From Reichenbachiella carrageenanivorans (GTDB lineage: Bacteria; Bacteroidota; Bacteroidia; Cytophagales; Cyclobacteriaceae), in the NCBI RefSeq assembly GCF_025639805.1, contig NZ_CP106735.1, forward strand, positions 1,428,001 through 1,492,000: DNA of 64,000 nt, given 5' to 3'. Below are positions 1 to 64,000 of the stretch, piece after piece; the first letter of the stretch is position 1; every line of letters starts with the position of its first letter. The translations under genes were made by a program, and so were the position numbers. Under the pieces are notes generated by a model, which saw only the letters and a program-made list of their open reading frames with translations, did not search any database and was not told the origin of the DNA.

Positions 1-3000
1 ACTTTTTGAGTAGCTTGGGGCCTTCGTTTTTGCTGTTTTCTACCTGCAGTTGTTGGGGCATGATACTCGTAACTAGGTAGATTTTTTCTTTGGCTCGGGT
101 GATTGCTACATTCAACCTGTTTTCTCCTCCTTCGGCATTGAGGCTGCCGAAATTCATATTCATATTGCCTTTTAGGTCTGGGGCATATACGGTAGAGAAG
201 ATGATGACATCTTTCTCGTCGCCTTGTATATTTTCAATGTTTTTGACGATCAAAGATTCAGGTATGATAAAACCCTGTGCTATCGAATAAGTCTCTAGAA
301 AATCGAGAATATACATTTGCTGAGAGGCATTGAAAGTAACAACGCCGATCTCTAAATCAGGTTTTGCTTTCAGTAGTGACGCTACGATCTGAGCCACTCG
401 TTCGGCCTCTTCGTGATTGGTGTTTTTTTGCCAAAAGCCTTCTACTTTCACATAGTCTATGGCAGTTTGTTTTTCGTTTAGATCTTTGAAATCTGGGAGC
501 ATTTTGAGGCGCTGTCCATAAAAATGTTCATTAGAAAATCGGATGAGATCCAAATTTTTACTTCTATAGTGCCCATTTAGTTGTACCTGCATCAGATGCT
601 GGCTGCCTAGATTGAGAAGCGAATCGAAGTCAAGTTCTACTACGTCTTGTACATTTTCTTCTTCCCAGCGCACCTTATACAGATCGTTTGGTTGCAACTG
701 TTTGTCGTCGCCAGCGATCACTACCTGTTTGCCTCTGAAGATAGCTGGAATGCCTTTTTCTACAAAGCATTGAGAGGCCTCATCGAAGATGACTAAGTCA
801 AATATTTTTTCCATTGGAAAAATCGCTGAGGCCGATTCTGGCGAGGCTAGCCAGCACGGGATGAGATCAAAAACTTCTCTTGGGTAATTGGCTATTACTT
901 TTCTTACGGGCCATATTCGTCGTTTTTTGGTGACTTGGTGATATAAGTCACGGTAGGTTACCCGGTTGTTGAGACGGTTGTATTCTACATTTTTGTAAAC
1001 CCTTTCTCGTGCTTTGAGTAGGAGTATTTCCACGCTTATGCGCAATTTTTCTTTTACACAATCCTGCATTTCGGTTTGCATGTCTTCAAACTTCTGAGAA
1101 GAGACTGCTCGTAAGATTGGAAATTTTTGTTCGATATGCTCGATCCAGGCCAGTCTCAGACTGTTGTCGAAGATTGCCCACCAGTGTTCTGCTTGTACCC
1201 TAGGCTCTTCTTCGAGCAGTTTATTGATCACGCTGAGCTCTTCGGCAGTCAGCTCGGCTTGGAGTTTGTCAAACTCACATAGCGAATCAAAGTCTTGCTT
1301 GAGTGCTGCTAATAACTGCTCTACGTCGAGCTGACTGGCAAACATCTGGCGTAACTGCGGAATAGAAAAATATGACTCCCACTCTTCCAGTTTTTGGCCT
1401 ATAGGCTCTAAGGCTTTTAGCAAATTGGATAATTGATCAGTATACTCAGTTTGGTTGAGCGAAAGCGGCGAGATGTATTCGTTCATGTGACGTATGCCAT
1501 CCAGCGTGGTTTGTGCTTCTGCAGCTTGCTTCTGGTAAAAAAACCAATTTTTGAGTTCGACTTTGGTGTATACCTTGGGGAAGGGACCTAAGGCTGGCTC
1601 ATCCTTGAGGAGGCTCAGGTTGTGCTCTAGGTTCAGTCTATTGTCTACTTTTTGTAATAGTGAGTCAAAGCCTGCGCGATCGCTTTTGAGCCCATTGTTT
1701 ACCAGTACTCTGGTAATGAATATTTTGTCTTTGGAAAAGAGCTTCCATCTCAGCCATTTGAAAATACTCTTGCGTGCATCGAGACTACGGTCGAGTGCTT
1801 CCTGAAAGCGACCAAGTTCTTCAGATTTGAGTGAAAGCTCAGCTCCATTCCCTTCGTAGGATTGCATGACGAGCTTTTCTGTTTCGACTAGTCGTTCTTT
1901 GGTGACGATTCGGTGCGAATTGCGTAGTACCAAAGTTAAAGCATGAAAGACGAGTGGGTCTTTGAGTACTGATACGAGGTGTTTGATTTCCTCATGTTTT
2001 TTGATGATTTCAACGACATCCTCAAAAGACACTTTTTTGCCAATGGCTTTTTCAGTGACTGTTTCTAGTACGTTGATGTATGGCCTTATTTCATCGAGAT
2101 GTTTTGAAATAAGCTGTAGATCGGATACTTGATAATTGGCGAATGATTTTCTATTGAACCACGGGTGGTGCTCGTTGAGAAACTTTTCGCCATACCTTGC
2201 ATAGGTGTTTAATGTTCTTTTAAAGCTATCTAGGGTGTCGAATTTGAAATTTCTATATTCTAAATTGACACCAATGGCACGACCGTGTGGATCGGAGGTG
2301 AGATACAGTTCTTTGACGGATAGTGCACATTCGGATTCATCAAAAAGGCTTTCTTTGAATTCGGAGAGCTCTTCGTCTAGCTGATCGATTCTGCGACTGG
2401 TTTTTAGAAAATTTCGTTCCAGCTGAATGGCGTCGAGAGAGTTGTTGATCGATTGATAATCTTCCAGTCGATCCATTTGTCCTTCGAGTTGCTCGTATAT
2501 AGACTTTCTGTCATTTTTGAAATCGTGCAACAGGCCAATAAAATCATTGAGTTCTTTTTCTTTGAGTCTTTCGAATACCACGTCGAGTGCTGCTCGCTTC
2601 TGACTAACTACTAGTACATTTTTGCCACGAGCGATGTAATCGGCTACGAGGTTGCAGATCAGTTGGGATTTGCCTGTGCCAGGAGGCCCTTGCACCACTG
2701 CAGAATTTCCTTTTTTGATGGCCTTTATCACATTTTCTTGATAGGCGTCCATTTTGAACGGCGTGAAGGTTTGGTCTTCTTTGACGCGTTTTAAAAACCG
2801 GTAGTATGAGGTGTCTTCACTTTGCTCTTCGTCGAGGTTTCTTTCTGCAAAGAAATTTTCTATGGTAGAAAGCTTGGGATGCTCTAGCATGGTGAGGTAG
2901 TCGGGGACTAGATATGAGCCTGCTTGAGGGAATATACCCACGACGGCTTCTGGATATAGTTTGAGTTCACCGTCTTTTTCGGAAGCTTCTAGGTCTACTC

Positions 3001-3643
3001 GTTGGTATGGTGTGAATGAGGTGAGTACGTCGCTGAAATTGTCTTGATTGAAGTTGACTTCTAAGTTTTCTGCTTTGAGCAATTCGTAGAGGTCTGTACG
3101 AAACCCTTTACTCTCTTTGTCGAAGTCGTCGAATACTCTTTCGAGCAGATTTTCATTGGCTGGTAAGCTATTGAAATAAGCATATGCTAGCAGGAAGGAC
3201 TTGTTCATGGTCACATTGACATCCTTACGGCTGACTAGGTACCAATCTTTTTTGTCGAATTCTAAGGTGACGGGAAAAAACAAAAGGGGGCATCTGGAGA
3301 GCGTGCCATCAGAAAATTTTCCTTTTACAAAAGGCCAACCTACATAGAGGTCTTTAGCGCCACGTTCTTCAAATATGAGATGGTCTTCACGTTTGAGTTG
3401 TTTTAATTTTTGCGACAAGCGATTGGCGTCTTCTTCTCGGCTGTTTTGGACTTCGCATAGCGGAATTTTGGCCTTTCGGGAGAGTATAGCTTCTAAGATG
3501 GAGAAGGAAGGTTCGTTGCGAACGTAGTCAAATTCGTGTATGTCGATAAACTGCCCTGTAGGTAGTTTTGGGAGAAAGATAGAGCGGCTGTTTCCCGATA
3601 GATTGGTTAGCCTTCGTAAGTAGGATAGAAGTATTTCTCTCAT
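1..3643 (-). CDS. Large SF1 (DNA2/Upf1-like, DUF4011-type) helicase, C-terminus beyond the window
   Basis: The reading frame is open from the ATG at 3643 to the window edge (about 1214 codons) and lacks its C-terminal end. The Walker A loop GPPGTGKSQ lies near residue 320, preceded by a long N-terminal region of the DUF4011 type. Motif II (FDEASQ) is near 953 and motif III (GDDKQLQP) near 975. The C-terminal RecA lobe has QGDEKDVIIFS near 1140 and motif VI (NRLNVAITRAK) near 1175. The roughly 600 residues between Walker A and motif II look largely helical. These features identify a superfamily 1 nucleic-acid-dependent ATPase; the substrate is unknown. An in-frame stop lies about 14 codons upstream with no other ATG between. 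Relatives occur both as housekeeping helicases and in defence islands, but the neighbours here do not suggest defence. Confidence 0.85.
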   Translation of the reverse strand, partial: MREILLSYLRRLTNLSGNSRSIFLPKLPTGQFIDIHEFDYVRNEPSFSILEAILSRKAKIPLCEVQNSREEDANRLSQKLKQLKREDHLIFEERGAKDLYVGWPFVKGKFSDGTLSRCPLLFFPVTLEFDKKDWYLVSRKDVNVTMNKSFLLAYAYFNSLPANENLLERVFDDFDKESKGFRTDLYELLKAENLEVNFNQDNFSDVLTSFTPYQRVDLEASEKDGELKLYPEAVVGIFPQAGSYLVPDYLTMLEHPKLSTIENFFAERNLDEEQSEDTSYYRFLKRVKEDQTFTPFKMDAYQENVIKAIKKGNSAVVQGPPGTGKSQLICNLVADYIARGKNVLVVSQKRAALDVVFERLKEKELNDFIGLLHDFKNDRKSIYEQLEGQMDRLEDYQSINNSLDAIQLERNFLKTSRRIDQLDEELSEFKESLFDESECALSVKELYLTSDPHGRAIGVNLEYRNFKFDTLDSFKRTLNTYARYGEKFLNEHHPWFNRKSFANYQVSDLQLISKHLDEIRPYINVLETVTEKAIGKKVSFEDVVEIIKKHEEIKHLVSVLKDPLVFHALTLVLRNSHRIVTKERLVETEKLVMQSYEGNGAELSLKSEELGRFQEALDRSLDARKSIFKWLRWKLFSKDKIFITRVLVNNGLKSDRAGFDSLLQKVDNRLNLEHNLSLLKDEPALGPFPKVYTKVELKNWFFYQKQAAEAQTTLDGIRHMNEYISPLSLNQTEYTDQLSNLLKALEPIGQKLEEWESYFSIPQLRQMFASQLDVEQLLAALKQDFDSLCEFDKLQAELTAEELSVINKLLEEEPRVQAEHWWAIFDNSLRLAWIEHIEQKFPILRAVSSQKFEDMQTEMQDCVKEKLRISVEILLLKARERVYKNVEYNRLNNRVTYRDLYHQVTKKRRIWPVRKVIANYPREVFDLIPCWLASPESASAIFPMEKIFDLVIFDEASQCFVEKGIPAIFRGKQVVIAGDDKQLQPNDLYKVRWEEENVQDVVELDFDSLLNLGSQHLMQVQLNGHYRSKNLDLIRFSNEHFYGQRLKMLPDFKDLNEKQTAIDYVKVEGFWQKNTNHEEAERVAQIVASLLKAKPDLEIGVVTFNASQQMYILDFLETYSIAQGFIIPESLIVKNIENIQGDEKDVIIFSTVYAPDLKGNMNMNFGSLNAEGGENRLNVAITRAKEKIYLVTSIMPQQLQVENSKNEGPKLLKK

Positions 3644-3695
3644 GTGATCTGTCCGTAAAATAGAAAAGGATATCGATTTTCCCTAAACGCATGCA

Positions 3696-4610
3696 TCATT
3701 CTGGTGATGATACTTCAAGATAAGGAGCTATTTTCTGGTATAGCGAATCAGAGAGGGTATAAATATTTTTCAATTCGTCTACGGATTGGTAGTTGCCGTG
3801 CTGGGTGCGATATTTCACTATGGCTCTACTGGTTTTGTAAGAAAGGTAGGGGTGATTGGCGAGTAGGTGGATGGAGTCTTGATTGATATTTATTTTGTGA
3901 ATAGCGGGTATAAGAAGATCGAAATGATCCAAAAGACGTTCGTATACTTCCGGTTTTATACCATATACTTCTTTTAATTGCTCCATACTGTGAAATCCTC
4001 CCAATGATTCTCGATACTTTACGATGCGTGACGAGAGTACAGGTCCAATACCTTTGACGATTTGTAGCTGGCTGGAATCGGATAGATTGAGATCGAATTT
4101 TGCAGACTCTTTTTCTATGACCATTTGTTCTACCACTTTATTGAGCGGAGGGGCTTTGTACTTGGGTTTTGCAGGTGGCGGCGGGATGATGATATAGTCG
4201 AGGTACGCTGTAACTAGCTTTTTGTTGATGCCATAAATTTTGTAGAGATCTTCTTTTTCCTTGAATGAGCCGCCTTTTTGTCGGTAGTTGATGATGCGTT
4301 CGGCTATTTTTTTCTTGAAGCCAAGCTCAATCCATTTGTTTTGACCGATCTTGTTTGGGTCGAAAAAGGAATGTACGATGACGGTACCTTCTTCATGTTT
4401 TAATTTTTTTTTGGATTCTTCAAGCCAGTCTTTGAGCAGACGTTCTTCTTCGAGCTGAGTTTGTGTAGCGTCTCGAGTTAGCCTATTTTGAAGTAAAAAA
4501 GGACCTATAAGCACTAGAAAAAGAAGGGGAACAAGTAGCAGTAAGCCGTTGGTTTCGGACGCAGAACATCCAAAGAATGTCCGAATTCTATTTTTAAGTT
4601 TGGTTAGCAC
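3696..4610 (-). CDS. Membrane-anchored helix-hairpin-helix protein (ComEA-like repeats)
   Basis: A 304-residue protein with one hydrophobic segment at about residues 22-41 (rich in L, V and F), then a charged linker and three helix-hairpin-helix units at about 84-140, 173-230 and 240-299. The middle unit shows the typical VKGIGPVLSSRIVKYR pattern, and each unit ends in a similar hydrophobic helix. HhH units of this type bind DNA non-specifically, as in the competence protein ComEA, but this family is widespread in Bacteroidota without a proven role in uptake. The start is GTG at 4610, because an in-frame stop lies only a few codons upstream and no nearby ATG fits. The proline-rich linker PPPPAKPKYKAPP separates units 1 and 2. 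Confidence 0.8.
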   Translation of the reverse strand: MLTKLKNRIRTFFGCSASETNGLLLLVPLLFLVLIGPFLLQNRLTRDATQTQLEEERLLKDWLEESKKKLKHEEGTVIVHSFFDPNKIGQNKWIELGFKKKIAERIINYRQKGGSFKEKEDLYKIYGINKKLVTAYLDYIIIPPPPAKPKYKAPPLNKVVEQMVIEKESAKFDLNLSDSSQLQIVKGIGPVLSSRIVKYRESLGGFHSMEQLKEVYGIKPEVYERLLDHFDLLIPAIHKININQDSIHLLANHPYLSYKTSRAIVKYRTQHGNYQSVDELKNIYTLSDSLYQKIAPYLEVSSPE

Positions 4611-4661
4611 ATAATAAAATTAACATAATAACTGATATTATCTATGTGCGTTGAGTGGTTT

Positions 4662-6065
4662 CTATGGAATAGAATCTTTGCGCTCATAGGCGCCGATATC
4701 CGGCTTGGCATCACGAAGGGTGCCGAGGAGGTCGTGGGTGATAGAGGAGGCTGTGGCAGCTTCTCTAGCGGGCGACAAAGAATCGATTTGGTAGTTGAAT
4801 AGTGCAGGCTTATAAAACTTTGGATAGTTGTTTTCTTGACTGATGTCGTTGCCCAAGTCTATCCAAGTGTCATCGCTGGAGCGGATAATATTATTTTGAA
4901 CTTGTACATTCAGGGCGGTGTTGGCCGAGAGGTCTAGTGTGAGCTCTTCGTCTTCTCTTCCCCAAACGATCGAATTGGTGAGGCTTAGCGTAAGGTCGTT
5001 GGGGTACGTCGAGCCGTCATTAAATTCCAAGGCATTGGTAAAAATAACTGAAGGACCTTCTCTTGTGAAGTCGTTGGGGTCGTTAGAGAAGGTACAGTGA
5101 TTGAAGACATAGGAGCCACCCCCTAGCCCAGCTACTAGCTGATCTTTGCAGCTGAATACTTCTAGGTTGAAGGCAGTGATTTGCCCTGTATAAGCAGCGA
5201 TACCTGATGAAGACATGAAGTGTATGGATGTATTGCTGATCAACAGTTCGGCACCTTCGCCATTGACTAGATTGGTGGAGAGTGTCAATCCTGTGGTTCC
5301 ATTTTTTATTATGGCATGGTCGATGCTGTTGTCTATGCTGCCAGGATAAAAGAGGATAGAGCCCCATTGGCCTGGTGCTTCGTCATATTTAGCATCAAGC
5401 CTAGTATTGGCTATGAGTACCTTATCTTCTGTAGTGCCTTGTATGTCTAGCGAGCCAGCGATGGTAAAGATCGCACCGTTGTCGATGTAGATTTTGGCAC
5501 CTGCTTCTACGGTGAGCTTGCAGCCCGTGTCTACCCAAGCGGAATCATAGATGATATAGGGTCGATCTTTGGTCCAGGTAGTATTGCAGGTGATGGCTTC
5601 ATTATTGATGAAGATGGCGTCTTGACCCCAAGCGACGAGATTCACATTTTCCTTTTTTGTATTATATTCTATTTGGATATCGTCTTTTACTAAAAAGGGT
5701 AAATCTTGATTGTTGGGATCGATGATTACTTCCACCAGAATCAACAAGCTATCTTTTCCGAAGATTACCTCATTTTCGAAGGAATTGCCTTCAAAGCCAT
5801 TTACCGTCAGGTTATAGGGAGATTGATCGCCAGTGCCAAGAGACAGCTGGGTGATATTGATGGCCTCATCATGGGTATTGTAGATTTGGAGTCGCTTGGT
5901 GATACTGCCCAGACTAGAGAACAGGGTGTCGAAGGTGACGGTGTCCGTACTATAAGACAGCTGTAGGCTGGTATCAGTAGATATCTCTTCTACATTAGGC
6001 TGACATCCCAAGAAAACGCCTGAGGATAGCACGAGTAGCAGTATGAGGTGTTTGATGGCCTTCAA
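4662..6065 (-). CDS. Surface lipoprotein with predicted parallel beta-helix
   Basis: A 467-residue protein with a lipoprotein signal peptide ending in the lipobox FLGC (Cys21). After an N-terminal beta-sandwich-like region (about 35-150) comes a central region rich in short repeated strands with N, G and S turns. It resembles the right-handed parallel beta-helix proteins of Bacteroidota; the C-terminus ends with a DIGAYE-type signature common in such proteins. Function is unknown; surface or outer-membrane attachment is inferred from the lipobox. The start is TTG at 6065: the prfA stop codon is in the same frame two codons upstream, so the gene cannot extend further. It therefore follows prfA with almost no gap and is probably co-transcribed with it. 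Confidence 0.7.
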   Translation of the reverse strand: MKAIKHLILLLVLSSGVFLGCQPNVEEISTDTSLQLSYSTDTVTFDTLFSSLGSITKRLQIYNTHDEAINITQLSLGTGDQSPYNLTVNGFEGNSFENEVIFGKDSLLILVEVIIDPNNQDLPFLVKDDIQIEYNTKKENVNLVAWGQDAIFINNEAITCNTTWTKDRPYIIYDSAWVDTGCKLTVEAGAKIYIDNGAIFTIAGSLDIQGTTEDKVLIANTRLDAKYDEAPGQWGSILFYPGSIDNSIDHAIIKNGTTGLTLSTNLVNGEGAELLISNTSIHFMSSSGIAAYTGQITAFNLEVFSCKDQLVAGLGGGSYVFNHCTFSNDPNDFTREGPSVIFTNALEFNDGSTYPNDLTLSLTNSIVWGREDEELTLDLSANTALNVQVQNNIIRSSDDTWIDLGNDISQENNYPKFYKPALFNYQIDSLSPAREAATASSITHDLLGTLRDAKPDIGAYERKDSIP

Positions 6066-6068
6066 ATC

Positions 6069-7139
6069 TTATGCTTCACCGTCTTTCAACTTCTCTGCAT
6101 TTTCGGCAATACGGAGTTGCTCGATAAAATCCCCGATCTCACCATCCATTACGGTTGGGAGGTTGTGCTGAGAGTAGCCGATTCTGTGGTCGGTCACACG
6201 GCCCTGAGGATAGTTGTAGGTTCTGATTTTATCCGAACGATCGCCACTGCCTACCATCGATTTTCGTTGGGCACCTACGGCGTCGTTGTGTTTTTTGAGT
6301 TCTATATCATAGATACGGCCACGCAATACTTTTAATGCTTTCTCTAAGTTTTTAAGCTGGCTTTTTTCATCCTGACACGACACGACTAGTCCTGTGGGTA
6401 TGTGTGTCAGTCTGATGGCCGAATAGGTAGTATTTACCGATTGACCACCTGGGCCACTAGAGCAGAAGGTGTCTTTACGCACATCATTCATGTCGATTTG
6501 TACATCTACTTCTTCCATTTCAGGGAGTACGGCTACGGTAGCTGCAGAGGTGTGAACACGGCCTTGTGTTTCTGTGGCAGGAACCCGCTGTACACGATGT
6601 ACGCCAGATTCAAATTTGAGTTTGCCATAGACATCTTCGCCAGATACCATGCTGATGATTTCCTTGTATCCGCCTGAGCTACCTTCGGTCAGATCCATCA
6701 CTCCCATTTTCCAGCCTTGTTTTTCGCAATAGCGCTGATACATACGGAAGAGATCTCCCGCGAAAATGGCAGCCTCGTCTCCGCCCGTACCTGCACGAAT
6801 TTCAAGGATACTGTTTTTATCATCGTTGGGGTCTTTTGGAATCAGCATTTGCTTGATTTCTTCTTCGATAGTCTCTTTTTGAGGCTCAAGCTCATCGAGT
6901 TCCATTTTGGCCATTTCACGAAACTCTGGGTCTTTTTCTGTTTCCAGAATTTGCTTGGAGTTAGCCAGGTTGTCCAAAATGAGTTTATATTCTTCGTATT
7001 TATTGACAATCTTCTCGAGATCTTTGTATTCTTTGCTAAGCTTCGAATAGTGAGTCATATCAGACATGGCATCGGGCTGTACAATGAGCTGTCCTACTTC
7101 TTCGAATCTATGTTTGATCTCCTCTAGTTTCTCTTTCAT
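6069..7139 (-). CDS. prfA: Peptide chain release factor 1
   Basis: Class I release factor that reads UAA and UAG and triggers peptidyl-tRNA hydrolysis on the ribosome. With the ATG at 7139 the protein has 356 residues, normal for RF1. The codon-recognition tripeptide PAT is at about 187-189 (RF1 type, not the SPF of RF2). The catalytic GGQ is at about 231-233 inside [12 protein letters not shown]. The frame could be extended to a TTG at 7160, but that TTG lies inside a good -7 promoter box (7158-7165), so the internal ATG is preferred. The lipoprotein gene at 4662-6065 follows immediately. Confidence 0.96.
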
Positions 7140-7157
7140 TTTCAACAAATTTGAAAG

Positions 7158-7165
7158 CAAATCTA
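7158..7165 (-). promoter_or_regulatory. Candidate -7 promoter box for prfA
   Basis: On the minus strand these bases read TAGATTTG, an exact match to the Bacteroidota -7 consensus TAnnTTTG, 18 bases before the chosen prfA ATG. No clear TTTG -33 element was seen at the usual distance, so the call rests on the -7 box and its position only. Confidence 0.4.
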
Positions 7166-7295
7166 ATAAATAGTCCGTTGCTTATTTGATGAAATTAAAG
7201 AATCCCATGAAGCAATTATTCAAGATTTTTAATCTAAAGGATCTAAAAAACGTAAACCCTTTTTTTAATCCATAGCTCATCACGAAATTTGTCTT

Positions 7296-7841
7296 ATGAA
7301 TAATACATGGATTCTTTTATCATTTGCCTTTTTATGTTCTTGTCTGTCTCCAGAAGAAATAGCCATTTCTGCAGATGACCAGATAAAAGCGCTGGATCTA
7401 GTGGTTCAATCTATTGCAGAGGATCAGGCAGGCACTCAGTTGGTCAAAACGGTTACATTGGACGGAAGTCAAGAATCGAGCACCCTACCTTTTGATACTT
7501 TGATAGTCAGCAAGGATTTGAAAACCTTGAAGGATTATTCATTTGCCAGACTCATTCGGACGACCAACTATAACAAAACCGCGGTAGATCAGGGTTTTTT
7601 GTATGAGCGAAAAGCAAAGGAAAAGAAAGGGCCAGTATCTATTTTAATTGACAAAAATGAAGAGGGGGATATTGAGGAATTGGAGCTCAAGCTAGAAGAT
7701 GCCAACTTACTATATACCTCTAATCAACAGATTCGTCTGACTTTTGAAAATAAAAAGCTAGCGACCTATCGTGTACAAGGGAGTAGAAAATTGATTGGCA
7801 TGGAGGCTACCGTTTTCGATATCTCAGTGAGAGTGCAGTAA
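7296..7841 (+). CDS. Hypothetical lipoprotein
   Basis: A 181-residue protein with a short hydrophobic signal and a cysteine at a lipobox-like site (LCSC, Cys about 17). The mature part is acidic and lysine-rich and appears to be mostly beta strands; no known catalytic motif was recognised. It is divergently placed from prfA and converges with the universal stress protein gene, whose stop lies 2 bases after its own. An envelope location is inferred from the signal only. Confidence 0.65.
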   Translation: MNNTWILLSFAFLCSCLSPEEIAISADDQIKALDLVVQSIAEDQAGTQLVKTVTLDGSQESSTLPFDTLIVSKDLKTLKDYSFARLIRTTNYNKTAVDQGFLYERKAKEKKGPVSILIDKNEEGDIEELELKLEDANLLYTSNQQIRLTFENKKLATYRVQGSRKLIGMEATVFDISVRVQ

Positions 7842-7843
7842 TC

Positions 7844-8707
7844 TTAGATTTTGAGTAAGGCTTCGAAAAACCCCATGTTTTCAGATTTGTTTTTCACCAC
7901 TAGGCAGGCGATGTCTCTGTCATAGCTGATTAGATTTACGGCAGTGCTGCCCTTGAGTAGGGAAGCCATTTTGGTTCTGCCTCTAGATGCTACGATGATC
8001 ATGTCAGCCTTTCTTTCTTTAGCCATTTCGTAGATATTGTCAGAAGGGTTTTGATCTTCGTCTAGCTCAAAAATGACTTCATATTTACTGTCGTCGAGCG
8101 AATGTTCTCTTTTGAACTGTTCATATTCTCGTCTCTTGTTTTTGTCCATGATCGCAGCCATGTCGTCGTAGCTTTTTCCCGTATGGCTGTAGCCTGTAGG
8201 TACAAAATAGACATGGTGGAGAAGCACTTCTACGCCTGCTTTTTCTTTGATATTCAAGGCTGCTTGTATGGCGGTGAGCGAGCTGCTGGTGAAGTCTAGT
8301 GGGATAATGACTCGATTCAAATTAAGCTTAGCCGTAGGAGGCACTAGCAAAACGGAGCATTGTGCTTCGTTGATAAGCCGAGCGGCATGTCTTCCTGTAG
8401 ATTCAGACTTGGGTTTGATACCCATGATCACTAAATCTACAATCTTAAACTCAGACCATTTCAGAATTTGAACGGCATTATTGCCTTGTTGGATTTGCAT
8501 TTCGGTATCGCACTTGGCTGTGAAATGTTCCGAAACTTTGTCTTCAAAGTATTTTTTAATTTTTGAACTGAGGTTCTTTTGTGCTACATGAACAAAGTAT
8601 ACTTTGTCGCAACCAGCGATCTCGGCTATCATCGAGCTGTATTTGATGATGTGTTCGTCGAGAGTGGAAGAATCTAGACAGACTAGAAATTTGTTCAAGT
8701 TTTGCAT
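7844..8707 (-). CDS. Tandem-domain universal stress protein (UspA family)
   Basis: A 287-residue cytoplasmic protein with two UspA domains, at about 4-135 and 143-275. Each starts with the typical beta strand (FLVCLDSS; RVIIPLDFT). The second ends with SRGRTKMASLLKGSTA, which resembles the nucleotide-binding glycine loop of ATP-binding Usp proteins; the first has a similar but weaker segment (MGIKPKSES...GRHAARLI). Family members respond to starvation, redox or envelope stress; the specific role is not known. It is a single gene with its own upstream region of about 110 bases. Confidence 0.88.
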   Translation of the reverse strand: MQNLNKFLVCLDSSTLDEHIIKYSSMIAEIAGCDKVYFVHVAQKNLSSKIKKYFEDKVSEHFTAKCDTEMQIQQGNNAVQILKWSEFKIVDLVIMGIKPKSESTGRHAARLINEAQCSVLLVPPTAKLNLNRVIIPLDFTSSSLTAIQAALNIKEKAGVEVLLHHVYFVPTGYSHTGKSYDDMAAIMDKNKRREYEQFKREHSLDDSKYEVIFELDEDQNPSDNIYEMAKERKADMIIVASRGRTKMASLLKGSTAVNLISYDRDIACLVVKNKSENMGFFEALLKI

Positions 8708-8819
8708 GACGGTTCAATTTGATATGGTCGAATGGATTAAAATTAATCTAATTCTCGAATAATTTGCCCCGATGTGAGATTGATTTTTTTATTCTGCCTT
8801 AGCTTGCTGCAAGGGAGAG

Positions 8820-10691
8820 TTATAAATACTTCGCTTGCCATTTTTGAAATACATAGAGTGCCCATACTCGCGCATGACTATCCTCAGGGTTGGCAGAAAA
8901 GAGTTGGGTTTTTAGGGTTTGTATTTCATTCCAATGAAAAATTCCTTGTGCTTCAATTTTGTCTTTATCAAAAAGGTGCTCATTTAGTTCTGATCTAAGC
9001 GTGGTTTTGAGCCAGTCTAATAATGGCATTTCAAATCCTTTTTTTGGTCTGTTGTATAGTTCTGGAGGTAAGGTATCGCGATAGGTGTCTTGTAAGATTC
9101 TTTTTCGCAGTGACTGATTGATTTTCATATCTTCTGGGAGACAAAAAACAAACTGAACCAATTCATGATCGAGAAATGGAACTCGTACTTCTAGGCTATT
9201 GGCCATCGACATCAGATCTACTTTTTTGAGCATGTCATTGGGCAAAACAAATTGGGTGTCTAGTCTTAGTAGGTCATTGAGGTCATGGTATTGGTTCATC
9301 GATTGCATCCAACTTTCCTGTTGTGAAAAGTCTGTGCTGGGCTGCTTCATCAGCCGACTGGTTTGTACATGATTGGCGAAGCTGGCTAAAAACCAATACC
9401 GTTGAGCAGGTGCCATTTTCATGGCTTTGGTAAATCGGACGACTTGTCGCATGCGATTACTTAAGCTTCCAGATCGGGATTTGGGCAGCATTTGAGCTAT
9501 GGGTTGAGCCAAGCGCATGAGGGTTTTAAATTTCTGGTCATTTTCTATCTTCCACCAAGCGGCGTGTTTGTTGTAGCCAGAAAAAATTTCATCGGCGCCA
9601 TCACCTGATAAGGCTACGGTCACATGCTCCCTAGTTTTTTTGCAAAGCAAATACACTGGGATGGCCGAAGAATCGGCAAAAGGTTCGTCGATATGGCTCA
9701 CAATCTCTTGAAGATGGTGGCCTATTTCTTCATTGGATAGTCGAAAAGTGGTGTGGTCTGTTTTGAACTTTTGGGCGACTAATTCTGCATACTGTGTTTC
9801 ATCAAAAAATTTATTGCCTTCAAATCCAATGGAGAAAGTCTTGAGTGAGGAGGTCTGCTGTGAAGCCACGGCCGTGATCACGCTCGAATCGATACCCCCG
9901 CTCAAAAAACAGCCAAGCGGCACGTCGGCTATCATTCTTCGTTTTACAGATTGAGCTAATAATTCATGCAGCTTTTCTTTGGCTTGATGATAGCTGAGCT
10001 CGAAAGTTGGAGTTGAGCTGGGGAGTTTGTAATACTGGTGTTTGCTGATTTGCCCATCTTTTATTTCTAAGTAATGCCCTGGCTCAAGTTTTCGAATACC
10101 TTTTACCATTGTAAGCGGTGCAGGAGTATAGTTGAGCTGAAGGTAGTAATTGAGAGCTTCGTGGTCGATGGATCGATCGATTCCGTAGGCCAAGAGGGCG
10201 TTCATTTCAGAGCCAAACAAAAACTTAGTACCGTCTTGAAAATAGAGTAGCGGTTTGATCCCAAGCCTGTCTCGTGCGATGAACAGTGATTGCTCTACGG
10301 TGTCGTATATAGCAAAGGCAAAAAAACCATTGAGCCGCTCCAAGCATTTTTTGCCTTCTAAGGCAAACAGATGAGCAAGGACTTCGGTATCAGAGTCGGA
10401 TCGAAACTGGATTCCTTTTGAATTTAAATCTTGCTTGAGTTCTTTGTAGTTGAAAATCTCTCCATTGAAGACAATCGTGTATCGACCATCTCGTATTCCA
10501 AAAGGCTGGTGGGCATTGGCACTGGTGTCTATGACGGACAGTCTTCTGTGCCCGAGTCCCACCATTTGGTGTGTGTAGATGCCTTGATGGTCTGGCCCTC
10601 GATAAGCCAATGATTCCGTAGCTTGTTCTAGCAGGGCTAGGCTAGGTCTGCCGATTTCGTTGAATGCTAAAATGCCAGTGATGCCGCACAT
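8820..10691 (-). CDS. asnB: Asparagine synthetase, glutamine-hydrolysing
   Basis: A 623-residue class II glutamine amidotransferase fused to an ATP-pyrophosphatase synthetase domain. The nucleophile Cys2 directly follows the initiator Met (MCGITGILAF). The N-terminal glutaminase domain (about 1-215) keeps RLSVID and the GEIFN motif. The synthetase domain has the PP-loop LSGGIDSS near 265 and later SGDGADEIFSGY. It would convert aspartate to asparagine using glutamine and ATP. It follows pheS by 47 bases on the same strand and lies just downstream of the polysaccharide locus. AsnB-like proteins in such loci sometimes amidate uronic acids, so that alternative substrate cannot be ruled out. Confidence 0.9.
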   Translation of the reverse strand: MCGITGILAFNEIGRPSLALLEQATESLAYRGPDHQGIYTHQMVGLGHRRLSVIDTSANAHQPFGIRDGRYTIVFNGEIFNYKELKQDLNSKGIQFRSDSDTEVLAHLFALEGKKCLERLNGFFAFAIYDTVEQSLFIARDRLGIKPLLYFQDGTKFLFGSEMNALLAYGIDRSIDHEALNYYLQLNYTPAPLTMVKGIRKLEPGHYLEIKDGQISKHQYYKLPSSTPTFELSYHQAKEKLHELLAQSVKRRMIADVPLGCFLSGGIDSSVITAVASQQTSSLKTFSIGFEGNKFFDETQYAELVAQKFKTDHTTFRLSNEEIGHHLQEIVSHIDEPFADSSAIPVYLLCKKTREHVTVALSGDGADEIFSGYNKHAAWWKIENDQKFKTLMRLAQPIAQMLPKSRSGSLSNRMRQVVRFTKAMKMAPAQRYWFLASFANHVQTSRLMKQPSTDFSQQESWMQSMNQYHDLNDLLRLDTQFVLPNDMLKKVDLMSMANSLEVRVPFLDHELVQFVFCLPEDMKINQSLRKRILQDTYRDTLPPELYNRPKKGFEMPLLDWLKTTLRSELNEHLFDKDKIEAQGIFHWNEIQTLKTQLFSANPEDSHARVWALYVFQKWQAKYL

Positions 10692-10738
10692 AGAGGGTTA
10701 TGAGATTGAAACTAGAAAGCTAGCAATAACCACGATGA

Positions 10739-11764
10739 CTAGAAAGTGCCTTGAAACTGTCTGAGGAATCGAACGTCGTTTTCTGAGAATAATCTCAAAT
10801 CATTGATTTGATATTTGAGCATCGTGATACGCTCTAGTCCCATGCCGAAGGCAAAACCAGTGTATTCTTCTGGGTCTATGCCACAGCTTTTTAGCACGTT
10901 GGGATCTACCATGCCAGCACCGCCTATTTCTACCCAGTTGGTGTATTTGCAGACGTTGCAGCCTTTGCCATGACAGATGAAACAGCTGATGTCTATCTCT
11001 GCACTTGGCTCTGTAAACGGGAAGTACGACGGGCGAAGTCTGATCTTTGTATCCTCTCCAAATAACTCTTTGGCGAAATGATACAGCGTTTGTTTAAGGT
11101 CTTTGAACCCTACATTTTTATCCACGTAGAGTCCTTCTACTTGATGGAAAAAGCAATGTGCTCGAGCAGAGATGGCTTCATTTCTAAACACACGACCGGG
11201 CATGATCGAACGGAAAGGAGGTTGTCCACCTTCCATCATTCTGATTTGTACATTGGAGGTATGCGTTCGGAGTACTTTGTCTGGGTTTTTCTCAATAAAG
11301 AAAGTATCCTGCATTTCTCTAGCCGGGTGATTTTCTGGAAAGTTGAGTGCAGTGAAGTTGTAGAAGTCTTCTTCGATTTCAGGCCCGCTGGCTACGTTGA
11401 ATCCCATTCGTTCGAAGATCTCAATGATTTTGTTTCGAGTGATGGTGAGCGGATGGATGCTACCGGTTTCGTTGGGTACGTTGGGCAAGGTCAGGTCGAT
11501 GCCCTGACTAGAAGCAGCGTCACTGCTGCTGTCCAATGTATCTGCTAAGGTTTTGAATTTGTCTTGAGCTAGTGTTTTTAAATCATTCAGCGCCTGCCCA
11601 AAAGCTTTTTTTTGTTCGTTGGGTACGTTCTTAAATTCATTAAAAAGCTCCGTAACGACACTTTTTTTACTAATGAATTTCATTCTGAACTGTTCCAACT
11701 CCTCAGCTGCTTTCACTTCAGCAGCGTGGATCATGGCTTTGTATTCTTCTACCTTATCAAACAT
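10739..11764 (-). CDS. pheS: Phenylalanine-tRNA ligase alpha subunit
   Basis: Catalytic alpha subunit of the alpha2-beta2 PheRS, 341 residues, normal for the bacterial family. An N-terminal coiled-coil region (about 1-85) is followed by the class II synthetase core. Visible motifs are [20 protein letters not shown] (motif 2 region), the Cys-containing [10 protein letters not shown] segment, and [12 protein letters not shown] (motif 3). The beta subunit pheT is not in the window. A candidate -7 box lies about 19 bases upstream. Confidence 0.96.
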
Positions 11765-11782
11765 AATAAATCAATTGAGGAG

Positions 11783-11790
11783 CGAAGTTA
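11783..11790 (-). promoter_or_regulatory. Candidate -7 promoter box for pheS
   Basis: The minus strand reads TAACTTCG, one base off the TAnnTTTG consensus, about 19 bases before the pheS ATG. The same octamer occurs before atpD at 60235-60242. No convincing -33 element was seen here. Confidence 0.3.
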
Positions 11791-11860
11791 ATATAGATCT
11801 ACATGAACGTTCACATGAACCATTAACTAAATGGAAGAATGGCGAAGGTTATGGTAATAA

Positions 11861-13240
11861 CTAGTAAGCGTTCTCTGTTTTGAACAAGATGGAATAGATG
11901 GTCATGACGATGATTTTGACATCGAACCACAGGCTCCAGTTTTTCACATAAAAGCGATCGAGCTTGACTCTGCCATACATTTCACTAAATCTTGAAGTTT
12001 CGCCTCTGTACCCTTTGGCTTGCGCTAATCCAGTAACGCCAGGTTTAACAGCATGGCGCTGAATGAAGCGGTCGATTTTGGGAGAGTACTCTTCGTTCAA
12101 TTTGATCGGGTGAGGACGCGGCCCTACTACTGACATATTGCCTAAGAAAACATTGATGAACTGAGGCAGTTCGTCCAAACTGGTGCGACGAAGGATGGCT
12201 CCTGTTCGCGTGACTCTAGGATCATTTTTAGTGGCTTGCTTGGAGTCGGCCTCTTTGTTGACCACCATGGTACGAAACTTCCAGCAGGGAAAGTATTTAT
12301 TGCCACGACCGTGTCTGTTTTGGATAAAGAATACGGGCCCTGGTGACTCTAGCTTGATCAACAAACCAATCAAAGGGATCAGCCATGATAGGATGAAAAT
12401 CATTACAAATGAAGAGAACAAGACATCAAAGGTACGCTTGGCCACTCTGTTGATCATTCGGTCTAAAGGAATGGAACTCACATTGAGAACTGGGATGTTG
12501 CCATATTGCTGTACTTCCAGTTTCTTGTTGCCCACTTTACTAAAATCAGAGAGTAGCTTGATCGTAATTAGGTTGTTTTCTGCAAAGTCAATTAGGGGCT
12601 TGACATCTTGCTCAAATAGTTTGGGTAGGCAGCAAAAGATAACGTCTATGTTGTTTTCCTTGGCATAGAGAGGAACGTCTTCTACTGGCCCTGAGACCTC
12701 TGGTTGTTCGGTTTTGTGATCGAAAAAACCTTTGAAAGCATAACCAATTTCAGGGTTGTTTTCTAAATGGCGTTTGAGGTTACGTCCGATGGGGCCATAG
12801 CCTACGATTATGATATTTCGCAAGTTATATCCCTTGGTACGGTAAAACCGAAGGATATTGATAAACCCAACTCTCCAACCAATTATTAATATGGAGAATA
12901 TCAGGTAGGTGTAAAAGAGGTGTTCTCTAGAGTAAAAGTAGGCTCTGGTAGACGCCCACATGGTAAATACTACGGCAAGGTTGATCGTAAGACCGAGGAG
13001 AATTTGGGAGATATAATCTACTACGCTACGTTCGCGATCTACCCGATCTAGTTTGGTCACAAAGAAGATAATGATCCATGTGATGTTTAGAAATACGAAT
13101 AGAAAAGGATAGCGATCGCCCTGAAACCAAAAGGTATTGAACCTGACATAATTGGCTACAAAGAAGCCAATATTCAGAAACAATAGGTCTATGAATAGAA
13201 ATATGGCAGGAAAATACTTTGAAAATCTCCTTTTCTGCAT
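11861..13240 (-). CDS. Initiating polyprenyl-phosphate sugar-1-phosphate transferase (WcaJ type)
   Basis: A 459-residue membrane enzyme predicted to transfer the first sugar-1-phosphate to undecaprenyl phosphate for exopolysaccharide or O-antigen assembly. Four to five N-terminal membrane segments (about 12-130) are followed by a Rossmann-like cytoplasmic domain with IIVGYGPIGRNLKRHL near 140. The C-terminal catalytic domain (about 265-459) begins KRTFDVLFSSF, has a further membrane helix, and carries SPGPVFFIQNRHGRG, KFRTM, RRTSLDELPQF and VGPRPHP, the hallmarks of the bacterial sugar transferase family. It is the last gene of the large polysaccharide locus in the direction of transcription. 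The sugar transferred cannot be told from sequence alone. Confidence 0.92.
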   Translation of the reverse strand: MQKRRFSKYFPAIFLFIDLLFLNIGFFVANYVRFNTFWFQGDRYPFLFVFLNITWIIIFFVTKLDRVDRERSVVDYISQILLGLTINLAVVFTMWASTRAYFYSREHLFYTYLIFSILIIGWRVGFINILRFYRTKGYNLRNIIIVGYGPIGRNLKRHLENNPEIGYAFKGFFDHKTEQPEVSGPVEDVPLYAKENNIDVIFCCLPKLFEQDVKPLIDFAENNLITIKLLSDFSKVGNKKLEVQQYGNIPVLNVSSIPLDRMINRVAKRTFDVLFSSFVMIFILSWLIPLIGLLIKLESPGPVFFIQNRHGRGNKYFPCWKFRTMVVNKEADSKQATKNDPRVTRTGAILRRTSLDELPQFINVFLGNMSVVGPRPHPIKLNEEYSPKIDRFIQRHAVKPGVTGLAQAKGYRGETSRFSEMYGRVKLDRFYVKNWSLWFDVKIIVMTIYSILFKTENAY

Positions 13241-13312
13241 ATTGAGAAAATGCTAGGCTTAGTTTTAAAGCGCTAAGATAGGGAAAAAGGATTAATCATT
13301 TGTAGTAGAAAC

Positions 13313-14272
13313 CTAGCTTATATACTTGTTCCAATCCTCAAGGGCTGATTTTAGCGTATATTTAAATTCATACCCTTCAGCTAATGCATTCGCAGGATGA
13401 ATATATGTTGAGTAATATAGTTTTTGTATTCGTCTATGGTGAATCGAATTGCGTAGCCCGATGGAGTTTAAAAATTCGAACATATATGCTACAAAAAGCA
13501 TCAATTTATAAGGTAAAGTAACTGTGAGTACCCTCATTTTAAATACTACTTTAAAATCACTAACTATATTTCTCATGCTGGTAGCTGACGGAAAACTAAA
13601 GTTGTATATGTCTAGTTTGGTTTTATGTTCTATTAAAAAATGAATAAATCGATTTAACTCATGTACATAGATGTTAGATTTAATAGTTGAAGATTTTCCA
13701 ACGTATGGGAAGAAACCTTTTTTAAGTGTAAGGAATAAACGGGTAAAGTTTGCATTTTCATTTTCGCCAAATACTACAGCAGGGCGAATGATTTTTAGTG
13801 ATCTTTCAGGTTTGGATGATCTCCATTTTTCAAGTTCTTTCTCTGCTAATAGCTTTGATATACCGTATGCTGTGTCAGGAGCTGTAACCGATTCTTCGGT
13901 TCTTCTAACCTCGCCTGCTTGATGCACCATCATAGTACTAGTGAAAATAATTTTTGAGATGCAAAGATTTTCACAAAGTGTAATTATATTTTTAGTTCCT
14001 GTATGATTAGTTGCAAAATATTCTTCCCATTCGAAGCCAGGCTCTTTGCATAGTGCAGCCAAATGGATGCAAATATCAAATGATTTTTCTTCAAAAAACG
14101 AAAATAAGTTATTAGACCTGATGTCTATTTGGAGAGTTTCAATTCTTTTGTCATCAATTTTAGAAGGGAGTAAATCAAGGTTAGTGATACTGATGCCTTT
14201 AAAAGAAGACAGTAAAAGCTGAATTAGATGAGTTCCAATAAACCCAGAACCACCAGTTATTAATATTTTCAA
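13313..14272 (-). CDS. NAD-dependent sugar epimerase/dehydratase (extended SDR)
   Basis: A 319-residue extended short-chain dehydrogenase. The NAD-binding loop is at the N-terminus (TGGSGFIGTHL), the catalytic Ser/Thr lies in FTSTMM and the YGISK motif supplies Tyr and Lys. Such enzymes modify nucleotide sugars or reduce a keto-sugar late in the pathway; the substrate is not evident. It starts at a TTG that overlaps the TGA of the upstream glycosyltransferase (TTGA), showing translational coupling. The region is AT-rich, like the rest of the central locus. Confidence 0.85.
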   Translation of the reverse strand: MKILITGGSGFIGTHLIQLLLSSFKGISITNLDLLPSKIDDKRIETLQIDIRSNNLFSFFEEKSFDICIHLAALCKEPGFEWEEYFATNHTGTKNIITLCENLCISKIIFTSTMMVHQAGEVRRTEESVTAPDTAYGISKLLAEKELEKWRSSKPERSLKIIRPAVVFGENENANFTRLFLTLKKGFFPYVGKSSTIKSNIYVHELNRFIHFLIEHKTKLDIYNFSFPSATSMRNIVSDFKVVFKMRVLTVTLPYKLMLFVAYMFEFLNSIGLRNSIHHRRIQKLYYSTYIHPANALAEGYEFKYTLKSALEDWNKYIS

Positions 14273-15054
14273 TTCTTTAAATTTTTACTATTAAACAATT
14301 TATTATGAAAGTAGAAAGGTAGGAAAAAGAGAAAATGTATAACGGCTAAAATACGATTGCTCGAGTAGATGGTTTCGCGAAAAAAATCATAGTTGGGTCT
14401 GATCAATTTCCATCGATTAGCACTGAGAGATCCTTTTGTTTTTCTGTACAACACAGTACTTTCTGGTAATGAATAGGCGTATTTAGTTTTTTTTAATACG
14501 TCTAAAAAGTAAGCCCAATCTTGGCGCCTCCTCATACGAGGAAAACGTATGTTTTTCACTACTGAAGTCTTACACATTATTGAGGATGTAAGTATATAGT
14601 TGTTAAATTTTAGAAGAGGTCTTCCTATTTTAGATGGTGTAAGAAATAATTTAAGAGGGATACCATGTTCGTTAATGGTAGTGTACCAAGTAAAAGAAAA
14701 GCTTACTTTTGGATGATTAATTAAAAAATTTACTTGTTTCGTCAGTTTGTCCTTAACCCAAACATCATCACTATCAAGAAATGCAAGGTACTCACCTTTT
14801 ACTTGATCTAACCCATAGTTTCTTGCTCTACCTGCACCGACATTCTCGTCTAAATAAATAGGTTTAATACGTTTGTCTTTGGAAGCCCATGATTTAATAA
14901 TAGATCTACTTTTGTCATTAGAGTTGTCATCTATCAGAAAGAGTTCCCAATTAATATAGGTTTGATTAACAACTGACTGTATGGTCTCATTCAGGAATTG
15001 GTCGATGTTATATACTGGAGTAATAATTGAAATTAGAGCTTGTTTATTCATCAT
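14269..15054 (-). CDS. Glycosyltransferase family 2
   Basis: A 261-residue GT-A fold enzyme. The N-terminus has the usual nucleotide-binding pattern ISIITPVYN, then LIDDNSND, NVGAGRARNYG, and the metal-binding LAFLDSDD near residue 93. Family members transfer a sugar from a nucleotide donor to a lipid-linked acceptor; donor and acceptor here are unknown. It overlaps the genes on both sides by 4 bases, so it belongs to the polysaccharide operon. A short hydrophobic stretch near the C-terminus (IHFLFFLPFYF) may give membrane contact. Confidence 0.9.
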   Translation of the reverse strand: MMNKQALISIITPVYNIDQFLNETIQSVVNQTYINWELFLIDDNSNDKSRSIIKSWASKDKRIKPIYLDENVGAGRARNYGLDQVKGEYLAFLDSDDVWVKDKLTKQVNFLINHPKVSFSFTWYTTINEHGIPLKLFLTPSKIGRPLLKFNNYILTSSIMCKTSVVKNIRFPRMRRRQDWAYFLDVLKKTKYAYSLPESTVLYRKTKGSLSANRWKLIRPNYDFFRETIYSSNRILAVIHFLFFLPFYFHNKLFNSKNLKN

Positions 15055-16184
15055 CTATTTTCTGTAATGATAGAATTTGTCTGGTGTATCATTTTTTGAA
15101 TGTCATATTTTTTTGCCGTTCGGCGGTATGCAGCTTCTCCCATTTTTGTAAGATGTTCTGGGCTTAAATCGACCTCCTTAAATAGCTTAAGTAAATTTGT
15201 GGTGTTGGGCTCTATTAAGTAGCCTGTTACTTTGTTGTTAATTACTTCCATAGGACCTCCATTGTTGCCAGCAATAGAAATTTTTTTATAGTATGCAGCT
15301 TCGGCAAAAACAAGTCCAAACCCTTCAAAATCTTGGTCTGATTCCATAGTGTTTAGCAAAACAAACATATCACATGCGGAATAATAGTAGTCGAGTTCTT
15401 TAAAGTCTACAAATCCAGTAAAAAACACGTGCGCTTCAATTTTAAGTTGTTTAACGCGTTTTTCCAACTGTTGTCGATAAGGACCATCCCCAACAATGAT
15501 ATACCTAAGCTGTGGGTATGTGCTAATTAACTTTGGGATAGCTTCAATAACAATTCCTTGTCCTTTTCTTTGATCAATACGAGAAATGGTAAGTAAAACA
15601 AGGCTGTCTTGCGAAAGACCTAACCTCTTCCTTGAATTGATTTTGTCTTTGGGTTTTAGATCCTCGAAATGAATTCCATTAGGAACAACTTTTACAGAGT
15701 TGGGTTTTAGGTCTTTACAATACTCTAAAACTTTTGTTTTAGTAAAGTCACTCACGCTGATTATTTGTCTAGCAGACTTTAAGACTGTTCGCATGATGGC
15801 CATTGTTAGTCTATTGTTCTTGTGACGAGTTATTTCTGCCCCATGGACGGTAATGAAAAGTTTAAAATTAAAAATTCTTTTTAAAAGAAAAACTGGAGCA
15901 GCGACCTTCCATGTTGTGGCATATATTACATCAACCTTAGTGGTAGACAGTATCCATAAAACCATTAATGAGAATTGGATAGATTTTACAAATTCAGATT
16001 CGATGATGGGTTGAATCCGTTTTACTGGCAAGCGATCAACTTTTGATATTGGAGAGTCTTTAATTGCAAAGCTAAGCACTTGGCAATTTTGATATTTTCT
16101 TAACCCTTCAGCTAGGTTTTGTGAATAGTTTTCAACGCCTCCAACTTTTGGAGGATAATCTTTTGCAAGTATTAGTATATTCAA
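15051..16184 (-). CDS. Glycosyltransferase family 4
   Basis: A 377-residue GT-B fold enzyme. It begins ILILAKDYPPKVGGVENYS, typical for family 4, followed by VVPNGIHFEDLKP near 165, and has the C-terminal EGFGLVFAEAAYY donor-binding (E-x7-E) motif near 294. The start is TTG at 16184; an in-frame stop lies three codons upstream and the N-terminal strand begins directly. It overlaps the following GT2 gene by 4 bases and is part of the polysaccharide assembly set. Substrates are unknown. Confidence 0.9.
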   Translation of the reverse strand: MNILILAKDYPPKVGGVENYSQNLAEGLRKYQNCQVLSFAIKDSPISKVDRLPVKRIQPIIESEFVKSIQFSLMVLWILSTTKVDVIYATTWKVAAPVFLLKRIFNFKLFITVHGAEITRHKNNRLTMAIMRTVLKSARQIISVSDFTKTKVLEYCKDLKPNSVKVVPNGIHFEDLKPKDKINSRKRLGLSQDSLVLLTISRIDQRKGQGIVIEAIPKLISTYPQLRYIIVGDGPYRQQLEKRVKQLKIEAHVFFTGFVDFKELDYYYSACDMFVLLNTMESDQDFEGFGLVFAEAAYYKKISIAGNNGGPMEVINNKVTGYLIEPNTTNLLKLFKEVDLSPEHLTKMGEAAYRRTAKKYDIQKMIHQTNSIITENR

Positions 16185-16217
16185 TTTGACTTAACTTTTG
16201 AAAGCCTACAAAACTAA

Positions 16218-16748
16218 TCACTTTACTAAGGTTACCTCTATATTTAATGCAGGAAAAATCCTTGAAAGAAAAGTATTTTCATATATATTCATGATTCTTG
16301 TGTTTAGGTTTATGACCCATTCCATAACGTAATTATGAATGTGAAACCCTTTCTGAAAAGTAATTGTACGTTGAGAAATTGATGAGAATGAGAAGTCAAA
16401 ATAGTAATTTCTTCCATGAATGGAAGAATGAGTGAAAAAATCAAAGGTTTCAATAGAAAACATTTTTTTATGAGTAGGATCTACGAAATTATTCTTTGAA
16501 GTAAAATGAGGTACCCTAATTTTTACTTCTCCTTCTTTTTTTAATATTCTATTTATGTCCTTGAGGATAGGGATGTATTCAGTATGTTCTAAGACATCTT
16601 GACACAAGATGTCTGTACATGTTTCATCGTCAAAGGGTAATGGAAGATTTTCTATGTTCCAAACAACATCTACACCTTGGATTTTTGATGAATCCAGATT
16701 TGTCCAACCTTTTTTTAAGTCATAACCGCAACCCAAGTTTAGTTTCAT
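16218..16748 (-). CDS. SAM-dependent methyltransferase (class I, small)
   Basis: A 176-residue protein with ATG at 16748. It begins MKLNLGCGYDLKKGWTNLD, the SAM-binding glycine motif of class I methyltransferases, with the acidic residue following, and has DILCQDVLEH, a typical motif IV region, near 60. Similar small enzymes in polysaccharide clusters are thought to methylate sugars, but the substrate is unknown. An ATG nine codons further upstream exists (16775), but the family pattern starts at MKLNLGCG. The start overlaps the end of the Wzy-like gene by 29 bases. Confidence 0.8.
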   Translation of the reverse strand: MKLNLGCGYDLKKGWTNLDSSKIQGVDVVWNIENLPLPFDDETCTDILCQDVLEHTEYIPILKDINRILKKEGEVKIRVPHFTSKNNFVDPTHKKMFSIETFDFFTHSSIHGRNYYFDFSFSSISQRTITFQKGFHIHNYVMEWVINLNTRIMNIYENTFLSRIFPALNIEVTLVK

Positions 16749-18033
16749 TTTTTTTAAACAATTTAAATAATACAAATGACAAACTATATACTACCCAAGG
16801 AGTGGGAATGTTTATTGAATAAAATGAAAGCCATTGAATTAGAAAAAATATAATTGTTGAAAGTAATATGATCGACATATATTTTTCATTAGAGGATGAT
16901 TTATTTGTTATATGATAAAGCCTTCTTATGATATAAATATTGAAAATTAGAAAGCCTAAAATTCCAAGGATACCTGTTTCTACCGCTTGGCTAAGGTAGG
17001 CATTATGGATTTGTTGAGTAATAATAAAATATGGGCTATTTCCTAAACCAATCCCTGTGACCCAATGGTTGCGAAACACTTCTATTCCTTGAATAATTGA
17101 TATTACTCTTACGTATCCTGATTCTGGGTTAAACATTGACATAATTTTTCTGTTTACCATGCCAGCATTTAGTAAATAAAAGCAGATAAATACACCCCCC
17201 ATTCCAAGAACAAATTTCAAGAAACTTTTTGATCCAATTTGCTTTCTCATCAGCCAGAGCATACAAAATAAAGCAACTATTAAGGAAATAACACCTCCAG
17301 TTGATTTGGTGAGTATTATTGCTAACGCATTAGTTGCAGTAAAAATCATGAGCCATTTTTTTGATATCCCTATTGTTCTTCGAAAGGATACGTTTAAAAA
17401 GCACATAGTCTGAATTAGAAAGACAAAAGAGAGATAATTTATAAAGTAGAGAGGCTCTCTACTAAGGGAGGAGAGACGAATATCCTCACCATATAGATAT
17501 TCATCACTTAAAATATAAACGATTGAGCTAGCACTACTGCCAAATATGCTCACCATACAAAATTGATACAGTCCATACAGTGAAAATAATATACTAGAAT
17601 ATACAAGTATTTTAATGCACTGATTAAGCATTTGTTCGGTGAAAGCCAGATTGTAAAATATGAGAACCAAGCACAGATTCAAAATGAACCATACAAAATA
17701 AGAATAACTAATAATACCATGAGCCTGCAAACTTGAGCTACCCCCTCTCAGGGGTTCAAAATCTGGGTAGGGCAGGTCATGTGGCATCAAATAAATAGAA
17801 ATAATAATTGAAATTATCCAGTATATAAAAATGTATGACCCATGTTTATCGAATTTGATTTGCTTTTTATAGCCTAAGATGACGTTTATTGCAAATAGTG
17901 AAATTAAAGATAGAATAAGGACTTGTGCAGGTGTCCAATTTCGACCGATTTGGATTTGGATACCATTTGCTGAGATAAGAGCAAATAATAGGAAGGTGAG
18001 TGTTTGGATTGGTTGTCGAGTGAAATAGTTCAA
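16720..18033 (-). CDS. O-antigen polymerase/ligase (Wzy/WaaL-like membrane protein)
   Basis: A 437-residue integral membrane protein with about ten or more hydrophobic segments across its length and a larger extracytoplasmic loop near residues 290-330. That loop carries VTGIGLGNSPYFI and HNAYLSQAVETGILG, a pattern typical of the Wzy_C/O-antigen ligase superfamily. In a Wzx/Wzy locus it is the expected polymerase of undecaprenyl-linked repeat units. The start is TTG at 18033; the first membrane segment follows directly. Ligase and polymerase cannot be separated by eye, but its position in the locus favours a polymerase. Confidence 0.82.
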   Translation of the reverse strand: MNYFTRQPIQTLTFLLFALISANGIQIQIGRNWTPAQVLILSLISLFAINVILGYKKQIKFDKHGSYIFIYWIISIIISIYLMPHDLPYPDFEPLRGGSSSLQAHGIISYSYFVWFILNLCLVLIFYNLAFTEQMLNQCIKILVYSSILFSLYGLYQFCMVSIFGSSASSIVYILSDEYLYGEDIRLSSLSREPLYFINYLSFVFLIQTMCFLNVSFRRTIGISKKWLMIFTATNALAIILTKSTGGVISLIVALFCMLWLMRKQIGSKSFLKFVLGMGGVFICFYLLNAGMVNRKIMSMFNPESGYVRVISIIQGIEVFRNHWVTGIGLGNSPYFIITQQIHNAYLSQAVETGILGILGFLIFNIYIIRRLYHITNKSSSNEKYMSIILLSTIIFFLIQWLSFYSINIPTPWVVYSLSFVLFKLFKKNETKLGLRL

Positions 18034-18080
18034 CTTGTGCTTTTCAATTTGGATTGATTTTACAGAGATATAATTGTACG

Positions 18081-19040
18081 TTATAAAATTCTGAATAAGA
18101 CCTTAGATATAAACGCACATAACCTAAGCCTAGCGTTGTATTTCTGCTTGATTAATCTTTCAGCATATGTAGCATAGTCAGGGATTCCAGTCACTTTAAA
18201 AAGCACTAAAATTTGTTTTATATGTAGCATATGATAATGAATACTAGCTAAATTTTGTTTTTTTTTAGATAAGTGTGATATGTCGTATAAACTCCAATTA
18301 TTCGTAATCCAAATATTAAGGTGCTTAGCAAGCTCACGGGACAAGGTTGTAAATAAAATTTTATATTTTTCATCAAACTTACCTAGGTCATAAATACTCC
18401 ATAGTGCAGTAATATGTCCGTTAAGGACTCCAGAAATATTATCGGATGGATATTCTTCTAAAATAGATATCCTAGGATTTTCAACTTTTCTTAATACACC
18501 CCCTTGATTGACCTCAATTTGATAATTTTCTCCCAATTTTTTTGCTTGGGTTAAATATTTGGTATCTTTTTCTAGTGAGTATAAGCGGGTCAAAAGTGAG
18601 ATCGTTACTCCTAATGCTAAAGCTGAGGGCCATGGTTTATTGATGTTGTATAAGTTTATTGGATAATTTGCCAAAATTGTAGAATTGGAATTTTTATATT
18701 GCACAATTCCACTAGTTAATTTTTCAACATGTTTTTTTGATTCGTTCAGCCAATAGTTATTGTTTGTTTTTAAATACATTTGATAAGAGGCCATTCCATA
18801 TTGGGCTAGTTCAATGTGAGAGTAGGTTAATTTACCATCTTCTCCTATATATTGAGTAATGCCGTTGCTATCTCTTGCTAATTTACATAAGCTTGCTTTT
18901 TCGGACATATCCCAAAAATACTCTTCCCAAGTCTCATTGAGGTCATATTGTAAATGCCAATAATCTGTGGACTTAAGAGTAAAGTATTGTAAGACGGTGT
19001 TTAATGATTTATACGATTTGGTCGCTGCTTTATTTCTCAT
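18081..19040 (-). CDS. D-glucuronyl C5-epimerase-like protein
   Basis: A 319-residue protein without a membrane segment or signal peptide. Its second half matches the C-terminal domain of heparan/heparosan glucuronyl C5-epimerase as I know it: PWPSALALGVTISLLTRLY at about 136-154, EEYPSD near 195, and VLNGHITALWSIYDL at about 205-219. The animal enzyme carries very similar EEYP and VLNG...L..LYDL blocks. The known reaction converts D-glucuronic to L-iduronic acid within a polymer. The protein is much shorter than animal GLCE, lacking the N-terminal beta domain. It lies 1 base after a GT4 gene. An A9 tract on the coding strand at 18258-18266 is a possible slippage site. Confidence 0.75.
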   Translation of the reverse strand: MRNKAATKSYKSLNTVLQYFTLKSTDYWHLQYDLNETWEEYFWDMSEKASLCKLARDSNGITQYIGEDGKLTYSHIELAQYGMASYQMYLKTNNNYWLNESKKHVEKLTSGIVQYKNSNSTILANYPINLYNINKPWPSALALGVTISLLTRLYSLEKDTKYLTQAKKLGENYQIEVNQGGVLRKVENPRISILEEYPSDNISGVLNGHITALWSIYDLGKFDEKYKILFTTLSRELAKHLNIWITNNWSLYDISHLSKKKQNLASIHYHMLHIKQILVLFKVTGIPDYATYAERLIKQKYNARLRLCAFISKVLFRIL

Positions 19041-19041
19041 T

Positions 19042-20175
19042 TTATTTAATCGCTTTATTAAAGAGATTATAATACTTTTTTCTTGTTTCCTTATTGTTAA
19101 AGTTTTCTTTAACTCTTTTTACAGCATTAACTTTAATTTGATTCATTTCCTCTGTTTCAAAATGAGTGATAATGTGTGCTAGTTTTTCAGATAAGTCGAA
19201 TGAATCATTTGGTTTAAATAAGAATCCGTCGATTCCATTTTTTATGATTTCAGGAGAACCTCCTAAGTTTGACGCTAAAATGATTTTTCCAAAAGCCATC
19301 GATTCATAAATTGTTGTACCTAATGGCTCTGGTGAGATTGAAGCATTAATACAGATGTCAATTTTGTTATAAATTTCGTTAATATTTGATAGAGACCCTG
19401 TAAATGAAACGTGTTTTTTGAGAATGTATTTATTTATTTTTTGCTCGATTTGCTTTAAATAATTTTTACCTTCTTGTGTGTCGGTATCTCCAATTACAAT
19501 AAGCTCAAAATTTTTGATGTTGTTCCTATGAAGTAATCGCAAAGCTTCAATTAGTACAATGTGACCTTTCCAAGGTAAAATTTTCCCAACGATGCCAACT
19601 TTGATGGTTTTGGATAAGTTTTTGGGAACTATACTGACGTCCTCCAAATTCAATCCGTTATGAATTGTAATAGTTTTATTTTTATTAAATAAATTCGATA
19701 TTCTTTTCTTAATGGGTTCGGATACAGTAATGGTTCGAGTTGCGAAAATGCTGGCAATTGAAACAATTGTATTATCAAAAAAATTTGACAAATAATCATA
19801 ATGCGTCCAAATTAACTTCTTTCGCAATAATAATGCTGTGAATATTGCATAAATTAATCCAAGTCTACCGTTTCCGAAAACTACTTGATAGTCACCTTTT
19901 TTTATTAGTGCATATAGTTTTAGGTTTGCTATAATGTATTTCTTGATATAGTCAAATATCCAAAATTTGTTTGAGCTCCTGTTGGATTTTATCATTTCAT
20001 CAACAGGAAGGAAATTAATTTCTTTGGATCTTAAAAAGTCTGTAAACGTACCATTAGGAGATGCCAGCGTCGGGTCAAAATAATCATTGTCAAAAAAAAC
20101 TCGATAAAGACAAATTTCTCCACCAGACATAGTTCTTTGAGGAGATACGATAAACACTTTAATTTTATTACTCAT
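19042..20175 (-). CDS. Glycosyltransferase family 4
   Basis: A 377-residue GT-B enzyme. The N-terminal domain has VFIVSPQRTMSGGEICLYR, the linker IHNGLNLEDVS is near 170, and the C-terminal domain has VGIVGKILPWKGHIVLIEA and EPLGTTIYESMAFGK (the E-x7-E donor site). ATG at 20175 overlaps the upstream GT4 stop as ATGA. Base composition is strongly AT-rich. The sugar specificity is unknown; it is one of three GT4 enzymes in the locus. Confidence 0.9.
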   Translation of the reverse strand: MSNKIKVFIVSPQRTMSGGEICLYRVFFDNDYFDPTLASPNGTFTDFLRSKEINFLPVDEMIKSNRSSNKFWIFDYIKKYIIANLKLYALIKKGDYQVVFGNGRLGLIYAIFTALLLRKKLIWTHYDYLSNFFDNTIVSIASIFATRTITVSEPIKKRISNLFNKNKTITIHNGLNLEDVSIVPKNLSKTIKVGIVGKILPWKGHIVLIEALRLLHRNNIKNFELIVIGDTDTQEGKNYLKQIEQKINKYILKKHVSFTGSLSNINEIYNKIDICINASISPEPLGTTIYESMAFGKIILASNLGGSPEIIKNGIDGFLFKPNDSFDLSEKLAHIITHFETEEMNQIKVNAVKRVKENFNNKETRKKYYNLFNKAIK

Positions 20176-21233
20176 TGGAATGATTGCATCACGTTATAAA
20201 TGGTTTTAGCTGACTTCTCCCAAGAGAATTGGTCTTTTTGATAATTCCCTTTTTGGATGAGTTTGTTTCTCAGATCTTCGGAGTCCAAAACTTTGTTTAA
20301 ATAGTTAGTTAGTTCCATCTCGTTAGAAGGGTCAAAGCTAAATGCTGCATTACCCACTACTTCAGGTAGGCTTGCGCTGTTAGAGCAAATCACTGGACAT
20401 CCAAAATGCATAGCTTCAATAGGGGGTATTCCAAATCCATCGATCACCGAAGGGTAAACAAATACGGTAGCTTGGCTATATAGTTTGGCTAGTTCTTTAT
20501 CTGTAATATGCCCAGTCAATTTAATCCTTTTGTTTTTTTGTAAGTATTGGTTCAATTCTGAGTTGATATCTATTCGTTTTGCACCTATCAATATTAGGTC
20601 ATATTCATCTGAACATTTTATTTTTTCAAATGCTTTAATGAGAACGAGCGGATTCTTATTTAATGGACCTAAAATGTAGGGTCTTTTTTTACTATTATCT
20701 TCATGAATGGCATCTAGGTTTATTTTTTGTAGAATACTAGGAACGGCGCAGCCTGCAACGGAAATTTTTTTATCATTTATTTTAAAGTGTTGTAAAATTT
20801 GATTTTTAGAGTATTCACTTACTGTAATGATATGCTGAGCCCGTTTAATTATGAGAGGCATTATACTTCTGTAATAAGCTAAGTTTTTTTTGGTATGGAA
20901 ATTATGTGTTTTCCAAATTATATCATGAATTACCACAATGTTTCTCGTGAGTAAAGGGGCGAGGTTTTCGAGGTTTAGTAAAAGGTGATCATTTTTGAAT
21001 TTTTTTCTTATAAAATAGGGGAGTTCTACTTGCTCCCAAGTTATTCCCTCAGACCTTCCCACTTGGTTAGGGTTTAAAAGTTGAGCGGTTTCATGATGTT
21101 TTATATCATTATTAGCTATGAAATTAACCTGAGGATCAATAGAGGAAAGCTGTTCTGCAATTTCAATTGCATATCTTGTCACACCCGTAATAGGATGCTG
21201 AGAAAGGAACTTAGAATTTACTAGTAATGGCAC
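20172..21233 (-). CDS. Glycosyltransferase family 4 (GT4, mannosyltransferase-like)
   Basis: A 353-residue GT-B enzyme that starts at GTG 21233. It carries [20 protein letters not shown] at the N-terminus, [16 protein letters not shown], and a C-terminal half with [19 protein letters not shown] and [20 protein letters not shown]. This arrangement resembles the WbaZ/MtfB group that often use GDP-mannose, but the donor is not proven. It overlaps the GT42-like gene by 23 bases and the next GT4 by 4, so the three are translationally coupled. Confidence 0.88.
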
Positions 21234-22128
21234 ATTTGTAATTGAAAAGTGAGAATTCAGGATATAAAGAAGATTGTTTATTGCCTAGATAAATGGAGAG
21301 CCCCTTTTCTTGAAAGTATTTTTTATTTAAAAAACTTAATAGCTCTGGCATAGTTACAAAATTTTGAGATTTGTCCAAAGTGTGATGTTTTTTGCTTTTT
21401 ATAGCGCTAATGGTGTGTTGAAGATGTTCTTGCTGCTTCGAGTAACGTTCATTTAAGTAAAAACTCGAGCCGCCGTCTAAATCAATACCACATAGTACAA
21501 CTTTTTTATAGCCAGAAAAAAATGCAAAAAAAAGAAGAAAGATAAGGGAACCGATCTTTCTTGGAATATACTTAAAACTTCCTTCCTTTATCATTCCTAA
21601 ATTTTCATACATCTTTATGGATCGTAAATAATCTTCGCAGCTTCGACCTGTCAATTGTATTTCTTTTGCTATGTAGAGATTAGGTTTTAATTCGGGATCA
21701 ATCAAAGGTACTGTTTCCTGCCAATACCCTTCGAAAATATCCTTTAGAATGATTGGGGTTTTTTTATATGCTTTTTTGTTGGTGTTGAGTAGATTAATTT
21801 GTTCTTTTCTGATATTTAGGTTTGATGCACATTCAACACTGTAAAATGTTGGTACATGGTTGTGAATTGGCCAATAATTGAACCCAATACTGTCTTGATC
21901 TGAAATTTCTTTCCACTGGGCTGCGGAATAATTATTTATTGAATCACCTGAACCTAAAATAAATATTGTGTCACTGGTTTTATATCTGCCAATTTCTAAT
22001 TCGGTTAAGTTGGGAAGGTTGTATTTATTTGCAATTTTCTTGATTTTAAGCAATTCTTGAACATAAAATTTGAGGGCGGAGAGCCTCATATATAATTGCT
22101 TTGAGTTATTGTATAGAAAATTTATCAT
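21211..22128 (-). CDS. GT42-like putative sialyl/nonulosonyl transferase
   Basis: A 305-residue protein. After an N-terminal helical extension, TIFILGSGDSINNY (about 54-67) matches the nucleotide-binding start of CST-type (GT42) sialyltransferases, which begin with an I-x-GNGPSL-like loop. GYKKVVLCGIDLDGGSSFYLN (about 206-226) matches the second GT42 hallmark, a GID...GSS(Y/F) block, and an HH pair (248-249) lies where the general-base His region is expected. The family transfers CMP-activated sialic acid; here it would suit the CMP-nonulosonate made by the neighbouring operon. DUF115/MptE-like proteins share part of this fold and are the main alternative. It overlaps both neighbours by 23 bases. 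Confidence 0.55.
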   Translation of the reverse strand: MINFLYNNSKQLYMRLSALKFYVQELLKIKKIANKYNLPNLTELEIGRYKTSDTIFILGSGDSINNYSAAQWKEISDQDSIGFNYWPIHNHVPTFYSVECASNLNIRKEQINLLNTNKKAYKKTPIILKDIFEGYWQETVPLIDPELKPNLYIAKEIQLTGRSCEDYLRSIKMYENLGMIKEGSFKYIPRKIGSLIFLLFFAFFSGYKKVVLCGIDLDGGSSFYLNERYSKQQEHLQHTISAIKSKKHHTLDKSQNFVTMPELLSFLNKKYFQEKGLSIYLGNKQSSLYPEFSLFNYKCAITSKF

Positions 22129-23524
22129 TTAACCACTTTGTTAGAGGCTTTTTCCGCATATAGTAGACTAGACCAATGCTAACTATTATCAACGAAGAGT
22201 TCATTAATAATGAACGATAATTATCTTCGATGCCAAAATGTACAAAAGCTGAACACAAACTTACAATGTAAAAATAAATTATAAAATTATAGCTGTACGC
22301 TTGTTTGAAGAAGTATCTAGAAAAAACAATTACACACAACATGAGCACAAGGAAAGAAATTAGAGTAGAGACCGCTGCAGCCATTATACCAAAGAGAGGG
22401 ATGTATATAATGTTTAAAAAAACATTTATTAAGCCACTTAATAAGGTCAAAAAAGGGAGAAATTTATTTTTTTTGAAAAAGAAAATACTATTTACAAAGT
22501 AGGTGTATATGCCATAATTATAGTATGCTAAAAGTATAATAATGGTAATTCCAATACTGTTTGTATATATATCTGGTGCAAACCACTCAATAACAAATGG
22601 AATGATCGATATCCCTATTAAAGTAGCAAATCCGAGGCCGAGTACCCAAATGTCATAGTAATTATTAATTAAAGTGTTGACTTTTCCATTGGTTTCATTC
22701 ATTAGTGAAAAGTATGTTGGGGTCCAGGCCTTGTTTATAGCAATAATCATATAACTCATTACAGAGGCTAATGTATAGCCAAGGTTATAAATTCCTAAAT
22801 CTTCCATTGATAGATATTTAGCTAAAACAAACCTGTCTGCAGAGTTATTTAGATACAAGCCAAGTAGGTGGAAGAGGGTTGGAACACCTAACAACAACGA
22901 TTCTTTTAGATATTTGAATTTGAATTTTGGTTTAAAGTGCTTTAGGTAGCTCGCTCCGTAAATTAGAGCTGAAATTGCTTGAGCAATAATTATCGCAATA
23001 AAGTACCCATTAATTCCTTTTTCTTGAAATACCACGAGGAGTATAATTAATGCGGCACTAGTTAAAAATATAGAAGTTTCAATTATTGCTGCTTTCAGGA
23101 AATTTTTATGGGCTGTAAAATAGGTGATAGACATTTGATTGAATATCATAAGCACTACTATTCCCAAGGCTAAAAGAGGAGGGAATGAAGGTTCTATTCC
23201 TAGTGTATCATGGAATAAAAGCCCTCCTCCTATCCAGAAGATAGCAAAACAGAGTAAAGACTCTAATACTAAAAAAATATTGAGGGTGAATAGTAAAGTT
23301 CCTTGATCGATGTTTTTGTCATGAATTAGTCTGGTTTGACTTCCGTGAAAGCCTAGAATTACGACATTGAACATTAGGTTAATGATGACTTGTATATAAC
23401 CTACTGTACCATATTGAGCTAATGTTAAATGTGCTAAATAAATAGGCAATAAAAAAAAAGAAATTCCTTTTGAGAGGACTGTAGAGATCGTAAATATGAG
23501 AGATCCCTTTGCTACTTTATTCAT
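22106..23524 (-). CDS. wzx: Wzx-type oligosaccharide flippase
   Basis: A 472-residue polytopic membrane protein with about 12-14 hydrophobic segments and the N-terminal pattern KGSLIFTISTVLSKGISFFLLPIYL, shared by polysaccharide export flippases of the MOP superfamily. It would move lipid-linked repeat units across the inner membrane, working with the initiating transferase at 11861-13240 and the Wzy-like protein. It lies between the sialidase-like lipoprotein gene (9 bases upstream) and the GT42-like gene (overlap 23 bases). Confidence 0.88.
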   Translation of the reverse strand: MNKVAKGSLIFTISTVLSKGISFFLLPIYLAHLTLAQYGTVGYIQVIINLMFNVVILGFHGSQTRLIHDKNIDQGTLLFTLNIFLVLESLLCFAIFWIGGGLLFHDTLGIEPSFPPLLALGIVVLMIFNQMSITYFTAHKNFLKAAIIETSIFLTSAALIILLVVFQEKGINGYFIAIIIAQAISALIYGASYLKHFKPKFKFKYLKESLLLGVPTLFHLLGLYLNNSADRFVLAKYLSMEDLGIYNLGYTLASVMSYMIIAINKAWTPTYFSLMNETNGKVNTLINNYYDIWVLGLGFATLIGISIIPFVIEWFAPDIYTNSIGITIIILLAYYNYGIYTYFVNSIFFFKKNKFLPFLTLLSGLINVFLNIIYIPLFGIMAAAVSTLISFLVLMLCVIVFSRYFFKQAYSYNFIIYFYIVSLCSAFVHFGIEDNYRSLLMNSSLIIVSIGLVYYMRKKPLTKWLNDKFSIQ

Positions 23525-23533
23525 ATGAAGGGA

Positions 23534-24652
23534 TTAAAGGTTTGAGATAGTAAGCCTATTAAATACCAGGCTTCTAAATTTAGTTGCTTCTCTTGATTTG
23601 TAGTAATAGGTTAGTAGAAGTTCGCCGTCTTTTTCTAGAATGCTTGTATACGCAAAACTTGATTGTGCGTGATTTTCTATATGGGTAGGAGAGCTCCATG
23701 ATTCACCATTATCTTCGCTAATAGAGTAACTAAGAGGTGTTCTTGCATCAACATTGAGAATTCTTTCGGATGCTGTATTTACTTTTACATTATTCCAAAT
23801 TAAGATGAGTTGACCAGTTTCTTCAATTCTATATATAGAAGATGGGGATTCTGGGCTGTATAAACCAGAGTCAAAAGCTTCTTCCCAACGCCTGCCGTAA
23901 TTAGATGATTTTGCAAAATATATAGTACCAAGTTGTGTGCGAATTACAGCCATAAGATTACCATCATTAACCTCTATTATGCCAGGTTCCATTGCTGGCC
24001 CAGATACACTTATTTCATTTTCACTTAATGCCCAGGTTTCGCCTAAGTCGGAACTTATATAAAATTTAATTGACTGATTTTTGTATTGGTTTTCGATACT
24101 ATTAGTGTATGCAAAGGGTACTATAATGTCATTATTTGACAGTTGAATTACCCTATCGTTATTAACAACATGATATAAATGTTCTTTTGAAATTACACGT
24201 ATGTTATTAGACCAATTTTGCCCGTTGTCTCTGGATTTAATGTAGCAAATTTGTGTCTTGTCATCGCTTATCCGTCGAATAAAAAACATAAGTATATTCC
24301 TTGCATCAATTCTTATAAGTGAAGGAGAGAGATTTCTATAATAGTTATCATTCAATACATTTAAAGGCGTTGACCAAGTGATACCATTGTCATGACTATA
24401 AGAGGCTCTGATAGTTGCCTTAGAAAAATCAGATTCATTTTCATAAGCTGTATAGCAAAGGAGAAAAGTACTATCCATGAGTTTGATTAAAGAAGCTTCG
24501 CTATTTCTATAAAATGTACTATCAGCTTGAATAATAACTGTACCGTTAATGTTTATGTTTTGAGGTGTTATATCTTCGTTTATAGAATTAGTACAACTGC
24601 TTAAATAAGTGATAAAAATTAAAAGAAGATAATATCGTCTTGGCTGATTCAA
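23534..24652 (-). CDS. Sialidase-like lipoprotein with Asp-box (BNR) repeats
   Basis: A 372-residue exported protein. The signal peptide ends at LSSC (Cys20), so it should be lipid-anchored. Asp boxes of the form S-x-D-x-G-x-x-W occur at about 86-93, 140-147, 200-207 and 312-319, with a degenerate one (SSNYGRRW) at 249-256. They imply a six-bladed sialidase-type propeller. The usual N-terminal RIP motif is not obvious, so catalytic activity is uncertain. Candidate arginines include those in FFIRRI and AVIRTQ. The start must be the TTG at 24652 because an in-frame TAG lies immediately upstream. It sits between the CMP-sugar synthetase and the flippase, inside a nonulosonic acid operon. Confidence 0.75.
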   Translation of the reverse strand: MNQPRRYYLLLIFITYLSSCTNSINEDITPQNININGTVIIQADSTFYRNSEASLIKLMDSTFLLCYTAYENESDFSKATIRASYSHDNGITWSTPLNVLNDNYYRNLSPSLIRIDARNILMFFIRRISDDKTQICYIKSRDNGQNWSNNIRVISKEHLYHVVNNDRVIQLSNNDIIVPFAYTNSIENQYKNQSIKFYISSDLGETWALSENEISVSGPAMEPGIIEVNDGNLMAVIRTQLGTIYFAKSSNYGRRWEEAFDSGLYSPESPSSIYRIEETGQLILIWNNVKVNTASERILNVDARTPLSYSISEDNGESWSSPTHIENHAQSSFAYTSILEKDGELLLTYYYKSREATKFRSLVFNRLTISNL

Positions 24653-24723
24653 CTAGTATTACTTTTTATGCTATTTGAAAATTCATTGATAATATAACTC
24701 GTAATTTTTGTGTCGTTTGTTAT

Positions 24724-25416
24724 TCAATATAAGGAAGAACTTGATACAATTAGACATTCTGCTATTTTCCAGTCCAAATATGTGTCAATATCTACGGAAT
24801 CTAATTCTGACATTATATATTTCTTTTTCTTTTGGAGGTTAAAACCGTCTTTTTTGAAAGTAGTAGCATTGATTATATAAATTGCACCGTTATATTCCCA
24901 TACTTTAGGGCAATCCTGCCTTCTAATGAAATTACCTTCTTTAGATTTAATTAACATATTATTTTCATCCTCTTCAAATAGAACATAATATGGGTTTGAA
25001 TCTGTTTCTTTTACAGAAACTACCATATCCAAATCACGAGAATATATGGCCAATGCTTCTTTTATATGGTTGGCATTGCGGAACGGTGATGTTGGTTGCA
25101 ATAAAATAATTTGCTCAATTGAAATGGCATTATGTTTTTCATAAAAGGATAATGCATGGTCTATAACCTCTTTAGAACTAGAAGTGTCGGTTGAGAACTT
25201 TTGAGGTCTAAGAAAAGGTACTTTCAAGCCAATAGTTTCAACAACTTTCTTAATCTCTTCAGAATCAGTGGATACTATAATTTCATCATCATTAAAGACG
25301 GCTCTTGCTGCTTCAATGGTATACTGAATTAATGGTTTTCCCTTGAGTAATTTAATGTTTTTTCCAGGGATTCCTCTTGAACCACTTCGAGCTGGTATGA
25401 TCACGAGTCTATTCAT
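24724..25416 (-). CDS. legF: CMP-nonulosonate (N-acylneuraminate/legionaminate) cytidylyltransferase
   Basis: A 230-residue enzyme that joins CTP and a nonulosonic acid to give the CMP-sugar. The N-terminus holds the P-loop-like IIPARSGSRGIPGKN and KLLKGKPLIQYTI. QPTSPFRN is near 88, and the EYNGAIYI segment is near 173. The real start is the ATG at 25416, which shares one base with the TGA of the upstream gene (TGATG), implying coupling. It could equally be named neuA or pseF by sequence; the legF name follows the legB/legC-type neighbours. Its product is the expected substrate of both the CMAH-like protein and the GT42-like transferase. Confidence 0.88.
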   Translation of the reverse strand: MNRLVIIPARSGSRGIPGKNIKLLKGKPLIQYTIEAARAVFNDDEIIVSTDSEEIKKVVETIGLKVPFLRPQKFSTDTSSSKEVIDHALSFYEKHNAISIEQIILLQPTSPFRNANHIKEALAIYSRDLDMVVSVKETDSNPYYVLFEEDENNMLIKSKEGNFIRRQDCPKVWEYNGAIYIINATTFKKDGFNLQKKKKYIMSELDSVDIDTYLDWKIAECLIVSSSSLY

Positions 25417-26450
25417 CAAAATTGTATGTGTTTTACATCTTCTTGAGCTTTTGCAAAATCGTCGTGTTTGCCAATATCTAACCAATAACCCCTTAGTGGG
25501 TAGCTGATAACTTTGTTTCCCTGATGGATGAGTTCATCCATCAGGTCGGTGGCATTAAAAAAAGCCCCTTTCGGTATTTTACTGATATGTTCTTTCTTTA
25601 GCAAATAAATTCCTCCATTTGAGTAATAAGTTATAGTTGGCTTTTCTGCAAATGACTTGACCTCTGTGCCTTCTGTTTTTAATATGGCATAAGGGATTTC
25701 CACCTTATAGGGAATTGAAGCGATGGACATATCTGCAACTTGGTCGACAAAATCTTTATAAAAATCCTCAAAATCTATATTGGTTAATAAATCTGAGTTC
25801 ATTATTAAGACTGTGTCATTTTCTAAATTTTCCACTAGAGCTAAAGCACCGATAGTACCAAGGGCTTGATCTTCTTCTATATAAGAAATGTTTACCCCAT
25901 GTTTGTCACCACTACCAAAGTAGTCTATCAATTGTTGGCCAAGATACTTTATGGAGATGTTTAAGTTTTTTATTCCAAAAAGATTTAATCGATCAATATT
26001 GTATTCGATGATGGGTTTATTATTGACCATTAAAAGTGGTTTAGGAATATTGTCTGTAAGTGGTCTTAGTCGAGTCCCTTTTCCTCCAGCCATGATAAGT
26101 GCATCTATGGGCAGGAATGATTTTTTCCCTTTTAAATTAATAAAACTCAACAGCTTATCTGTTTTATCGACAAGTGGGATGAGACTTAAAGCCTTTTTTT
26201 TATATGATTTTATTTGTTCAATGGAGTAGTCATTTTTCACTATTTTTGAAAAGTCCATGTTCATGATCTTTTCAACAGATTCGGAAAGTTCTATTCCCCC
26301 TAAAAGCCCTCGTCTTATATCACCATCAGTGATTGATCCCAATAATTGTTGATCTTGTCTTATTACAAATATGGTTTGAGAATCTGACATATTTAACCTT
26401 TGAAGAGCTTCTCTGACAGAGGACGTATTTGGAATTAAATAATTATCCAT
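25416..26450 (-). CDS. CBS-domain sugar-1-phosphate nucleotidyltransferase (PtmE-like)
   Basis: A 344-residue fusion. Residues about 1-115 are a CBS pair (first block VREALQRLNMSDSQTIFVI, with SITDGDIRRGLL). Residues about 118-344 are a nucleotidyltransferase with LIMAGGKGTRLRPLTDNIPK and IIEYNIDRL. This CBS-nucleotidyltransferase layout is that of Campylobacter PtmE, which makes the GDP-glucosamine used in legionaminic acid synthesis, so a similar role is likely. ATG at 26450 is chosen because it follows the upstream stop by 8 bases and starts at the CBS domain. The CBS pair suggests allosteric control by a nucleotide. Confidence 0.8.
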   Translation of the reverse strand: MDNYLIPNTSSVREALQRLNMSDSQTIFVIRQDQQLLGSITDGDIRRGLLGGIELSESVEKIMNMDFSKIVKNDYSIEQIKSYKKKALSLIPLVDKTDKLLSFINLKGKKSFLPIDALIMAGGKGTRLRPLTDNIPKPLLMVNNKPIIEYNIDRLNLFGIKNLNISIKYLGQQLIDYFGSGDKHGVNISYIEEDQALGTIGALALVENLENDTVLIMNSDLLTNIDFEDFYKDFVDQVADMSIASIPYKVEIPYAILKTEGTEVKSFAEKPTITYYSNGGIYLLKKEHISKIPKGAFFNATDLMDELIHQGNKVISYPLRGYWLDIGKHDDFAKAQEDVKHIQF

Positions 26451-26458
26451 GAGATTTT

Positions 26459-28165
26459 TTAGTGTATATATTTTGGGTTTTGATCTAATACATTGCAAGC
26501 ACCACAATAGGCACTATATCTGAAATTTTTTTTTGCAATGTAAATGTTCGTAAAATGATACCAAAAGTCTTGATTGTATACATTAGGAATACGAGAAATT
26601 CTGCATTGGAAGCCAATACTTAAGTCTTCCCAAGGTAAAAAATTATCAATTACACACATTAAGCTTTCCGTTCGTACCTTGATTCTGAGAATACGTTTAT
26701 CCATATCAGGGTTGGACATTAACGGTGGGATACAATCTAAATGGACTTGTTCGATATTTGGAGAGGCAGCAGAAAAGTCAATTATGTAATTAGCCCCTAT
26801 TTGTTCAAAGTTATCGTTGGTTAATTGTAGTACTAGTATAAGATTATCCTTGAAGCCTGATTGTTCAAAATACTTTTTGACACTTTCAGTGTTTTCCTTG
26901 TATCCAGATTTATAATTATTGATATAATTTTCAGTGTACGAATGGTCGGTGTTATAAATGCGCTTGCAGTCTCTTGAATATAAAAGAGAGTCATTGCCAA
27001 GAACAAGTGTGTCATTCTTGATTGGGTCTATGACCTTGATGTCAGCATATTTTTTGTTAATAAAATTTCTCACTCTTTCAACAGAATTTTTATCATTAGC
27101 TTCCTTGATGATATTATCACGTGCAGCGGATTCTGTAAAAAAACCTGCATATGGGTAATATATTTTGGGAGTGGTCAAACCAATTATATCCATGTTTTTC
27201 ACTAAAATTGCATTTTTATTTCGCTGAATTACTTTATCAATTTCTTCTTTTGAGTAGTCTTCAAAGCAAACAGGAAAGCCAGAAGCACCAGCGGCAAATG
27301 ATGTGAAAAGTACATCGAGATTTTGAGGAAGTGAAAACGAGTTAATGTAGTTGCTATCGACCGTAAGCAACAATTTTTTGTTTCCAACATTTAGATATAA
27401 ACCACTATCATCTCTGAAGTCTCCAGATTTTAGAACTGAAAATTGTATATCAACATTTTTAACTTTGTATACATTTTTAAAATCAAGAGGTATTATATTG
27501 TTAAATCCAGCGTGTCTGAGCACCTTTTCTGATGATTTACTTTTAAAGTTTGCAGTAACGATGAGTTGATCCTGTGATACATATTCCTTCAGTGTTTCAA
27601 CATGTAAATGATCAGGGTGATTGTGCGATATATAAATAATATCTGCACTTTTTAGCATGTCAATGGCATCTTCTTTGGGAGGGTATTTTAACCACCAGCC
27701 ATTCATGAAAGCCGATCCTATCAACCACGGGTCTGTAATAATACTCACTCCGTTGAACAAAATTCTAATACAGGCGTGTGAGATAAAATCTATTTGACAT
27801 GGATGAATATTTCTGAACAAGGACGGAAATTCTATTGATTCTTGAACATTCTCAACGTAGATGAATTCACTATCCTCAGTGAATTTTAGTTTCGTTTTTT
27901 CTATTTCATTGTCATACTTAAGTGTTGTCAAATTAAGCACCCAACCGTGTAATGGACATACTGCATTTTCACCTTTTTGAATTAGTCGGCCTGCATTGTG
28001 ATCGCAGATATTGTTGACAACAAATACTACTTTTTCATCATGATACATGATGAAATGGTCTCCGATTTTATTAATACCATTCTTCAGCGATTTTTTATCA
28101 ATGCGGATATCAGCTGTATCTAAACGTTCAGATTTTAAAAAACTCGTGTTTTCTATTTCAATCAT
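26459..28165 (-). CDS. CMP-N-acetylneuraminate hydroxylase (CMAH)-like Rieske/metallohydrolase-fold protein
   Basis: A 568-residue protein, close to the length of mammalian CMAH. The Rieske [2Fe-2S] ligands are visible as C54-x-H56 and C70-x2-H73 (CDH...CPLH). A metallo-beta-lactamase-like domain follows with DPWLIGSAFMNGWW (145-158) and HNHPDH (181-186). CMAH carries the near-identical blocks DPWLIGPAF.RGWW, ISHLHSDHL, FAGGASGFP (here FAAGASGFP, 290-298), P.IY.P.AG.F (333-343), and WEDLSIGFQ...FWYHF near the C-terminus. CMAH hydroxylates the N-acetyl of CMP-Neu5Ac to N-glycolyl using electrons from cytochrome b5; no b5 or reductase gene lies nearby. The gene sits between legG and the ptmE-like gene, so a CMP-nonulosonate is the likely substrate. 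Confidence 0.85.
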   Translation of the reverse strand: MIEIENTSFLKSERLDTADIRIDKKSLKNGINKIGDHFIMYHDEKVVFVVNNICDHNAGRLIQKGENAVCPLHGWVLNLTTLKYDNEIEKTKLKFTEDSEFIYVENVQESIEFPSLFRNIHPCQIDFISHACIRILFNGVSIITDPWLIGSAFMNGWWLKYPPKEDAIDMLKSADIIYISHNHPDHLHVETLKEYVSQDQLIVTANFKSKSSEKVLRHAGFNNIIPLDFKNVYKVKNVDIQFSVLKSGDFRDDSGLYLNVGNKKLLLTVDSNYINSFSLPQNLDVLFTSFAAGASGFPVCFEDYSKEEIDKVIQRNKNAILVKNMDIIGLTTPKIYYPYAGFFTESAARDNIIKEANDKNSVERVRNFINKKYADIKVIDPIKNDTLVLGNDSLLYSRDCKRIYNTDHSYTENYINNYKSGYKENTESVKKYFEQSGFKDNLILVLQLTNDNFEQIGANYIIDFSAASPNIEQVHLDCIPPLMSNPDMDKRILRIKVRTESLMCVIDNFLPWEDLSIGFQCRISRIPNVYNQDFWYHFTNIYIAKKNFRYSAYCGACNVLDQNPKYIH

Positions 28166-28183
28166 AATAAGTCCTTTTTGAGA

Positions 28184-29296
28184 TCATAGCTGAACATCGA
28201 GCAATTTTTCAACAATTTTGGCGGTTGCTCCTCCATTGTAATATATATTTTCTGTTTGGAGCTTGGGACTTTGTTGAATTATTATAATTTGTTTCAAAAT
28301 TTTTTCACTTGAAAAAGGCACATTATTGACATTTTTCCCCATGGTTCTACCTTTTTGACGATCTCCTAAATTAATTACATATTTTCGAAAAGACGCAGCT
28401 TCAATAATACCACTCGAGGTATTTCCCAATAGGAATGAGCAGTACTTCATACATGTAAAGTATCCTTGTGTACCAAAATTCTCTATGAGGATAACTCTTT
28501 TATGCTGCTCGCCAAATAGGAGTAACTGTTCACGAATGATGTTACCTGCTGTGTCTGCATTTGGCATAGTGATGACGACTTGGTAGCTGTTCAGTATTTG
28601 TGATAATGCTGCTATGGCCGCTTGTACATATTCTCGATTCTTTTCTAGGGCTACGGTTTCAGGGTGTATAGTAACTAAAATAGTGGGTATGTTTAAATCA
28701 ATCTTGAATTTGATGTTAAATTCATCTTTGTTTAAAAGTTTTATAGACTCCAAATTATCTAGACTCAGCGCGCCAACATTCCAAATAAATTTATTATTTT
28801 CTGTCAGTTCTTCTACACGTTTAGCATAGACTTCCGTTGCAGTGAAATGGTACTTTGAAAATAGCGTAATGGCATGTCTAAACTTGTCATCTATTGCCCC
28901 TAAGGTAGTCTCTCCTCCATGTAAGTGTGCAATAGGAATGTTAAAGGGGACAGATGAAGCTACAGCAGCAAACATTTCATATCGGTCACCCAAACAAAAG
29001 ACAAGATCAATTTCACGTTGATGATTTTTCCAAAATGCTGCAAACTTCGTCGAAGTTAGACCCATTGAAGTGGCTATGCTTTCCTCACTATCGTTGGCCA
29101 GTACAGTATCTATTTCAGCTCTAATTTTGAATCCATCCTCGTAGATATTTTGTATGGTATACCCATGAAATTTGGAGAGGTGCGTGCCAAAAACAATGAG
29201 ATTCAGGTCGAATTTTCCGTGTGCGTCTAACGCCTTGAGTAATGGTAGGTAGATGCCATAGTCAGCTCTTGAACTTGTTAAAACGAATACTTTCAT
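28184..29296 (-). CDS. legG: Hydrolysing UDP-sugar 2-epimerase (LegG/NeuC type)
   Basis: A 370-residue member of the UDP-GlcNAc 2-epimerase superfamily. It begins MKVFVLTSSRADYGIYLPLL, the NeuC/LegG type start, has LHGGETTLGAIDDKFRHAIT near 130 and carries LGNTSSGIIEAASF near 300. Enzymes of this branch hydrolyse UDP while inverting C2, giving free ManNAc or the 2,4-diacetamido 6-deoxymannose needed by the synthase. The ATG at 29296 is preferred over a TTG three codons upstream because it gives the typical N-terminus and follows the neuB/legI stop with a 1-base gap. Confidence 0.88.
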   Translation of the reverse strand: MKVFVLTSSRADYGIYLPLLKALDAHGKFDLNLIVFGTHLSKFHGYTIQNIYEDGFKIRAEIDTVLANDSEESIATSMGLTSTKFAAFWKNHQREIDLVFCLGDRYEMFAAVASSVPFNIPIAHLHGGETTLGAIDDKFRHAITLFSKYHFTATEVYAKRVEELTENNKFIWNVGALSLDNLESIKLLNKDEFNIKFKIDLNIPTILVTIHPETVALEKNREYVQAAIAALSQILNSYQVVITMPNADTAGNIIREQLLLFGEQHKRVILIENFGTQGYFTCMKYCSFLLGNTSSGIIEAASFRKYVINLGDRQKGRTMGKNVNNVPFSSEKILKQIIIIQQSPKLQTENIYYNGGATAKIVEKLLDVQL

Positions 29297-29297
29297 T

Positions 29298-30320
29298 TTA
29301 CTCAAAATCTGTATAGTTCAATATTTCACCCTTGCCTAAGTCTCGGCGCATTTTTTTACCCAATACACTATAGATTTCCATGGGCGATATACCATTTCCA
29401 GGTCGAATCATAGTGAGATCACCGAATGCTATCGTGTCACCAGCTGCTAAAGGTTTGTTACAATGAATGCTTTTACGGGCTACTTTCATATTGGCATGCT
29501 CTGATGGAGAAGGCATTTTAACGGCACTGCCGAGTGCTAATTCAATATTTCTAATGGCCATCACCATGTCTTTCAATTCTCGTGGTTCGAGCGAAGCTTT
29601 ATGGTCCGGACCCTCCATGTTTTTGTCTAATGTGAAATGCTTTTCTACAATGGTAGCGCCCTTAGCCACAGCTGCAATAGGTACTTCTATTCCTAGAGTG
29701 TGATCTGAATAGCCATAATTAACGTCGAATGCGGCACCAAGTGTGTTCATTGCATTCAAATTTACATCTTTCATTGGTGTCGGATATTCTGTATTACAAT
29801 GTAGGATGGAAATTTTATGTCTTGGTAGACCAGCTTGAATGAATACATTAAAGGCATTTTCTACGTCACCTATTGTACACATCCCTGTAGAGAGAATAAC
29901 GGGTTTTCCTATTTTGGCAATTTTTTCCAAATAGGGCAAGTTGGTTATTTCCCCAGAGGGAATTTTGAAAAGATCGATTCCTAAATTTACTAAAAGATCA
30001 ATACTTTCTAAATCAAAAGCAGTGGACAGGAATTTTATTCCTGATTGATTACAATAATCTATAAGAATTCGGTGGGTATCTACATCTAGTTCGAGCATTT
30101 TTAGCATATCGAATTGGGTGTTACCCTTTTTACCGATATTTCTTTGTTGGTACTCTGCTTGCTTTGCACTTGAACTGACTAGTTTTTCTGCTTTGAAAGT
30201 TTGAAATTTCACATAATCCACACCAGCTTTTACTGCTGCATCTATTAATTTTTTAGCGAGTTCTATATTTCCATTGTGGTTAACTCCAGCCTCTGCTATG
30301 ATCAGTGTACTATTTTTCAT
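29298..30320 (-). CDS. legI: Nonulosonic acid (Neu5Ac/legionaminate) synthase
   Basis: A 340-residue NeuB-family enzyme that condenses phosphoenolpyruvate with a ManNAc-type sugar to form the nine-carbon acid. The TIM barrel begins IIAEAGVNHNG and includes KFQTFKAEKLV, KIPSGEI and GYSDHTLGIEV, with the C-terminal SAF (antifreeze-like) domain ending in KMRRDLGKGEIL. The gene overlaps the acetyltransferase by 4 bases. By sequence it could be NeuB or LegI; the legB/legC/ptmE-like context favours legionaminic-type sugar. Confidence 0.92.
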   Translation of the reverse strand: MKNSTLIIAEAGVNHNGNIELAKKLIDAAVKAGVDYVKFQTFKAEKLVSSSAKQAEYQQRNIGKKGNTQFDMLKMLELDVDTHRILIDYCNQSGIKFLSTAFDLESIDLLVNLGIDLFKIPSGEITNLPYLEKIAKIGKPVILSTGMCTIGDVENAFNVFIQAGLPRHKISILHCNTEYPTPMKDVNLNAMNTLGAAFDVNYGYSDHTLGIEVPIAAVAKGATIVEKHFTLDKNMEGPDHKASLEPRELKDMVMAIRNIELALGSAVKMPSPSEHANMKVARKSIHCNKPLAAGDTIAFGDLTMIRPGNGISPMEIYSVLGKKMRRDLGKGEILNYTDFE

Positions 30321-30952
30321 TTTATCATCTTAATAGGAATTCCCGTATATGTGCCTCTTGTATCAATATTTCTATTTACAAGACTCATGGCACCAACAAT
30401 AGCATTACTGACTATTTTTATTCCCTGATTAACAATTGTACCACTACCAATAAATGTAGCATTCTTGATGATGCAATTGCCATTTATTACCGTGTTTGTC
30501 GAAATGTGATTATGATGATTAATCACAGTATCATGCTCGATAAGCGCTTTAGTATTAATGATATTATTGATTCCAAGTTTCACATTCGCATTGATCAATG
30601 CATGATGCATGATGACCGTACCGTCTCCTATGGTTGCCCCCTTACCTATATGGCTTAGTGGGGAGATTATGGTAGGAAAGGTGCCGCCAACACTTTTCAC
30701 TTTATTATATAATTCAATCCTTGTATTGGCGTTTTTGATGTGCCCAACAGTAATTACAAAATGCTGATATTTCTCTATTAATTTAGGGATATCACTGTCA
30801 TTTCCAATTACCTTATAGCCTAACACATGAGTTTCATGGAGTTCGGGCTTGTCTAATATACCAACAATATTGAATAATCCAGTTGTCTCGATTACATCAA
30901 TGACAGCATGACAATGTCCACCTCCCCCAATCAAGACTATATCCTTTTTCAT
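30317..30952 (-). CDS. NeuD/LegH-type sugar acetyltransferase (left-handed beta-helix)
   Basis: A 211-residue protein with an N-terminal Rossmann-like domain (DIVLIGGGGHCHAVIDVIE) and a C-terminal hexapeptide-repeat beta-helix from about residue 90 (IGKGATIGDGTVI and later turns). This is the PglD/NeuD fold. It probably N-acetylates the 4-amino group of the UDP- or GDP-linked intermediate, with His in ALIEHDTVIN as the likely catalytic base. It overlaps both legC and legI by 4 bases. Related enzymes can O-acetylate sialic acid instead. Confidence 0.85.
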   Translation of the reverse strand: MKKDIVLIGGGGHCHAVIDVIETTGLFNIVGILDKPELHETHVLGYKVIGNDSDIPKLIEKYQHFVITVGHIKNANTRIELYNKVKSVGGTFPTIISPLSHIGKGATIGDGTVIMHHALINANVKLGINNIINTKALIEHDTVINHHNHISTNTVINGNCIIKNATFIGSGTIVNQGIKIVSNAIVGAMSLVNRNIDTRGTYTGIPIKMIK

Positions 30953-32097
30953 ATTTTAACACTACTTGGCACATTTACGATTCGATCTTCTAGCCATTGC
31001 GCATTGGTTTGCTCATCCACATAGCAACCAGAAAACATGAACATCTTGTGTAGCAATGTCCAAATAGGACGGCACATAACGCCTGCCTCATTTAATTTAG
31101 CAAGAAATAAGTCGCGTTCATCTCTATCACTTAAGCATAGTGCGTTTAGCCAGTAGTTAGAAATGGCATTTGATGGCTCTAAAACAATGTTCAAATCATT
31201 TTTTAAACCAAATGCTATATAGTCTTTGGCTAATTGTCGTTTGTTCTCCAAAAACATGGGTAACTGTTCTAATTGCGCGCAGGCCATGGCCGCATTCAGA
31301 TTGGGCATTCTGTAGTTATATCCGATTGCATCGTGGGTATATTCCCAAGGATGTGATATTTTGGCTGTAGTGGTCCAATGTTTTGCCTTGTTAGCAAGAC
31401 TTTGGTCGTTGGTGATAATCACACCACCACCACCGCATGTTAAGGTCTTGTTCCCATTAAAGCTAAAAGCTGCTGATTGACCAAATGTGCCTGTATGCTT
31501 ACCTTTATAGTAACTTCCGATTGATTCGGCGGCATCTTCTACTACCACTATATTGTGTCTATTACATAAACTGACTAGTTCATCGATTCTTATGGGGTGT
31601 CCAAATGTATGCATGGGGACAACTGCGCGTACGACTTTACCTGTACGTTTGTTGATACATAAGTCACCTTTTTGTAATGTTTGATTTTCTAAAAAAGTTT
31701 TAACACTTTTTACAGAGAGACCCATAGTGTCCCGATCGACATCTAAAAAGACTGGTTTAGCTCCGCAATATGAAATAGCATTGGAAGTGGCAATAAAACT
31801 TAAGGATTGAGTGATTACTTCATCTTCCTGTTGTACTCCAGCCAACAATAGACACATGTGTAAGGCAGCTGTACCGTTAGTTGTCGCGACTGCATATTTT
31901 GCGCCTGTGAGGCTGCAAATCATTTCTTCAAAGCGATTGACATATTCACCTACCGAAGAAACAAAAGTAGAGTCTATGGCATTCATTACATATTTTCGTT
32001 CATTCCCTATAAATCTAGGCTCATGTAGGGAAATAAATTCTTCAGTAGAAGAGAAAGACTTTCGGATAAAGCCAATAAGCGCTTGATACTTTTCCAT
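30949..32097 (-). CDS. legC: LegC-type PLP-dependent aminotransferase (DegT/DnrJ/EryC1)
   Basis: A 382-residue PLP enzyme. The N-terminal half has EPRFIGNERKYVMNAID, the LegC-family hallmark, then TNGTAALHMCLLLAG and EDAAESIG near 187. The PLP lysine is in FSFNGNKTLTCGGGG. The protein would transaminate C4 of the 4-keto-6-deoxy intermediate made by the neighbouring dehydratase. It starts 3 bases after the legB stop and overlaps the acetyltransferase by 4 bases. Confidence 0.9.
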   Translation of the reverse strand: MEKYQALIGFIRKSFSSTEEFISLHEPRFIGNERKYVMNAIDSTFVSSVGEYVNRFEEMICSLTGAKYAVATTNGTAALHMCLLLAGVQQEDEVITQSLSFIATSNAISYCGAKPVFLDVDRDTMGLSVKSVKTFLENQTLQKGDLCINKRTGKVVRAVVPMHTFGHPIRIDELVSLCNRHNIVVVEDAAESIGSYYKGKHTGTFGQSAAFSFNGNKTLTCGGGGVIITNDQSLANKAKHWTTTAKISHPWEYTHDAIGYNYRMPNLNAAMACAQLEQLPMFLENKRQLAKDYIAFGLKNDLNIVLEPSNAISNYWLNALCLSDRDERDLFLAKLNEAGVMCRPIWTLLHKMFMFSGCYVDEQTNAQWLEDRIVNVPSSVKI

Positions 32098-32100
32098 ACT

Positions 32101-33282
32101 TTACATTTTGCTATCCAAGTATTTACCAGTTTCCTTATGCCCAAAATCTGGAATCATATCATGAAATAGGGATACAATGTCTTTTTTGTTCCAATTTAGA
32201 TTGATTTTCATTTCAGCAATGCGATTAGAAAAGTGATCGAGTTGGGAGTCATCAAAGTTAGGCTCGTTTTTGATTACGCCTAACTTTTCATAGCGATCCA
32301 TGTCTAGTTCTTCGTTCTTCGTGAAGAATTCTTCAAAATCTTTTTCTCCAGTAGTGTCACTTTGGACAAATAGACATGGCCATTGTCCTTTATTCGGAAG
32401 TGTTTTGACGAGTTTTCTAGCTTGTTCTTCTGATTTACAAGGATACGGTTCATAACCGATGCCTTTTAGGTAATTGACTGCAATTTCAGAAAAAGTAATA
32501 AGGTGCAGGTCTTCACTTAGCTTTGGGAAATATATTTCACGATTTTGGCCAAAAATACAGGACATTAAACAAAGTTCACCTGATTCTTGAGGAATAACAA
32601 AGTATCGCTTTACATCAGATGGAGCTACAATGGGTTGTTTTTTTTGAATTCTTTGATTGAAGCCATGTAATAGAGAGCCATCTGAGAAGGCAACATTGGC
32701 AAATCGAGCTGTTGAAATATCAATCTCCTTGCTTCTTCTCATCAAAAACATCTCCATTATACGTTTGGAAGCACCCATCATATTAACTGGGTTGGCAGCC
32801 TTGTCCGTAGAAACACAAAAGTATTTTTTTACTCCTTTTTTGATTGATTGTTGGATGGTTTTATCAGTGTTGAAAATGTTTACATCAATCATTCGCATCA
32901 GCGTAAAAGGGTCTTTTTCACTTCGTACATGCTTTAACGCAGAGAGGTTCAATACATAATCATATTGGCCATCGGCTTCAATAAAAGCATCGTACTCAAG
33001 AGAGCCTATATCTAGTGCATAAGTGCTGAAATCACCTTCAATATATCCAAACGAACTTCGTATATCCCGAACGAGCTCAACCAAATTGTTTTCTGAGATG
33101 TCAACAACATGGAGTTTTTTAGGCTTTCTTTTAAAGATCTCCTTTGAAACTGCTTGGCCTATTGAACCAGCCCCTCCAATTACGAGAAAGGATGAATTTT
33201 CAACTTCTCTATTTAATTGGAAGCCATAAGTTTTAAGGTCTTGAATAAATAGTAATTCAGTACGTCCTATGATATCCAACAT
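32101..33282 (-). CDS. legB: NDP-HexNAc 4,6-dehydratase (LegB-type, Polysacc_synt_2)
   Basis: A 393-residue SDR with ATG at 33282. The NAD loop is in FLVIGGAGSIGQAV, with VVDISENNLVELV and DIRSSFGYIEGDF typical of the group that pairs with LegC. The Met-Met-Gly segment NMMGASKRIMEMF holds the catalytic lysine. It should remove water from UDP- or GDP-GlcNAc to give the 4-keto-6-deoxy sugar. A longer form starting at 33321 would overlap Wzz by 25 bases; the shorter start matches the family N-terminus (MLDIIGRTELLF). Confidence 0.85.
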   Translation of the reverse strand: MLDIIGRTELLFIQDLKTYGFQLNREVENSSFLVIGGAGSIGQAVSKEIFKRKPKKLHVVDISENNLVELVRDIRSSFGYIEGDFSTYALDIGSLEYDAFIEADGQYDYVLNLSALKHVRSEKDPFTLMRMIDVNIFNTDKTIQQSIKKGVKKYFCVSTDKAANPVNMMGASKRIMEMFLMRRSKEIDISTARFANVAFSDGSLLHGFNQRIQKKQPIVAPSDVKRYFVIPQESGELCLMSCIFGQNREIYFPKLSEDLHLITFSEIAVNYLKGIGYEPYPCKSEEQARKLVKTLPNKGQWPCLFVQSDTTGEKDFEEFFTKNEELDMDRYEKLGVIKNEPNFDDSQLDHFSNRIAEMKINLNWNKKDIVSLFHDMIPDFGHKETGKYLDSKM

Positions 33283-33296
33283 AGTAAGTGATTTTG

Positions 33297-34376
33297 TTAT
33301 GTTTTTTTCAATATTAGGCATAGAATGCCTCCAATGCCAAACCCCACAAACGTAAAAAGCAATAAAATTATGCTTCGCTTTGGTTGACTTTTGTCTTCAG
33401 GTATCCTTACAGGCTCTAATACTGTAAACACAGGCGTTTGTTCCTTCAATTGTATTTTAGCCTGCTCTACCTGTGTAGACAGTCCTTTATAAACATCAAA
33501 AGTAATCTCATACTCCTGTTCTATATTTTTCAATTCGATTTGACCAGTAGCAGAGGTCACATTCATGTTTCGGTCGGTAGCACGGGCTAGTTTGTATTGA
33601 ATTTTTTCGAATTTATTTTTCGCTTCTTCGTATGTCCCTTGTATAAACTCAAGGTTTTCTAAAGATTTATCCGTTTTGTATTTGATGACGGCTTCTGTAA
33701 CCATCAGTTCAATTTTTTTAGCAATCTGTGCTGCCGCGTAGGGGTCGGGCATTTCAACAGTAACCCCTAATATACCCGTTTCGGCATCTATTTCAATCGA
33801 AATGCGCTCTTTGAATTTCTCAATGATGCCCCAGTCTTTTTTTGACAATCGATAAAAAGGAGAAGTGTTTTCTTTGATTATTTCCTCAGCAGAAAATGCT
33901 TTTTTGATGGTGCCTGGCAGGCCTATGGTATACTTCATGACATAGCCTAGAAGGGTAGGCGTTTCTACTTCCTTGAAGTAATGAAACGAAGTGGTGTGTA
34001 GGTCAAGTTGCTCGAAATATACGGTATCATTCATCACCTCTAAAATAAAAGGCAGGCTGTTTACAATTTCAGGGTAGAGCTGCGGAGTGAGTACGCCAGA
34101 TCCCGCACCTCCCATGCTACTCAAATCTACCCCTGCGAGTCCTGCAAGACCTGCAAGTCCTCCCATATTTGGCATTTGTCCTTCCTGACTTTCGGGGAGT
34201 AATTTGCTAGAGGCTTCGTACTCTACGGGGCTGGTAAATGCAATGATCAAACCGATGAGAGCAAATACGCCAGCGACTTTGGCAATGAATCGTCGTCCAG
34301 CCCAAATGGTTTTGGCTAGTTCTACTAGATCGATTTCGTCGTCTTGTATGATTTTATGTTCTTTTTCCTCTGCCAT
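33297..34376 (-). CDS. wzz: Wzz-type chain-length/co-polymerase protein
   Basis: A 359-residue inner-membrane protein with membrane segments near residues 30-50 and 336-357 and a periplasmic coiled-coil region between. A Gly/Leu-Ala repeat (GGLAGLAGLAG) lies near 72-82. It ends with EPVRIPEDKSQPKRSIIL, the Wzz hallmark before the second membrane helix. No kinase (BY-kinase) domain is present. It controls polymer length together with Wzy and Wza. It starts 1 base after the wza stop. Confidence 0.9.
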   Translation of the reverse strand: MAEEKEHKIIQDDEIDLVELAKTIWAGRRFIAKVAGVFALIGLIIAFTSPVEYEASSKLLPESQEGQMPNMGGLAGLAGLAGVDLSSMGGAGSGVLTPQLYPEIVNSLPFILEVMNDTVYFEQLDLHTTSFHYFKEVETPTLLGYVMKYTIGLPGTIKKAFSAEEIIKENTSPFYRLSKKDWGIIEKFKERISIEIDAETGILGVTVEMPDPYAAAQIAKKIELMVTEAVIKYKTDKSLENLEFIQGTYEEAKNKFEKIQYKLARATDRNMNVTSATGQIELKNIEQEYEITFDVYKGLSTQVEQAKIQLKEQTPVFTVLEPVRIPEDKSQPKRSIILLLFTFVGFGIGGILCLILKKT

Positions 34377-34377
34377 T

Positions 34378-36918
34378 TTATTTGCTAACGATTTGACTAA
34401 CGATCAATGCGATGGTGGCTATGCTCGATGCCATGGCTACCCAAGCTTGTGGGCTTAGTGGTTGTTTTTCGGGCTTTTTAGGTACTACGATCTCCATGCC
34501 TGGTTCTACTTGCGGGTAGTCTCTAAACCATAAGAAACTTTGGGTTTGAGCTGCAGACCCATTGGCATAGATGGCATATGACTTTGATTTTTTTGCACGT
34601 TGGTCAAACCCTCCAGCACTAGAGATATAATGTTTGAAGCCTGAGCCTTTGTTGTGTTGTATGTTACTAGGGTAGAGTACTTCGCCTCGGACACGTACTG
34701 TTTGAAACAGACGAGGGATACTTAAAATATCTCCTTTTCTGAGAATCAAGTCATATTTAGAGCCTGGAGATTCTATGATCTTTTCGAGGTTAATACCAAT
34801 GGCTTCTTGTTGTCTAAATATTTCCAAACTGTCACTCAATGAAAAGCCTTCTTTTCGGAATCGGTAGGTTAAATCTTGGCGTCTGATTTCAGAGGCATCA
34901 TCATCAACCTTTACATCAGCGATTATATTTCCTTCTGCATCTCTCACATTTCCATTATGAGGGGTTTTATAATATTCCGTTCTACGGATGAGTGTGGCAC
35001 CCTTGGCATAGGCGTAGTTGGTCAAACCTCCTGATCTTTCTAGTAATGAAGAAATGCGTTCATCTTTTCTTTCTAGGGAATACTTACCAGGAAACTTGGT
35101 TTCGCCTTCTACTTCTACGATTTCTTGCTCTTGAAAGAAAGGGCTTTTTCGAATAACGACTAAATCGAAAGGTTGGAGCTTAAAATTTGAGGCCTCTGCT
35201 GATAAACTCAAGTCCTTGCTGATGGGGAAATTGAAAATCTCCGCAGACTTGTTGGCGTCACTTGTACTATCAGGATGTGTACGCCGGGCTACTTCTACAA
35301 ATGAGCGAGCAGCAGATTCTTTGAATCCACCGGAGCGATAGATCATGTCTTCTACAGTCATGTCTTTGGCATACCCTAAAGTGCCAGGTTTGAGTACTTC
35401 GCCTTCTATGGTGATGTTATAGGCCTCACGCATAGAATAAATTGATTCGAATCGAATGACATCATTGTTTTGCAAAAGCATATTGTCTGATCCGGCGATG
35501 ATTTTTTTTGGGTCGAAGGCCAGGTTGGATAAAGAAAAATCGTCGTTTCTTCTAATGATTACAGCACGTTCCATAAAAGTATCACCTCTTAGCCCATCAG
35601 CTTTTTTGAGTAGGTCGACTAAAGTCAACCCTTCTGTAAGTTCATATTGACCAGGGTTTAGGACAGGCCCCTCAATGGTCACGCGGCTTTTGAATTCTGT
35701 GGAAATTGTTGGGACTACGATTTCATCCCCGTTTTTCATTACAAAGGTGCTTCTTTCTTCTGGTGCAATGGATTTGACTACTCGGAAGTTGGATTCAGCA
35801 CGAATGACGTTGAGCGTGCCGCTATAGGCATTTTTAGCAAAACCTCCAGCAAAGTTGAGTAGATCCCCAAAAGTTTCGCCTTCTTTTAGCTCGTAGGCCG
35901 CGGGTCTTTTGATTTCTCCTTGGAAGCGTACACGATTGATGTAAGGCTTTACAATCACTACATCTTGGTCTTTTAGGGTGGTATTTTCGCCGAGCCCTTT
36001 GATAAAAAATTCATAAGCATCTAAGGTAGATATCAATTCTCTTTCTCTATAAACTTCAATTTGTCTTAACGACCCATTGATGGTAGGCCCTCCTGCATTG
36101 TACAAGGCATTGAAAACAGTACCAAAAGAAGTCAGGCTATAGGTACCGGGCTTGTGTACCTGTCCGATCACATGTATGCTGATGGTTCGGATTTGTCCTA
36201 AGGTCACATCGGCAAAAGAACTTCTACCGATGGTACTGTATATTTTTTTGAGTCGCGCAATGATCTTCGTTTTGGCTTCTTCCATTTTCAAGCCATTCAC
36301 GAAAATGGGTCCGATACTCGGTACGCGGATTGAACCTTCTGGAGATACGGTCACTTGATAGTTTTGCTCAGAAGCACCCCAGATATCTATGTAAAGTTCA
36401 TCTCCTGGCCCTAAGGTGTAGTTGGCAGGACTGGGCACGTTAAGGTTGGGTTCGAAAGTCAATTTAGACGCGCGGAAAAATTTCAAACCAAATACTTCTA
36501 GTCCTTGGTCATATATTTTTAGTGAGTCGTCTATTCCATTTTTAGCGCTATTTATAGACTCCATGGGAGACATGAGTTGCTCTACTTGAGCATCTCCTTC
36601 CATGGGGTTTGTTCGGGTTCTAGCGCCAGACATGGCAGGGCTGGTAGATTCACTTGCTTGTGCTTGTAAAATTTTACCGCGAAGCTTGGTGATGTCTGTA
36701 TCAGACATGCCACGCATTTTGGCCATCTGTACGAGTTGTTCTTCACTCATGCCACTAGACTCTAGTTTTTGGATTAATTGAGACATCTGATCTGGTGTCA
36801 GATTGTCTATATCTATGTTCTGAAGATTTTGTAAATCTGCAGCACTTTGCCCCTGTACAGTGGTGAACTGGCCTAGGGATATGGCTAATAGTAAGATACT
36901 TAAGAGTATGCGCCTCAT
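34378..36918 (-). CDS. wza: Outer-membrane polysaccharide export protein (Wza-like, SLBB domains)
   Basis: An 846-residue exported protein. A signal peptide (MRRILLSILLLAISLGQ) precedes a helical segment (about 25-95). Then come the Poly_export domain (YTLGPGDELYIDIWG near 166) and multiple SLBB domains, seen as repeated GEVLKPGT-like turns (VIGQVHKPGTYSLTSFGTV, IEGPVLNPGQYELTEGLT, VEGETKFPGKYSLE). A hydrophobic C-terminal helix ends the protein. It should form the export channel for the polysaccharide. Length is much greater than E. coli Wza, as is usual in Bacteroidota. Confidence 0.92.
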   Translation of the reverse strand: MRRILLSILLLAISLGQFTTVQGQSAADLQNLQNIDIDNLTPDQMSQLIQKLESSGMSEEQLVQMAKMRGMSDTDITKLRGKILQAQASESTSPAMSGARTRTNPMEGDAQVEQLMSPMESINSAKNGIDDSLKIYDQGLEVFGLKFFRASKLTFEPNLNVPSPANYTLGPGDELYIDIWGASEQNYQVTVSPEGSIRVPSIGPIFVNGLKMEEAKTKIIARLKKIYSTIGRSSFADVTLGQIRTISIHVIGQVHKPGTYSLTSFGTVFNALYNAGGPTINGSLRQIEVYRERELISTLDAYEFFIKGLGENTTLKDQDVVIVKPYINRVRFQGEIKRPAAYELKEGETFGDLLNFAGGFAKNAYSGTLNVIRAESNFRVVKSIAPEERSTFVMKNGDEIVVPTISTEFKSRVTIEGPVLNPGQYELTEGLTLVDLLKKADGLRGDTFMERAVIIRRNDDFSLSNLAFDPKKIIAGSDNMLLQNNDVIRFESIYSMREAYNITIEGEVLKPGTLGYAKDMTVEDMIYRSGGFKESAARSFVEVARRTHPDSTSDANKSAEIFNFPISKDLSLSAEASNFKLQPFDLVVIRKSPFFQEQEIVEVEGETKFPGKYSLERKDERISSLLERSGGLTNYAYAKGATLIRRTEYYKTPHNGNVRDAEGNIIADVKVDDDASEIRRQDLTYRFRKEGFSLSDSLEIFRQQEAIGINLEKIIESPGSKYDLILRKGDILSIPRLFQTVRVRGEVLYPSNIQHNKGSGFKHYISSAGGFDQRAKKSKSYAIYANGSAAQTQSFLWFRDYPQVEPGMEIVVPKKPEKQPLSPQAWVAMASSIATIALIVSQIVSK

Positions 36919-36952
36919 ATTGGTATTTAATTTCGCCGCAAGTTAGGAAATA

Positions 36953-37726
36953 TTAATCTCCTAGCTGGCAAGTCACTAAAAAATGTGGATTCAGTAGGTT
37001 TGGCTTGTTGTAGATTACGGGTGATTCGGAGTCTTTTATAAGGACTTTTCCTCCTGCTTCACTAACTACTGCATGTGCAGCAGCAGTGTCCCATTCCATG
37101 GTAGGGGCAAAGCGTGGATAGAGATCCGCTTGTCCTTCGGCTATAGCCAATAATTTGAGGGAACTGCCCATACTAACAATCTCAGGATCGTTCAATTGAT
37201 CCATAAAGTGCTGTGTATCTTCGTTGAGATGGGAGCGAGAGGCTACCACACGGATCCCAGTATCCGTTTGTCGACAGTTGTTTACTGTGATTTTTTCAGT
37301 GCCTGCTGCGTCTTCGAGGAAAGCCCCTTGGTCTTGGCTGGCAAAATACAGCTTGTCTTGCACGGGAACTTGAACTACCCCAAGGATAGGAGCGCCTTGA
37401 TGGATCAAAGCAATGTTGACCGTAAACTCACCGTTGCGTTTGATAAACTCCTTGGTGCCATCCAATGGGTCTATCATCCAGAAATAGCCCCAGTCCTTTC
37501 TTTCTTCGTAAGGAATGTCTCTGCCTTCTTCGCTGAGGATGGGGAGATTGGTTTTTTCTAATTCGGCTACGATGGCCAGATGTGAGGCTTGATCTGCTTT
37601 TGTTAGTGGAGATTCGTCGGCTTTGGCTTCTATAGAAAAGTCACCAGATTCGTAAATTTCCAAGATCTCAACAGCAGCATTTTTAGCCGCTACTTTGGCT
37701 ACTTCTAGCAGGGGGGAAAGGTTCAT
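36953..37726 (-). CDS. cysQ: 3'(2'),5'-bisphosphate nucleotidase
   Basis: A 257-residue inositol-monophosphatase-fold enzyme that removes the 3'-phosphate from PAP (or PAPS). Metal-binding motifs are visible: LSEEGRDIPYEERKDW, IDPLDGTKEFIKRNGEFTVN and the C-terminal EWDTAAAHAVVSEAGG. PAP is the by-product of sulfotransferase and PAPS reductase reactions, fitting its place next to cysN, cysD and cysC. An inverted repeat (37759-37798) lies upstream of the gene. Confidence 0.92.
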   Translation of the reverse strand: MNLSPLLEVAKVAAKNAAVEILEIYESGDFSIEAKADESPLTKADQASHLAIVAELEKTNLPILSEEGRDIPYEERKDWGYFWMIDPLDGTKEFIKRNGEFTVNIALIHQGAPILGVVQVPVQDKLYFASQDQGAFLEDAAGTEKITVNNCRQTDTGIRVVASRSHLNEDTQHFMDQLNDPEIVSMGSSLKLLAIAEGQADLYPRFAPTMEWDTAAAHAVVSEAGGKVLIKDSESPVIYNKPNLLNPHFLVTCQLGD

Positions 37727-37758
37727 TTTCTGTGTTTTTTTAAACTAGTAGACCATTC

Positions 37759-37798
37759 ACTTTCAACCATTAATACAATCGTGTTAATGGTTGAAAGT
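37759..37798. repeat. Perfect 15-bp inverted repeat between cysN and cysQ
   Basis: The arms 37759-37773 (ACTTTCAACCATTAA) and 37784-37798 (TTAATGGTTGAAAGT) are perfectly complementary around a 10-base loop. It lies 11 bases after the cysN stop. There is no U-run on the minus strand, so it is not a clear rho-independent terminator. It could stabilise or process the mRNA. Confidence 0.65.
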
Positions 37799-37809
37799 TA
37801 GTGTAGACG

Positions 37810-39102
37810 CTATACAATCATTCCTGCTGCCACAGTTTCGTTGGTGGCTTCGTCTACGAGAATCAAACTCCCAGTGATTCGGTTTTTCTTGTAAGAATCA
37901 GCTAAAAGAGGCTTGGTAGTGCGCAATTTCATTTTGCAAATGTCATTGGCTTTGATGTCCTTGTCTTCTTCGTTGCGATGTAGGGTACTGATGTCGAGCT
38001 TATAGCTAATTTCTTTGATCATCGTTTTGGCTTCAGCCGTAGTATGTCTGATCAAGTATTTGGCTCTTGGCTTTGGCCCTTGTGGGTTTAGCCAGCAGAC
38101 CATAGCTTCGATGTCTTGCATCGGTTCAGGTTTGTTGTTGGTACGGACGATCATGTCGCCACGACCGACGTCTATATCATCCTCCAGCTGTATGGATACA
38201 GACATGGGAGCAAAGGCTTCGTCGAGTGGCCCGTCGTAGGTATCGATCGATTTGATTTTAGAACTGAACCCAGAAGGCTCTACTGTGATTTCATCACCTG
38301 GTTTGAATACACCACTGGCGATACGCCCTGCATATCCACGGTAATCATGGTATTTGTCGTTTTTAGGTCTGATGACAGTCTGCACAGGGAATCTGCAATC
38401 GATGTGATTGTGATCGCTACCAATGTGTAGATTTTCTAATGTGTAAAGTAGCGTAGACCCTTCGTACCAAGACATGTTTTCACTACGGTTCACTACGTTG
38501 TCTCCATTCAATGCTGAAATAGGAATAAATCGAACGTCTTTTACTTCAAGTTTAGAAGCAAATGCTTCGTACTCCTCTTTGATTTTTTCAAAAGTATTTT
38601 GATTATAATCCACCAAGTCCATTTTGTTTACACAAACAATTACATGAGGGATTTGCAACAGCGAGGCTATGATAGAGTGTCTTCTGGTTTGCTCAATTAC
38701 GCCTTTTCTAGCGTCCACTAGTAGTAATGCGCAGTTGGCAGTAGAGGCACCCGTTACCATATTTCTGGTGTACTGAATGTGGCCAGGGGTGTCTGCAATG
38801 ATAAATTTCCTCTTTGGAGTAGCGAAGTATCTGTAGGCTACATCGATAGTGATTCCTTGCTCTCGTTCGTCTTTGAGTCCGTCGGTAAGCAAAGCTAGAT
38901 CTGTATGATCTAGACCTTTTCTTTCACTCGATTTGGCTACTTGATCCATTTGATCTTCGAAAATAGATTTCGAATCATAAAGCAAGCGCCCAATCAATGT
39001 ACTCTTACCATCGTCTACACTACCAGCAGTAGTGAAGCGAAGCAATTCCATGTCTAAGTAAGAATTGTTATCGTGTGGAGTTATTTTATTCTGGTCTGTC
39101 AT
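37810..39102 (-). CDS. cysN: Sulfate adenylyltransferase subunit 1 (GTPase)
   Basis: A 430-residue GTPase subunit of ATP sulfurylase, which activates sulfate to APS with CysD. G-motifs are clear: G1 AGSVDDGKST near 30, DTPGHIQYTRNM and NKMDLVD. Two beta-barrel domains follow. No fused CysC kinase domain is present; the kinase is a separate gene. An intergenic region of 141 bases with small inverted repeats separates it from cysD. Confidence 0.95.
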   Translation of the reverse strand: MTDQNKITPHDNNSYLDMELLRFTTAGSVDDGKSTLIGRLLYDSKSIFEDQMDQVAKSSERKGLDHTDLALLTDGLKDEREQGITIDVAYRYFATPKRKFIIADTPGHIQYTRNMVTGASTANCALLLVDARKGVIEQTRRHSIIASLLQIPHVIVCVNKMDLVDYNQNTFEKIKEEYEAFASKLEVKDVRFIPISALNGDNVVNRSENMSWYEGSTLLYTLENLHIGSDHNHIDCRFPVQTVIRPKNDKYHDYRGYAGRIASGVFKPGDEITVEPSGFSSKIKSIDTYDGPLDEAFAPMSVSIQLEDDIDVGRGDMIVRTNNKPEPMQDIEAMVCWLNPQGPKPRAKYLIRHTTAEAKTMIKEISYKLDISTLHRNEEDKDIKANDICKMKLRTTKPLLADSYKKNRITGSLILVDEATNETVAAGMIV

Positions 39103-39243
39103 AATAGCAGAGTTTCCTTCTTAATTGTTGTCAACTTTCACTGTTGACTATTAACATTAATTTTGTTTTAATGAATTTCTTAATTCATTGAGTTGTTTGT
39201 CGACTGATCTAGTGTTGAAAAAATGAACAGCTAATCATTAACT
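39103..39243. other. cysD-cysN intergenic region with small inverted repeats
   Basis: Two short dyads are visible: GTCAAC (39130-39135) with GTTGAC (39143-39148), and AATGAAT (39170-39176) with ATTCATT (39183-39189). They may form weak RNA hairpins in the cys mRNA. The words TGTTAAT and TGAAAGTT (minus strand) also occur in the cysN-cysQ inverted repeat. No promoter of the TAnnTTTG type was recognised. Confidence 0.35.
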
Positions 39244-40149
39244 CTAAAAGTATCCTTGTTTTTTTCTGTCCTCCATAGAGGTTTCGGAACGTTTGTCATC
39301 TTCACGGTTGCCACGTTCGGTTTGTCTTGCGGATGCTACTTCGTCTACGATCTTCTCTAAAGTGTCTGCATCAGATTCGTCGCCACCAGTGATGGTGATG
39401 TCTCCCAATGTTCTGAATCGTATCTTCTTAGTTACAATTTCTTCATTGTCTGCAATTTGGATATACTCTGATACTGGCAGCCAAGTATTGCTTCTTCTGA
39501 TTACTTGTCGCTCATGGGCAAAGTATAGACTTGGAAGGGCAATGTTTTCAGACAAAATATATTGCCACACGTCCATTTCGGTCCAGTTACTCAAAGGAAA
39601 TACTCTGAAGTTTTCACCTTGATGACATTTACCATTAAAGATATTCCAAAGTTCAGGTCTTTGATTTTTGGGATCCCATTGACCAAACTCATCTCTGTGT
39701 GAGAAAAATCTTTCTTTCGCTCTGGCTTTTTCTTCATCTCTTCTTGCTCCACCAATACAGGCATCAAAACCATGCTCTTCGATAGTGTCTAGCAAGGTGA
39801 CGGTCTGTATGGCGTTTCGGTTGGCGTTTTTGCCTTTTTCTTCAGCCGCAGCTCCGTCGTCGATAGACTTCTGAACCGACCCTACAATCAACTTAACGCC
39901 AAGTTCTTCCACATACTTATTTCTAAACTCCATGGTCTCAGGGAAGTTGTGTCCTGTATCCACATGTACAAATGGGAAAGGGATTTTAGATGGGAAAAAG
40001 GCTTTTTTAGCCAAATGAGCTACACAAATGGAATCCTTTCCACCAGAAAAAAGTATGGCAGGGTTCTCAAATTGAGCAAAGACTTCGCGCAGGATATATA
40101 TCGCTTCTGCTTCGAGCTCTTTGATATGAGTAAGATTGTAGTTCGACAT
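39244..40149 (-). CDS. cysD: Sulfate adenylyltransferase subunit 2
   Basis: A 301-residue PP-loop ATP sulfurylase subunit that joins ATP and sulfate to APS. The PP-loop LFSGGKDSICVAHLAKKAF is near residue 33, with the substrate motif ARRDEEKARAKERFFSHRD and the family C-terminus ETSMEDRKKQGYF. It works with the CysN GTPase encoded next. It follows a four-helix-bundle pseudogene remnant, which separates it from cysC. Confidence 0.95.
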   Translation of the reverse strand: MSNYNLTHIKELEAEAIYILREVFAQFENPAILFSGGKDSICVAHLAKKAFFPSKIPFPFVHVDTGHNFPETMEFRNKYVEELGVKLIVGSVQKSIDDGAAAEEKGKNANRNAIQTVTLLDTIEEHGFDACIGGARRDEEKARAKERFFSHRDEFGQWDPKNQRPELWNIFNGKCHQGENFRVFPLSNWTEMDVWQYILSENIALPSLYFAHERQVIRRSNTWLPVSEYIQIADNEEIVTKKIRFRTLGDITITGGDESDADTLEKIVDEVASARQTERGNREDDKRSETSMEDRKKQGYF

Positions 40150-40264
40150 ATTGTTTCTTAATCTTCAGTTTATTTCTATTTTCTTAATTTAGTTTCAATC
40201 CAGAAGTCTGAATTGAACGTCTGATTCAATTGATGTTACTTGCTGAAAGCAATCATCATATTCA

Positions 40265-40378
40265 TTAAATGGAATGAATCAGTATAATATTTATCAAATT
40301 TCTTATCGGAAATGTAATTTCTTCTGCCAAATCCATCGCCTTTTGCCATATCAATATGTTCTCAAATTTAAACTTCAT
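40265..40378 (-). pseudogene. Remnant of a four-helix-bundle (S23/IVS-type) protein gene
   Basis: A 37-codon minus-strand frame starting 5 bases after the cysC stop. Its first 21 residues (FKFENILIWQKAMDLAEEI and neighbours) match the conserved start of the small four-helix-bundle proteins often found as inserts in Bacteroidota genomes, normally about 115-130 residues long. After that the match is lost and the frame stops at 40265. No continuation was recognised in another frame. It is therefore interpreted as a decayed gene fragment inserted between cysC and cysD. Confidence 0.6.
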
Positions 40379-40383
40379 AGATT

Positions 40384-41007
40384 CTAGCTTTCTGACTTCC
40401 CTCTTCCGACTTCCTTTCCCTCTCTTATTCTTCCAATAACAATGTCATATATGCGCTGAACACCCTCTTCGATCGAAAGTTTGTGAGAAGGGATTTCTAT
40501 GTCAGCATTTTTTGGTTCTTCAAAAGGAGAGTCTATTCCTGTAAAGTTCTTGATTTTTCCTTCACGAGCTTTTTGATAGAGTCCTTTTACGTCTCTTTTC
40601 TCACATTCTTCGAGCGGACAGCTCACAAATACCTCCACATAGTTGTCGCCCATCATTTCGCGTACTTTGTCTCGCTCTTCTTTGAATGGTGTAATGAAGG
40701 CCGTTAGTACTACGGTGCCTGCGTCTACAAATAAGTTGGACACCTCTGTGATCCGTCGTAGATTCTCTTTTCTGCTTTCGTCAGAAAAATCTAAATCTTT
40801 GTTTAGACCGCTTCTTATATTATCCCCATCCAATATGTAGGTATTGATACCCTCATTGAAGAGACGAGTCTCTAAGCCACTCGCTAGTGTAGACTTGCCA
40901 GAACCTGAAAGGCCAACAAACCAGATCAAAAGGGGGCGGTAGCCCAACTTATTGATTCGATCGACTTGTTTGATCGTGTGATTGTGAGGGATGATGTTTT
41001 CTGTCAT
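40384..41007 (-). CDS. cysC: Adenylylsulfate kinase
   Basis: A 207-residue kinase that phosphorylates APS to PAPS. The P-loop WFVGLSGSGKSTLASGLE is near 33, and the substrate loop DGDNIRSGLNKDLDFSDESR follows; FITPFKEERDKVRE is also typical. The C-terminal 12 residues (EGKEVGRGKSES) lie beyond the normal end and are encoded by GGAAGTCGGAAG-type repeated bases, a word often seen beside four-helix-bundle inserts. It overlaps the DUF2061 gene by 4 bases. Confidence 0.94.
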   Translation of the reverse strand: MTENIIPHNHTIKQVDRINKLGYRPLLIWFVGLSGSGKSTLASGLETRLFNEGINTYILDGDNIRSGLNKDLDFSDESRKENLRRITEVSNLFVDAGTVVLTAFITPFKEERDKVREMMGDNYVEVFVSCPLEECEKRDVKGLYQKAREGKIKNFTGIDSPFEEPKNADIEIPSHKLSIEEGVQRIYDIVIGRIREGKEVGRGKSES

Positions 41008-41438
41008 GCCGCGTTCTCTTTTTGTCGGTCGTCTAGCCCTAGGTTTATTCTGTACCAGATTTCTTCATGTCCATAATAAAGCGCCATTTTCAATACGGAT
41101 TCGATCAATGCAATCCATGTGGCTTTTTCTAGCGCATCTTTGTGTCCACCAAAAAGGAGCAAAGCTAAAATAAAAGTAGTTCCTGATGCAATCACTCGCC
41201 AAGTAAGTGCTTTGGCAATGTGGCGCATTTTATGGCTGAGTTTTGTGCTTAGCTTAAACCAAATGCGCTCGTGAAAGTAATAAATAGCGATTTTGATGGA
41301 GGTCTCTAAAAGCGTAAGCCAAGACGCCATGGCGATTTCGGCCTTGCCAAAAAAAGCTAAAGTGAGCGAAAATGTAGTCGCTGAAGCGATGACGCGCCAA
41401 GTGAATGATTTGGTAATATGTCTGACCCTACTGTCCAT
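41004..41438 (-). CDS. Tandem DUF2061 membrane protein
   Basis: A 144-residue protein made of two similar DUF2061 units, about 1-63 and 70-137. Each begins RHI(T/A)K(S/A)(F/L)TWRVIAS(A/G)TTF and ends with a Y-Y-(F/G)HE-x-IW(F/Y) pattern. Each unit has two hydrophobic helices, so four membrane segments in total. Function is unknown; DUF2061 genes are often beside sulfate-activation genes, and this one overlaps cysC by 4 bases (ATGA), suggesting a linked role. Confidence 0.8.
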   Translation of the reverse strand: MDSRVRHITKSFTWRVIASATTFSLTLAFFGKAEIAMASWLTLLETSIKIAIYYFHERIWFKLSTKLSHKMRHIAKALTWRVIASGTTFILALLLFGGHKDALEKATWIALIESVLKMALYYGHEEIWYRINLGLDDRQKENAA

Positions 41439-41634
41439 GGTGTTGATTTTTTTAGAAAAGAATAATTGAAAAACAATCCTGATATACCATCAGGCAATAA
41501 ACAATAGATCAACAGCAGGTTGTTGATTGATGAGTCTTGTATGTGAATAAAGTTTTCAATTTCCTCTCTGTAGGGTTAAATGAGCCGCAAACTTAGTAAC
41601 AAAAGTTAATTTGAAAAGCATCAGTAGTTAAAAA

Positions 41635-42885
41635 CTATAAACTGCCGTCTGAAATTTCTCTTGAAAGGATGCCTTTCACGTCATATATCACTGCGTTTGT
41701 TTTTAGTTTTTTCCAGTCGATGGATTGAAATTCATCATGAGCAACAGCTAAAATATAAGCAGAGTATCCAGAGGTGATTTCGCCTTCAAGCTCATACCCA
41801 TATTCGGCTTTCACCTCTTCAGTATCTGCCAGTGGGTCGTGGATATGCACATTTACATTGTACTGTGTGAGTTCATCAGCAATATCTAGGACTCTGGTAT
41901 TTCTAATGTCAGGACAGTTTTCCTTAAAGGTAAGTCCCAATATGAGGACGTTGGCCTGTACGATTTCCAAGCCTTTTTTAGCCATGTGTTTTACCACCTC
42001 GTTTGCCACATGTTTGCCCATGTTGTCATTGATCCGTCTTCCTGCCAGTATTACCTCTGGCAAGTAGCCGACACTTTCGGCCTTGTGAGTGAGGTAGTAT
42101 GGATCTACCCCGATACAATGCCCCCCGACGAGCCCTGGTTTGAAAGGTAAAAAATTCCATTTGGTAGCGGCGGCGGCAAGGACCTCATGAGTGTCTATGC
42201 CTATTCGGTTGAATATCAGTGCCAGCTCATTGACAAATGCAATATTGATGTCTCGCTGGGCATTTTCTATGACTTTGGCTGCTTCTGCCACTTTGATGGA
42301 AGAGGCCTTATGTGTACCAGCTGTGATGATAGATGCATAAAACTGATTTACCTGTTCGGCAATTTCTAGTGTGCTGCCACTGGTTACTTTTAAAATGTCT
42401 TTAACCCCTCGATCTTTATCTCCAGGATTGATCCTTTCGGGTGAATACCCACAGTAAAAGTCGGTGTTGAATTTTAATCCCGAATACTGTTCCAAAACAG
42501 GTACACATTCGTCTTCTGTACATCCTGGGAATACTGTGGATTCATAGACTACGATATCGCCAGATTTCAAATACTTCCCGATGAGCTGAGAAGCGCTTTT
42601 CAGGAGGGATAGGTCTGGGTTGTTGTTTTTATCAATCGGAGTAGGGACCGTTACAATATAGAAATTAGCAGAAGCCAAATTTTCTTCTTTTGCTGTAAAC
42701 TGTAAATCCAGCTCTGCATTAAAAGCCTCGGGTTCTATTTCACCCGTTCGGTCGATGCCATTTCGGAGCTCTTCTATCCTTTTGGCATTGATGTCGAAGC
42801 CTACCACTGGATATTTTTCGGCCGTGGCTACGGCCAGTGGCAAGCCCACATAGCCTAGTCCTATGATTGCTACTTTGTGTCCCAT
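41635..42885 (-). CDS. UDP-N-acetylhexosamine 6-dehydrogenase (WbpA/TviB type)
   Basis: A 416-residue nucleotide-sugar dehydrogenase. The NAD loop is [15 protein letters not shown], the catalytic Lys region is [15 protein letters not shown], and the catalytic Cys is in [16 protein letters not shown]. This [13 protein letters not shown] form with [17 protein letters not shown] is typical of UDP-GlcNAc/UDP-GalNAc dehydrogenases rather than UDP-glucose dehydrogenase. It would supply a UDP-HexNAc uronic acid to the polymer. It lies 9 bases after the UDP-glucuronate decarboxylase stop. A 196-base gap downstream shows no recognised signal. Confidence 0.87.
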
Positions 42886-42894
42886 TTTATTTGA

Positions 42895-43839
42895 TTAGCC
42901 GTTTACTTTTTTCATGAAATATTCAAGCGTTGGCTTTAGGCCTTCACTTCTGGAAAATTTTGGTTCCCAGCCCAATATTTCTTTTGCTTTTGTGATGTTT
43001 GGCTGACGCTGCTTAGGATCGTCCATGGGTAGCGGCTTGTAGGCGATTTTGGACTTGCTGCCTGTCAGTTTCAAAATTTCTTCTGCAAACTGATTGATGG
43101 TGATTTCGCTAGGGTTACCAATGTTCACAGGGTCGGGGCAGTCGCTGAGCAAGAGGCGATAGATGCCCTCCACGAGATCGTCCACATAGCAGAAAGATCT
43201 TGTTTGTGAGCCATCACCAAAAGCAGTAAGGTCGTCTCCTCTGAGTGCCTGTCCGATGAAAGCTGGAAGTACACGCCCATCGTCCAAGCGCATTCTTGGG
43301 CCATAGGTGTTGAAAATTCTAACAATTCTAGTTTCTACACCGTGGAAAGTGTGATAGGCCATCGTCATGGCTTCTTGAAAACGCTTGGCCTCGTCGTAGA
43401 CACCTCTTGGGCCTACAGGGTTTACATTGCCCCAGTAGTCTTCGGTTTGAGGATGTACGAGCGGGTCTCCATATACTTCTGAGGTAGAAGCGATGAGCAT
43501 TCTAGCACCTTTGGCTTTCGCCAATCCCAGCAAATTGTGTGTGCCTAATGAGCCTACTTTTAAGGTTTGGATGGGCATTTTTAAATAATCGATCGGACTG
43601 GCAGGGGATGCAAAGTGCATGATGTAGTCCAAGTCGCCTGGCACATGGACAAACTTCGACACATCGTGGTTGAAGAATTCAAAATCTTCTCTATGAAACA
43701 AGTGCTCAATATTATCTAATGAGCCTGTAATCAGGTTGTCCATGGCTATGACATGGCAGCCTTCTTTCAAAAATCTATCGCAAAGGTGAGAGCCGAGAAA
43801 TCCAGCGCCTCCTGTAATAAGTACTCTTTTTTTAGTCAT
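42895..43839 (-). CDS. uxs: UDP-glucuronate decarboxylase (UDP-xylose synthase type)
   Basis: A 314-residue extended SDR. The NAD loop is [18 protein letters not shown]. The catalytic SER/THR-x-VYG block STSEVYGDP, the YDEAKR lysine motif ([15 protein letters not shown]) and [10 protein letters not shown] are those of the UXS family. It would convert UDP-glucuronate to UDP-xylose. The UDP-GlcA source is not evident in the window because the adjacent dehydrogenase looks HexNAc-specific. Confidence 0.9.
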
Positions 43840-43844
43840 CCTTT

Positions 43845-44396
43845 TTAAAAATTTAATGGCGCACTAGCAAATGCGCTGTAGATTTTGTCTTTGTCGGAAA
43901 GGATTAATTCCTCCTCATCCAACATCCAGTTTATATTTAGTGTAGGGTCATTGTAGCACACTCCATCCTCATGATCTGGCGCATAGAAGTTGTCTATGGC
44001 ATAAAATATCTCGGCCTCTTTTGAGAGCACCAGAAACCCATGCGCAAAGCCTTTGGGAACATAGAGTTGATTCTTTTTTTCTTCGGAGAGTATGGTCGAA
44101 TAATGCTGACCAAAGGTTGGTGATTTTTTTCTGAGATCAATAATGACGTCTTGTATTTCGCCTTTCGTGGCAGTTACTAGTTTGGCTTGTGCATGTGGAG
44201 GTGTCTGAAAGTGCATTCCGCGTAGTACCCCTTTGGCAGACTTGGAACAGTTGAATTGCACGGGCTTAAAGTCAATGCCAGTCTTCGATTCGAACGTTTG
44301 TATATTAAACCATTCGAAAAAATAGCCCCGTTTGTCGTTGTGTATCGTAGGGTTTATCAAAAAGGCTCCAGAGAGCGGGAGAGCTTCTATTTTCAT
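43845..44396 (-). CDS. rfbC: dTDP-4-dehydrorhamnose 3,5-epimerase
   Basis: A 183-residue cupin-fold epimerase of the dTDP-rhamnose pathway. Motifs [40 protein letters not shown] (with the catalytic His), and [17 protein letters not shown] are standard. It overlaps rfbA by 4 bases. rfbB and rfbD are not in the window and must be elsewhere if dTDP-L-rhamnose is made. Confidence 0.95.
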
Positions 44397-45253
44397 TTTA
44401 ATAAATTTAATAGATAAGTGCCATATCCACTTTTGATTAGCGGTGTAGCTATTTGCTCAAGCTGCTGGGCATCAATGTAATTCATTTTGTAGGCGACTTC
44501 TTCGATGCATCCTATTTTCAACCCCTGACGCTCTTCGATAATTTGCACAAATGAGCCTGCCTCGTTGAGGGAGGAAAAAGTGCCTGTGTCTAACCAAGCA
44601 GTACCTCGGTCTAATATCTGAACGCTTAATTTTTTCTGGTTGAGGTATTGGTTGTTTACCTCCGTGATTTCTAATTCACCTCTTGGGCTAGGTTTGATCG
44701 ATTCGCTGATTTCTACCACTTGGTTATCGTAGAAATAAAGCCCAGGTACAGCGAAGTTAGATTTAGGGTTTTGTGGCTTTTCTTCGATAGAGATGACTTG
44801 ATTGGATTTGTCAAACGCTACTACTCCGTACCTTTCGGGATCTTGTACGTGATAGGCAAATACAATTCCGCCATTTGGATCTATGCATTGTTGCAGTTTT
44901 TTGGATATACCTGAGGCATAAAAAATATTATCGCCTAGAATAAGCGCTACTTTGTCCTGCCCTATAAATTCTTTGCCAATAATAAAAGCTTGGGCTAGGC
45001 CTTCTGGTTTTTCTTGAACGGCATATTGAAAGTTACAACCCATTTGGCTGCCGTCGCCCAATAGACTTTCAAACATGGGCAAATCTCGTGGAGTAGATAT
45101 GATTAGAATATCCCTAATACCAGCCAGCATCAAAGTGGACAGGGGGTAGTATATCATGGGTTTGTCAAATACGGGCAATATCTGCTTGCTCACAGCTACA
45201 GTGAGTGGGTGTAACCGAGTTCCTGATCCGCCTGCCAAAATGATTCCTTTCAT
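44393..45253 (-). CDS. rfbA: Glucose-1-phosphate thymidylyltransferase
   Basis: A 286-residue nucleotidyltransferase that makes dTDP-glucose. The signature [16 protein letters not shown] is at the N-terminus, with [30 protein letters not shown] near 110 and the later [20 protein letters not shown]. It is the first gene, in transcription order, of the polysaccharide locus. Only 32 bases separate it from the upstream lipoprotein gene, so the locus promoter is not resolved. Confidence 0.96.
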
Positions 45254-45285
45254 CTAAATATATAGTCTTCTGAGGTGTAGTAGGT

Positions 45286-45720
45286 TTAGCAATCTGTGCT
45301 TTCTAGGCTTATTTTGGCTGAGCAGCCATTGGAAAGAGGCAAGTCAATGATCATGTCAGATTCCGATACATCAGAAACGGGTAGGTCATAAGGGTCGCCA
45401 TTTGACGGATCAAGTCTGATTTTTCCATCCTTTGCCTCAAAGTCTCCTGTTTCGCTATTGGGGCTGCCGTCAAAATTGGCAGTGAGTGAGTAAGTGCCAT
45501 CTCTTCCCAAAACAAGAGTCATGCATGAGACACATTCAGATAAATCTCTTTTGCATTCTAGGTCACCGTTGTCTAGCGGGTCTGAGCAGCCAGATCTCAC
45601 AATGTTGGTGCCAAGCCATGTGCCTAGTATTACACTTTCGGTACTGTCTTCACCACAGCTGGTTATTGTCATGTGACCGACTAGTACCAGTCCTAGCAGC
45701 ACATATTTTATATCTTTCAT
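45286..45720 (-). CDS. Cysteine-rich hypothetical lipoprotein
   Basis: With ATG at 45720 the protein has 144 residues and a lipoprotein signal ending at ITSC (Cys21). The mature part contains a Cys-rich stretch (GCSDP, ECKRDLSECVSC), then a beta-rich segment (LVLGRDGTYSLTANF) reminiscent of lipocalin-like proteins, and Cys near the C-terminus. Function is unknown. An upstream in-frame extension of 66 codons exists but is rich in Arg and Cys and overlaps the DUF4920 gene, so it is not accepted. Confidence 0.65.
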   Translation of the reverse strand: MKDIKYVLLGLVLVGHMTITSCGEDSTESVILGTWLGTNIVRSGCSDPLDNGDLECKRDLSECVSCMTLVLGRDGTYSLTANFDGSPNSETGDFEAKDGKIRLDPSNGDPYDLPVSDVSESDMIIDLPLSNGCSAKISLESTDC

Positions 45721-45776
45721 AAGGCAGGATAATTTTAGAGAATCCAAAATTAGGTATTCGTAGGGTAAAAGGGAAT

Positions 45777-46253
45777 TTAATCTCGAATGATTACACCTGT
45801 TGCTACAAAATTGTACCCGACCTGTGGTTCTGTGATCGAAGCGATATCGGCTTCTGATGCTCCTGCATCTTGTGCGTAGTGCTGTAGTTCGGCCACAGAA
45901 GTTTCTTGTTTTATACAATAGCCTTGTACGGTGGCTGTTTTGCCTTCTTCTCCGTTTTTGGGCACAAAAAATCCGTAATCTTTGAACGTTACTCTTAGGG
46001 GATCGTCTTGATCCGTTTTGAGCTGCATCCAGCAGCCTTTGACTGCACAGGTTTTTTCTATTGGCCCAGATAGAGTCATCCAGACGGAATCAGATTTAGA
46101 CATCAGTTTAGGTAGATTGGAAATGTCTGAGACGGCTGTTGGGTCAAATGTTTTCCCATATACCTTACTGGTTTGTGGTTGTTGTTTGGGTTCATTTTTC
46201 CAACAAGAAAAGATTAAAACACAGCCAAGAAAAAGAAGGCTCACATTTTTCAT
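45777..46253 (-). CDS. DUF4920 lipoprotein
   Basis: A 158-residue lipoprotein with lipobox IFSC (Cys17). The mature domain carries GPIEKTCAVKGCWMQLK and later VQGYCIKQETSVAELQHYA, hallmarks of the DUF4920 family of Bacteroidota. Two conserved cysteines (CAVKGC) may bind metal or form a disulfide. The function is not established. It overlaps the GH3 gene by 4 bases. Confidence 0.8.
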   Translation of the reverse strand: MKNVSLLFLGCVLIFSCWKNEPKQQPQTSKVYGKTFDPTAVSDISNLPKLMSKSDSVWMTLSGPIEKTCAVKGCWMQLKTDQDDPLRVTFKDYGFFVPKNGEEGKTATVQGYCIKQETSVAELQHYAQDAGASEADIASITEPQVGYNFVATGVIIRD

Positions 46254-47356
46254 TCGAAAGTTGATTTGAGTTTCATGATACGGTTGTAGGAGGTCTGAAT
46301 TCGGTCAACAGAAATCTCTCCAGAAGTGACATAGTTGCTTATGATTGTATGAATCTGTGAAGGGGTTCTTCTTTCATTACCTGGCACGTTATTGCAAAAA
46401 AGCATGACATCTACTCCTGCATGGATGGCCATTTTGATCGATTCCTCAAATCCAAAGTTTTTTGATATGGCATGCATTTGCATGTCGTCGGTGAAAACCA
46501 CGCCTTCGTAACCGAGTACGCCTCGCAGGATGTTGCTGATGATGTAGGGGGATAGTGTTGCTGGCAATTTGGACGGATCCAAATGTTCGTTGATGATGTG
46601 AGCAGTCATGACACCATCGATCCTGCCAGAGTCAAGCAGGTATTTGTATGGCATTAGTTCGGCGAATTGCCATGTATTGCTTACGTCGGCCACACCTAGG
46701 TGTGAATCATTTTTAGAACTTCCATGCCCAGGAAAGTGCTTGAGCGTGGTCAGTACGCCATTGGAGCGGTGCACATCTATGACCGCTTGTGCATGAGCGG
46801 CTACGATCTTGGGGTCGTTTGAATAACTGCGCCCCAGCTTGGCAATGACAGGATTGTCTGGATTGATCGCCACATCTACATCTGGCGCATAGTTTAGGTT
46901 GAATCCAAATTCGTTCAGTGTCGAGGCCGTATTGTTGGCATAGAAAGTTGTTGTGTCTAGGTTATTCATAGCACCCAGCTCACCCGCTTGTTTGGTTTCA
47001 GGAAAACCGTATTTGGGCTTGAGCCGATTGACACGCCCTCCTTCTTCGTCTATGCTTATAAATAGCGGAATAGTGGCGGCTTCAGTAAGCAGGTCGATGG
47101 TTCTTTTGAGTTGTTTTTTGGGATGTTCGGTGTTGATATTTTTTTCGAAAAAGATTACTCCCCCTACTTTCCCAGCTTTGATTTCATCCAAGATATTAGC
47201 GTCTTTTTCGAGGTATGAATAGTCGCCAATTCCTGTCAGAATCATCTGGCCGATCATTACATCAAGACTTATAGAATCCTTTTCGGTCTCTAGGGTTTGC
47301 GCAATAGCAGTTATGGAGTATAGCGCGATACACGCCAAGGCAAATAATTTCTTCAT
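46250..47356 (-). CDS. Exported GH3 beta-N-acetylhexosaminidase (NagZ-like)
   Basis: A 368-residue family 3 glycosidase with a signal peptide from the ATG at 47356. Visible family motifs are IDEEGGRVNRLKPKYGFPE, LKHFPGHGSSKNDSHLG (the His/Asp dyad loop of NagZ-type enzymes) and the nucleophile Asp in VVFTDDMQMHAIS. It likely cleaves GlcNAc from peptidoglycan or chitin fragments in the periplasm. Only the N-terminal TIM-barrel domain is present. A TTG/ATG nine codons upstream is less likely because it precedes the signal peptide. Confidence 0.88.
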   Translation of the reverse strand: MKKLFALACIALYSITAIAQTLETEKDSISLDVMIGQMILTGIGDYSYLEKDANILDEIKAGKVGGVIFFEKNINTEHPKKQLKRTIDLLTEAATIPLFISIDEEGGRVNRLKPKYGFPETKQAGELGAMNNLDTTTFYANNTASTLNEFGFNLNYAPDVDVAINPDNPVIAKLGRSYSNDPKIVAAHAQAVIDVHRSNGVLTTLKHFPGHGSSKNDSHLGVADVSNTWQFAELMPYKYLLDSGRIDGVMTAHIINEHLDPSKLPATLSPYIISNILRGVLGYEGVVFTDDMQMHAISKNFGFEESIKMAIHAGVDVMLFCNNVPGNERRTPSQIHTIISNYVTSGEISVDRIQTSYNRIMKLKSTFE

Positions 47357-47403
47357 ACTTTTAAACCTAAAATGTGAATGCAATATAAGTAACTAAAACT
47401 GTT

Positions 47404-47411
47404 TACTTTTG
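47404..47411 (+). promoter_or_regulatory. Candidate -7 promoter box for dxs
   Basis: TACTTTTG matches the TAnnTTTG consensus and lies about 75 bases before the dxs ATG in a divergent intergenic region. A -33 element at the usual distance was not clear. Confidence 0.35.
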
Positions 47412-47484
47412 CAGGCACTTTGCCTTTTGGTACAGACAATGCCACTTTTTTGGTGCTTTGAATTTATAACAGTACATTTAGTTT

Positions 47485-49398
47485 ATGCAAATCGAGCCCG
47501 GTAAGTTACTCGCCCAAATCAACTCTCCCGCGGACATGAAGAGCCTCGATGCTGTCCAACTGGTCAAGCTATCTGATGAACTTCGTCAATACATTGTAGA
47601 TGTGGTTTCGGTATATGGTGGCCATTTTGGTGCCAGTTTGGGAGTGGTGGAGCTTACGGTAGCTCTACACCATGTGTTCAATACACCCGAAGATCAATTG
47701 GTTTGGGATGTAGGCCATCAGGCCTATGGACACAAAATCCTAACTGGCCGGAGAGACCAATTTCATACCAATAGGTTTTATAATGGACTGTCTGGTTTTC
47801 CAAAAAGGAAAGAAAGCGAATATGATGCTTTTGGAGTAGGGCATTCATCTACCTCCATTTCGGCAGCTCTAGGGATGGCTGAGGCCTCTCGTCATAAAAA
47901 TGAAAAGCAAAAGCAACATATTGCTGTGATTGGAGACGGGGCCATGACTGGAGGTATGGCCTTCGAAGCGATGAACCATGCGGGTGTGTCTAAATCGAAT
48001 TTGCTCATTATCCTTAATGATAATTGCATGTCGATTGATCCAAATGTGGGCGCGCTTCGAGATTATCTTACAGACATTACTACCTCTAAGACGTATAACA
48101 AAATGCGTGATGAGGTGTGGAATATATTGGGTAAAATCAGCAAGTTTGGGCCAAATGCCCAAGAAATAGGTTCTAAGGTAGAAAGCAGTGTCAAGTCTTT
48201 TCTGCTTAAGCAGAGCAACCTCTTCGAATCACTTAACTTAAGATATTTTGGGCCTATCGACGGGCATGATGTGAATCACTTGGTCAGTGTTTTGAATGAT
48301 CTAAAAGATATTCCTGGTCCTAAAATATTGCACTGCCTTACCAAAAAAGGCAAGGGTTATTCCTTGGCGGAAAAAGATCAAACCAAATGGCACGCGCCAG
48401 GTACTTTCGACAAGTTTACAGGGGAGATTCATAAAAAAGTATACGAGACGCCACAGCCACCTAAATACCAAGAAGTATTTGGTCATACGATTGTGGAGTT
48501 AGCCGAAAAGAACCACAAAATCATGGGCATTACCCCAGCGATGCCTTCTGGCTCGTCGTTGAACATCATGATGAAAGTGATGCCAGATCGAGCCTACGAT
48601 GTAGGTATAGCGGAGCAGCATGCCGTTACTTTTTCTGCAGGTCTGGCTACTCAAGGGTTAGTGCCGTTTTGCAATATCTATTCTACTTTTATGCAACGGG
48701 CCTATGATCAGGTCATTCATGATGTAGCTATTCAGAATTTGAATGTAGTTTTTTGTTTGGATCGCGCTGGTTTTGCTGGGGCTGATGGCCCTACCCATCA
48801 TGGCAACTACGATATATCTTTTTTCAGGTGCATACCAAATATGGTAGTATCTGCCCCGATGAATGAAGCCGAGTTGAGAAACCTAATGTACACAGCGCAA
48901 TTGCCAGATCAAGGGCCGTTTTCGATCCGATACCCAAGAGGCAACGGTGTAATGCCTGATTGGAAAACGCCATTTGAAGAAATAAAAATAGGTACAGGGA
49001 GAAAATTAAAAGAAGGCGACGCATTGGCTTTTCTAACCTTGGGTCATGTGGGTAATTATGCCACTGAGGCTGGCGAAAAGTTACAAAAAGAGGGCTTAGA
49101 TGTTGCGCATTATGACATGCGATTTGCCAAGCCACTGGATGAGTCCATGTTGCATGATGTTTTCCATAATTACAAATATGTGATTACAGTAGAAGACGGC
49201 TGCCTGCAGGGAGGATTCGGTAGTGCTATACTAGAGTTTATGGCAGACCACGGTTACCAGAGCAAAGTGGTAAGGTTAGGTATTCCTGATGAAGTAGTAG
49301 AGCATGGTACGCAAATGGAGCTTCACAAAGAATGCGGGTTTGATCCTGATGGGTTGTATCAGGCTGCCAAGAAGCTACTGGTACTTCAAACGATCTAA
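47485..49398 (+). CDS. dxs: 1-deoxy-D-xylulose-5-phosphate synthase
   Basis: A 637-residue thiamine-diphosphate enzyme that joins pyruvate and glyceraldehyde 3-phosphate at the head of the MEP isoprenoid pathway. The TPP-binding segment is VIGDGAMTGGMAFEAMNHAG...NDN near 155-185. The transketolase pyrimidine domain has GIAEQHAVTFSAGLA near 380, including the catalytic Glu, and DRAGFAGADGPTHHG is also conserved. The C-terminal domain has TVEDGCLQGGFGSAI. The gene is divergent from the GH3 gene. Confidence 0.96.
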   Translation: MQIEPGKLLAQINSPADMKSLDAVQLVKLSDELRQYIVDVVSVYGGHFGASLGVVELTVALHHVFNTPEDQLVWDVGHQAYGHKILTGRRDQFHTNRFYNGLSGFPKRKESEYDAFGVGHSSTSISAALGMAEASRHKNEKQKQHIAVIGDGAMTGGMAFEAMNHAGVSKSNLLIILNDNCMSIDPNVGALRDYLTDITTSKTYNKMRDEVWNILGKISKFGPNAQEIGSKVESSVKSFLLKQSNLFESLNLRYFGPIDGHDVNHLVSVLNDLKDIPGPKILHCLTKKGKGYSLAEKDQTKWHAPGTFDKFTGEIHKKVYETPQPPKYQEVFGHTIVELAEKNHKIMGITPAMPSGSSLNIMMKVMPDRAYDVGIAEQHAVTFSAGLATQGLVPFCNIYSTFMQRAYDQVIHDVAIQNLNVVFCLDRAGFAGADGPTHHGNYDISFFRCIPNMVVSAPMNEAELRNLMYTAQLPDQGPFSIRYPRGNGVMPDWKTPFEEIKIGTGRKLKEGDALAFLTLGHVGNYATEAGEKLQKEGLDVAHYDMRFAKPLDESMLHDVFHNYKYVITVEDGCLQGGFGSAILEFMADHGYQSKVVRLGIPDEVVEHGTQMELHKECGFDPDGLYQAAKKLLVLQTI

Positions 49399-49504
49399 AT
49401 TATCAGCATATTTTGGGCGATATTGTATATCTAATTCTATCCAAGTACAGAATGTCGGAAAATACGTATATTGTATTTTGGCGTACAGCCCTCATATGAT
49501 TACC

Positions 49505-51010
49505 ATGAATAGATACATATTGGTTTGCCTATTGGCGTCGGGTCTGGGTTTGTTTTCGTGCAAACGGTCCAATCTAGATATGACTGCTCTCGAAGAGCAG
49601 GAACAAGCCGAAGACCCTACCTATGGATACAATCCTGAAAACGTACTTGATTTTGATTTGAATAAAATCAAAGAAAGAGGCTACTTCACCGCTATCGTAG
49701 ACAATAGCTCTACGGGGATGTTTCTATATAGAGGCGAACCGATGGGATATGAATATGAGCTGCTTTCCTTGTTTGCTGAACGAATGGGACTTGAGCTAAG
49801 GTTTAACATCACACCAAGTATGGGCGATGGTTTTAGAAAACTCAATTCTGGCCAAGGCGACATCTTGGCCTACAACCTGTCAGTTACTAAAGAACGTCAA
49901 GAATTCATGGATTTCACGGATCCTCACAATTTTGTCAGGCAAGTTTTGGTTCAGCGTAAGCCAGACAATTGGCGTTCTTTAAAACTCCATGAAATTGAAA
50001 AAACACTAATTAGAAACCCCATAGATCTTATCGGTAAAGAAGTGCATGTGAGGAAAGGGTCGGCTTATACTACTCGGTTGAAACACTTAGCAGAAGAAGT
50101 CGGGGGCGATATCCTAATAGTAGAAGAGTTTGATGAGTTAGAGACAGAAGCTTTGATTGAAATGGTCGCCACGGGAGAGATCGACTATACGGTATCGGAC
50201 GAAGATGTGGCTCTAGTCAACGCCAGGTACTTTCCAATACTCGATGTGCGTACGGCTATAAGTTTTCCTCAGCAGATTGCTTGGGGTGTAAGAAAACACT
50301 CGCCGCAGTTGCTCGATACGCTCAATGCATGGATTGGGCACATGAAACGCACCAATGAGTATTATGCGCTTTACGACAAATATTTTAAGAGTACTCGAAA
50401 AAGCAAGGAGATGGTGGAGAGTGACTTTTTTTCCAAAAACTCGGAGCGAATTTCACCCTACGACAGCTTAATTAAAATAGGTGCCGAAAAGCTCGGCTGG
50501 GACTGGCAACTGCTGGCTGCACAAATTTCTAAGGAATCTCGATTTGACCCTCGAGCAGAGTCTTGGGTAGGTGCCAGAGGTTTGATGCAGGTCATGCCTA
50601 GAACGGCGAATTCTTACGGCATTCATAATTTGTATAGTCCTTCGTTAAACATCAAAGCTGGGGTAAAACACCTCTTGTGGCTAGAAGACGTTTGGAAAGA
50701 AATAGATGACCCTATAGAAAAATCTAAGTTCGTTTTAGCTTCTTACAATGTAGGGCAGGGGCATGTACAGGATGCTGCTCGATTAGCTAAAAAATATGGG
50801 ACTAATCCAGAACAGTGGGAAGATGTAGCTAAGTATCTCCGACTGAAAGCAAAGAAAAAATACTATATGGATCCTGTGGTTCAGTTTGGCTATTGTCGTG
50901 GAGACGAGCCTGTGGACTATGTAGAGGATATTTTGTATAGATATGGGCGCTACCTCCAGATGGATAAGAGTGCGGCTGTGGCAGCAGATGATCAGCCAAT
51001 AGTCGAATAG
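49505..51010 (+). CDS. MltF-like membrane-bound lytic transglycosylase
   Basis: A 501-residue lipoprotein from ATG 49505 (MNRYILVCLLASGLGLFSC, Cys19). An N-terminal solute-binding-protein-like domain (about 45-285) includes VDNSSTGMFLYRGEPMGYEY. A C-terminal SLT lysozyme-like domain follows, with the catalytic Glu in QISKESRFDPRAESW and GLMQVMPRTANSYG. This two-domain order is that of MltF, which cleaves peptidoglycan glycan strands to 1,6-anhydroMurNAc ends. The frame is open upstream to 49304 but overlaps the dxs end and precedes the signal peptide. Confidence 0.88.
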   Translation: MNRYILVCLLASGLGLFSCKRSNLDMTALEEQEQAEDPTYGYNPENVLDFDLNKIKERGYFTAIVDNSSTGMFLYRGEPMGYEYELLSLFAERMGLELRFNITPSMGDGFRKLNSGQGDILAYNLSVTKERQEFMDFTDPHNFVRQVLVQRKPDNWRSLKLHEIEKTLIRNPIDLIGKEVHVRKGSAYTTRLKHLAEEVGGDILIVEEFDELETEALIEMVATGEIDYTVSDEDVALVNARYFPILDVRTAISFPQQIAWGVRKHSPQLLDTLNAWIGHMKRTNEYYALYDKYFKSTRKSKEMVESDFFSKNSERISPYDSLIKIGAEKLGWDWQLLAAQISKESRFDPRAESWVGARGLMQVMPRTANSYGIHNLYSPSLNIKAGVKHLLWLEDVWKEIDDPIEKSKFVLASYNVGQGHVQDAARLAKKYGTNPEQWEDVAKYLRLKAKKKYYMDPVVQFGYCRGDEPVDYVEDILYRYGRYLQMDKSAAVAADDQPIVE

Positions 51011-51078
51011 TTTTATTTGACACTCAGAATGTTCGGCGAAGGTATTATCTTTAGAACTCTCAAGCTTTACCAATCCCT

Positions 51079-51525
51079 ATGAACGCACAACTTCACCAAC
51101 TCTACATTGAGTATATCAAATCTAGAAAAATACGCATTCCAGAAGATCAATTCATATACTTGGCTAAACTCTACCCAGCCTTGCTGGTATGTATGAGTGA
51201 TGGCGTGCTAGATAAGGAAGAATGGGATGGGATCGTGATGGCTACCAGAGGGCTTTCTGCCGAATTTGTAAAATCACCTGAAGACGATAGAGACATGATT
51301 GCAATGTCGTTTAGAACAGAGATCAGATATCTGCTAGACAATGTGGACAAATGGAATAAGAAATTTCTTAATGCACTGCACGATGCTATCAAAGACAATA
51401 AATTAGATCAAGAATTTATATTGGAAACGATGTATTTGTTTGCCAACATAGCTGATGGGATATCAGATGAGGAACAAGAGGCGATCAACAAACTTGCTCA
51501 TCGCCTTGAGATTGATCATGCTTGA
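51079..51525 (+). CDS. TerB-like helical protein
   Basis: A 148-residue acidic protein without signal or membrane segment. It appears to be all helical, with two similar acidic segments (VCMSDGVLDKEEWDGI and ANIADGISDEEQEAINKL), each fitting the metal-binding acidic loop of TerB family proteins. TerB-like proteins are linked to stress responses and metal binding, but the role here is unknown. It converges with a small gene at 51516-51767, the two coding ends overlapping by 10 bases. Confidence 0.65.
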   Translation: MNAQLHQLYIEYIKSRKIRIPEDQFIYLAKLYPALLVCMSDGVLDKEEWDGIVMATRGLSAEFVKSPEDDRDMIAMSFRTEIRYLLDNVDKWNKKFLNALHDAIKDNKLDQEFILETMYLFANIADGISDEEQEAINKLAHRLEIDHA

Positions 51526-51767
51526 GGCTTGGGAATTTTTACTTGATCTAGATAGAAAAACACTCGGTTAGACTTGTAGTTGAGCGGTGCTATTTTTGTG
51601 ATTTCTACAGATTTGTGATTGATGAAAACCTCGAAATAATTTCCATCTAATAAGAACAAATTTACCTTGAATTCATTGTATTGAATGTCTGTAATAAACT
51701 CCCCGTTTTTGTAGATATGTTGAACTCTGTCCCCTAGGGACATATTCAGGAATTGTACTTGAGTCAT
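51516..51767 (-). CDS. Conserved small hypothetical protein
   Basis: An 83-residue basic-to-neutral protein, mostly predicted beta strands (SLGDRVQHIYKNGEFI, NLFLLDGNYFEVFIN). No known family recognised. It has an ATG, good codon use like its neighbours and a size typical of a small cytoplasmic protein. It lies upstream of and co-directional with the alpha/beta hydrolase (31 bases plus), and may form a unit with it. Confidence 0.55.
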   Translation of the reverse strand: MTQVQFLNMSLGDRVQHIYKNGEFITDIQYNEFKVNLFLLDGNYFEVFINHKSVEITKIAPLNYKSNRVFFYLDQVKIPKPQA

Positions 51768-51797
51768 TGTATCATCTTGTTGTTGTATTCAATATAC

Positions 51798-52634
51798 TTA
51801 ATAATCTAGGAAATCTTTTAGTGATTTATCGAATATTAAATCGTATTTGTCTTGTAGGATTTCGTCCAAATGGTTGTGATATTCACTGAAAAACGTGAGG
51901 TTGTTGTGCTTTCCTCCATGGATAGGTATCAATCGAGTGGTCAATGGAGCTTCTTTGCGTAATCTGACACTAGACCGGTATGGAATTAACCCATCTTTTG
52001 TACCATGAATAATGTAAATCGGGCACCTCACGTACTTGATCCAAATGTCTGTTCGGATGTGATATTTGAGTAAAATGGATAAAGGGAGGAAAAATAGCCA
52101 CCGAGAGGTGAGTTGAGAAAGGCTATAGTAGGGGGCATCAAGAATCAACATTTTGGGTTTGTTTTTAGAAGCCAACTTGGCTGCAAAGCCTGATCCCATA
52201 GATCTGCCATAGATGATAATTTTTTCTTCTGGATACCATCCTCTAACTTGATTGTAGATATATTGACTGTCTTTGTAGATGGCCTTTTCTGCACGCTTGC
52301 CAGTACTCTTGCCAAATCCCCTATAGTCGATCAACAAGACTTCGTAATCGCTCCTTGTAAAGTCGCGGGCATATTTACTCCATCCTTTGATGCTTCGTGT
52401 ATTGCCATGAAAATAGATGACAATCCCTTTAGGTTCTTTTACTGTAAAATGTAGGCCGTTTATCTTTACGTTTTCTTCCACATCGAAGAAGAGCTCTTCG
52501 AATGGGTCTTCATATTTATATTCAAAATCTTCGGGGAGTTTTTCTGGGTGAAACATGAAATACTCCTGCACCAGATAGACGATCAAGGAAAGCAAAAGAT
52601 AGGCACTTAGGCCAATAAGGAGATACTTTTCCAT
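51798..52634 (-). CDS. Membrane-anchored alpha/beta hydrolase
   Basis: A 278-residue protein from ATG 52634 with an N-terminal hydrophobic anchor (YLLIGLSAYLLLSLIVYLV). The hydrolase core has the oxyanion region IVIYFHGNTRSIKGWSKYA, the nucleophile elbow GRSMGSG, an Asp in IIHGTKDGLIPY and a His in PIHGGKHNNL. It resembles the BEM46/ABHD13-like branch. The substrate is unknown. An ATG nine codons further upstream exists but puts residues ahead of the anchor. Confidence 0.82.
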   Translation of the reverse strand: MEKYLLIGLSAYLLLSLIVYLVQEYFMFHPEKLPEDFEYKYEDPFEELFFDVEENVKINGLHFTVKEPKGIVIYFHGNTRSIKGWSKYARDFTRSDYEVLLIDYRGFGKSTGKRAEKAIYKDSQYIYNQVRGWYPEEKIIIYGRSMGSGFAAKLASKNKPKMLILDAPYYSLSQLTSRWLFFLPLSILLKYHIRTDIWIKYVRCPIYIIHGTKDGLIPYRSSVRLRKEAPLTTRLIPIHGGKHNNLTFFSEYHNHLDEILQDKYDLIFDKSLKDFLDY

Positions 52635-52695
52635 ACTTGAAAATACAGGAAATATCGACACCTCACAAATAGCCTTCTATAGACAAATCAGAAGG

Positions 52696-53631
52696 CTATA
52701 CTTTGATGACATTGGTGTTTTTTCGACTTACCATGATTGGTGGCAGGTTCGCTAAAACCTCTTTGTGTAAGGCTTCTAGGAGTTTCTTTTTGGCGTAGCT
52801 TTTCTTTACGACAAGTCCAACCTCTCGTGTGGGAACAGGTTCAGAAAATTTTCGCAGTTTGGTTTGTTCGTCTTTTGAAAGGTCTAAAGTGAACAGTTCT
52901 GGCAATAGTGTGTATCCTCCTCGGCGATCCACTAATTTTTTGAGTGCTTCTAGCGACCCACTTTCATAGAGCACGCGATTGTTGTAGCGGTCTGCTTTTT
53001 TTGCATTGCAGATGTTCAGCATTTGACTTCTAAAACAGTGTCCTTCATCGAGTATCCACAAACCTTCATTTTTCAATTCTGCAGAGGAGACGGTTTTGTG
53101 ATCGTACAGAGGGTGCCTGTGTGAGATATAAGCATAAAATTCTTCGTAAAAGAGAGGAAGCTCTTTCATGCCTTCTTCTTTTAGGGGTGTCACCATGAGG
53201 CCTATATCTATTTGATCTTTTTTCAGTAAATCGAGCATATCGCCAGTCATGTGTTCGCTTACCTGAAGATTGATTTTCGGATATTTATCAATAAAAGAAG
53301 AGATAAAAAGAGGAACTAAATAGGGTGCCAGTGTTGGGATCACCCCTATCCTTACATCTCCACGAATTTCATGTTTTTCGTCATCTATGATTTCTGTGAT
53401 TTTCTTTGACTCGGCTATGATTTTTCTGCCTTGCTCGATGACCTGTGCGCCTATTTCTGTAGGTTCAATGGGATGCTTAGAGCGATCGAAAAGAATGACG
53501 CCTAGTGTATCTTCTAGTTTTTGGATTTGCATACTCAGCGTAGGCTGGGTAACAAAACATTTTTCGGCGGCTATAGCAAAGTGTCTATAGTTGTCGAGAG
53601 CAATGATGTATTCTAGTTGTACGAGTGTCAA
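52696..53631 (-). CDS. oxyR: Hydrogen-peroxide sensing LysR regulator OxyR
   Basis: A 311-residue LysR-type regulator. The N-terminal winged helix starts TLVQLEYIIALDNYRHFAIAA and includes TQPTLSMQIQKLEDTLG. Two cysteines at residues 199 and 208 (DEGHCFRSQMLNIC) match the peroxide-sensing Cys pair of E. coli OxyR in position and context. It should activate antioxidant genes upon disulfide formation; no peroxidase or catalase gene is adjacent. The start is TTG at 53631, since an in-frame stop lies three codons upstream. Confidence 0.9.
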   Translation of the reverse strand: MTLVQLEYIIALDNYRHFAIAAEKCFVTQPTLSMQIQKLEDTLGVILFDRSKHPIEPTEIGAQVIEQGRKIIAESKKITEIIDDEKHEIRGDVRIGVIPTLAPYLVPLFISSFIDKYPKINLQVSEHMTGDMLDLLKKDQIDIGLMVTPLKEEGMKELPLFYEEFYAYISHRHPLYDHKTVSSAELKNEGLWILDEGHCFRSQMLNICNAKKADRYNNRVLYESGSLEALKKLVDRRGGYTLLPELFTLDLSKDEQTKLRKFSEPVPTREVGLVVKKSYAKKKLLEALHKEVLANLPPIMVSRKNTNVIKV

Positions 53632-53656
53632 TGGCTGCTATAAAATGAGAGTGAAA

Positions 53657-53679
53657 AAAGGCTCGAAATTCGAGCCTTT
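53657..53679 (-). terminator. Rho-independent terminator after the PD40-OmpA gene
   Basis: The minus strand reads a perfect 11-base stem, AAAGGCTCGAA with TTCGAGCCTTT, around a one-base loop (functionally a slightly larger loop), followed by a run of T. It lies 5 bases downstream of the stop at 53684 and before the oxyR start, so it ends the OmpA transcript. Confidence 0.85.
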
Positions 53680-53683
53680 AATT

Positions 53684-55720
53684 TTAGTCAATAATTTTAA
53701 ATTCTACCCTTCTATTTGTTCGTCGATTTTCGGGGGTGTCATTAGGCCCGATGGGTATGGTTTCTCCGTAGCCTACAGATTCTAGGCGTGAGGCATTGAT
53801 TCCGTTTGAAATGAAGTAGCTATATACAGACCAAGCTCTTCTTTGTGACAGGTCTAGGTTATAATTGTCATCACCTACGGAATCTGTATGTCCTGATATT
53901 TCTATTTTGTTTATTTGATTGCTTTTGAGCAATTTCAATATACGGTCAAGCTCTGCGTAAGAAGAAGTACGCAAGTCAGATTTGTCAAACTCAAAGAAAA
54001 TATTGTTGAGTGTGATGGCAGCTCCTTTTTCTATAGGCGACAAGAACAGGTCTTTTTGTATGTCTGTAGTCTCTGCCACTTCATTGAGGTCTACATTTTC
54101 ATTTTGAGACAGGTATCCGTCTTTTTCGGCGAGTACACCATAGGTAGCTCCAGGTCTTACTTTGAATACAAATTCGCCGTATTCATTGGTTTCTGCGTTG
54201 CCTACGGTGATGCCGTCAGGAAGCCTTTCTACCAATACATTACTCATAATTGGCTCGTTCGTTTTAGAGTCAAGCACTTTGCCGTGGATGGTTACGAATA
54301 TTTCTTCTGAGTCAGCTACAGGCTCGTCTGTAGGTTCTACAAACAGCTCGTCGATTCTAAATCTGAAAATATCCGTGTTTTCATCAGATTTTCCTCTACT
54401 GAAATAGGCATGGCTACCAGAGGAAGGAATATTGAAATAAGTATCGTCTTCGCTACCATTTACTCCTTTTCCGAGATTTTCTGGCTGAGACCAGTTGGTC
54501 CAAGTGTCGTCGAGCCTTTTAGATACATAGATGTCGGCGTTGCCATATCCTCTGAATCCCTTGGAGGAGAAGTATAAAGTTTCTCCATCGTGATGTAAGA
54601 AAGGGGCACTCTCTACATCTGCTGAATTGACTACACTACCTAGGTTTTTAGGTTCACTGTAGTCTCCATTTGGTTTTACAAAAGAAGCATAGATGTCTCG
54701 GTCGCCGTACGTGTCGTCTCTTTCTACTGCCATGAGAATGACTTTGGTGTCTGCACTCATGTAATAATCTACCTTGTCGGAATAATTATAATCGTTGTCT
54801 ACGTTGATGTTGGTAGGTTTGTCCCATTTGCCATCCCCTTTGCTTTTACTCATTGAGATACCCTGAGACATTCTTCCTTTTTTCTCATATCGATTGCCTA
54901 GCAAGAGTACTGTTTCGTCTCCTACTTGCGTAATAGAGCAGATAAAGTTTGGGCCAGGGGTGTTGAGAGGCGCACCCAAATTTTTGGCAGGAAGCCATTC
55001 TTGTGTTTCTTCGTCCAGCTCAGAATACCAAATATCTTCATAGTCGTCTACACCGCCTACGTTGTCTGGATGAGAGCGTCGGCTAAAATATAAAGTTTTG
55101 CCATCAGGCGAAAGCACGGGACTTTGCTCTAAGTACTGACTGTTTACATTTTCCCCCAAGCGTTCTGTGACAAGTTCTTGGTTTACGTTTTGAGCCAAGT
55201 TGATTAATACACTGATCGGAATGTTGGATGAAGATAGACCAATGGCATCGATACTGTTGAAACCAGGGACACTACCACCTTTAATGTCTACTCTGATATA
55301 GGCTATACGATAAGGTGTTTTTTCAAAAAACAAATTGAGTAATCTGCTTTGAAGAGGAATGGGTCTTGGGTTGAGATCGAAGAGCAAATATTCATTATCT
55401 AATGAATCATAGGCAAATACCTTTGATACGGCTCCTGGATTTTCAGTTTCAGCGATAGCTATCTGTTGTGCACGTATAGGTGTATCAAATTTCACTACGA
55501 TATACTCGTCGTTGTCGGGCTTGGCAGGTCGCCAGGCATTGGGGTTTTCGCCACCTTTTGGGTAGACATTGGGAGAGCGTAAGGCCTGTCCAGCGGAATA
55601 TTGTAATGCAGAAGTTTCGGAGGTCACGTACATGACTTCGGATGCCCATTTTACAGTTTCTTGCGCGTATAGATTGCAAGACAGCAGGGCAGCAGCTAAA
55701 AAGGTGATAAAGTGTTTCAT
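53684..55720 (-). CDS. Outer-membrane OmpA-family protein with PD40 repeats
   Basis: A 678-residue exported protein. A signal peptide ends near residue 19 (MKHFITFLAAALLSCNLYAQ). WD40-like PD40 repeats occupy about 200-460, seen as SPVLSPDGKTLYFSRRS and SAPFLHHDGETLYFSSKG. A carboxypeptidase-regulatory-like beta domain follows (about 495-560). The C-terminal OmpA peptidoglycan-binding domain has FEFDKSDLRTSSYAELD and ISGHTDSVGDDNYNLDLSQR. Such proteins tie the outer membrane to peptidoglycan, and some belong to gliding or type IX secretion sets. The gene ends in a clear terminator. Confidence 0.88.
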   Translation of the reverse strand: MKHFITFLAAALLSCNLYAQETVKWASEVMYVTSETSALQYSAGQALRSPNVYPKGGENPNAWRPAKPDNDEYIVVKFDTPIRAQQIAIAETENPGAVSKVFAYDSLDNEYLLFDLNPRPIPLQSRLLNLFFEKTPYRIAYIRVDIKGGSVPGFNSIDAIGLSSSNIPISVLINLAQNVNQELVTERLGENVNSQYLEQSPVLSPDGKTLYFSRRSHPDNVGGVDDYEDIWYSELDEETQEWLPAKNLGAPLNTPGPNFICSITQVGDETVLLLGNRYEKKGRMSQGISMSKSKGDGKWDKPTNINVDNDYNYSDKVDYYMSADTKVILMAVERDDTYGDRDIYASFVKPNGDYSEPKNLGSVVNSADVESAPFLHHDGETLYFSSKGFRGYGNADIYVSKRLDDTWTNWSQPENLGKGVNGSEDDTYFNIPSSGSHAYFSRGKSDENTDIFRFRIDELFVEPTDEPVADSEEIFVTIHGKVLDSKTNEPIMSNVLVERLPDGITVGNAETNEYGEFVFKVRPGATYGVLAEKDGYLSQNENVDLNEVAETTDIQKDLFLSPIEKGAAITLNNIFFEFDKSDLRTSSYAELDRILKLLKSNQINKIEISGHTDSVGDDNYNLDLSQRRAWSVYSYFISNGINASRLESVGYGETIPIGPNDTPENRRTNRRVEFKIID

Positions 55721-55767
55721 TGAGGATAATTATTTATTCAAGGTGGTAATAAAGGTATTCAATTTTT

Positions 55768-56487
55768 TTATTGCTTTAGTACTTGGACTTCCACACGTCT
55801 ATTTGCTGTACGAGCTTCATCTGTTCGTTCTCGACTGAGTGGCTGGGTCCCTCCAAAGGCTTTGGTTTGGATTCGGTTTTTCTTTACGCCTTTTTTGACA
55901 AGGTAGTCTTTTACTGCATCTACACGCTCTTGCGAAAGTTCAAGGTTCGCTTGGGCATTGCCTTGGAAATCTGTATGGCCATCCAATTGAATGTTGACGT
56001 TGGGGCGTTGGTCTAGCCAATCTGCAAAGTCGTTGAGCTCGCCATATGAAGATTCATCGATTACGGCTCTGCCTCTGGCAAATATAAGATTGTGCAAATC
56101 AAATTTCTCATGTGCCGCATCTGGCTCCATCAAAAAGTTTTTTTCGATGAGCTGTGAGCCGTTATTTATGATGGCTATTTCTTCACTGACCGTTTTGTAG
56201 CCGTCGGCTTTTACATTGATGATGTATTTGAGATTTTCGAGCATATACAATTCATACACTCCGTTTTGATCATTGGTGGCGGCAATGCCCATGTCATCGT
56301 AGTAGGGTAGTTTTTCGTAGAATACATTGGCTGCGATGGGGGATTTGGATTCGTGATCTAGCACAGTGCCTGTGACCCTAATCAGCTCTCCCTCTTCGTG
56401 GGCTTGAGCGTAGGAATTTTCATGGGAAAGAACAGCAGAAAGCAGGACTGAAAAGTAAAACAAAAATCGTGAGCTTATGACTTTCAT
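55768..56487 (-). CDS. OmpA-family lipoprotein-size outer-membrane protein
   Basis: A 239-residue exported protein with signal peptide (MKVISSRFLFYFSVLLSAVL...). A regulatory-like beta domain (about 35-110: VTGTVLDHESKSPIAANVFYE) precedes an OmpA domain with the conserved pattern NIQLDGHTDFQGNAQANLEL and RVDAVKDYLVKKGVKKNRI. It lies 47 bases upstream of the larger OmpA-PD40 gene and shares its regulatory-like plus OmpA arrangement, so the two likely work together in envelope anchoring. Confidence 0.85.
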   Translation of the reverse strand: MKVISSRFLFYFSVLLSAVLSHENSYAQAHEEGELIRVTGTVLDHESKSPIAANVFYEKLPYYDDMGIAATNDQNGVYELYMLENLKYIINVKADGYKTVSEEIAIINNGSQLIEKNFLMEPDAAHEKFDLHNLIFARGRAVIDESSYGELNDFADWLDQRPNVNIQLDGHTDFQGNAQANLELSQERVDAVKDYLVKKGVKKNRIQTKAFGGTQPLSRERTDEARTANRRVEVQVLKQ

Positions 56488-56547
56488 GGTTTAGTAGATG
56501 GTTATGTCAAAGTTATGATTGCGCGTAATTTAGTTATATTTTAAAAA

Positions 56548-58830
56548 TTACTCCAATGAATGATTATTGAATAGTAAGTATCCTACTTGTAAGAGCGCGC
56601 CCCATTGCTGTTTTGGGTCGTCATAATAGTTGACATGAAATCCAATGGCACCGACAACCGTGTGATATACGATCCCTGATGTGGCGGCAAAAGAAGGGTT
56701 TATCCAGTCGTATTCATAGTGAGGGGTATTTCCCGTTTCTTCTACAAGGTTTTCTATTGAATTAAACATATAACCCTCGAGGCGCAGTTGGAGGTTTTTG
56801 TGTGGAGACCATATATTTTTCATTCCCAAAGCTAAATATTGACGGGCGCGAAAATTCTCTAAAAGCAACGTGCGGCTGTCTTGGAGAGGGTAGAACCCAG
56901 GAGAGTTTATTATCGTGCTTTTGGAGGTACCCATAGCGGGTTGATTCGAATATACACCTTCTATTTGTGCTCCCCAGCTATACTTTTTGCCAAATGAAAA
57001 ATACTTTTCGCCAGCTACTTTGAGGCTGTACCAATTAGCATCTTCTTTTTGTGTAGGCAGTGTGCCAGTCGAAGTGGCTCCTGGGCGGTAATCACTTTCT
57101 AGAAGAAACCTACTTAGGCTTACTTCAAATTTAGATCCGCGAGAAGCAAATTGTGGGTGGTTGAGATTGTCGTGGTATAGTGTAGCTTCAATCCGCAGCC
57201 CTTCTAGTCCCAGTTCGTCGAATTCTTGACTTGTATTGAAATTAGCCTGTTCGCTAAACTTGTCTTTATTCAAAATGTAAGAGACTTCGGCACTTAATCC
57301 ATATTTTTGATTCAAAGGAAAACCAACGAACAGCCCCATTTTTCTATCCACACGGTCTAAGATAGTCAGATCAGGGGCTCCCAGCAGATAATCGCTTAGA
57401 TTCAAATAGTCACGATGATTGATGGCAATAGTAGGGCCTATTGATACCGTTCTTTGTCCTGGAAATGTGATGCGATTTTTAAAATAAAAAGACTCATAAA
57501 AAGGGCCTGCATATATTTTGGTTTCATACTCTTCTAATACACGGGAAAGCCTTTTGAAATCGAATCCCAAGTACATGTATGAGATGTTTCTCGAAGTGAG
57601 GCTGCCGCCAACTTTTGCTTTTAGTCGGGGTTTAGAATGTCCTGTGAGTTGAAAGGCATATTGATCACCTTTCGAATAGCTTGGAAAAATATTGAGAAAA
57701 TAGTCGTTGTCGATCAGTCGGTAATAAGCATTTTTGGCTTGTTCAAAATCAAAGGGCTTGTCTTTGTTGAAAACATTGGTGATGTATTCTGATTTTTTTT
57801 TGCTAAACCCTTCTACTTCTATGGTATCAAAAGTGTAAGGAATTGATTGACTGAAAAAAGCTTTTCTCCTTTCATCCATTTCTTCGGGAGATACACGGCG
57901 ATTGATTTTGGTTCGAATTTCATCAATTTGAGCCATGGCAGTATTGTACCCGATGTCGTAAATTTCTTTGGCTTTAGCAAAGTCCAATGTGCTGTAATCA
58001 GACACAGGCACATCTATAAATATGTCGGTGCTATCAAGTAGGGAAGGGTCGCCTTTATTGAGCATAAAAAAGAGTAGAGATTCAGCTAATAATTTTTCAT
58101 CATCATCCTTAGGATATTTATCTAATACTTTGCTGCCCACATTTACGCCTATAATCACCTCTGGGGCAAATGCCTTACGGGCAGGGTTTACAGGGAAATT
58201 ATTGTAGACACCACCATCAAATAGGAGTTCGCCCTCTACACGTACAGGGCTGTAGAGCAGCGGAATCGCCATGGATGCCCGAATGGCCTCATACAGTACA
58301 CCACTATCGAGGACTACTTGTTTTTCCATAAAAATATTGGATGCCATAGCTCTAAAGGGAACAAATAGACTGTCGTAGTTGCCATTAGATACATAGGAAG
58401 CATATTGTAATTTTTCTGCCAGATTGATGTTGAGTACGTAGTCTCGATCTAGAGAGGGATCTAGGCTGGTGTTGAAAGCAGAGTCAAAATCAAGTTTGAT
58501 TGTAAGCCAAGAAGGGTCTGGCATTTTTTCGTGGTAACTGTACTGATATTTTTCGTCGATGACCCCGTCTACCCAGTCTTGCAAGTCTTGCGAAAGAGCT
58601 ATGTTTTTTATTTGATCGGGGGTGTATCCAGCAGCATAAAAACCTCCAACGATACTACCCATAGAAGTACCAACCACATAGTCCACAGGGATTTCGTGTT
58701 CTTCGAGTGCTTTGAGCACTCCAGCATGTGCGAGACCTTTAGCTCCGCCACCACTGAGCACGAGTGCCACCTTTTGGGCGTTTGTAATAATGGGCAAGCA
58801 AATGAGTATAAGAAGAAAATGAAGTTTCAT
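56548..58830 (-). CDS. Patatin-like phospholipase with C-terminal BamA-type barrel
   Basis: A 760-residue protein with signal peptide MKLHFLLILICLPIITNAQ. The N-terminal patatin domain has the oxyanion loop GGGAKGLAHAG near 27, the nucleophile Ser56 in GTSMGS and the Asp205 in DGGVYNNFPV. A POTRA-like region (about 340-430) links it to a C-terminal beta-barrel domain of the BamA/surface-antigen type (about 450-760). This is the type V-like (PlpD-related) arrangement. It should be an outer-membrane protein with an exposed or periplasmic phospholipase. Confidence 0.9.
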   Translation of the reverse strand: MKLHFLLILICLPIITNAQKVALVLSGGGAKGLAHAGVLKALEEHEIPVDYVVGTSMGSIVGGFYAAGYTPDQIKNIALSQDLQDWVDGVIDEKYQYSYHEKMPDPSWLTIKLDFDSAFNTSLDPSLDRDYVLNINLAEKLQYASYVSNGNYDSLFVPFRAMASNIFMEKQVVLDSGVLYEAIRASMAIPLLYSPVRVEGELLFDGGVYNNFPVNPARKAFAPEVIIGVNVGSKVLDKYPKDDDEKLLAESLLFFMLNKGDPSLLDSTDIFIDVPVSDYSTLDFAKAKEIYDIGYNTAMAQIDEIRTKINRRVSPEEMDERRKAFFSQSIPYTFDTIEVEGFSKKKSEYITNVFNKDKPFDFEQAKNAYYRLIDNDYFLNIFPSYSKGDQYAFQLTGHSKPRLKAKVGGSLTSRNISYMYLGFDFKRLSRVLEEYETKIYAGPFYESFYFKNRITFPGQRTVSIGPTIAINHRDYLNLSDYLLGAPDLTILDRVDRKMGLFVGFPLNQKYGLSAEVSYILNKDKFSEQANFNTSQEFDELGLEGLRIEATLYHDNLNHPQFASRGSKFEVSLSRFLLESDYRPGATSTGTLPTQKEDANWYSLKVAGEKYFSFGKKYSWGAQIEGVYSNQPAMGTSKSTIINSPGFYPLQDSRTLLLENFRARQYLALGMKNIWSPHKNLQLRLEGYMFNSIENLVEETGNTPHYEYDWINPSFAATSGIVYHTVVGAIGFHVNYYDDPKQQWGALLQVGYLLFNNHSLE

Positions 58831-58940
58831 CCTGAGCGAATGTAGTGTTGGGATTAAGTTATGGGGCTTAAAAATATCTCATTACAATTGAACAAAGCCT
58901 TAAAAAATGAAAATAAACTAGGCAAAGCTATTTCAAATCC

Positions 58941-58948
58941 TATATTTG
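58941..58948 (+). promoter_or_regulatory. Candidate -7 promoter box for the histidine kinase gene
   Basis: TATATTTG is an exact TAnnTTTG match, 22 bases before the preferred ATG at 58970. The TTG at 58946 that could extend the reading frame lies inside this box, which favours the internal ATG. Confidence 0.45.
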
Positions 58949-58969
58949 CCGCGTAGGCTCAAATACCGC

Positions 58970-60187
58970 ATGGCTTCCAAATTATACGACAGCACCCAAT
59001 TAGACTTATATAGAAACCGATCCAAATTCAAATGGGTCGTGCTTGGCATATCGATCGTGATTAGTATCGGGTCGATCTATTACACCAATATACTAGTGGA
59101 GCAGATCAAGTCTAGAGAAGAGAAATTGATAGCACTCTATGCCAATACGTTAGAGTATTTCGCCAATCAGGAGAATAATGCAGATCTCAATTTTATTTTT
59201 GACGAAATCATCCTGTCTAACAAATCTATACCTGTAGTGATGGCAGATGAGCTTGGCAATCCGCTCGAATACAAAAACATCTCAGCGGCAGATCATGCCA
59301 CTACTAGAAAAGAACGCAATCGCATTCTGCTCAAAGAAATTAGAGAAATGGAAGAAGAGCATGAGCCTTTGCTAGTCACCTTGCGGAGGGATGGAAGCAT
59401 TACAGGATATCAGTTTATTTACTACAAAAATTCCATGCTGCTTAGGCAGTTAACTTATTATCCGCTCACGCAGTTGTTTGTCATTGGCATCTTTGGGATG
59501 ATAGCCTTCTTGGTTTTCAATTACTCCAAGGCCGCTGAGCAAAACAAGGTTTGGGTAGGCTTAGCTAAAGAAACAGCCCACCAGCTGGGTACCCCACTAT
59601 CTTCACTCATGGCGTGGGTGGAGTATCTCAAGTCGGACGAGAAACTCAAAGACATGGATATGATCGTAGAGTTAGAAAAGGATGTCGAACGACTCAATAT
59701 GATCACGTCAAGGTTTTCTAATATTGGCTCTGAACCCATATTGGAGAGCATGAATGTATATGATCTCATCGAAGAAACCTTGAGTTATCTAAAAAGAAGA
59801 ATTTCTACACGAGTAGAGTTTACACTGGTTTGTTTTCCTAATCGTGAACTGGAAGCTAATATCAACAAATCTTTGTTTGAATGGGTAATAGAAAACCTAT
59901 GTAAAAATGCAGTAGATGCGATGGGAGGTGAGGGAAAAATTCACATTAAGGTACTGAAAGCCAACGAGGGACACGTGCTAATAGACATTACAGACACGGG
60001 CAAAGGCATGACAAAAGCGATAATGCAGAAAATATTTCAACCTGGTTATACTACCAAAAAGAGAGGATGGGGATTAGGCTTGACCCTTGTCAAACGTATT
60101 ATTGAGAATTATCACAAGGGTAAAATCTTTGTGAAACGATCGGATGTAAATCGAGGAACCACCTTCAGAATTTCATTAAGATCATAA
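58970..60187 (+). CDS. Orphan membrane sensor histidine kinase
   Basis: A 405-residue kinase from ATG 58970. Two membrane segments (about 20-42 and 165-187) flank a periplasmic sensor region. The phosphoacceptor H-box is KETAHQLGTPLSSLMAW near 210. The ATPase domain has ENLCKNAVDAMGG (N-box), DTGKGM (G1) and GWGLGLTLVKRIIENY (G2 region). The H-box sequence AHQLGTPLSS departs from the common HELRTPL form, as seen in many Bacteroidota kinases. No response regulator is adjacent, so the partner and signal are unknown. Confidence 0.87.
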   Translation: MASKLYDSTQLDLYRNRSKFKWVVLGISIVISIGSIYYTNILVEQIKSREEKLIALYANTLEYFANQENNADLNFIFDEIILSNKSIPVVMADELGNPLEYKNISAADHATTRKERNRILLKEIREMEEEHEPLLVTLRRDGSITGYQFIYYKNSMLLRQLTYYPLTQLFVIGIFGMIAFLVFNYSKAAEQNKVWVGLAKETAHQLGTPLSSLMAWVEYLKSDEKLKDMDMIVELEKDVERLNMITSRFSNIGSEPILESMNVYDLIEETLSYLKRRISTRVEFTLVCFPNRELEANINKSLFEWVIENLCKNAVDAMGGEGKIHIKVLKANEGHVLIDITDTGKGMTKAIMQKIFQPGYTTKKRGWGLGLTLVKRIIENYHKGKIFVKRSDVNRGTTFRISLRS

Positions 60188-60210
60188 TCAATCAAAAAGA
60201 AATGCGATAC

Positions 60211-60242
60211 TTGGGGAAAAACTAATTATTGCCTTAACTTCG
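60211..60242 (+). promoter_or_regulatory. Candidate promoter of atpD-atpC
   Basis: TTG at 60211-60213 (-33 type) and TAACTTCG at 60235-60242 (-7 type, one mismatch to TAnnTTTG) are 21 bases apart, about the expected spacing for the Bacteroidota sigma factor. A start about 45-50 bases before the atpD ATG would follow. Confidence 0.45.
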
Positions 60243-60250
60243 CACTTTGA

Positions 60251-61798
<1,548 letters not shown>

Positions 61799-61806
61799 TA
61801 AATACT

Positions 61807-62064
61807 ATGTATTTAGAAATAATCACACCAGACGAAAACGTTTTTGAAGGAGAGGTGAATTCTGCCATGTTTCCTGGAAGCGATGGATCATTTCAGATTC
61901 TTAACGATCACGCACCCATGGTCAGTGCTCTTGGCAAAGGTGATGTGAAAATCGAAAGAATACATGAAAAGAAAACCGAAGACATCCACTTCAGTATTGA
62001 TGGGGGGGTAGTAGAAGTACTCAACAACAAAATTTTGGTACTAGCAGAATCCATCGGAGAGTAA
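61807..62064 (+). CDS. atpC: ATP synthase F1 epsilon subunit (short form)
   Basis: An 85-residue protein that begins MYLEIITPDENVFEGEVNSA and has FPGSDGSFQILNDHAPMVSAL, the standard epsilon beta-sandwich. The C-terminal two-helix inhibitory domain found in E. coli epsilon is missing, which is usual for the short epsilon of Bacteroidota. It ends the atpDC operon and is followed by a strong terminator. Confidence 0.95.
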   Translation: MYLEIITPDENVFEGEVNSAMFPGSDGSFQILNDHAPMVSALGKGDVKIERIHEKKTEDIHFSIDGGVVEVLNNKILVLAESIGE

Positions 62065-62086
62065 ATCAGGTGTAAAAAAATAGTTC

Positions 62087-62119
62087 AAGCCATCTCAAAT
62101 TTTTGAGATGGCTTTTTTT
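62087..62119 (+). terminator. Rho-independent terminator of atpDC
   Basis: AAGCCATCTCAA (62087-62098) pairs with TTGAGATGGCTT (62103-62114) around a short AT loop and is followed by a run of T to 62119. It lies 22 bases after the atpC stop. Confidence 0.9.
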
Positions 62120-62223
62120 GTGCCTTTACAATTTTGGAGAGTGCCGACTATGTTAATAAGTTTATGAAATTTTTGTATCTTGTTGGCTAAGTATCTAATT
62201 TAAACTCTTCTAATTCGAATTTC

Positions 62224-62931
62224 ATGTCAGGCAAAATAGCATTGATCGCAGGGGCTACCGGATTGGTAGGTCGAGAACTCCTTAACGTGGTTTTGGAGAA
62301 TGATCATTACTCTAAAATTATTTTACTGGGTAGGAGTTCTCCTGGTATAAAAGACAACCGAATAGAGGAGCTGTTGATCAATTTTGATGACCTAGAACAA
62401 TACAAAGAGAAAATATCTGCTCACGATTATTATTGTTGCATTGGCACCACGATGGGACAGGCCAAATCTAAAGAAGCTTTCTACAAAGTAGATTTCACTT
62501 ACATCATAGAACTGGCTAAAATAGCTAAAGAAGATAGTCAGTTTGAGCAGTTTCATTTGGTGTCGTCTTATGGAGCCAATGCCAATTCAGGTCTGTTTTA
62601 CAATGCAGTAAAAGGACAAGTGGAAGAGGCACTGAAAGAGTTGAGCCTTAGAGCTTTACATATCTATCAGCCTTCGTTGTTGTTGGGTTATAGAAAAGAT
62701 TTTAGACTATGGGAGGAATTAGCCAAAATAGCCTCTGGCGTGTTTTCCTTTTTTATTATTGGATCAAGACTCAAGTTTTGGGCCATAGAAGGGAGCGAAG
62801 TAGCAAAGGCCATGTTTTATGTAGCCCTCAGTGGGGAAATAGACATACATGTGCACAAGTCGCTTGAGATGAAAAGAATTGCACGCACCAAAGAATATAA
62901 AGGTGATAATAGTATTGCAGCGAGCGTCTGA
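62224..62931 (+). CDS. NAD(P)-binding oxidoreductase (HTATIP2-like SDR)
   Basis: A 235-residue atypical SDR. The dinucleotide loop is ALIAGATGLVGRELLN at the N-terminus. CCIGTTMGQAKSKEAFYKVD near 75 and HLVSSYGANANSGLFYNAVKGQVE near 117 (Ser and a Y-x-x-x-K-like YNAVK) match the HTATIP2/TIP30-like group. The substrate is unknown. Its 3' end overlaps the start of dtd by 29 bases, so the two are translationally linked. Confidence 0.82.
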   Translation: MSGKIALIAGATGLVGRELLNVVLENDHYSKIILLGRSSPGIKDNRIEELLINFDDLEQYKEKISAHDYYCCIGTTMGQAKSKEAFYKVDFTYIIELAKIAKEDSQFEQFHLVSSYGANANSGLFYNAVKGQVEEALKELSLRALHIYQPSLLLGYRKDFRLWEELAKIASGVFSFFIIGSRLKFWAIEGSEVAKAMFYVALSGEIDIHVHKSLEMKRIARTKEYKGDNSIAASV

Positions 62932-63355
62932 GGCGTCAGTCAAAATCAATCAGGAAATAGCAGGACAAATCGATGCGGGGTTAATGATCCTTGTAGGCAT
63001 CGAAGAAGCCGATGATCAAGAAGATATCCAATGGCTTGCGCGTAAGATTTGTAATCTTAGAATCTTCGACGATGAGCTAGGCATTATGAACAAAAGTGTG
63101 CTAGACATTGGTGGAGATGTTTTACTTATCAGCCAGTTTACACTTCAGGCCAGTACCAAGAAGGGCAACCGCCCATCGTATATCAAAGCAGCTAGACCAG
63201 AAATAGCCATTCCGCTGTATGAGCAGTTGATTGAGCAGCTGGAGGCTGAATTGGGTAAGGAGATTCAGACTGGTGAGTTTGGGGCAGATATGAAAGTGAG
63301 CCTGACCAATGATGGTCCAGTCACCATTGTCATAGATTCTAAAAACAAACAATAA
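62903..63355 (+). CDS. dtd: D-aminoacyl-tRNA deacylase
   Basis: A 150-residue enzyme that removes D-amino acids from mischarged tRNA. The family signatures SQFTLQAST and NDGPVTIVID are near 78 and 136. The start is taken as GTG at 62903 because it gives the normal N-terminus (IIVLQRASEASVKI); a TTG eight codons earlier would add MHAPKNIK. It overlaps the preceding gene by 29 bases and the MazG-like gene follows with a 1-base overlap (ATAATG). Confidence 0.9.
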   Translation: MIIVLQRASEASVKINQEIAGQIDAGLMILVGIEEADDQEDIQWLARKICNLRIFDDELGIMNKSVLDIGGDVLLISQFTLQASTKKGNRPSYIKAARPEIAIPLYEQLIEQLEAELGKEIQTGEFGADMKVSLTNDGPVTIVIDSKNKQ

Positions 63356-63699
63356 TGAAGATTGAAGAGGCACAGCACTTGGTGGATGATTGGATCAAGA
63401 AAAATGGAGGCTACTTCAGTGAGTTGACCAATCTGGCAGTGCTGATCGAAGAGGTGGGCGAATTGGCACGAATCATTTCACGCAAGTATGGAGATCAGTC
63501 TTTCAAAGAGAAAGAAGGAGAAGCTGACTTGGGTGACGAACTAGCCGATGTGCTCTGGGTCGTGATGTGTCTAGCCAATCAAACAGGCATAGACCTGACC
63601 AAAGCGTTAGAAAAAAACGTGAAAAAGAAAACTAAACGCGACTCCACCCGCCACAAGGAAAATAAAAAACTCTGGAAGCAAAAGCCCCCAGAGAATTAG
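63355..63699 (+). CDS. MazG-like nucleotide pyrophosphohydrolase
   Basis: A 114-residue single-domain protein with the metal-binding pattern EEVGELARIISRKYG and ADLGDELADVLWVVMC (E-x2-E then E/D-x3-D). Short MazG proteins hydrolyse non-canonical or excess NTPs to NMP. Translation is coupled to dtd (TAATG junction). The C-terminus is very Lys-rich. Confidence 0.88.
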   Translation: MKIEEAQHLVDDWIKKNGGYFSELTNLAVLIEEVGELARIISRKYGDQSFKEKEGEADLGDELADVLWVVMCLANQTGIDLTKALEKNVKKKTKRDSTRHKENKKLWKQKPPEN

Positions 63700-63705
63700 T
63701 TTCAT

Positions 63706-63793
63706 CGTCACTTCGAAACTGAGCAGAGCGGAGTGAGAAGTTTCCAATGAACTGCAGTGCAGAAGGGGGTGCTTCCTCTCTGTCGATATGACG
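63706..63793. repeat. Candidate interspersed palindromic intergenic repeat
   Basis: The element starts CGTCACTTCGA and ends TCGATATGACG; the two ends are inverted copies with 9 of 11 matches. The interior carries GAGCAGAGCGGAGTGAGAAG and GGGGGTGCTTCCTCTC. This form resembles short palindromic repeats common between genes in Bacteroidota genomes. A single copy is seen here, so the repeat status is inferred. A second small dyad (CTAGTTGG/CCAACTAG) lies at 63802-63825. Confidence 0.45.
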
Positions 63794-63801
63794 TCGTCGC
63801 C

Positions 63802-63825
63802 CTAGTTGGCCTTCAAACCAACTAG
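63802..63825. terminator. Weak hairpin between convergent genes
   Basis: CTAGTTGG (63802-63809) pairs with CCAACTAG (63818-63825) around an 8-base loop between the convergent MazG-like and hydrolase genes. There is no T-run, so a terminator function is uncertain. Confidence 0.3.
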
Positions 63826-63826
63826 C

Positions 63827-64000
63827 CTACTGTTGCTCACTCATCCACCCCAAAATTTTATCCAATACTTCTTCTTTATCAATATCATTATGCGGCTCGT
63901 GCTTGATGCCTGACCATTGATGATAAGTGGCTAAATCACCCACTTTCTCAGCGAATGTTTTGGAGGCCTCAGAAGATGTGATTTGATCCTCAGTTCCGTG
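63827..64000 (-). CDS. Alpha/beta hydrolase (monoacylglycerol lipase-like), C-terminal part only
   Basis: The last 57 codons of a gene that enters from the right edge. HGTEDQITSSEASKTFAEK contains the Asp-bearing G.(E/A)D.ITS segment and WSGIKHEPHNDIDKEEVLD contains the catalytic His with HE.HN, the C-terminal pattern of serine aminopeptidase S33/monoglyceride lipase-type hydrolases. It ends with a TAG at 63827. Confidence 0.7.
   Translation of the reverse strand, partial: HGTEDQITSSEASKTFAEKVGDLATYHQWSGIKHEPHNDIDKEEVLDKILGWMSEQQ

Follow-up and report, generated by a model that had tools for sequence, protein, structure and literature searches.

Background

The nearest described counterparts of the gene studied here belong to the CMAH family, which PMC8227644, citing Peri 2018, reports in algae and bacteria. 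The sequences of Peri et al. 2018 include Helicobacter, a genus also recovered here (as cited in PMC8227644, PMC6288428 and PMC6724515), and PMC6288428 states that their function was not investigated; a preliminary description of this locus had remarked that microbial homologues are known but little studied functionally, which agrees with PMC6288428 and PMC6724515. According to PMC7845648, prokaryotes have no natural synthesis of Neu5Gc. A second system is NamH, the mycobacterial muramic acid hydroxylase, described in PMC10050696 as an N-terminal UlaG domain joined to a C-terminal Rieske domain, with N-glycolylmuramic acid as its product (PMC6481270, PMC10050696). A modified CMP-Leg of m/z 654.3 has been described in Tannerella forsythia UB4, which is described as anaerobic, and PMC6388019 identifies no modifying enzyme for it.

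Here we analyse a window of DNA from Reichenbachiella carrageenanivorans (the whole stretch of 64,000 nucleotides) that contains a gene for a full-length CMAH-type protein within a nonulosonic-acid cluster. We consider it likely, judging from the sequence and its surroundings, that the enzyme hydroxylates an N-acetyl group of CMP-legionaminic acid to give CMP-N-glycolyl-legionaminic acid. Bacterial CMAH-like genes are already known, and what this locus adds is the placement of one of them as a cassette in a legionaminic-type cluster; in comparison with the sequences of Peri et al. 2018, the gene is embedded here in a leg-type cluster and the co-localisation of the family with NeuB is measured. 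Searches of the open-licence PMC literature listed neither a CMAH gene within a leg operon nor CMAH-made N-glycolyl-legionaminic acid.

The protein is a member of the CMAH family

The gene lies at window positions 26459..28165 on the minus strand, with its ATG at 28165, and encodes 568 amino acids; the plus-strand frame over the same interval is full of stops. The preliminary description had given this 568-residue reading frame, which is real, without its strand. The Rieske ligands that it had named (C54-x-H56 and C70-x-x-H73) and the motifs of the metallo-beta-lactamase (MBL) part (DPWLIGSAFMNGWW, HNHPDH, FAAGASGFP and FQ...FWYHF) were all found in the frame. Pfam places a Rieske domain at residues 29-78 (24.6 bits, cut-off 20.3) and Lactamase_B_3 at residues 124-241 (40.1 bits, cut-off 24). 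The protein has three features of CMAH membership: an N-terminal Rieske domain with C-x-H...C-x-x-H (C54, H56, C70, H73), a C-terminal MBL-fold domain with HxHxDH (H181, H183, D185, H186) and colinear similarity to animal CMAH across nearly the whole length.

In Pfam and NCBIfam no model specific to CMAH matched this protein or the vertebrate CMAHs tested, and membership was therefore tested by direct comparison. At E<=1e-3 the protein has 880 homologues, the 120 listed among them having 38-47% identity and 89-100% query coverage, and several of these carry the source name 'CMP-N-acetylneuraminate monooxygenase'. In BLASTP one of the vertebrate CMAH records retrieved aligned with residues 26-555 of the window protein (583 columns, 29% identity, E 5e-68). 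Because this pairwise partner (P0124) is named Physeter and the sperm whale CMAH is listed as nonfunctional in PMC8227644, we regard the family-level result as the stronger one: the profile search against the CMAH family, proposed in the preliminary description, matched a profile of 33 bacterial sequences to one of 10 vertebrate sequences with probability 100 and E 9.7e-78 over 504 columns, the 33 bacterial rows having been taken from the 120 homologues listed out of 880. The number of homologues and the near full-length vertebrate alignment indicate that the reading frame is not due to chance.

When 10 bacterial and 7 vertebrate sequences were aligned together, C54, H56, C70, H73, H181, H183, D185, H186 and D270 were invariant in all 17 rows. 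The window protein thus shares with vertebrate CMAH the Rieske-first, MBL-last order, colinear over residues 26-555, and the invariant Rieske ligands and HxHxDH...D, but only 29-31% identity in the alignments. Residues 246-253 differ, reading KSGDFRDD in bacterial rows and MDGVHPEMD in vertebrate rows. In the profile alignment K246 stands opposite a CmlA glutamate taken as E377 (position counted by hand), which we take to be a metal ligand.

Besides the window protein, the trees contained 30 of the 33 CMAH loci described below, 24 further homologues and 8 of the 120 matches listed in the vertebrate search, with L020 (lost in ORF picking), L028 (broken) and L033 (partial) left out; a second tree was additionally made without the long-branch L022. 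A branch with full support separates the 8 vertebrates from the bacterial rows, and since this branch is 2.86 changes per column long, a common substrate cannot be read from the tree and the substrate may differ. The window protein belongs to a group of 22 rows (support 97/98), whose named members in the second tree are Bacteroidota and Helicobacter, the remaining rows being metagenome proteins.

The best profile matches in the PDB were the diiron oxygenases FrsH (E 6.6e-13) and CmlA (E 1e-9), followed by NAPE-PLD (E 1.7e-7) and UPF0173 hydrolases (E 0.002-0.0035). Both CmlA and FrsH are MBL-fold oxygenases, but they differ from the window protein in having no N-terminal Rieske domain, a CmlA-type Rhodococcus protein having CmlA_N in that place. 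Their natural substrates differ from that of the window protein as well. Predicted structures were judged by confidence, secondary structure and library matches: the AF2 model of the window protein reached pLDDT 89 and pTM 0.88, Foldseek ranked FrsH and CmlA first, and VIA-align did not separate these oxygenases from hydrolases. Membership of the UlaG/UPF0173 hydrolases was rejected at 24.7 bits for PRK00685 against a cut-off of 144.

A legionaminic-type cluster surrounds the gene

The genes of the surface-glycan cluster, all on the minus strand and given here in the direction of reading, are the following (window positions).

34378..36918, minus: Wza-like export protein (Poly_export 70.8 bits, SLBB)
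33297..34376, minus: Wzz-like chain-length determinant (Wzz 47.8 bits)
32101..33321, minus: PF02719 sugar-nucleotide dehydratase, putative LegB role (PF02719 148 bits)
30949..32097, minus: LegC-type aminotransferase (TIGR04181 525.6 bits, cut-off 420)
30317..30952, minus: NeuD/LegH-like acetyltransferase (TIGR03570 186 bits, cut-off 161)
29298..30320, minus: NeuB/LegI-type nonulosonate synthase (TIGR03569 485 bits, cut-off 400)
28184..29305, minus: NeuC/LegG-type epimerase (TIGR03568 387 bits, cut-off 236)
26459..28165, minus: CMAH-type protein, putative N-acyl hydroxylase (Rieske ~29-78, MBL fold ~121-389, conserved C-terminal part to FWYHF)
25416..26450, minus: PtmE-like CBS and nucleotidyltransferase protein (PF00483 138 bits; CBS 21.7 bits, cut-off 24)
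24724..25485, minus: CMP-nonulosonate synthetase, NeuA/LegF-like (PF02348 93 bits)
23534..24652, minus: BNR/Asp-box sialidase-like protein (BNR_2 95 bits; sialidase chains E down to 2e-8)
22106..23524, minus: Wzx-type flippase (Polysacc_synt 81 bits)
21211..22128, minus: predicted CMP-nonulosonate glycosyltransferase (GT42/Maf-like predicted fold)
16720..21233, minus: Wzy_C polymerase/ligase, D-glucuronyl C5-epimerase-like protein and two glycosyltransferases (rest of the cluster)

The neighbours named in the preliminary description are in place, with the epimerase gene upstream, its stop 18 bp from the CMAH ATG, and the PtmE-like and CMP-sugar synthetase genes downstream. The likely ATG of the PtmE-like gene is at 26450, 8 bp past the CMAH stop (the listed frame starts from a TTG at 26507); PtmE is the name that we take to fit a CBS and nucleotidyltransferase gene. 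LegC and the NeuB, NeuC and NeuD types, the set of a legionaminic operon, all score above curated cut-offs, and a genome search found the NeuB of the cluster to be the sole NeuB-family match in the genome. By these two results the earlier suggestion of CMP-legionaminic acid rather than CMP-Neu5Ac holds at the level of sequence. The matches of the dehydratase do not include the classical LegB model TIGR04180, and its FnlA (82 bits) and PseB (72.5 bits) scores are both far below cut-offs; for the synthetase the nearest NCBIfam model is PseF (154 bits, below the cut-off of 206).

Several other features of the cluster deserve mention. The sialidase-like protein has a lipobox-like start, by inspection only, and no NCBIfam family over cut-off; its gene adjoins neuA here and in Chitinophaga filiformis (L045:3319-4551). 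The frame at 21211-22128 (305 aa, unannotated) has no Pfam match and 46 other homologues, one of them with a precomputed Pfam domain (PF01973), and by its predicted fold this family is a candidate for a new family of CMP-nonulosonate transferases. The D-glucuronyl C5-epimerase-like protein lies at 18081-19040 (PF06662, 124.6 bits). Between 16720 and 36918 the G+C content is 0.36-0.43 upstream of CMAH and 0.30-0.35 from CMAH onward, the value for the window being 0.395; a fall in G+C is common in acquired glycan loci.

A further difference from vertebrate CMAH is the setting of the gene, a bacterial cluster that includes a LegC-type gene, which makes CMP-Leg the likely substrate. The PtmE-like protein, the 4,6-dehydratase, LegC, the NeuD/LegH-like protein, NeuC/LegG, NeuB/LegI and NeuA/LegF would together supply CMP-Leg5,7Ac2. 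A cellular ferredoxin or cytochrome would pass electrons to the Rieske cluster (C54, H56, C70, H73), no electron-donor gene being seen among the cluster genes scanned, and the Rieske cluster would pass them on to a putative MBL-fold metal site (H181, H183, D185, H186, D270), where O2 would be activated and the methyl group of an N-acetyl converted to CH2OH. The group hydroxylated would most likely be the C5 one, by analogy with animal CMAH. Thereafter the predicted GT42/Maf-like transferase would place the sugar on a surface polysaccharide, to be moved by the Wzx flippase. For CMP-Leg5,7Ac2 plus one O we computed an [M-H]- of 654.17, and 350.13 Da for the free acid. The mass of the modified CMP-Leg of T. 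forsythia UB4 fits CMP-Leg5,7Ac2 plus O, and Friedrich et al. 2017 reportedly described a 350-Da Leg, possibly N-glycolyl. By the T. forsythia mass, hydroxylated CMP-Leg may occur elsewhere in bacteria; the mass makes N-glycolyl Leg plausible in bacteria and does not show CMAH to be its maker, and the anaerobic life of T. forsythia counts against a role for CMAH there.

Relatives carry the same core without CMAH

A CMAH match was obtained in 1 of 39 near genomes, the window's own. At E<=1e-40 a match was present in 1 of 295 sampled family genomes, and CMAH matches were found in 1 of 395 class genomes and 1 of 395 phylum genomes, in each case the window's own; in these three samples most of the rows listed had just 3 or 4 first-look candidates scored per genome, and a miss there is no proof of absence. 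The four samples overlap. Among the other 38 near genomes, three, which belong to one and the same family as the window, have a NeuC homologue (E<=1e-40), and all three have NeuB-NeuC-PtmE-NeuA contiguous, with neuC and ptmE abutting and no CMAH. In Chitinophaga filiformis the order Wza...LegC-NeuD-NeuB-NeuC-PtmE-NeuA-sialidase-Wzx is that of the window, again without CMAH, which lies on a different contig from the nonulosonate cluster of that species; identities were assigned to Wza, which heads both clusters, and from LegC onward. Since CMAH is absent from the neuC-ptmE cores of relatives, we view it as an addition placed precisely where neuC meets ptmE.

Distribution of the family and association with NeuB

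A scan of genome contigs gave 40 loci, of which 33 are CMAH proper (one partial and one broken); the seven weak loci L035-L041, short matches to the MBL part, were not counted. The CMAH loci come from Bacteroidota, SAR11, Prochlorococcus, SUP05, Marinimicrobia, Helicobacter, Bradyrhizobium, Pannonibacter and others. Of the 33 CMAH genomes, 27 also have NeuB, as do 9 of 14 control genomes, so that its presence alone says little. Within 15 kb of CMAH, NeuB was found in 10 of the 33 genomes against 0.8 expected by chance, and in 7 of 30 against 0.64 when kin were collapsed, counts that rest on hand-transcribed positions and rounded genome sizes; in the other 23 of 33, many of them draft or partial, no NeuB lay within 15 kb on the same contig, which speaks against the two being tied exclusively. 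LegC exceeded its cut-off in 6 of the 33 CMAH genomes and 1 of the 14 controls.

Clusters of more than one type accompany the gene. Pontibacter ummariensis has a Leg-type cluster with a LegC over cut-off 10 kb from CMAH, and Lacimicrobium alkaliphilum one with a LegB over cut-off. Pannonibacter indicus (L025:9935-15239) has a NeuC-NeuB-NeuA set whose NeuB, some 2 kb from CMAH, scores 348 bits (below the 400-bit cut-off), and no LegC-type gene there exceeds its cut-off; by this gene set the species is a candidate for bacterial synthesis of Neu5Gc itself. In an alphaproteobacterium (L019:10007-13354) the gene for a PseI-type pseudaminic acid synthase (463 bits, cut-off 340) lies 0.7 kb from CMAH. 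As the family occurs with both Neu- and Leg-type sets, the C5 N-acyl group common to the two would be the favoured target.

The scan yielded some further observations. A SAM methyltransferase gene (~230 aa; 326 in L020 as picked) adjoins CMAH in 6 of the 33 loci, directly upstream in L026, L011, L002 and L004 (gaps of -4, -4, 13 and 4 bp), upstream in L020 and downstream in L015, with Pfam Methyltransf_11 in 3 of the 6; the enzyme might methylate the hydroxyl oxygen of the new glycolyl group. Helicobacter cynogastricus and H. baculiformis have two CMAH homologues each and H. cetorum one (L016, L030, L034; G053, G067, G071), on contigs apart from those of their NeuB genes, and a copy in L034 is without the start of the Rieske domain. 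Open-ocean cells of Prochlorococcus (L010) and the SAR11 group (L007, L013, L021, L023, L027, L028, L031, L033) also carry homologues, with an epimerase (WecB-type in L031) and two further gene families as common neighbours in L021, L023, L027, L031 and L033.

Alternative explanations

The enzyme could instead hydroxylate an earlier or different N-acetyl sugar, either a hexosamine intermediate of that pathway, NDP-linked or free, or a cell-wall sugar in the manner of NamH, which we regard as unlikely. NamH, a distant relative, also combines an MBL fold with a Rieske domain and makes an N-glycolyl sugar; moreover, NeuB was not detected in 6 of the 33 CMAH genomes, including that of Bradyrhizobium sp. 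138 (G063, L026; 7.8 Mb), where no NeuB-family gene was detected, and several CMAH copies, L005, L030 and L034 among them, are isolated, with housekeeping genes as neighbours. Set against this are the embedding of the window copy in a nonulosonate cluster, the co-localisation of the family with NeuB, and the architecture. An uncharacterised NamH-type protein from a Nocardia plasmid, used as a stand-in, has the opposite order (MBL-N, an SCP2_Rv3818 middle, Rieske-C) and its similarity to the window protein is concentrated in the MBL part (22% identity, E 3e-13; by profile, E 1.7e-16 over 209 columns). We rejected NamH-type identity because the domains of the window protein follow the order of CMAH and include no SCP2 domain, and this order, together with the vertebrate profile match, bears out the family assignment made in the preliminary description.

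It is quite improbable that the protein is a true CMP-Neu5Ac hydroxylase in a pathway making Neu5Ac, with Neu5Gc as product. The NeuB and NeuC of the cluster do exceed the N-acetylneuraminate-synthase and NeuC cut-offs, but so do those of Pontibacter, beside a LegC, and the window cluster holds a LegC above cut-off, a dehydratase and a PtmE-like gene. Neu5Ac synthesis needs none of these three enzymes.

We give very little credence to a recently acquired passenger gene that is inactive or unexpressed. This organism is the sole carrier at E<=1e-40 in the 295 sampled family genomes (few candidates scored per genome) and three relatives have the same core without CMAH, but the frame is open and of full length, the ligand residues are kept and the spacing between co-directional genes is tight. 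That the protein is a UlaG/UPF0173-like hydrolase of the MBL fold, carrying an added Rieske domain and having no oxygenase activity, is equally improbable, as nearly the whole length is matched by vertebrate CMAH and, in the profile search, FrsH and CmlA outrank both NAPE-PLD and UPF0173, so that the better match to a UlaG-like hydrolase by which the preliminary description would have been overturned is not seen.

Implications

Hydroxylation of CMP-legionaminic acid by the CMAH-type protein is our preferred reading. With the gene placed in a leg-type cluster, one enzyme and one sugar are concerned, and the predicted N-glycolyl-legionaminic acid is directly testable. The bacterial proteins also put a CMAH on offer for structural work, in a family for which no structure was reported as of 2016 according to a review (PMC4819959). 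Placing these results in a wider scheme, we tentatively propose an O2-dependent bacterial route to N-glycolyl nonulosonates, in which CMAH is a mobile cassette acting in leg, neu and perhaps pse clusters or in trans, and which would yield N-glycolyl-legionaminic acid here and possibly Neu5Gc in Pannonibacter indicus. If such a route exists, Neu5Gc-like antigens could stem from the microbes themselves, and the N-glycolyl group of a surface nonulosonate would be no signature of animals. It would then bear on the origin of human anti-Neu5Gc antibodies and on the bacterial side of the history of CMAH.
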